DNA of 43,338 bases, taken from NCBI GenBank assembly GCA_030654835.1, contig JAURWS010000010.1, forward strand, positions 1 to 43,338, in the 5' to 3' direction. The notes beneath the pieces are model-generated. The model saw only the letters and a list, made by a program, of their open reading frames with translations, had not been told where the DNA came from and ran no database searches. The stretch is from Gammaproteobacteria bacterium (GTDB taxonomy: Bacteria > Pseudomonadota > Gammaproteobacteria > Pseudomonadales > Pseudohongiellaceae). Shown in pieces: positions 1 to 43,338 of the stretch. Position 1 is the first letter of the stretch. Each line of letters opens with the position of its first letter. The translations under genes and the position numbers were made by a program.

Positions 1-2
1 CG

Positions 3-1073
3 ATCAGCTACTCCAAAGTGCGCGCTATGACCCGTTCTGCGACGCCGGAAAATGAACAGATGCTGTTGCAGGTGGCGCTGCATGGTACAGCGCAACACGT
101 CGAGCAACTGGTGCGAAAATATCGGCGCGCCGAGAGCCTGACGGATGACCGCCGCGCTGAAAGCCAGTACGAAGCGCGTGAACTCACCTGCTACTTCGAT
201 GATGATGGGATGCTGGTGCTGCGAGGACGCATGACACCGGAAGACGGTGCCGTCTTCATGAAAGCCTTGGAAGCGATGGTTGCTGCACAAAATCCACCTG
301 TCGTTACGGACGAAGAAACTGCAAGTCTCCCGGAAAGAACGTTCCCGCAGAAACGTGTGGATGCACTGCTCGCATTGGCCGAGCAGGCGATGAGCACGAT
401 GGAGGAAGGATTGCAGCCCGTGAACTCCGCCGACAAATATCAGGTCGTGGTTCACATCGAACGTGGCAGTGAACAACATTGCTCAATTGAGAGCGGCGCT
501 CATCACTTGCCGCTGTCACCAGCCACCGCCAGACGTCTGTGCTGCGATGCTTCATTGGTCCCAGTGCTGGAGGATGCCAGCGGTAATGTGCTAAATGTCG
601 GCCGCAAGACCCGCGCCATTCCTCCCTCAATTCGACGCGCTCTGCAGATTCGCGACCACGGTTGTCGCTTTCCAGGCTGCTGCGAGTCTCGCTACGTGGA
701 CGCACACCATGTGCAGCACTGGTGCGATGGCGGCGAGACGAGGCTCAATAATCTGGTGCTGCTGTGCCGACATCACCATCGGCTGCTGCATCAGGAGGGT
801 TACGAGATTGTGAAAAGCGGTGAGCAGCAGTTCGAGTTTTTGACCCCTGCTGGTGGCGCGCTGCCCGCAGTCCTTGTTCCGCAATTTGCAGCGTCGGAGG
901 ATATGGCGAGTGAAACCCTGGCTATCGAGAGAGAGCATGACGGGATTGGTTTGGCGATTGATTCCCACACGGCGGTGACGCGCTGGGAGGGGGAGAAGAT
1001 GGATTATGATCTGGCGGTGGGAGCGATGTTGCGGAGGCGGATGCTGGGGTTTAATGCGGGGCGGTGGATATAG
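3..1073 (+). CDS. DUF222 / HNH endonuclease domain protein (5' end outside window)
   Basis: The reading frame is open from the first bases of the window, and the peptide preceding the first possible GTG (position 18), ISYSKVRAMTR, is typical of the interior of DUF222 proteins, so the gene starts upstream. The first two thirds resemble DUF222 (13E12-repeat-type) sequence. The C-terminal part is an HNH nuclease fold (about nt 645-800): Cys pair CRFPGC, the DAHHV catalytic His pair, the NNLVLLCRHHH metal-binding segment and LLHQEGY. In the family these are single-domain-pair proteins, often in many genomic copies, whose biological role is poorly known; DNA cleavage is inferred from the HNH residues. 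The last codons switch to GGG/CGG-rich usage. There is no partner gene on the same strand. Confidence 0.85.
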   Translation: MSYSKVRAMTRSATPENEQMLLQVALHGTAQHVEQLVRKYRRAESLTDDRRAESQYEARELTCYFDDDGMLVLRGRMTPEDGAVFMKALEAMVAAQNPPVVTDEETASLPERTFPQKRVDALLALAEQAMSTMEEGLQPVNSADKYQVVVHIERGSEQHCSIESGAHHLPLSPATARRLCCDASLVPVLEDASGNVLNVGRKTRAIPPSIRRALQIRDHGCRFPGCCESRYVDAHHVQHWCDGGETRLNNLVLLCRHHHRLLHQEGYEIVKSGEQQFEFLTPAGGALPAVLVPQFAASEDMASETLAIEREHDGIGLAIDSHTAVTRWEGEKMDYDLAVGAMLRRRMLGFNAGRWI

Positions 1074-1161
1074 GGCCCCTTGAGCTTGTTACATGCGCTC
1101 CTCCCGGTGACGGTAATGCCATAACCTCAATACGACAATCATTTCAGTCGCAGCGGCAGCC

Positions 1162-1188
1162 CCCGTAAGATCGAAGTCGGTATAGACA
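1162..1188. repeat. 27-bp duplicate of a beta-barrel gene segment (copy 1, downstream of the gene)
   Basis: This stretch is identical to positions 1550-1576 inside the beta-barrel protein gene. It lies 3' of that gene's stop codon (minus strand) and in one minus-strand frame would encode the same peptide, VYTDFDLTG, followed by about 24 further codons to a TAA at about 1090-1092. Copy 2 is the coding copy. Confidence 0.85.
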
Positions 1189-1239
1189 AGTGTTTGCTTC
1201 TTTGCCTGAATGCTGCCGATGAAGAGTCTATATGGATGC

Positions 1240-1839
1240 TTAAAACTCCCACTTCAGTGATAACACCATCGCTGAGTTCTTGTTGTTCAAACGTGGAGAG
1301 CCCGGAAAATCAAATTGGTAGTAGTTGTACTCCAACTCCAATTCCAGCTGTTCGGATAATTCATAACTGGCACCAAGACCCATCAGAGCATCTGACTCGC
1401 TGAAGCTCAACTTCCCGGTACTGTTCATGCCAGTACTTCTACTGAAAAAGAAAAATGACGAATCAGCAGACCACCAGATCTGACCAGCCTTGGCAAACAG
1501 GGCAATATTTTCAGATAGTGGGAGGTGCCCGGTCACCACAGCGCTGACGCCCGTAAGATCGAAGTCGGTATAGACAGATGTTGGGGCAGGAAATTTTCCG
1601 AGGTCGTCGTAACTCAGCTCAATGCCGAGATGAGGGCTGAGTTGCCATCCAACTGCGGCCTTCAGTACGGTTGTATTCTCTTCCGGAAGGCCGGATTGAA
1701 TCCAGTTTTTGCCTGCGCTTCCGCTGACGTAGATTCCTGAATCTGAATTCTGGTCTGCTGTGGCGGCGTTCGCGAAAAGTAGAACGGTTAAGGCGGAAGA
1801 TAAGAGCAGTCGTGACGGTTTAATGTCCATATTATTCAT
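1240..1839 (-). CDS. Small outer-membrane beta-barrel protein (OmpA/OmpW-like fold)
   Basis: 199 residues. The N-terminus has a signal peptide (hydrophobic LLLSSALTVLLFANAATA, cleavage after ATA). The remainder shows alternating polar/hydrophobic strands with Gly and aromatic residues (IYVSGSAGKNW, LGIELSYDDLG, IALFAKAGQIWW, LELELEYNYYQF) and ends in the strand ALVLSLKWEF-like pattern with terminal Phe, the usual signal for insertion by the BAM complex. About eight strands are expected. The start ATG at 1839 is preceded by AAAAGGA. It follows the PrcB-like gene at 54 bp on the same strand, so the two may be co-transcribed. Base composition is lower in GC than the flanking genes, suggesting acquisition. 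Ligand and function are unknown; the assignment rests on fold-type features only. Confidence 0.75.
   Translation of the reverse strand: MNNMDIKPSRLLLSSALTVLLFANAATADQNSDSGIYVSGSAGKNWIQSGLPEENTTVLKAAVGWQLSPHLGIELSYDDLGKFPAPTSVYTDFDLTGVSAVVTGHLPLSENIALFAKAGQIWWSADSSFFFFSRSTGMNSTGKLSFSESDALMGLGASYELSEQLELELEYNYYQFDFPGSPRLNNKNSAMVLSLKWEF
1550..1576. repeat. 27-bp duplicate of a beta-barrel gene segment (copy 2, coding)
   Basis: Identical to 1162-1188, 388 bp away in the same orientation. Here it encodes a predicted transmembrane strand, VYTDFDLTG, of the outer-membrane protein. Confidence 0.85.
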
Positions 1840-1893
1840 CCTTTTCGGGGTAAATCAAATTTACACAGCGGGTTTCGTAGACACTTTGCCTTC

Positions 1894-2373
1894 TCATTTA
1901 CAAAAGAAAACTGCCTCTCTGGAAAAGAGTTGCAGCCTACCCTGCGGCTTAGGTAACAGAATGACGATAGTTGGATATGTTACGTTTGCCGTAATGGAAC
2001 AGCCGCCATCAGAGCGCAGAACCAAGGCGCCAACATATGTAGTTGAACCGCCGCCCTTTACATACTCAATCATTAACGACCGACCGGCACTCCCGGCACC
2101 AAGACCGCCGGCAATAACTGTATAGGCATCAAAATCAAATTGCGGCGGAATGTTTAGTTCTGATTCCGGTGCGAGATACTTCCCGGCATTCTCTCTATAG
2201 AATGCCTCCCAAGCTTCGCGACTCTCAATAACTTTTACCCAAGTGCCATCTACTCTGACGTCAAAGGGTACATCTATCTGAGCGTAGGAAAATACGTTAG
2301 CGGCTGTTGCTTGAGTCGAAACCAAGCAAAGTGAGCTATATACGATTACTGCCGCGATCCAGAACTTGTACAT
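1894..2373 (-). CDS. Secreted protein with PrcB-like C-terminal domain
   Basis: 159 residues with a clear signal peptide (FWIAAVIVYSSLCLVSTQATA, cleavage after ATA). The mature part has the pattern of PrcB C-terminal-like domains: a Trp-centred segment (VIESREAWEAFYREN), then PPQFDFDAYTVIAGGLG, a central strand with Gly-Ser, and the final TYPTIVILLPKP strand. One Cys pair is possible (C134-C158 region). PrcB was named as a subunit of a treponemal protease complex; most bacterial homologues have no known function, and there is no protease gene next to it here. The ATG at 2373 has AGGAAATTAT before it. It lies between the GNAT gene and the beta-barrel gene, all on the minus strand, in an AT-richer patch. 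The domain match is by eye and moderate. Confidence 0.6.
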   Translation of the reverse strand: MYKFWIAAVIVYSSLCLVSTQATAANVFSYAQIDVPFDVRVDGTWVKVIESREAWEAFYRENAGKYLAPESELNIPPQFDFDAYTVIAGGLGAGSAGRSLMIEYVKGGGSTTYVGALVLRSDGGCSITANVTYPTIVILLPKPQGRLQLFSREAVFFCK

Positions 2374-2401
2374 ATAATTTCCTGGAAACTTGACGTCGTG
2401 A

Positions 2402-2427
2402 ACAACGGCGCGCCCGCAGCGCGGTTG
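2402..2427. repeat. Imperfect hairpin between PrcB-like gene and GNAT gene
   Basis: CAACGGCGC and GCGCGGTTG are nearly perfect inverted arms (one mismatch) around a 7-nt loop, directly upstream of the PrcB-like gene's ribosome binding site. It could be a regulatory or terminator-like stem; there is no U-run. Confidence 0.4.
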
Positions 2428-2483
2428 TGGTGCCGACTTAAAAGTTCATGCATGGTTAGGGAGCTTAGAAGCCAATGCCCATG

Positions 2484-2547
2484 GTAACCGGCTTGTGTGA
2501 AGCGCACGTCCGGCGCCAAAGGCGCGCAGTTCACCTGTTTGTTACGT
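2484..2547 (-). repeat. attC-like imperfect hairpin downstream of GNAT gene
   Basis: Read on the minus strand, the outer arms CGTAAC and GTTAC pair, and an unpaired spacer follows. GTGAA pairs with TTCAC, then GCGC with GCGC after a two-base bulge, and an inner stem GCC-TTT-GGC closes the structure. The GNAT stop codon TAA sits inside the first arm (GTAACAAAC), as is common for integron cassettes. The R box triplets AAC and GTT are present, but the seven-base core consensus is not fully met, and no integrase gene is in the window. Treat it as a candidate only. Confidence 0.35.
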
Positions 2548-2970
2548 GCGGCTGTAGCGATATACATTTGTATCACGCTGAACAAATCCAACTTGTTTAT
2601 ACAGTTCATTCGCCGCCACACGTGACGGTCGCGAGGTCAAATCGACGGTTTTGGCGCCTAATGAAAATGCCAGTTCCAAAGCGTTGTTCGAGAGAAGCTT
2701 GCCGACACCTTTACCTCGTGCTTCCTCGGAGACCACCACGTCTTCTATCCACGCTCGAATTCCCGTAGGTATAGGAAGAACAACGACGGTAAGCGCCCCA
2801 TAGTACGTACCCCCCTCCTTAGCAATTAGGAGATGAGTGGAAGCATTTTCGATGATACTCCTCAAAGCGGCCTCATCAAGAAACTCTGCGGACGAGGACA
2901 GCTGAGGGATCAGCACATTGAGCGCTGATAGCACCTGATCCGAATACTCTTTGACTTCTATTATTTCCAT
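2542..2970 (-). CDS. GNAT-family N-acetyltransferase
   Basis: 142 residues from the ATG at 2970 (MEIIEVKEYSDQ). The frame also allows an upstream start at 3018, but that would put coding sequence through a palindrome, so 2970 is preferred. The GNAT core is clear: motif A is VVSEEARGKGVGKLLSNNALELA, where R-G-K-G-V-G binds the acetyl-CoA pyrophosphate. It is preceded by the strand IRAWIEDVVV and followed by the VDLTSRPSRVAANELYKQVGFV segment typical of motif B (Asn-x-x-Tyr-x-x-x-Gly-Phe). Substrate is unknown; small GNATs acetylate antibiotics, amines or peptides. Short acetyltransferases like this are frequent integron cassette genes, which fits the flanking structures. Confidence 0.85.
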   Translation of the reverse strand: MEIIEVKEYSDQVLSALNVLIPQLSSSAEFLDEAALRSIIENASTHLLIAKEGGTYYGALTVVVLPIPTGIRAWIEDVVVSEEARGKGVGKLLSNNALELAFSLGAKTVDLTSRPSRVAANELYKQVGFVQRDTNVYRYSRT

Positions 2971-2998
2971 TGTGAACTCAGTTGAACGCGTAACGCCC

Positions 2999-3051
2999 GT
3001 GCTTTGGCGCCAAAGCATGTTGGCGTGGCTTTTGCGTCTTCTGCAAAAGGC
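2999..3051. repeat. Two adjacent stem-loops upstream of GNAT gene
   Basis: A perfect palindrome, TGCTTTGGCGCCAAAGCA, is followed by a second hairpin with arms CTTTTGC and GCAAAAG. Short outer arms (AACGCC-type and GGCGT-type) enclose both, so the single strand could fold as a three-stem cloverleaf. It abuts the left end of the IS5-family element and may be the remnant of a cassette recombination site. The evidence is structural only. Confidence 0.45.
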
Positions 3052-3067
3052 GTGACGACATACTTAT

Positions 3068-3083
3068 GGGCACCTCCGGAAAT
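3068..3083 (+). repeat. Left terminal inverted repeat of the IS
   Basis: GGGCACCTCCGGAAAT, matched exactly by the reverse complement of 4297-4312. Confidence 0.9.
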
Positions 3084-3133
3084 TAACCAATTCCTGTAAA
3101 CTATCGCAAAATCTTTACACATGCGAGTGACTC

Positions 3134-4165
3134 ATGGCCCACCCCGGATTTTTCGATCTTGATGATCGCTTCAAGAAGCTGGATGAACGAGATGCTTTGC
3201 TGCAGCTCGATAAGTTTGTTGATTGGGAGCTGTTTCGTTTACCCCTTGATGGTGTGCGTCCTCCATTGCCTGCGAATCGTCCCGGCCGCAGGCCCTACGA
3301 CAATATTCTGATGTTCAAAGCCTTGGTGTTGCAGCATTTGTACAATCTGTCCGATGAAGAGTTGGAGTTTCAAATACGGGATCGTTTTACTTTCATGCGC
3401 TTTTTAGGGCTGCAACCCGAATCCACTACGCCTGACCGCAATACGTTCTGGGACTTTCGCGAACTGCTGGCAAAGGCAGACCTGGGCAAGTCATTGTTCG
3501 TTTATTTTGAACTGCACTTGCAAGAGAAAGGCTATTCAGCGCGCAAAGGTCAAATTGTCGATGCCAGTTTTGTTGAAGCTCCCCGGCAGCGTAACAGCCG
3601 GGAAGAGAATGAGGCGATCAAGAAGGGAGAAGTGCCGCCGACACTGTCACAGAATCGGGCTTGTTTGCGCCAGAAGGATCTGGACGCTCGCTGGACGAAG
3701 AAGAATGACGAGACACATTATGGCTACAAGAACCATGTGTGCATTGATAACGCGCATAAATTGATTCGTGAGTACGAGGTGACCTCGGCAGAGGTGCATG
3801 ACAGCCAGGTGTTGCTGGAGATACTGACGAAAAATAGTTCCCAGGCGGTCTGGGCAGATAGTGCGTATCGAAGCGAAGAGAATGAGTTGGCGTTGCAGAC
3901 TTGTGGTTATCGCAGTCGCATTCACGAGCGGGCTTATCGAGACAAGCCGCTGACGCAAAAGCAGCAGACGAAGAACAAGGCGAAATCCAAAGTGCGTGCG
4001 AGAGTGGAGCATGTGTTTGGGTCGATCACGAATGAGCAGGATGGTTTGCATGTGCGGGTGATTGGCATACTGCGAGCGAGCACGAAGGTTGGCCTGACCA
4101 ATCTGGTGTACAACCTGCGCCGTTTTACGAGCTTGCGCAGGATAGCTACGTGTGCCGCGAGGTGA
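3134..4165 (+). CDS. IS5-family transposase
   Basis: 343 residues, a full-length DDE transposase. The N-terminal DUF772-type region (about residues 40-115) contains GRRPYDNILMFKALVLQHLYNLSDEELEFQI and FLGL...TTPDRNTFWDFRE. The catalytic domain has the first Asp in QIVDASFVE, the second in AVWADSAYRSEENE and the Glu in RARVEHVFGSI, the standard IS5 DDE arrangement. No internal stop or frameshift is seen, so the enzyme is probably active. The start ATG at 3134 is chosen because the IS5 N-terminus begins there (MAHPGFFDLDDRF). An ATG at about 3121 is out of frame. Confidence 0.95.
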   Translation: MAHPGFFDLDDRFKKLDERDALLQLDKFVDWELFRLPLDGVRPPLPANRPGRRPYDNILMFKALVLQHLYNLSDEELEFQIRDRFTFMRFLGLQPESTTPDRNTFWDFRELLAKADLGKSLFVYFELHLQEKGYSARKGQIVDASFVEAPRQRNSREENEAIKKGEVPPTLSQNRACLRQKDLDARWTKKNDETHYGYKNHVCIDNAHKLIREYEVTSAEVHDSQVLLEILTKNSSQAVWADSAYRSEENELALQTCGYRSRIHERAYRDKPLTQKQQTKNKAKSKVRARVEHVFGSITNEQDGLHVRVIGILRASTKVGLTNLVYNLRRFTSLRRIATCAAR

Positions 4166-4296
4166 TTGGGGGCAGTGAGCGCCAGTAGAGGCACTGAAAG
4201 GTCTGAAAATCAGGGCTTTTTGATGAGCTGGTGAAAAAACTCAGGATTTAACGCAGGAAACCGCGCATACCGAAAATCGGTGAGAGAAATTTTCCG

Positions 4297-4312
4297 ATTT
4301 CCGGAGGTGCCC
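4297..4312 (-). repeat. Right terminal inverted repeat of the IS
   Basis: Reverse complement of 3068-3083, a 16/16 match. It marks the exact junction with the EAL gene remnant. Confidence 0.9.
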
Positions 4313-4675
4313 TGTAGCATTATTACCCGCCTCAATAAAAGCGGTCTGCATTTTGCTATCGACGATTTTGGAACGGGTTACTCGTCACTCTCCTATCTGA
4401 GTCGCTTGCCAATGAGTCAGCTGAAGATAGATCAGTCGTTCGTCCGCACCATTGGCCATAACGACAAAGACATGGCTATCGTCCGCACCATCATCGATAT
4501 GGCCCATACCCTGAATATGGAAGTATTGGCAGAGGGCGTCGAGAAAGACACCCAACGCAACTATCTGCTCCAACACGGCTGCAAGCTGTTCCAAGGCTAT
4601 CTGTTCGGCAAGCCGGTACCACTGCAGGAATTCAACGCACTTCTATCGCGTTCGCGGATCACGCCCCGCCACTAA
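4313..4675 (+). pseudogene. C-terminal remnant of an EAL-domain (c-di-GMP phosphodiesterase) gene
   Basis: About 120 codons of the C-terminal half of an EAL domain: FAIDDFGTGYSSLSYLSRLP (the DD metal-binding pair), LKIDQSFVRT (catalytic Lys), EVLAEGVEKDTQ (Glu) and CKLFQGYLFGKPVP (Gln). The N-terminal half, with the EAL signature itself and the upstream sensory part, is missing. Homology starts exactly at the right end of the IS. The frame can be opened by a GTG at 4280 inside the IS right end, giving a 131-residue product. That product lacks the first Glu and Asn metal ligands, so phosphodiesterase activity is not expected. It ends just before a REP-like palindrome. Confidence 0.85.
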
Positions 4676-4680
4676 CCCTC

Positions 4681-4704
4681 TGTGGGAGCGAGCCCGCTCG
4701 CGAT
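4681..4704 (+). repeat. REP-like palindrome (orphan)
   Basis: TGTGGGAGCGAGCCCGCTCG followed by CGAT, with a GCGAGC/GCTCGC stem. It matches the TGTGGGAGCG head seen at 5873, 5968 (inverted) and 34450. It lies between two convergent genes, a common REP location. Confidence 0.75.
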
Positions 4705-4747
4705 AGTGCCACACGCAACTTCAATCAGGGCGCAATCGCGGGCACAT

Positions 4748-5680
4748 TCAAACTACTTCGGGGATGCGCGCCACAATTACTTCCTGCCGCGCACGGCTGA
4801 TGCCGTAGATCACCCGCTCGCCAGTCGCGCTGCGATCCCACGCCCACGACTGCCCCTCGAAGGGCACGTCGATGGTGGTGACATATTCCAGCGTGACGCC
4901 CTGTTTGGGCAGACGCAGCACGTGCAACTGTGCTGCATCGTGGCCGGTGACATACAGCAGGCCGTCGTCGCCCCAGTCGCCGCCCGAGCAGGAACTGTCG
5001 CCCCACGTAGCGATGACCTGCGGCGGGAAGAGCCATGACTGCAGCTCCTGCCAGTTGTCGTCGAACTTGGCCACATGGGTCCAACGCTGATCGAATCCCG
5101 GGGTGGTGCCGCCGTCGTTGTAGTTGGCGAAGCAGGCCCACCAGAACCCTTGATGCCGCACGGCCCAGGTCAGCGAGCCGAGACGCATGCCCAGAGCGTA
5201 GCTTTCCAGCGGCTGCAGGCTGCGCGCGTCGTAGATCTCCAGCGAGCTGGCCATGGGCAGTTGCGAGAAATTCGAGTGCGACAGCACCAGCCGGTTGCCG
5301 TCCAGCCAACCCGAGTTCAAATGAATGATGGCGCCAGCGCGCGGCCCGAACCATTCAGCCACACGCTCGCCGGTGTCCTTGCGGTGCTTGACCAGTGCGT
5401 GGTTGCCGATGCCGTAAAAGTGCTCGGCATCCACGGCCACGCCCTGATTCGCTTCCATGATGTGCCAGCGTTTGAGTTCCGTGGCCACCAGACCGTGATG
5501 GTTCAGCGCTGGCGCCGGTGCCGTTGGGAGTGACTCCAGCCATTGCCGGTAAGCGGCGCGCAGGGCCTCATCGCCGATGTTCTCGGCAGCGAAGCTTCTG
5601 CTGACGAAACCCGTGGCAGCAACACCGGCCGCACCAGCCATTCCCAACAGCATCTTGCGACGTGAGAGTGTATTCAGCAT
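4748..5680 (-). CDS. Tat-exported protein of unknown function, probable beta-propeller
   Basis: 310 residues. The N-terminus SRRKMLLGMAGAAGVAATGF is a twin-arginine signal followed by AAENIG, so the folded protein is probably exported to the periplasm. The mature part contains repeated strand/turn units ending in Trp or Tyr with Asp-Gly turns (GVAVDAEHFYGIGNHALVKH, IHLNSGWLDGNRLVLSHSN, LEIYDARSLQPLESYAL, DDGLLYVTGHDAAQLHVLRL, GQSWAWDRSATGERVIYGISR). These resemble the blades of six- or seven-bladed propellers of the YncE/quinoprotein-like kind. I recognise no catalytic signature. It stands alone, with a REP on one side and a REPIN region on the other. I cannot say what it binds; a cofactor-requiring or periplasmically unstable fold is suggested only by Tat export. 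Confidence 0.65.
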   Translation of the reverse strand: MLNTLSRRKMLLGMAGAAGVAATGFVSRSFAAENIGDEALRAAYRQWLESLPTAPAPALNHHGLVATELKRWHIMEANQGVAVDAEHFYGIGNHALVKHRKDTGERVAEWFGPRAGAIIHLNSGWLDGNRLVLSHSNFSQLPMASSLEIYDARSLQPLESYALGMRLGSLTWAVRHQGFWWACFANYNDGGTTPGFDQRWTHVAKFDDNWQELQSWLFPPQVIATWGDSSCSGGDWGDDGLLYVTGHDAAQLHVLRLPKQGVTLEYVTTIDVPFEGQSWAWDRSATGERVIYGISRARQEVIVARIPEVV

Positions 5681-5872
5681 CAGAATTTCCTCTTGATTTG
5701 CAGGTTCCAGCTCCGTCTTGGCAGCAGTGACTGACTCACGGAGGGGGCATCCCGCATGTGCGCGAATGCCCGAAGATTTCTTCGAGGCACTGTGAGGCGT
5801 TCAGGGTAGGGAATGATTGCGACACTGCGACGACATTGGGATGGCAGAAAGACTGCGGTTGTGTGACAGCTG
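5681..5872. other. Intergenic region, divergent promoters expected
   Basis: Between the start of the Tat protein gene (minus strand) and the REPIN that precedes arsR. It must hold the promoter for the Tat protein gene. I see no convincing -35/-10 pair, tRNA or conserved small gene in it. Confidence 0.4.
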
Positions 5873-5968
5873 TGTGGGAGCGTACCCGAAGGGCATAAAG
5901 GCCCACCAGCGATTCGCGCCCCGTTAAGCTTAGATCAAAGAACAATCGCGGGCAGGCCCGCTCCCACA
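5873..5968. repeat. REPIN: two inverted REP-like palindromes
   Basis: The left unit begins TGTGGGAGCG at 5873 and the right unit is its inverted counterpart, ATCGCGGGCAGGCCCGCTCCC plus ACA, ending at 5968. A head-to-head pair about 96 bp long is the usual REPIN/BIME arrangement. It ends about 30 bp upstream of the arsR operator. Confidence 0.7.
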
Positions 5969-5998
5969 GTTGCAAGAGCGCTCTTCAGAGCGTAAAGT

Positions 5999-6026
5999 AT
6001 TTCAACATCTATTGAGATATTGAAAT
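5999..6026. promoter_or_regulatory. Probable ArsR operator overlapping the arsR start codon
   Basis: ATTTCAACATCT, a four-base spacer ATTG, then AGATATTGAAAT: a 12-bp inverted repeat with one mismatch. The right arm ends inside the arsR ATG (6025-6027). ArsR-family repressors bind dyads of this size. There is no Shine-Dalgarno sequence between the dyad and the ATG, so the mRNA may be leaderless or poorly translated. Confidence 0.7.
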
Positions 6027-6342
6027 GAAAGTCACGGAAAAGAACGCACTCAATGGCTTTGCCGCGCTGTCTCAGGAGACGCGCCTGCGCATTGTCCGCT
6101 TACTGGTAACGGCTGGCCCGGCCGGGCTGCCAGCGGGTACTATCGCCGAACGGGTAGGCGGCAGTTCGTCGCGCATGTCCTTTCATTTGAGCCATCTTGA
6201 ACAGTCTGGGCTGGTGCAGTCCCGGCGCGAGGGGCGTTCCATCATCTACCGCGTGTCCTTTCCGGCTCTCAATGGCTTGGTCGAATTTCTCACCCACAAC
6301 TGCTGCAAAGGGCATGCAAACCCGCATCCGTTTGTGCATTGA
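6025..6342 (+). CDS. arsR: ArsR-family arsenic-responsive repressor
   Basis: 105 residues, normal for ArsR. A winged helix-turn-helix covers residues 10-85: [54 protein letters not shown] (recognition helix [10 protein letters not shown]). The C-terminus carries a vicinal Cys pair, C93-C94 (THNCCKGH). In this subgroup these C-terminal cysteines bind As(III) or methylated As(III) in place of the CVCDL motif of the E. coli type, which is absent here. Binding of arsenite would release the repressor from the dyad that overlaps its own start codon. It is the first gene of arsR-arsH-exporter, with arsH starting 13 bp after its stop. Confidence 0.93.
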
Positions 6343-6355
6343 AGGAGCATCGTTG

Positions 6356-7069
6356 ATGCCTGCCAGTACACCCAATGTCGTTGATGAGCTGTTCGAGGCT
6401 CCAAAGCTGGAGAGACTCACTTCATCATCGTCCACGCACAAACCGCGCATCCTGCTGCTCTACGGATCGTTGCGCGAGCGCTCCTTCAGTCGCTTGCTGA
6501 CTCTGGAAGCCGAACGGCTGCTGCAGCGCATGGGGGCCGAGACCCGCGTGTTCGATCCCCATGGGCTGCCACTACCCGATGGCGCGACGATTGACCATCC
6601 GAAGGTGCAGGAGTTGCGTGAGCTGGTGCTGTGGTCCGAGGGGCAGGTGTGGACGAGCCCCGAGAGGCACGGCGCCATGAGTGCGGTGATGAAGGCGCAG
6701 ATCGACTGGATTCCACTGGCGCTTGGCGCACTGCGCCCGACCCAGGGTCGGACTCTGGCCGTGATGCAGGTGTGCGGAGGCTCGCAGAGTTTCAACACGG
6801 TGAATCAACTGCGGGTGCTCGGGCGTTGGATGCGTATGCTCACCATTCCTAACCAGTCCTCTGTGGCCAAAGCGTTTCAGGAATTCGACGAGAACGACCG
6901 CATGAAGCCCTCGCCCTATTACGACCGTGTGGTAGATGTAATGGAAGAACTGATCAAGTTTACACTGCTCACGCGCGATGTGTCCGACTACCTGACGGAT
7001 CGCTACAGTGAGCGCAAGGAGTCGGCCGAAGAGTTGAGCAAGCGCGTGTCTCTGCAGGCGGCCCTTTGA
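6356..7069 (+). CDS. arsH: ArsH, NADPH-dependent FMN reductase / organoarsenical oxidase
   Basis: 237 residues from the ATG at 6356, preceded by GAAGGAG; the longer open frame from 6197 is rejected because it overlaps arsR. Flavodoxin-like fold: the phosphate-binding loop [16 protein letters not shown] (residues 31-46) holds FMN. The downstream segments [24 protein letters not shown] and [28 protein letters not shown] are typical of ArsH. The family oxidises trivalent methyl- and aryl-arsenicals to less toxic pentavalent forms using NADPH, in the cytoplasm. It lies in the arsR operon and its TGA overlaps the start of the exporter gene (TTGA), so the two are translationally coupled. Confidence 0.93.
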
Positions 7070-8334
7070 GCAGCCAGCCGAATGCGGAGGCAGATGCAGA
7101 TCTAAAAGCGGGCGGGAGCCCTGATCTCAGACCCGACGCCAGACCACGCTGGGCAGTCGTCTGCGCGCTCGGCATCGTCCAGATTTTTGCCTGGGGTGGT
7201 TCGTTCTATCTGTTGACTGTCGTGGCCGCCCCCATTCTGGCCGATACCGGCTGGCCACTGCCCTGGATCATCGGCTCTTTGTCGGTTGGGCTTCTCGTGT
7301 CGGGGATTGTCTCTCCGCGAGTGGGCAACACCATAGATCGACGCGGAGGGCGCTTCGTGCTGGCCGTGTCCAGCCCGCTGCTAGCCGCAGGACTCGTGGT
7401 CGCTGGTCTCGCTCTCACGCTGCCTGTTTTCATCGCTGGCTGGGTCATCATCGGGATGGGGATGGGCGCGGGACTGTACGACGCCGCCTTTGCCACGCTC
7501 GGGCAGATCTATCGAGAGCGAGCACGCTCCGCCATCACCGGGCTGACCTTGTGGGCGGGATTCTCCAGCACTATCAGCTGGCCGCTCTCGGCCTGGTTCG
7601 CCGCGCATCTTGGCTGGCGTGGAGCATTCTTTGCCTATGCAGCGATTCAGTTGCTGATCTGTCTGCCGTTGATCCTGACGATGATTCCGCGTCACCTTCC
7701 CAGAGTCGAACTGCCCGGTGAGGCCATGACGGGGACGACATTTGTACTTTCGCCCCACGAACGGCGGCTTTTTCTGATTGTCTCCGGTGTCTTTGTGATG
7801 GCCGGCACCAGCTTCTCGATCCTGACCATTCATCTACTGACACTGCTGCAGACGCATGGCGTTTCGCTGGAGAATGCCGTGCTGCTGGGAACGTTGATTG
7901 GTCCCGCGCAGGTGGTCGGCAGAATAGTCGAGATGTCCAATCGTGGGCGTCATCATCCCTTGTGGACACTCACGTTTGCCGTTGTGCTGATCGCCGTCGG
8001 CATGACGCTGCTGGCCACGGGCTTTGCCATCATGGGCATAGCGATTGTGTTGTACGGCGCGGGCAATGGCGTGTTTTCCATCGCGCGGGGCACAGTGCCG
8101 CTTGTCCTTTTTGGGCCGGATCGTTACGCTCAGATCATGGGCCGACTCGCGCGCCCAACGTTGCTGGCGCAAGCATTGGCGCCGATGTTGGCAGCATGGT
8201 TGATGACGGTGGGAGGCGCTGATTTTCTTCTGCCGATAATAGCCGGACTGGCGATAGTGAATATGGCCATCGTCGGAGTACTGTGGAGGTTTCGCAATGG
8301 ACATCACTCTCTATCACAATCCCCAATGCAGTAA
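7066..8334 (+). CDS. Major facilitator superfamily exporter, arsenic-linked (ArsK/ArsJ-type candidate)
   Basis: 422 residues with about twelve hydrophobic segments and a polar N-terminal tail of about 25 residues. An MFS motif A-like loop is present after TM2 ([13 protein letters not shown]). The TTG start at 7066 overlaps the arsH stop, and there is no in-frame ATG before the first membrane segment. MFS proteins in ars operons export inorganic arsenite or organoarsenicals by proton antiport. No GAPDH gene, the usual partner of ArsJ, is present, which favours an ArsK-like role, but I cannot separate the two from sequence alone. Its 3' end contains the ribosome binding site and first codons of a former arsC. 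Confidence 0.8.
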
Positions 8335-8335
8335 A
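8297..8335 (+). pseudogene. arsC: arsC stump: ribosome binding site plus first 13 codons of arsenate reductase
   Basis: [13 protein letters not shown] is the N-terminus of glutaredoxin-coupled ArsC, including the HNPxCS catalytic Cys loop. GGAGG at 8284-8288 provides its ribosome binding site inside the exporter gene. Immediately after the Lys codon the sequence becomes EFNSNFNQQ, unrelated to ArsC, and runs into the leader of the marR gene. The remaining roughly 100 codons of arsC are missing. The frame stays open to 8782, overlapping marR out of phase, but that part is not ArsC-like. Confidence 0.8.
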
Positions 8336-8369
8336 GAGTTCAATAGTAATTTCAATCAACAAGGCAATT

Positions 8370-8819
8370 ATGACGACCAAAACCGACTATCTACAGCTCG
8401 ACAAGCAGCTGTGTTTTCCGCTGTATGCGGCTTCCCGCCTGCTGACGAGGTTGTATCAGCCCTTGCTCGAACCGCTGGGGCTTACCTATCCGCAGTACAT
8501 CGTGCTGATGATCTTGTGGGAGGACGCGCCTTGCTCGGTCTCTCACATTGGAGGAAGGGCGCAGCTGGCGACCAACACGCTGACGCCATTGCTCAAGCGT
8601 TTGGAATTGCTGGGGATTCTGGAGCGCCAGCGGGCGGATCAGGACGAACGTGTCGTCAACGTGGTGCTCACGGCGAAAGGCAAGGCGCTACGCAACAAGT
8701 GTGCGTGCATCCCCGAGCAATTGTTCAAGCGCGCCGGGTATCCGCTGCAGGAAGGCATTCTGCTGAAGAAGCAGCTGGATGACTTTCTCGCGCATCTGCA
8801 GTCTGTGGTCGATCAATAG
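8370..8819 (+). CDS. MarR-family regulator, OhrR-like organic peroxide sensor
   Basis: 149 residues from the ATG at 8370 (AAGG seven bases upstream). The N-terminus KQLCFPLYAASRLLTRLYQPLL is characteristic of OhrR; C15 is at the peroxide-sensing position. The winged helix covers about residues 35-100 (YPQYIVLMILWED, SVSHIGGRAQLATNTLTPLLKRLELLGILERQRADQDERVVNVVLT). Two further Cys, C111 and C113, near the C-terminus could form the second half of a 2-Cys sensor. In the family, oxidation of the first Cys releases DNA and derepresses an ohr peroxidase gene. No ohr gene is in the window, so the target may be the cytochrome gene that follows or may lie elsewhere. The gene sits where arsC should be, and its leader replaces the arsC body. 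Confidence 0.8.
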   Translation: MTTKTDYLQLDKQLCFPLYAASRLLTRLYQPLLEPLGLTYPQYIVLMILWEDAPCSVSHIGGRAQLATNTLTPLLKRLELLGILERQRADQDERVVNVVLTAKGKALRNKCACIPEQLFKRAGYPLQEGILLKKQLDDFLAHLQSVVDQ

Positions 8820-8846
8820 CTTGCTTTAGTTTGCTGCGGATTACGG

Positions 8847-8858
8847 TATATCGATATA
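8847..8858. promoter_or_regulatory. Perfect 12-bp palindrome upstream of cytochrome gene
   Basis: TATATCGATATA lies between the marR stop and the promoter of the P460-like gene. It is a possible operator, for example for the adjacent MarR protein; it does not match the known OhrR consensus closely. Confidence 0.35.
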
Positions 8859-8873
8859 TACACAGAAAATTGA

Positions 8874-8903
8874 TTGAATTATTTATGTCGCACACGATAC
8901 AAT
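8874..8903 (+). promoter_or_regulatory. Sigma70-type promoter for the P460-like cytochrome gene
   Basis: TTGAAT, an 18-bp spacer, then TACAAT. The start codon follows 43 bp later with AAAAGGAA as ribosome binding site. Confidence 0.55.
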
Positions 8904-8946
8904 CGCACAAGGTAATCACTGCTCTATCTATTAAAAGGAATCCCAC

Positions 8947-9540
8947 ATGCCAGACTCTTCATTCAAGCCCTCGTCAAAACTCTCAGTAAAAGCACATTTT
9001 TTCCGCCTGCGTTTCGGTGCGGCACTCGGTGTCGCGGTTCTCACTCTCGGTCTGGGCGCGACTCAACTCAAGGCCGCGACAGAGCAGGCACTGCTGGCCG
9101 ATGAAACCAGCTTCGACTGCCTGACAACCATGACTGCAGTGCGTGGCTTCTTCGTTGACAACCTGCTGGGAAATCTCGACGCGACGCTCGCTGTCGCCAA
9201 TTCCGCCGACGGTGGGCTGTACCCGACGGGCTCCGTGGTGCAGCTGGTACCCACTGAGGTCATGGTAAAGCAGGCGCCCGGCACCAGTCCGGTGACCAAT
9301 GACTGGGAGTTCTTTGAACTGCAGGTCAGCGAGACTGGCTCAAGCATCGTGAGCCGAGGCTTCACCGATGTGATCAATCGCTTTGGTGGCAATTGCTTTG
9401 GATGCCATGTGAAGGCGGAGCCGAAGTGGGATTTCGTTTGTGAAACTGGTCATGGCTGTGACCCGCTCGCCTTCACGCGCGAAGTGATCGAGGGTGTTCA
9501 GAACAGCGATCCACGCTGCAAGGCTCCTGAGGAAGTGTAA
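8947..9540 (+). CDS. Periplasmic mono-haem cytochrome c, P460-like
   Basis: 197 residues. A long signal peptide (about residues 1-43, hydrophobic FGAALGVAVLTLGLGA, ending LKA) is followed by a domain with LYPTGSVVQLVPTEVMVKQAPGT, NDWEFFELQVSE, then FGGNCFGCHVKAEPKWDFVCETGHGC. CFGCH (150-154) is a haem c attachment site. The order dG-x-VV...MVK...W-x-FF...CxxCH resembles cytochrome P460-type proteins, which in some bacteria oxidise hydroxylamine or detoxify NO. The Lys that cross-links haem in true P460 might be K108, but I cannot confirm it. Four additional Cys near the C-terminus suggest disulfides. It has its own promoter and the next gene is 128 bp away. Confidence 0.6.
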   Translation: MPDSSFKPSSKLSVKAHFFRLRFGAALGVAVLTLGLGATQLKAATEQALLADETSFDCLTTMTAVRGFFVDNLLGNLDATLAVANSADGGLYPTGSVVQLVPTEVMVKQAPGTSPVTNDWEFFELQVSETGSSIVSRGFTDVINRFGGNCFGCHVKAEPKWDFVCETGHGCDPLAFTREVIEGVQNSDPRCKAPEEV

Positions 9541-9578
9541 GCGACAATGATTCTGGGGTGGAATCGGTACGGATTTTG

Positions 9579-9607
9579 TTGACGCTGCTGGCGAAAATAG
9601 CTAGTGT
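9579..9607 (+). promoter_or_regulatory. Sigma70-type promoter for the antiporter gene
   Basis: TTGACG, a 17-bp spacer, then TAGTGT, ending 61 bp before the ATG at 9669. Confidence 0.55.
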
Positions 9608-9668
9608 TCGGCAGGTTTTTACCCCGGTAATTGTCCGTCTAAACACTTTAACAAGAAGAATCGCTGCT

Positions 9669-11012
9669 ATGAATTACGCAAAAATTGTTGGTCTGTTTGT
9701 TGGTGCCTTCCTGCTGAATATGGTTGCCCCTCAATTACTGGAGCATCTTGCTCACCTGCCCGGAGCCGAGGCGGCCATTGCCCAGACTCTCTGGTGTATG
9801 GGGTTGTTCCTCGTGTTTGGCTGGGCTTGCAGCAAACTGGCTGAAGGCACTGTATTCCCCAATTTCACGCTGCAGTTGCTGGTCGGCATCATTCTTCACG
9901 ATGCGCTGGCTCCGATAGCGCCGCAGATCATGATTCCAGTGGTGGTGTGTACCGCACTGGCTGCCATCATCCTCAAGGGTGGTGGTGACGAAGTTGAAAG
10001 GCTGGACTTCGTCAAGATCGCTTACCCTGTGATCCTGTTGGCTGTGATCGGCTATCTGATCACCTTCTTCGTGATGTTCCCGCTGATGTTGTTGGTGGGG
10101 CTGGACGGCAAGACCGCCGCTCTGCTCGCCGCCATCATTGGTTCGACAGATCCGGCCGCTTTGATCCCGACCCTCAAGAAGGTAGTCTTCCAGGAGCGTT
10201 ACAAGCGTCTTGCCGGCATGTCCATCGCTGAAAGTGCGGTGAATGATGCCGTCGGCGCAATCTTCGTGGGTGCGGTGTCGGTCATGATCCTGGCCGGAAC
10301 CTCGGTCGATACGACAGCCTCATTGACTGTCGGGCTGGCCAGCGCCGAGAACATGTTGAACCTCGGTCATCAGTTCCTGTTCGGAACGATTGCCGGCTTC
10401 ATCGGTTGGGCGGGGATGTATAGCTATGAGAGATATAAGTCCACGCATCACAAAAATACTGGTGAGAGTGAGGCAGCCTACGATTTCGCGATTGTGCTGG
10501 CCGTTCCACTGGTGACCTTCTTGTTGGCGCAGTCCATTCACGGTAATGGCTTCCTCGCCGCCTTCATCGCAGGCCTGCTCGCCAACTACAACCACAACAA
10601 TCACGCCTTCCAGAAGACGCTGCACACCATGGAGATCAAGATCGAGAGTATCTCCAAGCCGATCATCTTCATGATGGTGGGTCCCTTCGTGTCGCTGGGC
10701 GATCTGGCGGATACAGCGGTCATGGGCTTCCTGATTTCTTTGTTGTTCATGGTTGTTGCAAGGCCGGTTGCTGTGTTGGCCTCGCTGCTGCCGACCAACT
10801 TCAACATGAAGGAAAAGCTGTTCCTGACAGTGGTGCGTGAGACTGGGGTAATTCCCGTGTCGCTGGCGGTGATTACTGTGGCACAGTTCCCGGAACTGAC
10901 ATTGCTCATGCCGCTGACCGCATGGGTGGTCATCTGGACTCTCACCATTTTGCCGGCGATTACACCCTGGTGGGCGAAGAAGCTGGCAATTGTGGAAGCA
11001 CAACCCGCCTGA
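9669..11012 (+). CDS. CPA1-type monovalent cation:proton antiporter
   Basis: 447 residues from the ATG at 9669 (MNYAKIVGLFVG); the frame runs open upstream to 9558, but that part lacks membrane character and covers the promoter. About twelve to thirteen hydrophobic segments are present. The family core is visible: IIGSTDPAALIPTLKK in place of the usual TDPV motif, and MSIAESAVNDAVGAIFVGA, where the conserved E-S-x-x-N-D carries the ion-binding Asn-Asp pair. The inner-membrane protein would exchange Na+ or K+ for protons. The C-terminal cytoplasmic tail is very short and no RCK/TrkA-N domain is attached. A uspA gene follows at 73 bp and is probably co-transcribed, a frequent pairing in bacteria. 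Confidence 0.88.
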   Translation: MNYAKIVGLFVGAFLLNMVAPQLLEHLAHLPGAEAAIAQTLWCMGLFLVFGWACSKLAEGTVFPNFTLQLLVGIILHDALAPIAPQIMIPVVVCTALAAIILKGGGDEVERLDFVKIAYPVILLAVIGYLITFFVMFPLMLLVGLDGKTAALLAAIIGSTDPAALIPTLKKVVFQERYKRLAGMSIAESAVNDAVGAIFVGAVSVMILAGTSVDTTASLTVGLASAENMLNLGHQFLFGTIAGFIGWAGMYSYERYKSTHHKNTGESEAAYDFAIVLAVPLVTFLLAQSIHGNGFLAAFIAGLLANYNHNNHAFQKTLHTMEIKIESISKPIIFMMVGPFVSLGDLADTAVMGFLISLLFMVVARPVAVLASLLPTNFNMKEKLFLTVVRETGVIPVSLAVITVAQFPELTLLMPLTAWVVIWTLTILPAITPWWAKKLAIVEAQPA

Positions 11013-11085
11013 CGTCGGGACCTTAACCTCGGAACCCTGGCGGTATGTAAATCAATTACTTCAACTGCATCAAAAGGAGAGTTGC

Positions 11086-11526
11086 ATGAGTCACTACAAG
11101 AATGTGCTGGTTGCTATCGATGGGTCGGACGAGTCCGTCAAGATTGTGCAGAAGGCGCTGGATCTGATCGCTGGCAGTGGTGCGAAGTTGAGTGTGGCAC
11201 TGGTGTTCGAGACACTGGTTGGCAACTATTCCTACGAATTGAACATGGGTGATTTCCAGAAGGTCCAGCACGAGTTTCAGGAGCAGGTGAGCAAGCACGC
11301 GCGCGAGATGCTGAAGTCGAAATTCCCCTCCATCGCAGCGGCCGATGTGCACTTCCTGCGGGGTAAGGCGGGCAATGAGATCAAGCGGCTGGCAGCGTCC
11401 CTGAAGACAGATCTGGTCGTGATCGGCAGCCACGGCCAGGGGGCGGTGAGTGCGGCGGTGCTGGGCTCGACGGCCAACAGTGTGCTGCACGGGATTCACT
11501 GCGACGTGTACACCGTGCGGGTCTGA
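11086..11526 (+). CDS. Universal stress protein, UspA family
   Basis: 146 residues from the ATG at 11086, preceded by a strong AAAAGGAGA. A single Usp domain: first strand NVLVAIDGSDESVKIVQKAL with the nucleotide-contacting Asp, and the C-terminal ATP-binding signature VVIGSHGQGAVSAAVLGSTANSVLHGIHCDVYTVR (the G-x2-G-x9-G-S pattern). It is therefore of the ATP-binding type. These cytoplasmic dimers accumulate in stress, starvation or hypoxia; here it follows the antiporter gene and may regulate it. It is convergent with the Tll0287-like gene, 40 bp apart. Confidence 0.93.
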   Translation: MSHYKNVLVAIDGSDESVKIVQKALDLIAGSGAKLSVALVFETLVGNYSYELNMGDFQKVQHEFQEQVSKHAREMLKSKFPSIAAADVHFLRGKAGNEIKRLAASLKTDLVVIGSHGQGAVSAAVLGSTANSVLHGIHCDVYTVRV

Positions 11527-11566
11527 GATCAGCAGAGCCGTACTCCTCCTCCGCATTGAGCGAAAT

Positions 11567-12226
11567 CTATGGCATGGACTTGCGCAGGCTGATTGCCCCG
11601 CGTATTTGTCCGGCCGTGTAGCCTGTAGCCATGTCATCGGGATAATGCCGCAGCAGCGCGCTGCGCACGTCTTCTGCAATGTCGGTGCCATGGCAGGTCA
11701 GGCACAGAGGGGCTGCGGGTTGTGCCTGCATGTAACGAAACTCTCCCGCGACTATTTCCGCCAGATTGATGTCCGCGCCCTGTTCTCCGCCGCGTTGCCG
11801 CTGATCAAACAGATTCAATCCCATAGTTTCCCAGAAATCCGGTTTCGCTATGTTGCTGTTGCGGGCCTTGAGGCTGACGCGGCGTATATTCCAGCCGGTG
11901 TCGGCACTGAGCTTCGCGGCAATGGCCGGAGCCTCGACTGCACACACCTCAATGGCATTGAGCGGACCACCGGCGGCCATGGCCAACTGCAGCGTGGGCA
12001 GCAGTGTGCCGACGAACTGCTGAGTAATCGCTGCGGCCTCGTTGGTCAAGTCGGTGGGCACCACCATCGGCATGGTCATAGGCGTGCCGGGCGGATAGGG
12101 GTTGGGGACTGAGGTATCAGAGGGATCGTCGGTAGACTGTGCCAGAAGTTGCGCAGTTGGCAGCAGACCCGCAAGCAGGCCGACAGTGGCCAGTGCTCCG
12201 AGAGTGGTTTTCAGTAGTCCTGTCAT
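11567..12226 (-). CDS. Tll0287-like (DUF3365) periplasmic haem c protein
   Basis: 219 residues. Signal peptide in residues 1-30 (LGALATVGLLAGLLPTAQLLAQ), then a Pro/Ser/Thr-rich linker (31-58) and a Tll0287-like domain. Features are AIEVCAVEAPAIAAKLSADTGWNIRRVSLKARN (a segment typical of the domain), FWETMGLNLFDQ, and APLCLTCHG with CLTCH at 175-179 for covalent haem. Such PAS-like haem domains are found alone or as sensor parts of kinases and are thought to sense redox state or gas ligands. Here it is free in the periplasm with no kinase attached. It is divergent from the large operon starting at 12420. Confidence 0.75.
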   Translation of the reverse strand: MTGLLKTTLGALATVGLLAGLLPTAQLLAQSTDDPSDTSVPNPYPPGTPMTMPMVVPTDLTNEAAAITQQFVGTLLPTLQLAMAAGGPLNAIEVCAVEAPAIAAKLSADTGWNIRRVSLKARNSNIAKPDFWETMGLNLFDQRQRGGEQGADINLAEIVAGEFRYMQAQPAAPLCLTCHGTDIAEDVRSALLRHYPDDMATGYTAGQIRGAISLRKSMP

Positions 12227-12419
12227 GGATTGAGTCCTGTCTGCAAGGGAGCTGATAATGGCCGCATGATAGCGCCGTCGCCATGGCGGCGGGTAGACAT
12301 TTCTGTTGCTGTCGAGGTGCCCGCGCGGTTGGTGGCGCGCGCTAACAGGAGTAACATCCGAACGACATCAACAGCGCACGAAGTCGGAAAAAGTCGCCAA
12401 ATCCTGACAGGAGTCATGT

Positions 12420-13187
12420 GTGGTTTTATCCCATCCACAGCCGCTCACGCGAGACACCGTCGCCGAATCTCCCGTGGTTCTGCGCGCGCGCGGACTGAGC
12501 AAGGTTTACTCCATGGGCGAGGTGAGTGTGCATGCACTCAAGGACGTTGACCTGGCGCTGCATCAAGGGGAGCTGCTGGTGTTGCTCGGTGCCTCTGGCA
12601 GCGGCAAGTCGACACTTCTGAATATCCTCGGTGGGCTCGATGTTGCCACCAGCGGCGGTCTCTGGTTCACGGGCCCGGGTGGTGAGGAGCATGACCTCAG
12701 CCATGCCAACCAGGCTGAGTTGACGATGTACCGGCGTGAACACGTGGGTTTCGTTTTTCAGTTCTACAATCTCATTCCCAGCCTGACGGCGCGCGAGAAC
12801 GTGGCGCTCGTGACTGACATCGCCCGCTCACCGATGCGGCCGGAGGATGCGCTCGAACTCGTGGGCCTGGGGCCGCGCATGGATCATTTCCCGGCCCAGC
12901 TTTCCGGCGGCGAACAGCAACGGGTTGCCATCGCCCGCGCCATCGCCAAGCGTCCGCATATTCTGCTGTGTGACGAGCCCACTGGTGCGCTTGATGCCGC
13001 CACTGGGCGCCTGGTGCTCTCGGTGCTGGAGCGTGTCAATCGCGAGACCGGCACCTCCATGGCGATCATCACCCACAATGCGGCCATTGGTTCCATGGGT
13101 GATACCGTAGTGCACATGAGCAGCGGCGAGATCGTCACGCGCGAGCACAACGCACAACGTGCCAACGTGGAGGCTGTGCAGTGGTAG
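12420..13187 (+). CDS. ABC transporter ATP-binding protein (LolD/MacB-type)
   Basis: 255 residues from a GTG at 12420, with CAGGAG just upstream. Complete ABC signature set: Walker [10 protein letters not shown] (about 57-65), Q-loop [10 protein letters not shown], signature LSGGEQQR (161-168), Walker [13 protein letters not shown] (181-192) and H-loop IITHN. This is the MacB/LolD class, which works with FtsX-like permeases and usually does not pump through the membrane but transmits force to periplasmic partners. It is the first gene of a seven-gene operon. Its end overlaps the permease start by 7 bp, and the membrane-fusion gene follows, so the three form one tripartite export system. Substrate is unknown. 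Confidence 0.92.
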
Positions 13188-15601
13188 AGAACCCCGGCGT
13201 CTCCTCTCTTGCTGCCTCCCTCGATGCAAGACTCAGCTGGAGTTCACTGAGCCGCAAACTGTTGCGGGAGTGCTGGCACCTCAAGGGACAGCTGCTGTCG
13301 ATTGCGCTGGTGGTGGCGACCGGCATCATGACCGTTGTGACCATGCGCGGCAGTTATGAAGCACTGGTCGACGCGCAGCAGCGCTACTACAACGAGACGC
13401 GCTTTGCGGATGTCTGGACCTCGCTGCGTCGTGCCCCGGAATCCCTGCGTGAACAGATCGAGGCCATTCCCGGCGTGACACTTGCGGACACGCGGGTGAG
13501 CTTTCTGGCCACTCTCGATCTGGAGGGGCTGGATGCACCGGCGCAGGGGCGCTTCGTGTCCATCCCCGAGAATGGCCGCCCCGTGCTCAACGACATCCTG
13601 CTCACCCAGGGCCGCTATGTTGAGGCGGGCGCGCCGGATGAGGTCATCATCAGCGAGAACTTTGCGCTGGCGCGCGGCCTCAGCCCCGGCGACAGTCTGC
13701 GCGCCATCATCAACGGGCGCGCACGCGAGCTGGAAATTGTCGGCGTGGCCATCTCTCCCGAGCATACCTATTCTGTGCCTCCTGGCTCGCTGATTCCCGA
13801 GGACGATCGTTATGGTGTCCTGTGGATGGGGCGGCGGGCGCTGGGTCCTGCCTACGACATGGAGGGCGCCTTCAACGAAGCCTTCGTGAAACTCAGCCCG
13901 GGCGCCAACGAGCTGGCGGTGATCGCCAGCCTCAATACCTTGCTGACGCCCTATGGTGGCTTCGGCGCCTATGCACGTCGCGATCAATCTTCGCACCTCA
14001 TGCTGCAGGGCGAGCTGGATCAGAATCGCGCGATGGGCACGGTAATTCCCGCTATCTTTCTGGCGGTGGCGGTGTTCCTGTTGCACTTGGTGCTCGGACG
14101 CTTGATCACCACTCAACGCGGCGAGATTGCCGTGCTCAAGGCCTTCGGCTATCGCGACTGGGAGGTCGGTCGGCATTTCCTGATGTTCGCCGTGGTGGCT
14201 ATGTTGTTTGGTGCGCTCATCGGCACGGTGGGTGGGCTGCTGTTGGGGGATGCCTACATCGGCGTGTACCGGCAGTATTTCGATTTGCCCAACCTTGAAT
14301 ACCGACTCAGTCCGCTGCTGCTGGGGATAGCCCTGCTGGTCAGCCTCGCCGGGGCCTTCAGCGGAGCGCTGAGTGCCGTGCGCAAGGCGGTGCGGTTGCC
14401 ACCCGCAGAGGCCATGCGGCCGGAACCGCCCGCTCGTTTCACTCCCGGGGCGCTGGAGCGGCTCGGCATCGGCAGGCTGCTGCCATCCTCGGGCCGCATG
14501 ATCCTGCGCAATCTCGAGCGCAAACCCCTGCAGGCGCTGTTCTCGTCTCTCGGTGTCGCCTTCTCCGTGGCGATTCTGGTGGTCGGGCTGTTCATGTTCG
14601 ATTCGATCAGCTATCTGCTGGAGGTGCAATTTCGGCAGACGCAGCGGGAAGACCTGACGGTCTCCTTTCTGCAGAATCTGCCCGGCGCTGCGCGTCACGA
14701 TCTCGCCCGGCTGGATGGCGTCACTCGCGTGGAAACCTATCGGATGGCGCCTGCCCGCCTGCGTTTCGAACACTGGAGCCGCGAGACGGTAATTCAGGGC
14801 ATGGAGGAGGATGGTCAGCTGCGGCGCATCATCACCGCCGATGGTGGGGTGCAGCCCTTGCCCGCCGACGGTCTGGTGCTGAGTCTGGTGCTGGCGCAAC
14901 GGCTACGGGTAAAGGTCGGCGACACCCTGACGGTGGAGATGCTGGAAGGGCGAAGGCAGACCACCTCGGTGCAGATCGCGGGCATCGTGGATGACCTGCT
15001 GGGGGTCTCAGCCTACATGAACATGCAGGCGCTGCAGCGCCTGACCGGCGAGGTTGACGTGATCTCCGGCGCCTATCTGAGCGTGGAGGAATCGGAGCGC
15101 TCAAACTTGTACAGTGAACTCAAGCTGGCACCTGCAGTGGCCGGGGTCGTCTCACCGGCCTCCATGCTGGCATCGTTCGAAGAACAGTTGGCGCAGAATA
15201 TCTACATCTCCGTCGGCTTTCTGGTCGGTTTTGCGAGCGTGATTGCCGTCGGGGTCATCTACAATGGTGCCCGCATTGGGTTGTCCGAGCGCGGTCGCGA
15301 ACTTGCCAGCCTGCGCGTCATGGGCTTTCGGCGCGGCGAGGTGGCGGTCCTGTTGCTGGGCGAGCAGGCAGTGATTACGTTGCTGGCGATTCCGCTGGGG
15401 TGGATCATCGGTTACTTCATGGGCCTGCTGATGGTGCAGGCATTGCAGACGGACACGTTCCGCGTGCCATTTGTGATCTCGCCACGAACCTATATGCTGG
15501 CTGCAATGATTACCTTGCTGGCCGCAGCTGGCAGTGCGCTGGCGGTGCGCCGCCGCCTCGATGCGATCGATCTGGTCAGTATCTTGAAAACGCGTGAATG
15601 A
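13181..15601 (+). CDS. ABC transporter permease with two FtsX domains
   Basis: 806 residues from a GTG at 13181. Topology: a cytoplasmic N-terminus and TM1 ([16 protein letters not shown]), a large periplasmic MacB-PCD-like domain (about 60-270), three membrane segments with FtsX motif ([17 protein letters not shown] to [16 protein letters not shown]), then a second copy of the same layout (TM about 450-470, periplasmic domain, three final TMs about 665-800). This duplicated build is the long FtsX-permease type. The neighbouring ATPase and membrane-fusion protein make an efflux or lipoprotein/lipid-release role likely. The stop overlaps the next start. Confidence 0.9.
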
Positions 15602-16838
15602 ACGTCTGAAGAAGGAGCCTGGGAACATCTTGAACAACACACCCAAAACAACATCCGCGAATGGCCGCCGCAGCCGCTGGTGGTGGGGCCTGCTTCTGCT
15701 GCTGGGAGCGGGGCTGCTGATTGCGCTGGGTATGCGGCCGCAACCCATGGCGGTGGATACAGCTCTGATCGAGCGACGAGAGCTGCTGGTGACAGTGCAG
15801 GAGCAGGGGCGTGCCCGTGCCAGGGAGCCCTTTATCGTGGCGGCACCTGTCGGCGGGCAATTGTTGCGCACAGTGCTGATCGAGGGCGATCGTGTTCTTG
15901 CCGGACAGGCGCTGAGCAGCATCGCCGTGGCGCCGGAGGATCAACGTACTGAAGCGGTGCTGCGTGCAACCCTGGTGGCCGCACGGGCGCGCGGCACGGC
16001 AGCCGAGGCTGGCATGAGTGAGGCGCAGAGTGCGCTGCAGCTGGCCCAGCAGGAGGCACAGCGCCGGGAGCAACTGTTTGCGCGGCGCTTGATCGGACAA
16101 GAAGAGCGTGACGTTTATCTGCAATCAGCCACTGTTGCGCAGACTCGGCTGCGGGCGGCGCAGGCGACCCTGGACGCTGCGCAGGCGGAAATCGACAGCG
16201 CCAGTGCGCGGTTGATCGGATTCAGTGACGCAGGCCCCGAAGGGCTGGTGCCGGTGCTGGCTCCGACCGCTGGCATCGTGCAGCACGTCTTCGAGAAGAA
16301 TGAACGTATCGTGCCGGCGGGCACCCCGCTGTTTCAGATCAGTCGCGGCGATGCCATGGAGCTGGTGGTGGATCTGCTGACCCAGGAAGCCGTGCAGGTG
16401 ACCCCTGGCGACCGCATGCTGATTTCAGGGTGGGGCGGCGCCGAGACGCTGGAGGCCAAGGTGCGTTACATCGAGCCTGAGGCGTTCACCAAATTTTCAG
16501 CGCTCGGCGTCGAAGAGCAGCGCGTCAATGTCATTGGCGAGTTGCTGGCGAGTAATCCCGCGCTGCGCGCCGAGTATCGCATCGAGGCGGCCATCGTGAC
16601 GTCGGAGCAACCTGCGGCGCTGACCGTGCCCACCAGCGCGATGTTCCGGCGCGATAGCGGCTGGCATGTGTTCGTGGTCGAGGACGGCGTGACGCACCTG
16701 CGTGCCGTCGATGCGGGCGAGCGCAGTGCCGAGTATGCCGAGGTGCTGGGTGGTCTGCAGGAAGGCGAGCGGGTTGTAATCTTCCCTTCCGACGCCGTCG
16801 CCGATGGTGTGCTGGTGCAGCCGAGGAATCAGGATTGA
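15594..16838 (+). CDS. Membrane-fusion (HlyD/RND-type adaptor) protein of the ABC system
   Basis: 414 residues from a GTG at 15594, overlapping the permease stop by 8 bp. One N-terminal membrane anchor (WWWGLLLLLGAGLLIALGM), a lipoyl-like half motif (EPFIVAAPVGGQLLRTVLIEGDRVLAGQAL), and a long coiled-coil hairpin rich in Ala, Gln and Glu (about 120-215). The second lipoyl half follows (VLAPTAGIVQHVFEKNERIVPAGTPLFQI), then the beta-barrel and membrane-proximal domains. It should bridge the inner-membrane permease to the periplasm or to a TolC-like channel encoded elsewhere. The next gene, ackA, begins 4 bp after its stop, so an export system and a fermentation enzyme share one transcript. Confidence 0.88.
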   Translation: MNERLKKEPGNILNNTPKTTSANGRRSRWWWGLLLLLGAGLLIALGMRPQPMAVDTALIERRELLVTVQEQGRARAREPFIVAAPVGGQLLRTVLIEGDRVLAGQALSSIAVAPEDQRTEAVLRATLVAARARGTAAEAGMSEAQSALQLAQQEAQRREQLFARRLIGQEERDVYLQSATVAQTRLRAAQATLDAAQAEIDSASARLIGFSDAGPEGLVPVLAPTAGIVQHVFEKNERIVPAGTPLFQISRGDAMELVVDLLTQEAVQVTPGDRMLISGWGGAETLEAKVRYIEPEAFTKFSALGVEEQRVNVIGELLASNPALRAEYRIEAAIVTSEQPAALTVPTSAMFRRDSGWHVFVVEDGVTHLRAVDAGERSAEYAEVLGGLQEGERVVIFPSDAVADGVLVQPRNQD

Positions 16839-16842
16839 TGTC

Positions 16843-17967
16843 ATGACTCAGAAGTCAGAAACAAACGTACTGCTGTGCAATGGCGGCAGCTCCAGTCTGA
16901 AACTGGCGCAGGTCGTCGCAGGCGATGGGCGCTGCGTGTGGCAGCAGGGGTTCGAGGGCGACGTCGAAACCTTGTGTGCGTCGCTGGGTCTGGCTCTCGA
17001 CAACATGCCCTCGGAAAACCTGCCCATGCCGCAGGCCGTCCTGCACAGAATCGTGCATGCGGGGCTGGTCACGGAGACCCCGGGTCTTCTGGATGCCGCG
17101 CTCCTCGAACGCATCGCGCACTGGGCCCCGCTGGCCCCGTTGCACAATCATCTGGCTCTGCAGTTGATCAGCATCATCGCCGCGCGCTGGCCACAGCTTC
17201 CCCAGTATGCCATCTTCGATTCCGGGCTCTACGCCCACCTGCCGGACGTGGCCTCACATTACGCGCTGCCCGCGGATCTGTCGCCGCGCTGGCCGCTGCG
17301 GCGCTACGGATTTCACGGTCTTGCGCATCGCAGCCAGTGGCGCAGCGTACAGAGGCTCTCGCAGAAAGCATCTAGAATAGCGCCCCGTCGTCTGATCACG
17401 CTGCAACTGGGCAGCGGTTGCTCGGTGACCACCTGGCGTGACGATCAGGCCATTGATACCACGATGGGTTTCACGCCGCTGGAAGGGCTGGTGATGTCGA
17501 CCCGGTGCGGCAGCATCGATCCCGGCATTGTTCTGCATCTGCTGCGCCAGGAAAAATTGTCGGTGAACGAACTGGACAGCGTGCTCAGTCGGCGCTCAGG
17601 CCTGGCCGCACTCGGCGCGGGCAATGGCGACATGCGCGCGGTGCTGGCGCTGGAACCCGCTCGTGCCAGCGCGGCACTGGCCCACTATGCCATGCAGATC
17701 CGCAAAAGTGTTGGTGCCGCCATCGCGGTGCTGGGCGGCGTCGACGCCATCAGCATCGGCGGCGGCGTTGGCGAGCACCAGCCCGTAGTGCGGCAGGCGA
17801 TTTTTGCGGGACTGGATGAACTGGGCATCGTGCTGGATCCCGAACGCAACCAGCACGCCGAGCGCCACACCGAATTGCACACGAATGAGAGTGTCGTGGC
17901 ACTGTGGTTGTGCCAGGTAGATGAGATGGACGAGATGTGGCGACAATACAAGATTCTGGGTTGTTAA
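16843..17967 (+). CDS. ackA: Acetate kinase
   Basis: 374 residues from the ATG at 16843, slightly shorter than the usual 400. Residues known to matter in the family are kept: NGGSSSLKL near the N-terminus (N13, S16, S18), the Arg in VLHRIVHAG, the Asp in AIFDSGLYAHLP, the His in RRYGFHGLAH, the Arg in STRCGSIDPGI, and the Glu in the C-terminal HTNESVVALW. It should therefore be active: acetyl phosphate + ADP to acetate + ATP, cytoplasmic. Some canonical blocks are loosened (LQLGSGCSVTTW for HLGNGSS), so it is a divergent member. It lies directly before the phosphoketolase gene, which would supply acetyl phosphate. A 15-bp tandem repeat covers its stop codon. Confidence 0.88.
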   Translation: MTQKSETNVLLCNGGSSSLKLAQVVAGDGRCVWQQGFEGDVETLCASLGLALDNMPSENLPMPQAVLHRIVHAGLVTETPGLLDAALLERIAHWAPLAPLHNHLALQLISIIAARWPQLPQYAIFDSGLYAHLPDVASHYALPADLSPRWPLRRYGFHGLAHRSQWRSVQRLSQKASRIAPRRLITLQLGSGCSVTTWRDDQAIDTTMGFTPLEGLVMSTRCGSIDPGIVLHLLRQEKLSVNELDSVLSRRSGLAALGAGNGDMRAVLALEPARASAALAHYAMQIRKSVGAAIAVLGGVDAISIGGGVGEHQPVVRQAIFAGLDELGIVLDPERNQHAERHTELHTNESVVALWLCQVDEMDEMWRQYKILGC

Positions 17968-17985
17968 TTCCTGGGTTGTTAATTC
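17956..17985 (+). repeat. 15-bp tandem duplication across the ackA stop codon
   Basis: CTGGGTTGTTAATTC occurs twice in direct succession; the first copy contains the TAA of ackA. It lengthens the ackA-phosphoketolase gap. Confidence 0.85.
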
Positions 17986-18010
17986 ATTGATACATGAGAG
18001 AGGTAACGCC

Positions 18011-20320
18011 ATGGGCGGCAAGAGCGAACAGTGGCGTGCAGGCTGCGGTGTCATTCAACACGATAGTGTGACCTGTGAGCGCGTGACGCAATTGGTGCAA
18101 CGCCTGGAGCAGAAGGGCGTCTGTAGCGCCGAAACGGCGTGGGATTTGTTGCTGGCTGCCGACCGGTTGGCCAGTATGGGGCTGTGGCTGACGGCACACA
18201 TGACCTATGCCCGTCAGGTCTATCTCGATGGCCGCCCCATGGTGCCCGAGGACTTCAAGGTCGTCCCCGAAGGACACACCGGTGGCGCCCTGAATATCGT
18301 GCTCGCCTATGTGGGCTATCTGCTGGCCAATGCGCTGAGCGGCACCACCCGTGCCTGGGTGATGGGGCAGGGGCACTGTGTGGCGGCGATCGATGCCGTC
18401 AATGTGCTGACTCGCAATCTGGAGCCCGAACAGGACGCACGCTACCCTCTCTCCGACGCCGGCCTGAGCCGTCTGTGCCAGGACTTCTACAGCTACGAGA
18501 TCGGCCCGGACGGGCGTCCCGTGGCGCCGCTGGGCAGCCACGTCAACGTCTACACCGCGGGCGGTATCAGCGAAGGCGGTTACCTGGGTTTCGCGGGTCT
18601 GCAATACGTCCACATGCCTCTGCCCGGGCAGGAGCTGGTGAGCTTCCTGAGTGACGGCGCCTTCGAGGAACAGCGCGGCAGTGACTGGGCAGCGCGCTGG
18701 TGGCGAGGCGAGGATACGGGGTTGGTGATGCCGGTGATGATCGCCAACGGGCGGCGCATCGATCAGCGCACCACCATGTCCCAGTCCGGTGGTGTGCACT
18801 GGTTCCGCGAACACCTGCAGCTCAATGGTTTCGAACCAGTCGATATTGACGGCCGCGACCCCGCCGCGTTCGCGTGGTCCATTCTGTATATGGCCGAGCG
18901 GCTGCAACAGCAGCACGAGGCGATTCGAGCCGGGCGCAGCCAGTATCCAGTGCTGCTGCCCTATGCGATCGCCGAGACCATCAAGGGCTTCGGCTTTCCC
19001 GGAGCCGGCACCAATGCTGCACACAACCTGCCGCTGCCGGGCAGCGCCGCGCTGGATGTCGCCAGCCGCGAGGCTTTCAACAGTGGTTGTGCGGCGCTGC
19101 ATGTCGCGCCGGAGCTTTTGCAGAGCGCGGTTCGTACACTTGGCACTCATGCCGCCCAGCGGCGTGTTCTGGAAAGAGATCACTGCCTGCGCAAGCTGGA
19201 GGTCGCCGCTCCGGTGATCCCTGCGCCGCGCGATATCGCCATGGGGCAGTCCATCGCGCCAATGGCCGCCATCGACGAGTGGTTCATCCAGTTCGTGCAG
19301 ACCAATCCGGGCCTGCGGGTGCGGGTCGGCAATCCCGACGAGATGCGCAGCAACCGCATGAACAAGACGCTGGACCTGCTCAAACATCGCGTCACTTCAC
19401 CCGAGGCGGGCATCGCCGAGTCGCTCCATGGCAGCGTGATTACCGCCCTCAATGAAGAGGCAGTGATCAGCGCCGCACTCGCCAATAAGCAGGGCATCGG
19501 CCTCGCGGTCAGTTACGAGGCCTTCGCGGTGAAGATGCTCGGCGCCATGCGCCAGGAAGTCATCTTCGCACGCCACACGCTGGAGACGGGGCGGGCGCTG
19601 CAGTGGTTGTCGGTGCCTGTGCTGGTCAGCTCCCACACCTGGGAAAACGGCAAGAACGAACAATCCCATCAAGACCCGACGCTGTGCGAGGCGTGGTTGG
19701 GTGAAATGGCTGACGTGGCACCTGTGTATTTTCCCTTCGATGGCAACTCGGCGGTTGCCGTGCTGACATCGCTATATCAGCAGCGCGGTAGAGTGGCGAC
19801 GGTCGTGGCCGCGAAGAATGTCGGATCCGTCTACTGCACGGCGGCGCAAGCGCAGCAGGTAGTGCGCGACGGTGCGCTGCTGCTCAGTCACGATGCAGGC
19901 GCGCAACTGCAACTGCTGGCGATCGGCTCTTACCAGCTCAGCGCCGTGTTGCAAGCGGCAACGGAGCTGCGTGCGCAGCATATCGCCTGCTCTGTGGTGG
20001 CCATCATCGAGCCGGGGCGGTTCCGCCTGCCGCGTGACGAGCGCGAGGCGGCCTATGTGCTGAGCGATGACGCGATTGCGGCGCTCATTCCGGCAGTGCA
20101 GCGGCGCGTGATTGTCTGTCACACGCATGCCGAGGTGATGACGGGTGTGCTGCGGCGCCTGGACACGGGGCCTGCACACACGCTGGTGCTCGGCTACCGC
20201 AATCGTGGTGGCACACTGGATGTGGCAGGCATGCAGTTTGCGAATGGTCAGGACATGCCACGGATCGTCAGTGCAGCGCAGGGATTGCTGACGAAGAGTC
20301 TGCTTACGAAGAAAGCGTAA
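18011..20320 (+). CDS. Divergent phosphoketolase (XFP family)
   Basis: 769 residues from the ATG at 18011 (GAGAGG upstream), the normal length for xylulose-5-phosphate/fructose-6-phosphate phosphoketolases, which are thiamine-diphosphate enzymes forming acetyl phosphate. Family landmarks: VPEGHTGGALNIVLAY (87-102, for GHWGTTPGLN), MGQGH (118-122, for GPGH), GGISEGGYLG (184-193, for GSIHEGGELG), VSYEAFAVK and SHQDPTLCEAW (about 551-561). The ThDP motif GDGEAE is replaced by SDGAFE (214-219) with MIANG (243-247) as the distal Asn end. Loss of the motif Glu and Gly makes this a separate subfamily whose reaction may differ. Adjacent acetate kinase supports acetyl phosphate production. Confidence 0.8.
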   Translation: MGGKSEQWRAGCGVIQHDSVTCERVTQLVQRLEQKGVCSAETAWDLLLAADRLASMGLWLTAHMTYARQVYLDGRPMVPEDFKVVPEGHTGGALNIVLAYVGYLLANALSGTTRAWVMGQGHCVAAIDAVNVLTRNLEPEQDARYPLSDAGLSRLCQDFYSYEIGPDGRPVAPLGSHVNVYTAGGISEGGYLGFAGLQYVHMPLPGQELVSFLSDGAFEEQRGSDWAARWWRGEDTGLVMPVMIANGRRIDQRTTMSQSGGVHWFREHLQLNGFEPVDIDGRDPAAFAWSILYMAERLQQQHEAIRAGRSQYPVLLPYAIAETIKGFGFPGAGTNAAHNLPLPGSAALDVASREAFNSGCAALHVAPELLQSAVRTLGTHAAQRRVLERDHCLRKLEVAAPVIPAPRDIAMGQSIAPMAAIDEWFIQFVQTNPGLRVRVGNPDEMRSNRMNKTLDLLKHRVTSPEAGIAESLHGSVITALNEEAVISAALANKQGIGLAVSYEAFAVKMLGAMRQEVIFARHTLETGRALQWLSVPVLVSSHTWENGKNEQSHQDPTLCEAWLGEMADVAPVYFPFDGNSAVAVLTSLYQQRGRVATVVAAKNVGSVYCTAAQAQQVVRDGALLLSHDAGAQLQLLAIGSYQLSAVLQAATELRAQHIACSVVAIIEPGRFRLPRDEREAAYVLSDDAIAALIPAVQRRVIVCHTHAEVMTGVLRRLDTGPAHTLVLGYRNRGGTLDVAGMQFANGQDMPRIVSAAQGLLTKSLLTKKA

Positions 20321-20332
20321 GAGGAAACAAGA

Positions 20333-21949
20333 ATGAGCATTCAGGAAGAGCCGGGAGTTGAGCTTGTGGTGGAGCCCGTAGTGGAGCCGGTAACAGAGCG
20401 AGTAGTAGTGCCTGCAGTAGAGCCAGAAATTGAAATAGGCGCTGAGGATTTCCTCTATCTGACCTGCCTCGGCATCGACACTCACCAGGAGCCCATCGTC
20501 TACATGCGCGAGGACTGCCACGTCTGCCGCTCGGAGGGTTTCAGTGCACAGGGGCGCGTGCTCATCTGCCTCGGCGACCGCAGCATCATCGCCACGCTCA
20601 ACATCGTCACTGGCGATTTTCTCAGCCATCAGAAGGCGGCACTGAGCAATAGCGCCTGGCGCCTGCTGGGTGCGAAAGAGGGCGATAAGGCCATCTTCAA
20701 GCACGCGCCGCCCGTAGAGTCGATGAGTCATGTGCGTGGCAAGCTCTATGGCAAGCCATTCACGCTGCAGGCGGCACGCGAAATCATCAACGATATCAGC
20801 CGCGAACAGTATTCCGACATCCAGCTGTCAGCGTATGTGACGGCCTGCGCGGCCAATGCGCTCAGTCTCGACGAGACCATTGCCATCACCCAGGCCATGG
20901 TGGAGTGTGGGCAGCGCTTCAACTGGGGCATCGGAGTGCAGGTGCTGGACAAGCATTGCGTCGGCGGGCTGCCAGGCAATCGCACTACGCCCATCGTCGT
21001 GGCAATTGTCGCGGCCAATGGCCTGCTCATGCCCAAGACTTCCTCGCGCGCCATTACCTCGCCTGCTGGCACTGCCGATACCATGGAGACGCTCACCAAT
21101 GTGACTCTCAGCCTCGACCAGATGCATTCGGTAGTGAGGTCGCAAGGTGCGTGTCTGGCCTGGGGTGGCTCGGTGGCTCTCAGCCCTACCGACGACATCA
21201 TCATTCGTGTGGAACGGGCACTGAATCTGGATAGCGAAGGCCAGTTGGTGGCCTCCGTCATCTCCAAGAAGGTCGCCGCCGGTTCTACCCATGTACTGAT
21301 CGATATTCCGGTGGGCGCCACCGCCAAGGTGCGAAGTCCCGATCTGGCCGCTCACCTCGGGCAACTGTTGACGAGCACCGGCGAGGCGCTGGGCCTCAAG
21401 GTGCGCATCATCATCAGCGATGGCTCGCAGCCGGTAGGGCGCGGCATAGGCCCGGCGCTGGAGGCGCGCGACGTGCTGGCCGTGTTGCAGTGCGCCGAGC
21501 AGGCGCCTTCGGATCTGCGCGAGCGTGCCCTGACACTGGCCGCCATTCTGCTGGAGATGGGCGGCGTCTGCCCGGAAGGCGACGGCATGGCGCTGGCCAC
21601 GCAAACGCTGGGCAATAGGTTGGCCTGGAAAAAATTCAAGGCGATATGTGAGGCACAAGGAGCGTTGAAGACGCCACCAGTAGCGGCCTTTCAGTATCCC
21701 ATCGTGTCGGAGAAGACGGGTATCGTTGCGATGTTCAACAACCGGGTGATCTCGCGGCTGGCGAGTCTTGCCGGAGCTCCCAGTGCTCCGGCGGCGGGGC
21801 TGGACCTGCACGTGCAGCTTGGGCAGAAAGTCGAGCGCGGTCAGCCGCTGATGACCTTGCATGCCGAGGCACAGGGCGAGCTGAATTACGCACTGGAGTT
21901 CTACCGATCGCACCCTGAGGTGTTGCACATCGAAGAGGAAGTCGTATGA
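20333..21949 (+). CDS. Thymidine phosphorylase / AMP phosphorylase family enzyme
   Basis: 538 residues. Residues 1-35 form an acidic low-complexity tail with Val-Glu-Pro repeats (VELVVEPVVEPV, VVVPAVEPEIE). Residues 36-120 are the N-terminal extra domain of the long (about 500-residue) family that includes archaeal AMP phosphorylase. The catalytic core has KHCVGGLPGNRTTPIVV (phosphate binding, about 207-223) and KTSSRAITSPAGTADTMETL (about 235-254), then the C-terminal barrel-sandwich hybrid domain with LHVQLGQKVERGQPL. The reaction is phosphorolysis of a nucleoside (or of NMP for the AMP phosphorylase subtype) to base and ribose-1-phosphate (or ribose 1,5-bisphosphate). I cannot decide the substrate. 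It overlaps the PRPP synthetase gene by 4 bp. Confidence 0.85.
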   Translation: MSIQEEPGVELVVEPVVEPVTERVVVPAVEPEIEIGAEDFLYLTCLGIDTHQEPIVYMREDCHVCRSEGFSAQGRVLICLGDRSIIATLNIVTGDFLSHQKAALSNSAWRLLGAKEGDKAIFKHAPPVESMSHVRGKLYGKPFTLQAAREIINDISREQYSDIQLSAYVTACAANALSLDETIAITQAMVECGQRFNWGIGVQVLDKHCVGGLPGNRTTPIVVAIVAANGLLMPKTSSRAITSPAGTADTMETLTNVTLSLDQMHSVVRSQGACLAWGGSVALSPTDDIIIRVERALNLDSEGQLVASVISKKVAAGSTHVLIDIPVGATAKVRSPDLAAHLGQLLTSTGEALGLKVRIIISDGSQPVGRGIGPALEARDVLAVLQCAEQAPSDLRERALTLAAILLEMGGVCPEGDGMALATQTLGNRLAWKKFKAICEAQGALKTPPVAAFQYPIVSEKTGIVAMFNNRVISRLASLAGAPSAPAAGLDLHVQLGQKVERGQPLMTLHAEAQGELNYALEFYRSHPEVLHIEEEVV

Positions 21950-22839
21950 AGCGCGTGTTGTTGACCATGCCGGGGCAGGCGACACTGGCAGAAAGCCTGT
22001 GCGAGCAGGCTGATTTGCAAACGGGCCTGCAGGCCGGGCAAATGGAGCTGCGACGGTTTCCAGATGGAGAGAGTTATGTGCGGGTGTTGAGCGACGTCAA
22101 GGGCGCTGACGTCGCCATTCTCTGTCAGCTGCATCACCCCGATGACAAGATTCTGCCGCTGCTGCTGCTGGTGAGCACACTGCGCGACCTCGGCGTGCGG
22201 CGCGTCGGTTTGATTGCGCCGTATCTGGCCTACATGCGTCAGGACAAACGTTTTCATGAAGGGGAGGGCATCAGTGCCCGCTACTTCGCCCGCCTGCTCA
22301 GTCAGCAGGTGGACTGGCTGCTCACCGTCGACCCGCATCTGCACCGCATCCATGCCCTCAGCGAGGTCTACAGCATTCCGGCGCTGGCGCTGACGGCGGT
22401 GCAGCCGATTGCCTCCTGGCTGCGTGCCAACATCGACAAACCCGTGGTGATCGGGCCAGACGGCGAATCCGAACAGTGGGCGGCGCGAGTGGCGGAGGCC
22501 ACGGGCTGCCCTTACGAGGTGCTCACCAAGGAGCGTTTCGGAGATCGCGATGTGCGCGTGTCATTGCCGCATGTCGACGCCTACCGAAAGCACACACCGG
22601 TGCTGGTGGATGACATCATCAGCACCGGGCGCACGATGCTGCAAGCGGCAGCACATTTGCAGGCGGCTGGTTTGTGCGCACCAGTGTGCATCGGCGTGCA
22701 TGGTATTTTCGCCGCCGGTGCGCTGGCCGAGATGCAGGCGGCCGGACTGCGCGTGGTGACCAGCAACAGCATCCCGGATGTGAGCAATCAGATCGATCTG
22801 GCTCCATTGCTGGCGCAGGGGCTGCAGCATCTGCTCTGA
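21946..22839 (+). CDS. Ribose-phosphate pyrophosphokinase (PRPP synthetase), divergent
   Basis: 297 residues, slightly shorter than housekeeping Prs (about 315). Signatures: MELRRFPDGESYVRV (N-terminal fold), YMRQDKRFHEGEGISARYFARLL (ATP/PPi loop, about 96-118), LLTVDPHLHRIHALSEVYSIPA (Mg/ribose-phosphate region; VDPHLHR replaces the bacterial DLHA), the flexible-loop Lys in LTKERFGD, and the PRPP loop VLVDDIISTGRTM (220-232). The VDPHLH form recalls the archaeal-type enzymes rather than E. coli Prs. Reaction: ribose 5-phosphate + ATP to PRPP + AMP, or the reverse. Last gene of the operon, translationally coupled (ATGA) to the phosphorylase. A housekeeping prs is expected elsewhere. Confidence 0.87.
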   Translation: MKRVLLTMPGQATLAESLCEQADLQTGLQAGQMELRRFPDGESYVRVLSDVKGADVAILCQLHHPDDKILPLLLLVSTLRDLGVRRVGLIAPYLAYMRQDKRFHEGEGISARYFARLLSQQVDWLLTVDPHLHRIHALSEVYSIPALALTAVQPIASWLRANIDKPVVIGPDGESEQWAARVAEATGCPYEVLTKERFGDRDVRVSLPHVDAYRKHTPVLVDDIISTGRTMLQAAAHLQAAGLCAPVCIGVHGIFAAGALAEMQAAGLRVVTSNSIPDVSNQIDLAPLLAQGLQHLL

Positions 22840-22845
22840 GGTCTC

Positions 22846-25530
22846 TCACTGGGCCTCTTGATTGCCCTCTTTACGAAAGACCATAGAGAGCGCCTTGTCT
22901 GCTTCCACCACCATCAGCACCACGCTCGACGCCAGCAGAATCAGTCCCCAGTCCTGCAGCGTCAGCGCGCTGACCGCAAAGATTCGTTGCGACAGCGGCA
23001 GATAGGTGAACAGCAACTGCACCAGTATTACCAAACCGATGGAGATCAACACCGGGCCGATCCCCCTGAAAATGTCGCGGTGAAAGATGGACTGCGTGAA
23101 GAAGCGGCTGCTCAGCAGGTAGAGCCCCTCGATCATGACCATGGTATTCACCGCCACGGTGCGTGCGTAGTCGATGGGGAAATCGCGCTGCAGGTAGTAA
23201 CTGAATATCGTGAACACGACGATGGCGCCACTTACCCCAACCAGCAGCAATCGCCTGAGCAGCATCGGCGTGATGAAGCCCTGCCCATAGGGGCGTGGCG
23301 GCCGCTCCATGATCTGTTTCTCCGCAGCCTCGAACGCCAGTGCCAGTGACAATGTCACCGTGGTCACCATGTTGATCCAGAGAATCTGCGGCGCGGTGAT
23401 TGGCAGCAGCCAGCCGAACAGGATGGCGAGCAGAATGATGCTGGCCTCGGCCAGATTGGTGGGCAGCATGAAGACGATGGACTTGAGGGTGTTGTCGTAG
23501 ACGGTACGTCCGGCCTCCACGGCACGGGCGATGGTGGCAAAGTTGTCGTCAGTCAGCACGAAGTCGGCGGCCTCCCGTGCTGCGTCGGTGCCCTTCAGGC
23601 CCATGGCGACGCCGATATCCGCTTGACGCAGCGCCGGGGCGTCGTTGACTCCGTCACCGGTCATGGCGACCACATGGCGATGATTCTGCAGGCTCTGCAC
23701 CAGCTGCAGTTTGTTGGCCGGGCTGGTGCGTGCATAGATGTCCACTTCTTCGGCCGCGAGCGCGAGCTCCTCGGCACTCATGGCGTCCAGCTCCTGGCCG
23801 GTCAACACTCTCTCCGTGTTCAGACCCAGTTCGCGGCCGATGGCGGCGGCGGTGACGGGATTGTCCCCGGTGATCATCATCACGCGGATGCCGGCGCGAT
23901 GGGAGTCAGCGATGGCGGCGATTGCCTCGTGTCGAGGAGGATCGCTGATGCCAACCAAGGCGATCAGCAGCATGTCATGACTGATGTCATCGTGGTCGAG
24001 GCTGGTCTTGTCAGCGTCGACATTCCTGTAGGCCAGCGCCATCACCCGCATGCCGCGCTCCGCGAGTCCAATGATCTTCTCGTGCCACAGCGTTGCCTGC
24101 AGAGGCTCCGCGCCGTTGTCGCCGAGTTGCTGCGAACAGAAGCCCAGCAGGCGCTCCGGCGCCCCCTTGAGCATGATCTGCGACACGCCCTCGGGGCTGC
24201 GGTTCAGAGTGGCCATGTAACGACGTTCCGCCTCGAAGGGCAGCACATCCAGACGCTGCCAGGTGCGATTCACCGCGACGGCATCCAGCCCCTGTTTCAT
24301 GGCCAGCACATAGAGCGCGCCTTCAGTCGGGTCGCCGTTGATGACCCACTGGCCATCAGCCTTTTTTTCCACATTGGATTCGTTGCACAGCACGGCGACA
24401 AGAGCCGCCTGCTCCAGAAGGGGCAGGGCCGCCTCGCCGGGTTCTCCGATGCTGCCCTCGGGTGAATAACCCTCGCCACTGACCTCAAAGCGCCGCGTGG
24501 CACTCTCAAGGACGCGCACGGTCATGGCGTTGGCGGTCAGCGTGCCGGTCTTGTCGGTACAGATGATATCGACGGAGCCGAGCACCTCGACGGCGGGCAG
24601 GCGCCGCACCAACGCATTGCTGCGCGCCATGCGCATCACGCCGATGGCCAGCACGATGGTGACGATGGCCGGCAGCTCCTCGGGAATCGCCGCGACGGCG
24701 ATGGCGATGGCCCCTTGCAGCATTTCGCCGAAACTGTAGTCATGCACCAGCATGCCGAAGGCGATGATGGCGGCGGACAATATCAGCACGGCGATGGTGA
24801 GATTGCGGGCTAGGTCTGCGAGTTGTTTCTGCAGCGGGGTCTGACTGATGGCGACCGCCTGTACCATGGTGTTGATGGTGCCGATCTCGGTGCTGGAGCC
24901 GGTATTGGTCACCACGCCACGCGCGGTACCGGCGACCACCATGGTGCCCATGAACACCATGTTATGACGTTCGGCCAGAGGCGTGGCGACGGGCACCGTC
25001 ATCGTGTGTTTGCCCAACGGGTTGGACTCACCGGTCAGCGCCGATTCATCGCAGCGCAATTCCTTGCTGGAGAGCAGCCGCATATCGGCTGGCACACGGT
25101 CGCCAGCCTGCAGCTGCACGAGATCGCCTGGCACCAGCGCGGCGGCATCCATGCTGCGCAGCTGTCCGTCGCGCTGCACCAGACATACGGTTGTCGTCAT
25201 GGAAAGAATGGCGCGCAGGGCTTCCTCGGCCTTGCCTTCCTGAATGAATCCGATGATGCCGTTGATGATGACAACTGCGAGAATGACGCCAGCGTCGACG
25301 TAGTGTCCGAGCATGACGCTGAGCCCGGCGCTGAGCATCAGCACATAGATGAAGAGGCTGCGGAACTGGCGCAACAGGCGCTGCCAGGCCGGTGTTGGCG
25401 GTTCTTCTGGAAGACGATTGGGGCCGACACTTGCGAGCCGTTCAGCGGCGCTGGCGCTGTCCAGCCCCTCGGGTCCGCTCTGCAACTCTGCCAGCAGTTC
25501 CTGTTCCGTGCATGCGTGAGGAGCATTCAT
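22846..25530 (-). CDS. P-type cation-transporting ATPase (P2 class)
   Basis: 894 residues. N-terminal cation-ATPase domain (1-75), actuator loop TGES (166-169), M4 motif AIPEELPAIVTIVLAIGVMRMA (281-302), phosphorylation site CTDKTGTLT (324-332), nucleotide-binding MLKGAPERLL (453-462), TGDNPVTA (554-561), hinge TGDGVNDAPALRQADIG (624-640), then a C-terminal cation-ATPase domain with six membrane segments. The PEELP form of M4 and the overall length place it among Ca2+/Mn2+/Na+-type P2 pumps; the ion is not certain. ATG at 25530 with GGAGG upstream. It follows the RNase gene by 13 bp and is the last gene of the 27630-22846 operon, convergent with the PRPP synthetase gene 6 bp away. Confidence 0.92.
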   Translation of the reverse strand: MNAPHACTEQELLAELQSGPEGLDSASAAERLASVGPNRLPEEPPTPAWQRLLRQFRSLFIYVLMLSAGLSVMLGHYVDAGVILAVVIINGIIGFIQEGKAEEALRAILSMTTTVCLVQRDGQLRSMDAAALVPGDLVQLQAGDRVPADMRLLSSKELRCDESALTGESNPLGKHTMTVPVATPLAERHNMVFMGTMVVAGTARGVVTNTGSSTEIGTINTMVQAVAISQTPLQKQLADLARNLTIAVLILSAAIIAFGMLVHDYSFGEMLQGAIAIAVAAIPEELPAIVTIVLAIGVMRMARSNALVRRLPAVEVLGSVDIICTDKTGTLTANAMTVRVLESATRRFEVSGEGYSPEGSIGEPGEAALPLLEQAALVAVLCNESNVEKKADGQWVINGDPTEGALYVLAMKQGLDAVAVNRTWQRLDVLPFEAERRYMATLNRSPEGVSQIMLKGAPERLLGFCSQQLGDNGAEPLQATLWHEKIIGLAERGMRVMALAYRNVDADKTSLDHDDISHDMLLIALVGISDPPRHEAIAAIADSHRAGIRVMMITGDNPVTAAAIGRELGLNTERVLTGQELDAMSAEELALAAEEVDIYARTSPANKLQLVQSLQNHRHVVAMTGDGVNDAPALRQADIGVAMGLKGTDAAREAADFVLTDDNFATIARAVEAGRTVYDNTLKSIVFMLPTNLAEASIILLAILFGWLLPITAPQILWINMVTTVTLSLALAFEAAEKQIMERPPRPYGQGFITPMLLRRLLLVGVSGAIVVFTIFSYYLQRDFPIDYARTVAVNTMVMIEGLYLLSSRFFTQSIFHRDIFRGIGPVLISIGLVILVQLLFTYLPLSQRIFAVSALTLQDWGLILLASSVVLMVVEADKALSMVFRKEGNQEAQ

Positions 25531-25543
25531 GCTCGCGGCCTCC

Positions 25544-26947
25544 TCAGAACGCCACGCTCTGGCCCAGAACGGGGATCTCGCTGCGTATGCGGTGCTCAGT
25601 CCACAGCGTCTGCGATAGCGTCTCCAACGCCTGCGCCTCTCCGTGCACCAGCATCAGACGCGGGGCAGGATTGAAGTTTCTGGCCCAGGCGATCAATTCA
25701 CTCTGGCCCGCGTGTGCCGAGAAACCACCGAGCGTCTCGATGCGGGCGCGCACCACGAACTCATCACCGAACAGGCGGATTTTTTTCTCGCCATCCACGA
25801 GCCGACGGCCCAGTGTGCCGCGCGCCTGAAAGCCGATGAACAGCAGGGTATTGTTGTCTTTCCAGATGCGATGCTTGAAGTGATGACGAATGCGGCCGCC
25901 GGTGCACATGCCGCTGCCAGCGATGATGATGGCACCCTGCTTGATCTTGTTGATGGCCATCGATTCTTCGGAGCTGTTGCACAGCTTCAAGGTGGGCAGA
26001 AATTCCGCCAGTGATTCGCGCCCGGAATCATTCAGGCATTGTATGTCCTTGTCATCCATGATGTTGAGCCAGCGGTCATACACCTGGGTGACTTCGATCG
26101 CCATCGGGCTGTCGAGAAACACCTGCCAGTCGTCCAGCAGTCCATCTTTGTAGAGACAGCCAAGGTGATAGATGATCTCCTGCGAGCGGCCCACGGCAAA
26201 AGCCGGGATCAGTACGTTGCCGCCGCGCTCCCAGGTCTCGTGCAGAATCTGCTCCAGCTGCTCCACGGTGTTGTCGATCGTGCGATGGTTGCGATCGCCG
26301 TACGTGCCCTCCATCAACAGCAGATCGGCGCTGCTCAGCGCGACCGGATCATTCATCAGCACCGAGTCGGCCTTGCCCAGATCTCCGGAGAAAACCAGCC
26401 GCGAGGTCTTGCCCTTCTCATCAAGAGTCACTTCGACAATCGCCGAGCCGAGGATGTGCCCGGCATCGTGAAAGACGAGGTTCGCCTGCGGGGTGATCGC
26501 CACGTTGCTGCTATAAGGTGCCGTGCTGCACTGTTTGATGACGGCGTCGACATCCTTCTCGCTGTACTCGGCTTCCAGGGCCGGACGTCCGCTACGGGCG
26601 CGGCGCAGATTCTCGTGCTCGATGTCGCGGTGGTAGAGACCGGAGGCATCCTCCAGCAAAATCCGCAACAGCCCCTTGGTGGCCTGCGTGCAATAGATTG
26701 GTCCGCGAAATCCCTGATTGACCAGCATCGGCAGCATGCCCGAGTGATCCAGGTGGGCATGGGAGAGAATGACAGCATCGATGGTGTCCGGGTCGAAGAG
26801 AAAACCTTCTTCTTGCACGCGCTCAATGGCATCGCCGCCCTGGCGCACGCCGCAGTCTAGCAGCACTCGACCAATGGAGGGGGATTCCAGCAGATAGCAC
26901 GAGCCTGTCACTTCCTGTGCTGCCCCATAAAACGTCAATACTGCCAT
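25544..26947 (-). CDS. MBL-fold beta-CASP ribonuclease (RNA-processing exonuclease family)
   Basis: 467 residues, the size of single-chain beta-CASP nucleases. Metallo-beta-lactamase motif 2 HAHLDHSG (63-70), motif 3 FHDAGHILGSAIVEV, motif 4 VFSGDLGKADS; then the beta-CASP inserts with LLMEGTYGDRNH, VLIPAFAVGRSQEII, IIAGSGMCTGGRIRHH, RLFGDEFVVRARIETLGGFSAHAGQSELIAW and LMLVHGEAQALETL. It lacks the KH domains of archaeal homologues. The family cleaves RNA (CPSF73/TTHA0252 type) in the cytoplasm with two zinc ions. TAGGAGATAGTGC precedes the ATG. Its place next to a phosphorylase, PRPP synthetase and phosphoketolase suggests RNA turnover that feeds nucleotide salvage. Confidence 0.9.
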   Translation of the reverse strand: MAVLTFYGAAQEVTGSCYLLESPSIGRVLLDCGVRQGGDAIERVQEEGFLFDPDTIDAVILSHAHLDHSGMLPMLVNQGFRGPIYCTQATKGLLRILLEDASGLYHRDIEHENLRRARSGRPALEAEYSEKDVDAVIKQCSTAPYSSNVAITPQANLVFHDAGHILGSAIVEVTLDEKGKTSRLVFSGDLGKADSVLMNDPVALSSADLLLMEGTYGDRNHRTIDNTVEQLEQILHETWERGGNVLIPAFAVGRSQEIIYHLGCLYKDGLLDDWQVFLDSPMAIEVTQVYDRWLNIMDDKDIQCLNDSGRESLAEFLPTLKLCNSSEESMAINKIKQGAIIIAGSGMCTGGRIRHHFKHRIWKDNNTLLFIGFQARGTLGRRLVDGEKKIRLFGDEFVVRARIETLGGFSAHAGQSELIAWARNFNPAPRLMLVHGEAQALETLSQTLWTEHRIRSEIPVLGQSVAF

Positions 26948-26973
26948 GCACTATCTCCTAACCAAAGGTAGTC

Positions 26974-27630
26974 TCAAGGAACGCTGCTGAACAGGATATC
27001 CGCAAACCAGGCACGGGCGCTGAGCCCGCTGTTGTCAGTGTCCACCATGACGGCGAGGCCGTCCAGGTTTTGAATGTCTTCGCCGAAGGCCTCGCGCCAG
27101 TCGGCACGGATGTCGCGGCTGTGGCTGCTCCACTCACCGGCCTTGGCATCGCCGCTGTCCAATGCCCACATATGCACGTTCTGACCAGCGTAGGGGTTTG
27201 CCCAGTGCGTGTCGGCGGGAATGCTGCCCGACCAGACATAGCTGATGGATTTGGGGCGCCAGAAGGTCAGTCCTCCGTCACGAATCACATAGACCCGCGC
27301 TGCATAATCGTCACCGCGCTTGCTGCGCTCGTCGATCTCCGAGCCCAGCGTGCGTTCCACTCGCCAGCGCCAGTGCAGAAAGGGTGTCTCTTCGAGATTG
27401 ATGCGCTGAGCTTGATAGAGAGCACTGGCGCTGTCATTGGCCTCGCCGCGCAATACCCGTTCGCCATCCAGCACGACACTGCGGTAGACAGTGGAGTTTC
27501 TGAAAATCCGTTCCTGCCAGCGCAGCATGTCCACAGGCCTGATGATCGGCGCTGCATCGCTCGCCGAAGATGGAGCTGGCAGTACCAGTACGGCCGCCGT
27601 CAGAGCTATGGCTTTTACGTAGGGCTTCAT
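26974..27630 (-). CDS. DUF3047 secreted protein
   Basis: 218 residues. Signal peptide (ALTAAVLVLPAPSSASDA, cleavage near residue 24). The mature sequence matches the DUF3047 pattern: RVLRGEANDSASALYQ, PFLHWRWRVERTL, KRGDDYAARVYVIRDGG, SISYVWSGS, DIRADWREAFGED and LAVMVDTDNSGLSARAWFADILF. The C-terminal half looks like a jelly-roll or carbohydrate-binding-like domain. Function is unknown in the family. It is the first gene of the minus-strand operon, 26 bp before the RNase gene, with a divergent promoter region of 95 bp shared with soxC. No strong ribosome binding site is visible. Confidence 0.8.
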   Translation of the reverse strand: MKPYVKAIALTAAVLVLPAPSSASDAAPIIRPVDMLRWQERIFRNSTVYRSVVLDGERVLRGEANDSASALYQAQRINLEETPFLHWRWRVERTLGSEIDERSKRGDDYAARVYVIRDGGLTFWRPKSISYVWSGSIPADTHWANPYAGQNVHMWALDSGDAKAGEWSSHSRDIRADWREAFGEDIQNLDGLAVMVDTDNSGLSARAWFADILFSSVP

Positions 27631-27725
27631 TTAGTCTCTAGCGCAACACCGCTTTTTGATGATGCGCGAACAGTAACAGTAATTATTCACCGATGACAAT
27701 CCTACGAATCCCTGAGGGGGAATCC

Positions 27726-29039
27726 ATGCAAAATAACAATAAAAGCGAACGGGTACGCAGTGACGAAAAGATAGCGCTGCTGAACGATCAGGTGGCTGGA
27801 AACGGGCTGATCAGTCGTCGGCATTTACTCGGTCTGAGCCTCGCGGGAGCCGGAGGATTGGTGACCAGCAGCGTGCTGGCCGCCGATGCGGGTCTGCTGA
27901 CGAGACCGGCGTGGTCCATGACCCCTGGCCGGGACCCTTCAGAGTATGGCAATCCTTCCTCTCATGCCGCTCAGATCAAGCGTCTGGCTCCTGCGCCCAA
28001 TGCGATTTCACCTGGCACCGGCGCCTCGCGCACGCCTCTGCATTTGCTGCAGGGCACCATCACACCCAACAGCCTGCACTTCGAGCGGCACCACTCGGGT
28101 GTGCCTGATATCGATCCGGCGCAGCATCGCCTGGTGTTGCACGGCATGGTGCGGCAACCACTCGAATTCTCTTACGAAGATCTGCTGGCCTATCCGATGG
28201 TCAGCCGTGTGCATTTCCTGGAGTGCTCGGGCAACAGTGGCGGCAACAGTTCTGGTGCCAGCGCTTCCGATGGCAGTGCTGGTGGCATCCACGGATTGCT
28301 GTCGTGTGCCGAGTGGACGGGAGTGCGACTCTCCACACTGCTCGACGAAGCGGGGGTGGCCGCCGGTGCCAGCTGGATTACCGCCACCGGTGCGGATGCC
28401 GCCTCACTGGGCCGCTCTGTGCCGCTGGATAAGGCGCTGCGCGACGTCATCATCGCGCTGTATCAGAATGGCGAGCCGATTCGCCCGGAGCAGGGTTATC
28501 CCATGCGCATGTTCGTGCCGGGCTGGGAAGGCAACGTCAGCGTCAAGTGGCTCACGCAGATCAAGGTCACCGACGGCCCCGCCAACTTCCGCGATGAGAC
28601 TTCGCGTTACACAGAGCTGTTGCCGGATGGCAAGAGTCTGCAGTTCACCTACCCGATGGGCGTGAAGTCCGTGATCACCTCGCCCTCCGGGCAGATGACG
28701 CTGACGCGCCATGGTCTGCACGAGGTCACCGGCCTCGCTTGGTCGGGCAGTGGCTCTATTCGCCGTGTGGAAATTTCCGCCGATGGCGGTCGCACCTGGG
28801 CCGATGCCCTGATCGATGCCGACCAGCGCGAGCTGGCCCTGACCCGCTTCCGCCTGCCCTGGTTGTGGGAGGGGGCAGAAGCCGTCCTGCAGAGTCGGGC
28901 GACCGACAGTGCGGGCAATGTGCAGCCTTCCCGCGCGGCGTGGGTGGCGCAGTACAGCCCGGCCAACCGCTACCACTTCAATGGCATTCAAAGCTGGGCG
29001 GTGTCTGCTCAGGGCGAGGTGAAGAATGTTTACGCCTGA
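27726..29039 (+). CDS. soxC: SoxC-type molybdopterin sulfite/sulfane dehydrogenase
   Basis: 437 residues from the ATG at 27726 (GAGGGGGAA upstream). Twin-arginine signal ISRRHLLGLSLAGAGGLVTSSVLAA (residues 29-53): exported folded with its cofactor. The molybdopterin domain carries the Mo-coordinating Cys167 in VHFLECSGNSGGN, followed by GIHGLLSCAEWTGVRLSTLLDEAG and FVPGWEGNVSVKWLTQIKV. The C-terminal dimerisation domain (about 310-430) has GLAWSGSGSIRRVEISADGGRTW. Family role: oxidation of sulfite or of protein-bound sulfane sulfur in the periplasm, with electrons to cytochrome c. It overlaps the cytochrome gene by 14 bp. The rest of a sox cluster (soxXYZAB) is absent, so it may act as a stand-alone sulfite dehydrogenase. 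Confidence 0.88.
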   Translation: MQNNNKSERVRSDEKIALLNDQVAGNGLISRRHLLGLSLAGAGGLVTSSVLAADAGLLTRPAWSMTPGRDPSEYGNPSSHAAQIKRLAPAPNAISPGTGASRTPLHLLQGTITPNSLHFERHHSGVPDIDPAQHRLVLHGMVRQPLEFSYEDLLAYPMVSRVHFLECSGNSGGNSSGASASDGSAGGIHGLLSCAEWTGVRLSTLLDEAGVAAGASWITATGADAASLGRSVPLDKALRDVIIALYQNGEPIRPEQGYPMRMFVPGWEGNVSVKWLTQIKVTDGPANFRDETSRYTELLPDGKSLQFTYPMGVKSVITSPSGQMTLTRHGLHEVTGLAWSGSGSIRRVEISADGGRTWADALIDADQRELALTRFRLPWLWEGAEAVLQSRATDSAGNVQPSRAAWVAQYSPANRYHFNGIQSWAVSAQGEVKNVYA

Positions 29040-29589
29040 TCGCAAGCATGTTTCCAGCAGGTTCAAGAGCAAAGCTCTCCTGTTGTCATTGGCAGTCGGC
29101 GGCCTTCTGTCAGTCAGTGCCGTGATGGCGGCCGATGGGCCGGGTCTCGGCAAGCCCATCGACGAATCGCAACTGCAGGGCTGGGATCTGATCGTGCAGC
29201 CCGACGGCACTGGTCTGCCCGAGGGTTCCGGCACGGCCGCCCAGGGCCAGGCTGTCTACGAACAGAACTGTGCAGCCTGTCATGGTATGAAGGGGGAGGG
29301 TTCCAGCGGGGTGCCGGCGCTGGCCGGGGGTTCGCTGACCACCACGCCACCATTGATGACGGCTGGCAGCTACTGGCCGTACGCCAGCACTCTCTATGAT
29401 TATGTGCGGCGCGCCATGCCGCCACTGGCCCCCAAGTCATTGAGCAATACAGAGGTCTATCAGGTCGTCGCCTATGTGCTGCATCTGCATGGCATCGTGG
29501 AGCGTGACTTTGTGCTCGATCGCGCCAGCCTGCCGCAGGTGAAGATGCCCAACAGTGGCAATTTCATCGATCGCAGCCAGGTGCAGTAG
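29026..29589 (+). CDS. Mono-haem cytochrome c, SoxD-like electron acceptor
   Basis: 187 residues. Signal peptide (about 1-36, KSKALLLSLAVGGLLSVSAVMAA). One class I cytochrome c domain: EQNCAACHGMKGEGSSGVPALAG with CAACH at 82-86, an axial Met in RRAMPPLAPKSLSNTEVYQVVAYVLHLHGIV. Canonical SoxD is larger and has two haems; this one has a single domain, so it is SoxD-like in position and N-terminal pattern rather than a full SoxD. It should accept electrons from the neighbouring molybdoenzyme. Its TAG overlaps the GTG of the dehydrogenase gene that follows. Confidence 0.85.
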   Translation: MFTPDRKHVSSRFKSKALLLSLAVGGLLSVSAVMAADGPGLGKPIDESQLQGWDLIVQPDGTGLPEGSGTAAQGQAVYEQNCAACHGMKGEGSSGVPALAGGSLTTTPPLMTAGSYWPYASTLYDYVRRAMPPLAPKSLSNTEVYQVVAYVLHLHGIVERDFVLDRASLPQVKMPNSGNFIDRSQVQ

Positions 29590-31064
29590 TGACAGCAGCA
29601 GACATGCGTGAGCCCCAGCTCACCGACCCCACGCTGTTCCGTCAACAGGTCTGCATCGACGGCCTCTGGCAGGATGCCGACAGTGGCGCCACTCTTGCTG
29701 TCCACAATCCCGCCAGCGGCGCGTTGCTGGGCACCGCACCACTGTGTGGTGCCGTTGAGACGCGGCGCGCTATCGCGGCAGCTGCGCGGGCTCTTCCAGC
29801 CTGGCGCGCTCTGACTGCCGGGGCGCGAGCACGGATACTGCGGCGCTGGTTCGATCTGGTACTGGAGCATCAGGAAGATCTGGCGCGGCTGATGACGCTG
29901 GAGCAGGGCAAGCCGCTGGCCGAGGCGCGGGGCGAGATCGTTTATGCGGCCTCTTTCATAGAATGGTTTTCCGAGGAGGCTCGGCGCGTCTACGGAGACG
30001 TCATGCCAGGGCACCAGAGCGACAAACGCATCCTCGTCATCAAACAGCCGATTGGCGTCACCGCTGCCATCACCCCTTGGAATTTCCCCTCTGCGATGCT
30101 GACCCGCAAGGCGGCACCTGCGCTGGCCGCCGGTTGCACCATGGTGATCAAGCCCGCCTCGCAGACTCCATTCTCTGCACTGGCACTGGTGGAGCTCGCC
30201 CAACGCGCCGGAGTGCCCGCCGGGGTGCTCAACATCGTCACCGGCAGTGCCGCGCAGATTGGCGCCGAACTCACCGGTAATCCGCTGGTGCGCAAGCTCT
30301 CCTTCACGGGTTCGACCGAGATCGGCAGGCAGCTGATGGCGCAGTGCGCCAAGGACATCAAGAAGGTCTCGCTGGAGCTGGGCGGCAACGCGCCGTTCAT
30401 CGTCTTCGACGACGCCGATCTTGAGGCGGCGGTGCAGGGGGCGTTGGTCTCCAAGTTTCGCAACAACGGGCAGACCTGTGTCTGTGCCAATCGACTCTAT
30501 GTGCAGGATGGTATCTATGACGCCTTCGCCGATCGCTTCCGCGAGGCGGTGAGTCAGCTGCAGGTAGGTGATGGGCTGGAAGAGGGAGTGAGCCTTGGGC
30601 CACTCATTGATGACCGCGCGCTGACCAAGGTGCAGGAGCATATTGCCGATGCCGTCCGCCTCGGCGCGCGGGTGACGCTGGGGGGCGCCGTGCATGCGCG
30701 CGGCGGCAATTTCTTCGAGCCCACCGTGTTGGTGGATGTTCCGCAGTCGGCACTGCTGGTGCGAGAAGAGACCTTCGGGCCGGTAGCGCCGCTGTTGCGA
30801 TTTCACAACGAAGCCGATGTCATCGCCATGGCCAACGACACGGAATTCGGTCTCGCTTCTTATTTATATTCGCGTGACATCGGGCGCGTCTTTCGTGTGG
30901 CCGAGGCGCTGGAGTGTGGGATTGTCGGGATCAATACCGGACTTATTTCGACTGAGACTGCACCGTTCGGAGGCGTCAAATCATCGGGCATTGGACGCGA
31001 AGGATCGAAGTACGGAATCGAAGAATATCTGGAAGTGAAGTACCTCTGCCTCGCAGGTCTGTGA
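29589..31064 (+). CDS. gabD: Succinate-semialdehyde dehydrogenase, NAD(P)+
   Basis: 491 residues, typical length. GTG at 29589 (an internal ATG five codons on is an alternative). Aldehyde dehydrogenase landmarks: ITPWNFPSAMLTRKAAPALAAGCTMVIKPASQTPFSALAL (NAD-binding), LSFTGSTEIGRQLM, LELGGNAPFIVFDDADLEAA (general base Glu), FRNNGQTCVCANRLYV (catalytic Cys) and EETFGPVAPL; the C-terminus GGVKSSGIGREGSKYGIEEYLEVKYLCL is characteristic of GabD. Converts succinate semialdehyde to succinate in the cytoplasm. It shares a start/stop overlap with the cytochrome gene, an odd partnership since sulfite oxidation and semialdehyde metabolism are not linked; a different aldehyde substrate is possible. Confidence 0.9.
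   Translation: MTAADMREPQLTDPTLFRQQVCIDGLWQDADSGATLAVHNPASGALLGTAPLCGAVETRRAIAAAARALPAWRALTAGARARILRRWFDLVLEHQEDLARLMTLEQGKPLAEARGEIVYAASFIEWFSEEARRVYGDVMPGHQSDKRILVIKQPIGVTAAITPWNFPSAMLTRKAAPALAAGCTMVIKPASQTPFSALALVELAQRAGVPAGVLNIVTGSAAQIGAELTGNPLVRKLSFTGSTEIGRQLMAQCAKDIKKVSLELGGNAPFIVFDDADLEAAVQGALVSKFRNNGQTCVCANRLYVQDGIYDAFADRFREAVSQLQVGDGLEEGVSLGPLIDDRALTKVQEHIADAVRLGARVTLGGAVHARGGNFFEPTVLVDVPQSALLVREETFGPVAPLLRFHNEADVIAMANDTEFGLASYLYSRDIGRVFRVAEALECGIVGINTGLISTETAPFGGVKSSGIGREGSKYGIEEYLEVKYLCLAGL
30953..30968. repeat. 16-bp segment of gabD repeated downstream (copy 1)
   Basis: TGAGACTGCACCGTTC inside gabD, repeated exactly at 31113-31128, past the gabD stop. Confidence 0.85.
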
Positions 31065-31112
31065 AGCAATCTCCGCAAAAATTTTGTTCCTCTTGGCCTC
31101 CCCCTTAAATAG

Positions 31113-31128
31113 TGAGACTGCACCGTTC
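31113..31128. repeat. 16-bp segment of gabD repeated downstream (copy 2)
   Basis: TGAGACTGCACCGTTC in the intergenic region, 160 bp after the copy inside gabD and in the same orientation. Confidence 0.85.
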
Positions 31129-31162
31129 TTCGGCATGGTGGCATATCGACATTGAAAAGAAC

Positions 31163-31176
31163 TTGACTTTGGTCAA
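31163..31176. promoter_or_regulatory. FNR/FixK-like palindrome upstream of TonB receptor gene
   Basis: TTGACTTTGGTCAA fits TTGA-N6-TCAA, the core shared by FNR, FixK and DNR-type regulators. It is centred about 47 bp upstream of the proposed -35 element (31213), hence near -77 relative to the likely transcription start. Confidence 0.5.
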
Positions 31177-31212
31177 CGAAAAGTGTGACGCAATAATAGT
31201 TTGTTTTAATGC

Positions 31213-31240
31213 TTTACACAGGATTTTGCGGTGATATATT
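31213..31240 (+). promoter_or_regulatory. Sigma70-type promoter for TonB receptor gene
   Basis: TTTACA, a 16-bp spacer, then TATATT. Transcription from here gives a leader of about 245 nt before the ATG at 31493. The leader contains small stems but no riboswitch class I recognise. Confidence 0.5.
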
Positions 31241-31246
31241 CAGCGC

Positions 31247-31492
31247 CCGAGAGAGGACTCACAGCATTGTGAGGCCCTATTTCAAGGGAGAGTTTGTACA
31301 GTCGGAGGAATTTGCAGTATGCATTGAGGTTCATCTTCACGCATGCAAAAGCCTCACTTTTGCCGCGTAATCCTTCGGAACCCGGCATTATTCCTCAGGC
31401 GTTACAACCACCTGATTGCGCCCGCTTAAATTACACTACAAGTGCGGATACGTGTTCGGGGTACACCAAAATAATATTTCAGAGGTTGAAGC
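31247..31492 (+). other. Long untranslated leader of the TonB receptor gene
   Basis: About 245 nt without a convincing ORF. AGAGG lies about 9 nt before the ATG. It includes a TCACA-GCAT-TGTGA hairpin at 31259-31272. Such a length leaves room for post-transcriptional control, for example by a small RNA, but nothing specific is recognisable. Confidence 0.4.
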
Positions 31493-34417
31493 ATGAAGGT
31501 TAGTAAATACCCACAGAAGAAATTGCTTTGCGCAGCTATTTCCATTTCTTTGCTGCAAATCAGTGGTTCTGCTTTTGGACAGGCAGCAGATCCAGAAGTT
31601 GAAGAAGTTGTTGTCACTGGCTCCTTTATCCGTCGTACAGAAGGTTTCCGCGCAGCATCTCCAGTCACACAAATCAGCGCAGATGATGTAGCGCTGGCCG
31701 GTACCCCGAACATGGGTGACGTGGTCGCCAACATGAGCTTCAACCAGGGCTCACCTGTTACACAAAACTCCCTGACTGGCGCGTCCAGCACCAGCACTTC
31801 CGTAAACCTGCGTGGCCTGGGTTCAGCTGCAACGCTGAACCTCGTGGACGGCATGCGTGTGATCGGTACCAACGTCAACACCTTCGTTCCACAGATCGCT
31901 CTGGCGCGTCTGGACGTGGTGACTGACGGTGCTGCGGCACTGTACGGTTCACAGGCAGTAGCCGGTGTGGTCAACTTCGTTCCACGCAGCTCCTTCGACG
32001 GCGTCCGCGTAGAACTTTACCAGCAGGGCGATGACCGTGGTGACTACAAAGACACCATGCTGAGCTTCCTGGGCGGCACCGAGTGGAATGGCCTGAACAT
32101 CGTTGCAGCTGCAGAGTGGCGCGACAACGGCACGCTGCGTATGCGTGACCGTCCGGAACAGGCCAACGCCGGTCTGACTTCGTCCTCTACCTCCAACCCA
32201 GGTAACTACACAGTGCCTCTGCGTGATGCCACTGGCAAGTTGACCGGCAAAAACACGACGCTGCCTGATCCAGGTTGCGGTGCTACCCGTGCTGACCAGC
32301 CAATGTCTGAAGGCTCCAACCCGAACGGCTTCCTGTTCAACCAGACCGGCGCTGCCGGTGGTACACGCTGCTGGTACGACTACGGCGAATTCTGGGACTA
32401 CCGTACTGCACAAAACGTAGGTACTGCGTTCCTGAACCTGTCCTATGACGTCAGCGACGACCTGAGCCTGTCTGCACAGACCAGCTTCTTCGCCCGTCGA
32501 GCCTACAACCGTGGTTCAGCCTCCAACCCAGGCGGCCGCGTGTCTGAGCTGCCGGTCATTCGTGGCGAACTGCCAGGCAACCCCTACCGCGCCAAGTCTT
32601 CCACTGGTGCCCTGCTGTTCGCAGCAGATGCCAACAAAGACGGCATCCCGGATCGCAACAGTTCCAATCAGGTCATCCTGGATCCAGCCGGTATCGCGTT
32701 CAACGAAGACGTGAAATTTGCCGCATGGCGTCCATGGGGCAAGCAAGGTACGCTGCCAAGCCAGCTGAACTCTGATGGTTCACTGGGTGCCGACTCCTAT
32801 ATCCGTGGTTTCCGTCAGGCTCTGAAAGCTGAGTTCGCGGTTCCTGGCGACTTCCTGGTGGATTGGAGAGGTACAGCGACGTACACGTTCTCTCATCAGC
32901 TGGACAAGAGTCTTGCTCCCAACTTCAGCCTGAGCGCCATCAAGCAAGGTCTGAACTGTGACGTGAAGAATGATCGCGAAGCGTGCTTCAACCCCTTCGT
33001 GGCCACCAACCCAGCCAACCTGAACACGCAGGCAGTGGCTGACTCAACTGTGTTGCACAGCAACCGTTCGCATTCAGAAGACAAGCTGCAGACTTTCGAC
33101 CTCGTATTCAACGGCGACCTGCCGCTGGGTGGATTCGAACTGCCAGGCGGCGCGATCGGTTCAGCAATCGGCTATCAGCGCCGTTCTGACCGCTTCAACG
33201 ACATCCCCAGCCTGCACAGCCTGACTGGTGACGTGTTCATCGGTGCTCAACTGTTCCCGAACAGCGATGGCCGTCACGTTGACTCCTACTTCGCCGAATT
33301 GTCAGTGCCAATCCTGGATAACCTGGAAGCACAACTGGCAGTCCGTAACGAGAAGTACAGCACTGGGCAGTCTTCTACCGACCCGAAATACGGTTTGGTA
33401 TATACACCGATCGACATCCTGACACTGCGTGCCAGCGCCGGTTCATCATTCATTGCCCCAACCTTGAACCAGTTGAACGCACCGCAGTCTTGCGGTCTGA
33501 CCAACGTATCGGATCCGTTCACTTCCTTCGCTGCGTTCACAGCGAACTGCTCGCAGGGCAATGCGAATCTGGTACCGGAAACTGCAGACACACTGTCTAT
33601 GGGCTTCGAGCTGGAAATCATTGAAGACCTCAACCTGAGCATCGACTGGAGCGAGACTGACTTCACCGACCGTATCGTGTCGTCAACTACTTCAGACGTA
33701 CTGGCAACAGACTTCTTCAACTTCAAGCAGGCCACTGGTTTTGCCGGTACTGGCAAGCCTTCTCTGGCGCAAGTTGCTGCCTGGAATGCCGATCCACGTT
33801 CTGACAAGCGCATCCAGCGTAACCCGGATGCGATGGACCAGATCGATCGCATCCTCAGCGGCGACAGCAATGCTTCCAGCATGCTGGTTCGTGCAACTGA
33901 CATGAAGTTGAGCTACCGCTTCGATATGGAAGGCATCGGCTTCTTCAATGTTGCTCTGGACGCGTCTTACCTGGATACCTACGCTTACCAACTGCGTCCG
34001 GATCGCCCCGTGGTTGAAGGTGTAGGCAAGCAGAACGAGCCAACGGGTGCGGTTCCTCCGCTGCCACGCTGGAAAGGCAACCTGAGCCTGGGCTGGACCT
34101 CTGGTCAGCACAGCGCGAACATGACCGTGCGTTACCTGCACGACATGGCCTTCGACGCCAACCCGTTCAGCTACCAGGCTAAACTGCCCTACAGCAACTT
34201 CCGTAATCCAACGGAACTGCACGCGTTCACCACTGTTGATGCAAGCTACAACTTCAGCCAGCTCGAAGCGCTGGGTGGCGAGTTTGCTTTCACAGTAGGC
34301 GCACGTAACCTGTTCGACAGACTGCCCCAGAAAGTGCCGATGCTTGGTGGTATTGAATCCATCATGTACGACCCGACTGGCCGCATGCTGTACGCCCGTG
34401 TGTCTTACCAGATGTAA
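31493..34417 (+). CDS. TonB-dependent outer-membrane receptor
   Basis: 974 residues. Signal peptide (KKLLCAAISISLLQISGSAFGQA, about 1-31), a TonB-box-like start of the plug (VEEVVVTGSFIRRT, 36-49), and the plug domain with VNLRGLGSAATLNLVDGMRV and DVVTDGAAALYGSQAVAGVVNFVPR (to about 165). A 22-strand beta barrel follows, ending in GRMLYARVSYQM with an aromatic near the end. The QAVAGVVN and SFIRRT forms are frequent in gammaproteobacterial receptors for plant or algal polymers and peptides, but the ligand cannot be told. Codon choice (CGT, GGT, CTG, AAC, TTC dominate) differs from its GC-rich neighbours and suggests very high expression. A rho-independent terminator lies at 34503-34540. No ExbB/TonB genes are nearby. 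Confidence 0.93.
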   Translation: MKVSKYPQKKLLCAAISISLLQISGSAFGQAADPEVEEVVVTGSFIRRTEGFRAASPVTQISADDVALAGTPNMGDVVANMSFNQGSPVTQNSLTGASSTSTSVNLRGLGSAATLNLVDGMRVIGTNVNTFVPQIALARLDVVTDGAAALYGSQAVAGVVNFVPRSSFDGVRVELYQQGDDRGDYKDTMLSFLGGTEWNGLNIVAAAEWRDNGTLRMRDRPEQANAGLTSSSTSNPGNYTVPLRDATGKLTGKNTTLPDPGCGATRADQPMSEGSNPNGFLFNQTGAAGGTRCWYDYGEFWDYRTAQNVGTAFLNLSYDVSDDLSLSAQTSFFARRAYNRGSASNPGGRVSELPVIRGELPGNPYRAKSSTGALLFAADANKDGIPDRNSSNQVILDPAGIAFNEDVKFAAWRPWGKQGTLPSQLNSDGSLGADSYIRGFRQALKAEFAVPGDFLVDWRGTATYTFSHQLDKSLAPNFSLSAIKQGLNCDVKNDREACFNPFVATNPANLNTQAVADSTVLHSNRSHSEDKLQTFDLVFNGDLPLGGFELPGGAIGSAIGYQRRSDRFNDIPSLHSLTGDVFIGAQLFPNSDGRHVDSYFAELSVPILDNLEAQLAVRNEKYSTGQSSTDPKYGLVYTPIDILTLRASAGSSFIAPTLNQLNAPQSCGLTNVSDPFTSFAAFTANCSQGNANLVPETADTLSMGFELEIIEDLNLSIDWSETDFTDRIVSSTTSDVLATDFFNFKQATGFAGTGKPSLAQVAAWNADPRSDKRIQRNPDAMDQIDRILSGDSNASSMLVRATDMKLSYRFDMEGIGFFNVALDASYLDTYAYQLRPDRPVVEGVGKQNEPTGAVPPLPRWKGNLSLGWTSGQHSANMTVRYLHDMAFDANPFSYQAKLPYSNFRNPTELHAFTTVDASYNFSQLEALGGEFAFTVGARNLFDRLPQKVPMLGGIESIMYDPTGRMLYARVSYQM

Positions 34418-34449
34418 GACGTAAGGGCTGATGCCCCCAGTGTTCTGAT

Positions 34450-34474
34450 TGTGGGAGCCTGCCTTGCAGGCGAT
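34450..34474 (+). repeat. REP-like palindrome
   Basis: Begins TGTGGGAGCCTGCCTTGCAG and continues GCGAT. It shares the TGTGGGAGC head and CGAT tail with the units at 4681 and 5873, with a CCTGC/GCAGG stem. Located between convergent genes. Confidence 0.65.
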
Positions 34475-34502
34475 TGCTCCAGGTTCCACTGCGGCTTCAA
34501 CG

Positions 34503-34540
34503 AAAAAAAGGGCGATTCCTCAGGGAGTCGCCCTTTTTTT
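34503..34540. terminator. Bidirectional rho-independent terminator
   Basis: A run of seven A, stem GGGCGATTCC, loop TCAG, stem GGAGTCGCCC, run of seven T. It serves the TonB receptor gene from the left and the c-di-GMP gene (ends 34559) from the right. Confidence 0.9.
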
Positions 34541-34558
34541 ATGCCGCGAATTTTGGGG

Positions 34559-37500
34559 TCAGACGAGAAACTTCACGAAGTCTTCGGCGCTTACCGGCTT
34601 GCTGAACAGAAAACCCTGCACCTCGTCGCAGTGGTGGTCTCGCAGGAACGCGAATTGCTCATCCGTCTCCACGCCCTCGGCCAGGGTCTTGAATCCCAGC
34701 CCCTTGGCCATGGCGATGATGGCGATGACGATGGCTTCGTCCTCCGGGTCTTTGCCCAGATCCCGCACGAAGGATTGATCGATCTTCAGCTTGTCGATCC
34801 GAAAGCGTTTGAGGTAGCTGAGCGACGAGTAGCCAATGCCGAAATCGTCGATGGCCAGAGAAACGCCCAGGTCATGCAGTTGCTGCAACAGACTGAGCGT
34901 CAGCTCCGAGTTGTCCATGGCGATGCCTTCGGTGATTTCCAGCTCCAGCAGCGCCGGATCAAGGCCGCAGCTGTGCAGCGCCTCGAAGACATCGTCATAG
35001 AACGACTTCTGATGGAATTGCACCACAGACAGGTTGACGGCAACCGGCACCACCGGCAATCCCTGCCTCTGCCACTGCGCCACCTGACAGACGGCAGTGC
35101 GCAACACCCAGTCGCCAATCTCCAGAATCAGTCCGCTTTCCTCAGCGGTCGGGATGAATTCGGAGGGAGATACCAGCCCTCGCGTCGGATGTTGCCAGCG
35201 CACCAGCGCCTCGGTACCGATTAGCTTTCCGGACACGGCTTCGAATTGAGGTTGATACACCAAGCGGAACTGTTCTCTTTCTATGGCCTGACGCAACTCA
35301 CTCTCCAGGTGCAGAAGCGCGCTGGCCTGCTCGTGCATCTGTCGAGTGAAGAACTGGAAGTTGTTGCGCCCGTCCTGTTTGGCCCGGAACAGAGCGGCAT
35401 CAGCGGATTGCACCAGCTGTCCGAAATCTGTGGCGTCATGAGGGAACAACGCGATGCCCATGCTGGCAGTGAGGGTGAGCCGCTGTCCCTCGATGACGAA
35501 AGGCTTGGCGATGACCTCAAGAATTTTACCAGCGGTGTGCGCGGCGGCCTCCGCATCTTTGCATGGGAGCAGCAGAATGAAGTCGTCGCCGCCCTGACGT
35601 GACAGGATTTCATCGGCCTTCAGCATGGCGGTCAGGCGGTCCGCCATCTGCTTGAGCAGCTGGTCTCCCACGCTGTGCCCCAGCGATTCATTGATGATCT
35701 TGAAGCGATCCAGATCGATGCACATCAGCGCCATGTGACTGTCCGTCCGAGTGGCGCTGGCCAGCGCGTGCAGCGTCAGATCGCGCAGCAACTGGCGGTT
35801 AGGCAGGCGCGTCAGCGGGTCGAAATTGCTGAGGAACTGAATCTTTTCCTGGGTCGCTTTGTGTTCGCTCAAGTCCATCAGGATGGCGATGTACTGAATG
35901 ATCTCGCCCCGCTCGTTACGCACTGTATTGACGGATAGCCACTGCGGATAGGTGTCACCATTCTTGCGGCGGTTCATCAGCTCGCCCTGCCAGTGATCGC
36001 TTTCCTGCAGGGTTGCCGTAATCCCGGCGAAGAAATCAGTGTCATAAAGATCGATCGCCAGCAGCGTCGCGTCGGTTCCCTTTACCTCTTCCTCCGAGTA
36101 GCCCGTAATCGTGCTGTAGGCGTGGTTGACCGAGATGATGTAATTGCTGGCATCGGTGATGATGATGCCGTCGCGGCTCGCCTCAAACACCTGCGCATGC
36201 AGCTGCAAGTTGTTCTCATACTTCTTGCGCTCACTGATGTCGGTAGAGATACCACACAGTGCGTAGATGGTGCCGTCGGCCCGGCGCAGGGGCAGCTTGA
36301 TGGACCAGTAGGTCGTCACGGCGCCGGTGGCGGTCACCAGACTGGTCTCTTCTTTCTGTACTGTCTCGCCCTTCTCCAGAACCAGCCGATCATTCTCCTT
36401 GATCATACGGACCGTGGCTTCGTCGAAGAACTTGCTGTCATCGGCGCCGACGACTTCTGCCAGTGTCGTGCCCCACAGATCCAGCACTGGCCGGTTGGCG
36501 AACAGGTAGCGACCTTCGGTGTCCTTCAGATAGATGCAGGCGCTGACCTTCTCCATGATGGTGGAGATGCGCTGTTCGCTTTCCTCCAAAGCACTGGTGG
36601 CCTTCTTGTGCCGTATCTCGCGATCGAAATTGTCGAGTGCAAAACTGATATCCCCGGCCAGTTCGCTCAACAGCGCGATGATTTCCGCATCAAACGCTCC
36701 GACTTGCGAGTGATAAACGTTGAAGACCGCGAATGGTTTGCCATCGCGCTGGATCGGGAACGCGGCTATGGCGGCCCAGCCGAATTCGCGAGCCTGATCA
36801 TGCCACGGACGTGTGCTGCCATCTGCGAGGTAATCGTTGACGATGATCGGTTTGTTCTCGCGCAGTGCCCGGCCGGTGGGGCCACGCCCCTCGGGGATTG
36901 CCGCACTGGACGATATCTTCAGGTTATCGAGATAGGCGAGCCCGCTGCCAAAGGAAGCCACGACGGCGATGTTCTGCGCTGCCGGGTCTTCGGCAGGGGC
37001 AGCGGACGGATTGAGCTGCCCGATCCAGGCCATGCGCATCTGGCCAAATTCCACCGCCATCTGGCAAACCAGCGGAAACAGTTCACGCTCGTCTCCCATG
37101 CGGACGATGGCCTGATTGATCACGCTGAGCGCATGATAGATATGGGTGAGGTAATCGATGCGCCGCTCCGCTTTTTTGTGCGCGGTGAAGTCTCGCACCA
37201 CGGCGATGTAATGATCTTTGTCGAGCGGTGTGGCGTGAATCTCCACCGGAATCTGTGAGCCGTTCTTGTGTTGCAGCGACCATTCGTCCAGATGGCTGCC
37301 GACACTCATCATCACCGGAATCTGCTCCTCCAGACGGGCACGCTCGCTGGCCGTCATCACGTCATGCGGCCGATGGCGCTGCAACTCTGCGGCCGAATAG
37401 CCGATCAAGCGCTGGAAATTGGGGTTGCTGTCGATAATCCGATGATTGAGATCGAGCAGCACAATACCGTCGCCGGCCTGAGTGAACAGACGCTGGAATC

Positions 37501-38548
37501 GATGTTCAGCAGATGCTCGCCCTCTGGTGGTCAGCCAGCTCAGCATGCCCAGCAGCAAGGTGATCAGCGTGCCACTGATAAGGACCAATTCCTTTCTGTA
37601 AGGTGGCAGTATGCTGGCCTCGAACTCCGGCGTGGCGCTGACGCGGATGGTCCAGTTGCGGCCGCCCACCGCGAGTGTCATGTCCAGTTGCGCGCGCTCC
37701 TCGATCTGCCTCAATTCATGATCCACCCCGTCCGAGTGGAACAACAGCGACGTCTCGCTCAGTGGCTCCCCATCGTGAATCTCGATATCCAGGTCGGGGT
37801 TGAATTCCCCGCGCAGCCCGGCCATGAAATCAATCATGCGGAAGGACACATCTACCCAGCCGACAATGGCGGCTTCGCGTTCCGCCAGCGTCGCGGTCGG
37901 CGCTCCTTCGCGGTAGACCGGCAGATACATCACAAAGGACACGGTGGCCTCGCGTCCGCTGTCCTGAACCAGCGCCAGCGGCGCGGTGATGGCGATGTCA
38001 TCGCTCTGCAGGGCGCGGTTCATGGCTGCCCGGGCCGTCTCCGACGTCAGTACGTCGAAACCCAGCGCGGCCAGATTGTCGCCCTCCAGCGGCTCGATAT
38101 AGACGATGGGTGCATAATTTGGGCGTATGCCCGGCGGGGTAATGTTGTAAGTGGGAAAGGTGCTGGCGCGTGTCAGGGCGACGTGGGCCTCAATCTGGTC
38201 TGCGGGGAACAGTCTGACCAAGGCGATTCCCAGTACGCCCTGCAATTGCTCCGGGAACTGCAGGGCATCCATGTAGCGGGCGAATTCGTCGTGAGTAATC
38301 TCGTCCGAGGCTCTGACGAAGCCTTGCACGCCACGCATGACGACCTGAAAGGTGCCGAGCTTATGCTTAATGTTGACGGCAGCACGGCGCGCTTCCGCTT
38401 CAAAATTGACAGTGAGGCTTTCTGCGTCACGCTCGACAGTCTCCCTCCACAGGACTGTTGTAATGACGGCGCCACCGATCATAACCAGTGTCGTGATCAA
38501 CACCGGCATGTGTCTGCCGATGCGCTTGAATCCTCGTTTTTTATCCAT
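34559..38548 (-). CDS. Membrane-bound CHASE-PAS-GAF-PAS-PAS-GGDEF-EAL c-di-GMP signalling protein
   Basis: 1329 residues from the ATG at 38548 (MDKKRGFKRIG); the frame extends to 38671, but the extra 41 residues are polar and out of character. Order: TM1 (about 15-35), periplasmic CHASE domain (about 60-300, VQGFVRASDEITHDEFARYM, APIVYIEPLEGDNLAALGFD), TM2 (about 316-338), PAS (350-465), GAF (480-640), two PAS with ISERKK and SEHKATQ ends (655-900), GGDEF (905-1070) and EAL (1085-1325). The GGDEF signature is RQGGDDF (Asp for Glu), with no RxxD I-site. The EAL domain looks active: TEALVRW, AVNLS, ELEITEG, AIDDFG, KIDQSFV, LAEGVET, VQGFLFSKP. Net phosphodiesterase activity is therefore likely. 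Confidence 0.92.
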   Translation of the reverse strand: MDKKRGFKRIGRHMPVLITTLVMIGGAVITTVLWRETVERDAESLTVNFEAEARRAAVNIKHKLGTFQVVMRGVQGFVRASDEITHDEFARYMDALQFPEQLQGVLGIALVRLFPADQIEAHVALTRASTFPTYNITPPGIRPNYAPIVYIEPLEGDNLAALGFDVLTSETARAAMNRALQSDDIAITAPLALVQDSGREATVSFVMYLPVYREGAPTATLAEREAAIVGWVDVSFRMIDFMAGLRGEFNPDLDIEIHDGEPLSETSLLFHSDGVDHELRQIEERAQLDMTLAVGGRNWTIRVSATPEFEASILPPYRKELVLISGTLITLLLGMLSWLTTRGRASAEHRFQRLFTQAGDGIVLLDLNHRIIDSNPNFQRLIGYSAAELQRHRPHDVMTASERARLEEQIPVMMSVGSHLDEWSLQHKNGSQIPVEIHATPLDKDHYIAVVRDFTAHKKAERRIDYLTHIYHALSVINQAIVRMGDERELFPLVCQMAVEFGQMRMAWIGQLNPSAAPAEDPAAQNIAVVASFGSGLAYLDNLKISSSAAIPEGRGPTGRALRENKPIIVNDYLADGSTRPWHDQAREFGWAAIAAFPIQRDGKPFAVFNVYHSQVGAFDAEIIALLSELAGDISFALDNFDREIRHKKATSALEESEQRISTIMEKVSACIYLKDTEGRYLFANRPVLDLWGTTLAEVVGADDSKFFDEATVRMIKENDRLVLEKGETVQKEETSLVTATGAVTTYWSIKLPLRRADGTIYALCGISTDISERKKYENNLQLHAQVFEASRDGIIITDASNYIISVNHAYSTITGYSEEEVKGTDATLLAIDLYDTDFFAGITATLQESDHWQGELMNRRKNGDTYPQWLSVNTVRNERGEIIQYIAILMDLSEHKATQEKIQFLSNFDPLTRLPNRQLLRDLTLHALASATRTDSHMALMCIDLDRFKIINESLGHSVGDQLLKQMADRLTAMLKADEILSRQGGDDFILLLPCKDAEAAAHTAGKILEVIAKPFVIEGQRLTLTASMGIALFPHDATDFGQLVQSADAALFRAKQDGRNNFQFFTRQMHEQASALLHLESELRQAIEREQFRLVYQPQFEAVSGKLIGTEALVRWQHPTRGLVSPSEFIPTAEESGLILEIGDWVLRTAVCQVAQWQRQGLPVVPVAVNLSVVQFHQKSFYDDVFEALHSCGLDPALLELEITEGIAMDNSELTLSLLQQLHDLGVSLAIDDFGIGYSSLSYLKRFRIDKLKIDQSFVRDLGKDPEDEAIVIAIIAMAKGLGFKTLAEGVETDEQFAFLRDHHCDEVQGFLFSKPVSAEDFVKFLV

Positions 38549-38708
38549 ATGGTCAGCTCGGTCCGTCGTTGTCCTGCTGCTTTCTGGTGCTGCTGTTTCC
38601 TCTGCTCTGCAAGCCCGTGTCGCCCGCGAGGGCCGAGCTACAAGGTAGACGCCTGTATGATGGTTGTCCAACGATACTCGTGGTAACAGACGGGTTCTTT
38701 ACATTCAG

Positions 38709-38726
38709 GTTGTGACTCGTTGTGAC
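38709..38726. promoter_or_regulatory. Phased direct repeat GTTGTGAC x2
   Basis: GTTGTGAC at 38709-38716 and 38719-38726, exactly 10 bp apart (one helical turn), in the region between the divergent c-di-GMP and DUF5916 genes. A possible activator site; the protein is unknown. Confidence 0.4.
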
Positions 38727-38826
38727 AATTCGCCTGTGCCGGTTGGCCACATGTCTGTGATAGTATCGCGACTTTTTACAGCCAGCCGACCGATGCAGGC
38801 AGGGCTGACAGATCGGGAAAATCATC

Positions 38827-41364
38827 TTGGCCATAAAAACTATAAATACCCAGCGCTCAGCCTTCCGTCCCTCACTCAAGCGCGCGCTGCCCAAATCGCT
38901 GACAGTGTCTCTGTCGCTCTCAATCACGCTGTCACTCCCATTGCTTCTCGCACATTCAACCTCGCAGGCTCAGTCTGTCGGTAGCCAGTCTGTTCAGAGT
39001 CAGGCCGCGCCGATGGCGACCGAATTGCCCGCCGCCTTGCCGCGTATCGAGCTGAGTGAAGAGGCGCGCGTCACCCTCGATGGCGAGCTCAACGAATCCG
39101 TGTGGCAGCGGGTGCCCCCTTTTGACGGCATGCGAGTCACCAAGCCCGACACATTGGCGGAAGCATCGCTGGAAACTCGCACCTATATCTTCTACAACGA
39201 ACGCGGTCTGTACGTCGGCATACAGAACGAACAGGCGCCCGAGACGCTAGTGGCCCGCATGAGCTCGCGGGATCAGGATCTGGAGCGCGATGCGTTTGTA
39301 CTCGCCATCGATCCCTCTGGCAGCGGCCTCTACGGCTATCTCATGCAGATCAACCTCGGCGACACCGTCAACGATGGCACTATCCTTCCCGAGCGCCAGA
39401 TCGCACTACAATGGGATGGCCCCTGGAATGCGCGCACGGCAGAGACCGAGCAGGGCTGGTCCGCCGAGATTTTCATTCCCTGGTCCATGATGAGTCTGCC
39501 CGAGGCGAGCGCAGAGCGCACCATCGGCCTCTACACAGAGCGCCGGGTCGCCCATTTGAACGAGACCTGGTCATCGCCGCCATTGCCCGACACCTCGACT
39601 GGCTTCCTCTCCGCATTCACCAAGGTGTCATTGCGCGAGATCGATCCGCGTACGCAGCTGACGTGGTACCCGTTTGTCGCCAGCAACTTCGACAACATTC
39701 GCAACCAGCGCGAGTCGCGCGTCGGCACTGATATCTACTGGCGCCCGTCCTCCAACCTGCAGCTGACGGCGACGCTGAATCCGGATTTCGGTTCGGTGGA
39801 ATCCGATGACGTCATCGTCAACCTCGACGCCTTCGAGACCTACTACGCGGAGAAGCGCTCCTTCTTCCTCGAAGGTCAGGAGATCTTCATCACTTCACCA
39901 CGCGCCGGTGACGACGGCGGCCCCAGCAATGCCGGCCCGCGTGGCAGTGGCTCGCGCGGGCAACCGACCACGATGCTCAACACCCGGCGCATCGGCGCCT
40001 CTCCGGATTATGTGCTGCCCACCGGTGTGACGTTTGATCCCGTGGACCTCGGCCGTCCGGCCGACCTCATGGCCGCCTTCAAGCTCACCGGACAGAGCGG
40101 CAATCTGCGTTACGGTACGCTGGTGGCCAGTGAGGACGACAGCCAGATTCGCGGCCGCGATGCTGCCAACAATTCCGTGCTCGTGGAGGCGGAGGGCCGC
40201 GACTTCCTGATCGGCCGCCTTCTGTATGAGAACACCAATGGTGGCGGACGGCGTGCGCTGGGCTGGATGACGACGCAGCTCACAGGCGCGGTGGCAGATG
40301 CCACAGTTCACGGCGTGGACATGCATTACTTCTCGCCCGACGCCCGCTTGGTGACGGATGCACAGTTGCTGAACAGCCACGTGGCAGGCAAGTCCGGCTC
40401 GGGCATGTTCTTCGACATGAGCTTCCTGCCCCAGCGTGGCACCACTCATCGCTTCGGCGGCGAATACCTCGGCAAGGATCTGGACATCGACGACTTCGGC
40501 TTCTGGCGCCGCGCCGACAGCATCGGCCTGGAGTATCAGTACAAAGTCAGCGAGTCCAATCTGGAACGCTACCGCAGCCGCACACGCAGCCTGACCTTCC
40601 GCTATTACTGGAACGAGAAGGGCGAAGGCGTGCGTGCCGGAATCTACACCGACCAGGACTGGGTGCTGCACAACAACCACAGCATCGGCATCAGCGCCAA
40701 CTACTTCCCCGGCCGCGTCGAAGACCAGCTGACCCGTGGCTATGGCACTTTCGAGATTCCAGAGCGCTGGGACGGCCGTCTGGCCTGGACCTCGGATCGC
40801 GCACAGCCCCTGAGCCTCAGCTCCACGCTGATGCTGCAGCAGGAGAACCTCGGCGTGCGACGTCTGACGCTCGGCATCGGTGCCAACTGGCGCCCTGTGG
40901 ATCGCTTCTCCCTCCAGCTCGACGTGGAGCGCATCGACCGCGAATCCTGGCTGGTGCATCGCGGCCGCAACAACCTGACTTCCTACGAGACTAAGGAGTG
41001 GGCACCCAAGCTGGGAGTCGAGTATTTCGTGACGGCCAAGCAGCAGTTCCGGGTGTCGATGCAGTGGGTGGGTATTGCCGCTGTAGGCGACAAGTACTTC
41101 ACCAGCAATCCGCTGCGTACGGAGTCGTTGACTGAGGTGGCGAGGCCGACGGTGTCTGATGATTTCAATATCAGCCGGATGAGTTTCCAGGCGCGGTATC
41201 GGTGGGAGATTGCGCCGTTATCGGATTTGTTTGTGGTGTATACGCGGGGGAGTAATCTGCCGCGCAGTTTTGATGATGATACGGTGGGGCTGTTCCGACA
41301 TGCCTGGACTGACAAAATTGTCGACACGTGGGCGATTAAACTGCGGTATCGGATTGACAGTTGA
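38827..41364 (+). CDS. DUF5916 outer-membrane protein with N-terminal CBM9-like domain
   Basis: 845 residues. TTG at 38827 is the best start because it gives a basic N-region before the signal peptide (KSLTVSLSLSITLSLPLLLAHSTSQAQ, about 23-49); no in-frame ATG precedes it. Residues 70-270 resemble a CBM9-like sugar-binding domain (ARVTLDGELNESVWQRVPPFDGM, TRTYIFYNERGLYVGIQNE, RDQDLERDAFVLAIDPSGSGLYGYLMQINLGDT, WSAEIFIPWSMM). The rest matches DUF5916: NPDFGSVESDDVIVNLDAFETYYAEKRSFFLEGQEIF, then many barrel strands to IKLRYRIDS. Probably an outer-membrane barrel. Codon usage shifts from C-ending to T/G-ending triplets in the last 230 bp. Function unknown; homologues lie near polymer-use genes. 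Confidence 0.85.
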   Translation: MAIKTINTQRSAFRPSLKRALPKSLTVSLSLSITLSLPLLLAHSTSQAQSVGSQSVQSQAAPMATELPAALPRIELSEEARVTLDGELNESVWQRVPPFDGMRVTKPDTLAEASLETRTYIFYNERGLYVGIQNEQAPETLVARMSSRDQDLERDAFVLAIDPSGSGLYGYLMQINLGDTVNDGTILPERQIALQWDGPWNARTAETEQGWSAEIFIPWSMMSLPEASAERTIGLYTERRVAHLNETWSSPPLPDTSTGFLSAFTKVSLREIDPRTQLTWYPFVASNFDNIRNQRESRVGTDIYWRPSSNLQLTATLNPDFGSVESDDVIVNLDAFETYYAEKRSFFLEGQEIFITSPRAGDDGGPSNAGPRGSGSRGQPTTMLNTRRIGASPDYVLPTGVTFDPVDLGRPADLMAAFKLTGQSGNLRYGTLVASEDDSQIRGRDAANNSVLVEAEGRDFLIGRLLYENTNGGGRRALGWMTTQLTGAVADATVHGVDMHYFSPDARLVTDAQLLNSHVAGKSGSGMFFDMSFLPQRGTTHRFGGEYLGKDLDIDDFGFWRRADSIGLEYQYKVSESNLERYRSRTRSLTFRYYWNEKGEGVRAGIYTDQDWVLHNNHSIGISANYFPGRVEDQLTRGYGTFEIPERWDGRLAWTSDRAQPLSLSSTLMLQQENLGVRRLTLGIGANWRPVDRFSLQLDVERIDRESWLVHRGRNNLTSYETKEWAPKLGVEYFVTAKQQFRVSMQWVGIAAVGDKYFTSNPLRTESLTEVARPTVSDDFNISRMSFQARYRWEIAPLSDLFVVYTRGSNLPRSFDDDTVGLFRHAWTDKIVDTWAIKLRYRIDS

Positions 41365-41387
41365 TTCGAGCTTCGTAGGCTGGGCGT

Positions 41388-41542
41388 GGTGGCGGGCGGC
41401 GCCATGCAGGACACGCCCGTGAACCCATCCATGGGGGGCTCGATCGCGCTATCCGACCGCCATGGATGGCGGGAGTGCAGAAAATGCAGGAGCATTTTTC
41501 TGCCATGGCGCTCAACGGTCCTGCATGGCGCCACCCGCCACC
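41388..41542. repeat. Nested inverted-repeat element (155 bp)
   Basis: 24-bp outer arms at 41388-41411 and 41519-41542 match with one mismatch (a G/T wobble on the folded strand). Inside lie further hairpins: the palindrome CCGCCATGGATGGCGG at about 41456-41471 and arms GCAGAAAATGC / GCATTTTTCTGC around a short loop at about 41477-41503. It contains no ORF. It resembles a small non-autonomous mobile element or a structured transcript end. Confidence 0.7.
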
Positions 41543-41575
41543 CCGCTCTGACATTCGTGGTGCGCGGGGCTTTTT
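41541..41575 (+). terminator. Probable rho-independent terminator of the DUF5916 gene
   Basis: Arms CCCCGC (41541-41546) and GCGGGG (41564-41569), then C and five T. Confidence 0.5.
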
Positions 41576-41780
41576 AAAACCATTGCGCGATGCATCGTGC
41601 TTCGCTCACTTTTTCGTTGTTGCTGTTGGACTTCAACGTAGCGCCGACCTTCCCTCCGCACTGGATCGACCTACAGCGCATCCGAACAAAAGACTTGAAA
41701 TTTCTTCTTGAATTTCTATCTCGGCATCGACGGCGATAGAGGGTGGCATCCCGCTAGTCGTCCAGTAGATTGGTAATATT
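41576..41780. other. Intergenic region before the unrecognised secreted protein gene
   Basis: AT-richer than the region to the left. It presumably holds the promoter for the gene at 41781; no clear -35/-10 pair or RNA gene was found. Confidence 0.35.
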
Positions 41781-42863
41781 ATGGGCAAATACACTAGTAG
41801 TCTTGGCGTGGTGAAACTAATGGCTGTTGCGATTTTTTGTGCGACAAGCATCTCAGCTTATTCTCAGATTAAGGGGTGTCAGATAGACGAGACACTATGC
41901 GTAGAAGAAAGGGTAGTTGAATACTGCCGCAACCTGGATGCCAGCGTGTCTGGGTGCTTATCGTGGATTGAAGAGCTGGAAAGTCCATCGTTTTCCGAAT
42001 CTATAAATGCCATGATTGCCAAGGCAAATAGTTACTTCTCTCCTGCCGAATTGTTTGCAAGACAGAACGTTCCAGAGAACGCTAGCGTAATCGAGAGGTA
42101 TCAGGAAAGATCAAGGTCTCTGTATCAAGAAGCTTATGATGAGGACAACTCGAATGTAGAGGCCTTGTATGGCTTGGCTGCGACTTCGGAGACTCTGGAA
42201 GAGAATTCGCGCTGGCTCAGAGAAATTGCCGCTATTGATCTTACTGACCATCTTGCCAGGAGAATGCTTGCTGGACGGATGGCCAGAAGTGGTAGTTCAG
42301 GAGCGCTAGAGGCCGGGAAGTTTATGATTTCAGCATATGATGCCGTGGAAGTTTCGGGCCTCAAGTGGAATCTCGCGAACACGGCCCTTGGATATCTTGA
42401 GGATAGCGGCGATGAGGAGGAGTACGAGTCGTTCAGGAGCCGCGTCATGCGTGATCTGGATCTGGACAGCCTCGAGAGTGATATTCGGGAAAGCCTAAGC
42501 GCAGAAGATATTAATACTTTACAGTCGAGACTATCTGTAGCTTGTAATTCTTCCGTCATTGATATGTTTGGCGGGAATCCGTGCGATAGCCTTGTTCTAT
42601 TGATTTTGGAACTGTCTGAAACAATGCCTTCCCCAACGAAAATTGAAGTATTGGATGTCACGGCGGAATCGGCGAAGAATATGTTCGGCAATATGGACAT
42701 AGATTCAATTTCGGAATGGCACCAGCGTCTTAGAAGCGAGTTGCAAGAGAACTTCGTAGCGACAGGAACTGAATCGGCCGGTATCTATTCCTTGTATGAA
42801 GTGATTACCAGAGATGATCCGGAGTTGAGTCTTCATGCCGGATTACATGCAATTGCCCCTTGA
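41781..42863 (+). CDS. Secreted protein of unknown function, helical-repeat type
   Basis: 360 residues. N-terminal signal peptide (KLMAVAIFCATSISAYS, cleavage near residue 29). The mature part is acidic and mostly helical, with four early Cys (CQIDETLC, YCRNLD, GCLSW) that may form disulfides, and later Cys in VACNSS and NPCDSL. Segments such as RYQERSRSLYQEAYDEDNSNVEALYGLAATSETLEENSRWLREIAAIDLTDHLARRMLAGRMA are like TPR repeats. I recognise no family. GC content and codon use are lower and more A/T-ending than the neighbours, which suggests recent acquisition. No partner gene is adjacent. Confidence 0.65.
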   Translation: MGKYTSSLGVVKLMAVAIFCATSISAYSQIKGCQIDETLCVEERVVEYCRNLDASVSGCLSWIEELESPSFSESINAMIAKANSYFSPAELFARQNVPENASVIERYQERSRSLYQEAYDEDNSNVEALYGLAATSETLEENSRWLREIAAIDLTDHLARRMLAGRMARSGSSGALEAGKFMISAYDAVEVSGLKWNLANTALGYLEDSGDEEEYESFRSRVMRDLDLDSLESDIRESLSAEDINTLQSRLSVACNSSVIDMFGGNPCDSLVLLILELSETMPSPTKIEVLDVTAESAKNMFGNMDIDSISEWHQRLRSELQENFVATGTESAGIYSLYEVITRDDPELSLHAGLHAIAP

Positions 42864-42871
42864 TTCCTTGA

Positions 42872-43009
42872 TTGAAAGAGCTGAAGCAGCGCGGGGCGAT
42901 ACTGGAAGCAATTAAGACCTGGGCGAATCCAAGGGAGTTGGTTTTTAAAAAAGGATTATTTAACTCGTGGCTGAGTGGTGAGGATGCTGCTCTCACCCAA
43001 AGGTTTTAA
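42872..43009 (+). CDS. Small ORF or gene fragment (45 residues)
   Basis: TTG-initiated frame MKELKQRGAILEAIKTWANP..., ending LSGEDAALTQRF. Composition is protein-like (amphipathic helix, WANPRELVFKKGLF), but there is no good ribosome binding site. It begins 8 bp after the preceding stop. It may be the tail of a lost gene rather than a functional small protein. Confidence 0.3.
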   Translation: MKELKQRGAILEAIKTWANPRELVFKKGLFNSWLSGEDAALTQRF

Positions 43010-43313
43010 GCTACCGCTCCAGATCGACCTACAGAGCACCTCAAAACAGTCACCCGATCTTGGGGATGGTGATCACGATCTCCTCAGGAGACTTTTCGGT
43101 TCCTAATTACCACCATGGCCAAGTCATCGATAGCTGTATATCAGTAGTGTCCGGTTAAATTGATTATTTTGCAGTGACGCTGGATTAATGTTTATTTGTG
43201 AAAATATATGTGGATATTTTTCAGCAAAATCATTGAGATAGGTCTATAATATGTACATATAAACAGTGCTTTCTGACCGCCCATTTGTGGCCTTTCCAAG
43301 GAGGAATCGTCCC
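43010..43313. other. Non-coding stretch, possible left end of a transposable element
   Basis: AT-rich 3' half with TAGTGTCCGGTTAAATTG at about 43146-43163, a sequence reminiscent of insertion-sequence termini, then a strong ribosome binding site at the end. The other terminus is outside the window, so this cannot be verified. No tRNA or ORF is seen. Confidence 0.3.
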
Positions 43314-43338
43314 ATGTCACAGCTCCCTTCTCTCGCTC
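43314..43338 (+). CDS. Start of a gene cut by the window end
   Basis: AAGGAGGA, spaced 7 nt, then ATG and the codons MSQLPSLA before the window ends. The strong Shine-Dalgarno sequence supports a real start. The possible transposon end upstream makes a transposase plausible, but eight residues cannot identify it. Confidence 0.45.

Follow-up and report, generated by a model that had tools for sequence, protein, structure and literature searches.

A candidate bacterial module joining phosphorolytic ribonucleotide breakdown to a divergent phosphoketolase and an acetate kinase

In heterofermentative and bifid-type metabolism, phosphoketolase and acetate kinase form a branch in which acetyl phosphate is used to make ATP. 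According to passages of PMC9700705, the archaeal NMP shunt, or pentose bisphosphate pathway, comprises an NMP phosphorylase, a ribose 1,5-bisphosphate (R15P) isomerase and RuBisCO, with the conversion of NMP to R15P as its first step. In Bradyrhizobium, two separate operons (bll3117-3115 and bll2518-2517) described in parts of PMC6515984 and PMC9104804 carry the same five product names as the genes considered here, and it is by product names and order that we relate them to each other. Both operons were lowered in a delta-fixK2 strain and have putative FixK2 boxes (passages of PMC9104804), and at 0.5% O2 the trio and the phosphoketolase, i.e. four of the five product names, were raised (passages of PMC6515984); the latter source also excludes the genes from the direct FixK2 set as it stood at that time, and marks them as unchanged in bacteroids. 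For these operons, the passages of both papers propose no pathway. The phosphoketolase PA3613 of Pseudomonas aeruginosa, a further point of likeness, is listed in part of PMC8575079 as up in low O2.

In this study, we analysed a stretch of 43,338 nt, the whole of which we call the window (contig JAURWS010000010.1 of GCA_030654835.1, Gammaproteobacteria bacterium, Pseudohongiellaceae). It shares the five product names with Bradyrhizobium, where they depend on fixK2; unlike in the window, the genes there are split over two unlinked operons. The genes of the locus are as follows.

10990..11526, + strand: universal stress protein (Usp), upstream neighbour (PF00582)
12420..13187, + strand: ABC transporter ATPase, LolD/MacB type (PF00005, 7e-32)
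13181..15601, + strand: FtsX/MacB-type ABC permease, 806 aa (PF02687, PF12704)
15594..16838, + strand: periplasmic adaptor (TIGR01730, 104.8 bits, cut-off 94.9)
16843..17967, + strand, likely ATG at 16843: acetate kinase homologue, AckA (PF00871, 1.8e-72)
18011..20320, + strand, ORF opening at 17921 with ATG 18011 more likely: divergent phosphoketolase homologue, Xfp (PF03894, 1.8e-39; PF09364, 1.5e-12)
20333..21949, + strand: NMP-phosphorylase-type enzyme of the PRK04350 family, 538 aa (NF003338, 643.7 bits, cut-off 434)
21946..22839, + strand: Prs-like enzyme of the PRK07199 family, here Prs2 (NF005537, 387.8, cut-off 322)
22846..25530, - strand: P-type cation ATPase, calcium-pump models nearest (Pfam E1-E2 set)
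25544..26947, - strand: beta-CASP RNase of TTHA0252 type (PF10996, PF07521)
26974..27630, - strand: DUF3047 protein, lying upstream in the - strand run (PF11249, 7.8e-56)

The initial annotation had described complete, closely packed genes in two convergent operons, and every gene it named was present and complete in the order given. The two runs converge with 6 bp between the ends of the Prs2 and P-type ATPase genes, and the start/stop overlaps it had reported are real at three junctions: ATPase/permease (13187/13181), permease/adaptor (15601/15594) and phosphorylase/Prs2 (21949/21946). Two starts were shifted by eye on ribosome-binding-site grounds, from 16804 to 16843 for the acetate kinase and from 17921 to 18011 for the phosphoketolase. 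In an NCBIfam profile search the calcium equivalogs scored under their cut-offs for the P-type ATPase, and no RNA family reached its gathering score within the window. A Usp gene is also present at four other loci (L005, L006, L008 and L009), and the ABC ATPase and FtsX permease recur near other module copies in 3 of 37 regions.

The grouping of these genes exceeds local chance, with neighbourhood and presence tests in agreement. In a sample of 299 genomes from the window's phylum, 36 carried the phosphorylase family and 263 did not. Prs2 was present in 34 of the former and none of the latter, and the gap between the two genes was at most 200 bp in 30 of the 31 single-copy genomes carrying both on one contig. 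The genomes are not independent, and with this in mind beta-CASP was found in 23/36 versus 40/263 (p 2e-9), with weak association by presence alone for Xfp (12/36 versus 36/263) and AckA (25/36 versus 120/263); the presence of AckA is too weak to carry the argument. Of 37 regions around the phosphorylase outside the window's genome, 34 contained Prs, 17 beta-CASP, 5 Xfp and 4 AckA, as against 0, 0, 0 and 1 of 40 control regions. A set restricted to this strain would have counted against the initial annotation, but it occurs in several bacterial groups. On a Criblamydia plasmid all five lie in one run, interrupted by an alpha-glucan phosphorylase gene and an ATP-cone gene, and a Legionella fallonii plasmid carries beta-CASP, phosphorylase, Prs and phosphoketolase consecutively. 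The core consists of the phosphorylase and Prs2, frequently joined by the RNase, while Xfp and AckA are an extension in a minority of loci, present here. Family f33 (11 of the 36 genomes) has the phosphorylase-Prs2 pair with no beta-CASP match, and the phosphorylase occurs without Prs2 at three loci (L022, from Thiobacillus; L024; L031) and in two of the 36 genomes (G249, G255). Prs2 had been treated simply as a paralogue, a view we revise: of all the parts, it shows the closest link with the phosphorylase.

Taken together, these data incline us, by somewhat better than an even chance, towards a conserved bacterial module for phosphorolytic ribonucleotide breakdown feeding a phosphoketolase-acetate kinase ATP step. 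Judging by its family, the beta-CASP RNase would cut RNA, and the PRK04350 enzyme, like its archaeal homologue for which this reaction is published, would convert NMP and phosphate to base and R15P. In the weakest step, Prs2 would return R15P to ribose 5-phosphate, probably by running PRPP synthesis backwards, the acceptor being AMP or ADP. Housekeeping isomerase and epimerase (rpi/rpe) would then provide xylulose 5-phosphate, from which the phosphoketolase homologue would make acetyl phosphate and AckA ATP, a final step to which gene adjacency and correlated decay lend support. Since the first steps consume phosphate rather than ATP, such a route would suit energy shortage, e.g. low oxygen. 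The RNA/nucleotide-ribose to ATP interpretation of the initial annotation is partly supported: the gene set is conserved, but phosphorolysis of NMP releases ribose 1,5-bisphosphate instead of ribose 5-phosphate, and this leaves a gap in the pathway as drawn. Among the matches listed, no title or abstract opening of an open-licence paper described the combined pathway. If it works, RNA would be an energy store spendable without oxygen and without ATP priming.

The window phosphorylase is not an ordinary DeoA. Its closest solved relatives are 4ga5/4ga4, and it retains the SSRAITS stretch seen in the archaeal enzyme of known structure. The AMP-phosphorylase layout ascribed to it holds in that the cut-offs of PRK04350 and TIGR02645 (570.4 vs 434.6) are passed, but not at the level of the AMP-phosphorylase equivalog TIGR03327 (453.4 vs 535 bits). 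The Ser of its KHS motif is Cys in 71/81 trio-type rows compared with 1/39 others. It is the sole family member found in its genome, the other weak match being TrpD, and no separate thymidine phosphorylase (DeoA) was found in the 60 contigs. The same contigs yielded neither RuBisCO nor R15P isomerase, the isomerase match being MtnA. The locus thus resembles the archaeal NMP shunt in its NMP phosphorylase homologue and in the proposed first step, and differs in that RuBisCO is used there and a Prs2 partner stands here. A phmmer search with the window proteins showed no Prs, beta-CASP, Xfp or AckA at any of 39 loci of archaeal or candidate-phylum type (L037-L048, L050-L076), many of which are short and one of which (L053) is titled Proteobacteria.

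An NMP phosphorylase in a RuBisCO-free bacterium raises the question of the fate of R15P, and its near-exclusive pairing with one Prs subfamily offers a testable answer. With neither RuBisCO nor R15P isomerase nor a separate thymidine phosphorylase found in the genome, Prs2 appears to be the leading candidate for using what the phosphorylase makes. Besides PRK07199, it passes the TIGR01251 cut-off (193.7 vs 113), and it contains the VDPHLH variant reported earlier. The catalytic Lys/Arg and DD loop of PRPP synthetases are kept, with F38, D40, E42, R98, Q99, D100, K195, R197, D222 and D223 each retained in at least 72 of the 73 rows. The clade signature is DPHLHR and GPDxESxQW; the SPDxGG motif of the genome's other prs (G000 C9) is missing from Prs2, with GPDxES instead (G170, D172 and E174 in 73/73 rows, S175 in 70/73). 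That second prs makes Prs2 a dedicated paralogue, as had been suggested for both enzymes, but the phosphorylase is not one; conversely, the objection that both might be the only housekeeping copies fails for Prs2 and, to the letter, holds for the phosphorylase. Single-sequence structure prediction of Prs gave a pLDDT of 38.5, and no reading rests on predicted structure. It is possible, if doubtful, that Prs2 represents a new enzyme, related to PRPP synthetase but transferring the anomeric phosphate of R15P to AMP, or converting PRPP + AMP to R5P + ATP. RNA breakdown itself would then yield high-energy phosphate ahead of the phosphoketolase step, a RuBisCO-free bacterial completion of the NMP shunt by which a cell could, when oxygen is low, ferment its own RNA to acetate.

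The same residues, kept as in PRPP synthetases, would also fit nucleotide-pool control, in which the pair removes AMP and Prs2, working in its normal direction, recycles ribose into PRPP for base salvage, while Xfp and AckA are simply adjacent and have a stress role of their own. Most loci do lack AckA and Xfp. We nevertheless regard this explanation as unlikely: an ordinary Prs exists elsewhere in the genome, and both the link to the RNase and the shared dependence on fixK2 in Bradyrhizobium (passages of PMC9104804) speak for catabolism.

That Xfp is a "phosphoketolase-family enzyme" holds in that it clears the Pfam XFP (135.7 vs 22) and XFP_N (47.5 vs 23.7) cut-offs, but it is very divergent, with 22% identity to a classical enzyme, and misses the NCBIfam PRK05261 cut-offs (best 129 vs 962). 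Most of 16 active-site columns inspected against solved enzymes are retained, while one His is K578; Lys replaces this His in 24 of the 25 divergent rows, and the reaction could therefore differ. As for AckA, the catalytic residues said to be kept are indeed so: PF00871 is matched and the motifs align with those of solved acetate kinases, with a score under the TIGR00016 cut-off (232.8 vs 293.4). Each is the only member of its family found in the genome. The arrangement recalls the heterofermentative and bifid-type branch in placing Xfp beside AckA, and differs in that Xfp is divergent and joined to RNA and NMP breakdown. The two share a locus in Pseudohongiella-type bacteria and on the Criblamydia plasmid, and at the Thiobacillus locus phosphorylase, AckA and Xfp follow each other directly. 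AckA was found in 13/14 genomes with intact Xfp and in 0/4 of one clade whose homologue lacks catalytic residues, a contrast that amounts to about one event, three of the four genomes being MAGs. In family f3, presumably Pseudomonadaceae, the divergent Xfp adjoins beta-CASP in 6/6 XFP-bearing genomes, none of which has the phosphorylase. Plasmid records name the divergent Xfp family "xylulose 5-phosphate 3-epimerase".

An emergency role under low oxygen had been proposed for the locus. The same-named Bradyrhizobium genes, as far as the cited passages describe them, speak for it, whereas the presumed promoters here are without an FNR-type box. With a consensus that we assumed for this box, allowing up to two mismatches, there were 24 matches against a mean of 12.7 in shuffles, and none of them fell within 12113-12419 or 27631-27692, the stretches presumed to hold the promoters. 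We therefore claim no regulation for the window's genome.

Linkage could also arise on a mobile stress island, where unrelated useful genes (metal pumps, exporters, Usp, energy enzymes) gather through transfer and common regulation. Among 72,556 plasmid records, 114 carry the phosphorylase and 45 of these are predicted to be conjugative, and copper and other metal genes often adjoin the module. We hold this to be less probable still, as the phosphorylase-Prs2 pair is far more closely bound than the other neighbours and occurs on contigs millions of bases long as well. In pooled rows that hold repeats (L025/L135 are apparently one contig; L019/L020 and L029/L030 each come from a single MAG), distances track phosphorylase divergence for Prs (rho 0.86, n 73), Xfp (0.73, n 28) and AckA (0.72, n 13), and poorly for beta-CASP (0.36, n 52). 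If the proposed pathway works, its module is one that plasmids can carry.

The best solved relative of the beta-CASP protein is TTHA0252 (6.3e-87). Its HxHxDH motif, later metal ligands and beta-CASP residues are all present, presumably with the roles they have in the TTHA0252-type RNase, and H63, H65, D67, H68, H164, D189, E213, H412 and H435 are invariant in an 8-row alignment. A type VII CRISPR Cas14-like or other defence nuclease, suggested by its top NCBIfam match (Cas14, NF045584, 400.5 bits), is highly improbable and was dropped, given a score half the cut-off of 800, the closer TTHA0252 relative, no PADLOC match for 8 proteins and no CRISPR-like array in 9000-31500. A DUF3047 gene stands beside beta-CASP at five other loci as well (L005, L006, L008, L020 and L032).

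The gene module that we describe is real and widespread, and it is found on chromosomes and on plasmids. The initial annotation had proposed a route from RNA ribose to ATP at 12420-26947 of the window, and the full set of genes it named is present there, each complete. The run on the + strand encodes the ATPase, FtsX-type permease and adaptor of an ABC exporter, then AckA, Xfp, a member of the thymidine/NMP-phosphorylase family and a Prs-like enzyme. Downstream of a DUF3047 gene, the convergent run on the - strand encodes a beta-CASP RNase and a P-type cation ATPase. The members discussed most are:

16843..17967 (+), acetate kinase (AckA)
18011..20320 (+), divergent phosphoketolase homologue (Xfp)
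20333..21949 (+), phosphorylase (PRK04350 NMP-phosphorylase type)
21946..22839 (+), Prs-like enzyme (Prs2, PRK07199 family)
25544..26947 (-), beta-CASP RNase (TTHA0252 type)

The host genome (3.84 Mb, 60 contigs; completeness 100, contamination 1.71) carries an ordinary second prs on a different contig, and its search returned a single copy each of the AckA and XFP genes, with TrpD as the only further match to the phosphorylase family. By phosphorylase, the nearest named relatives are Gammaproteobacteria MAGs, four of them titled Pseudohongiella.

Of 299 genomes sampled from the same phylum, 36 have the phosphorylase at an E-value limit of 1e-80 (25 of 154 by genus). The Prs2 family, at a limit of 1e-60, occurs in 34 genomes, every one of which belongs to those 36 (Fisher p 9e-43; the p-values of these presence tests ignore kinship). 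The two genomes lacking Prs2, G249 and G255, hold the weakest full or partial phosphorylase matches of the 36. Where both genes were single-copy and on one contig, they lay within 200 bp in 30 of 31 genomes, the exception being G293, with 4.4 kb holding Xfp and the RNase; in G236 they are on separate contigs. At an E-value limit of 1e-90, beta-CASP model A1 matched 63 of the 299 genomes, 23/36 with the phosphorylase versus 40/263 others, with corresponding figures of 12/36 versus 36/263 for XFP (p 0.006, kinship again ignored) and 25/36 versus 120/263 for acetate kinase (p 0.008, likewise).

Gene neighbourhoods were compared by phmmer, with seeds from the window and plasmids, between stretches at all 37 phosphorylase matches outside the window's genome, several of them truncated where the contig stops and in one case to 1.3 kb, and 40 hand-placed control stretches from 20 of the same genomes. 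Prs was found in 34/37 versus 0/40, beta-CASP in 17/37 versus 0/40, Xfp in 5/37 versus 0/40, acetate kinase in 4/37 versus 1/40, a calcium-pump-kind P-type ATPase in 3/37 versus 1/40, and an ABC ATPase with FtsX permease in 3/37 versus 0/40. A scan of named genomes gave 35 bacterial loci (L003-L036, L049; 33 genomes), picked by patterns from the window protein, of which 30 held Prs, 28 beta-CASP, 18 Xfp and 7 AckA; none of these four was found at the remaining 39 loci of the scan, most of which come from archaea or candidate phyla. As counter-examples, a Thiobacillus locus (L022) has phosphorylase, AckA and Xfp without Prs, and L024 and L031 likewise lack Prs, while at L007 and L019 the sequence stops before Prs could be visible.

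The phosphorylase also occurs on 114 of 72,556 plasmid records. Of the 11 whose annotation was read, all have Prs close by and 10 have the beta-CASP gene, the eleventh being truncated where its record begins; 5 list either a phosphoketolase or a protein labelled xylulose 5-phosphate 3-epimerase, and 1 lists acetate kinase. A Pontibacter plasmid (Bacteroidota) has ATP-cone, beta-CASP, phosphorylase and Prs. On a Criblamydia plasmid (Chlamydiota) consecutive genes run from phosphoketolase through alpha-glucan phosphorylase, an ATP-cone protein, beta-CASP, phosphorylase and Prs to acetate kinase. The second and third of these lie inside the module (L112:10084-12622), which looks as if glycogen phosphorolysis were coupled to it too.

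The chemistry of the module is inferred. An archaeal NMP shunt has been described (PMC9700705), and its outlets for ribose 1,5-bisphosphate (R15P) were not found in the window's genome: a search of the 60 contigs returned no RuBisCO, and the sole match resembling R15P isomerase was MtnA, scoring above MtnA's own cut-off. Together with the correlation of Prs2 and phosphorylase distances (rho 0.86, n 73), this makes Prs2 the best candidate to handle R15P. It would run PRPP-synthetase chemistry backward on R15P with AMP, giving R5P and ADP. In the literature searched, we found no description of the core pair (phosphorylase and Prs2) or of this likely R15P fate.

In an alignment of 73 rows, made up of the window's copy and those of 72 loci with some repeats, Prs2 retains F38, D40, E42, R98, Q99, D100, K195, R197, D222 and D223, common to housekeeping Prs, in 72 or 73 rows, and G41 of FPDGE in 67. 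Clade-specific are H133 and R134 after DPHL (73/73) and GPDxES in place of the housekeeping copy's SPDxGG (E174 73/73, S175 70/73, W178 72/73), the ES pair also being missing from three solved relatives compared. In the phosphorylase, the KHS motif (window 20951-20959) is KHC in 71/81 bacterial rows of the type found with the trio (beta-CASP, phosphorylase, Prs2), and Cys occupies the Ser position in 1/39 non-trio rows.

The ATP branch is an extension, present in the window's lineage and a minority of others. Its Xfp is 58% and 55% identical to plasmid-record proteins named xylulose 5-phosphate 3-epimerase and 22% to classical phosphoketolase; aligned with solved phosphoketolases and three classical rows, most active-site columns inspected are retained, one His being Lys in 24/25 divergent rows. 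The classical type occurs at the Criblamydia, Thiobacillus and L122 loci and the divergent type in the window, Rhizobium and Novosphingobium, and this shared gene company argues for one job. With the phosphorylase absent, divergent Xfp adjoins beta-CASP in 6/6 XFP-bearing genomes of family f3 (the beta-CASP match at L203 is split over two ORFs) and a calcium-pump-like P-type ATPase in 2/2 XFP-bearing genomes of family f5 (L201, L202), where neither phosphorylase nor RNase is present.

At L012 (partial), L013, L014 and L021, several inspected catalytic residues of Xfp are gone. These ORFs, 87-99% identical and beside the trio, are under purifying selection (dN/dS 0.05-0.08, three full pairs). 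Acetate kinase was not found in any of the four genomes (E up to 1e-10), versus its presence in 13 of the 14 genomes whose Xfp at the locus is intact (divergent in 13, classical in 1; Fisher p 0.0016), a count that leaves out two genomes without Xfp there (L016, partial AckA; L017, none) and in which the decayed Xfp, as one clade, represents about one event. The sole intact-Xfp genome without an AckA match is the fragmented MAG of L019/L020. This association is the pattern expected from a shared acetyl-phosphate intermediate.

Oxygen regulation is on record for Bradyrhizobium genes that correspond to the module by product names and gene order. At 0.5% O2, bll3115-3117 (MBL, i.e. beta-CASP, Prs and thymidine-phosphorylase-family proteins) and bll2518 (phosphoketolase) were raised, by log2 2.9, 4.4, 2.1 and 4.3; they were unchanged in soybean bacteroids and are marked as not among the genes that earlier work had placed under direct FixK2 control (PMC6515984). 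Deletion of fixK2 lowered bll2518, bll2517 (acetate kinase), bll3117 and bll3115 by 10.0-, 10.2-, 6.6- and 30.6-fold, with putative FixK2 boxes at both operons; bll3116 is mentioned, in the available text, only as an operon member (PMC9104804). In Pseudomonas aeruginosa, the phosphoketolase PA3613 is listed as raised at low O2 (PMC8575079).

Elsewhere in the window, an FNR/FixK-like palindrome, TTGACTTTGGTCAA (31163-31176), lies 5' of a TonB-dependent receptor at 31493. A putatively SorA-like molybdopterin oxidoreductase followed by a cytochrome c gene lies at 27693-29589, and such an oxidoreductase is also close to the module at L005, L006, L008, L009, L020 and L032. The left end (18-4165) holds a DUF222/HNH gene and a DDE transposase. 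Three + strand ORFs at 34451-38686 (257, 421 and 472 aa), without Pfam match, lie opposite a 1370 aa ORF on the - strand (34559-38671).
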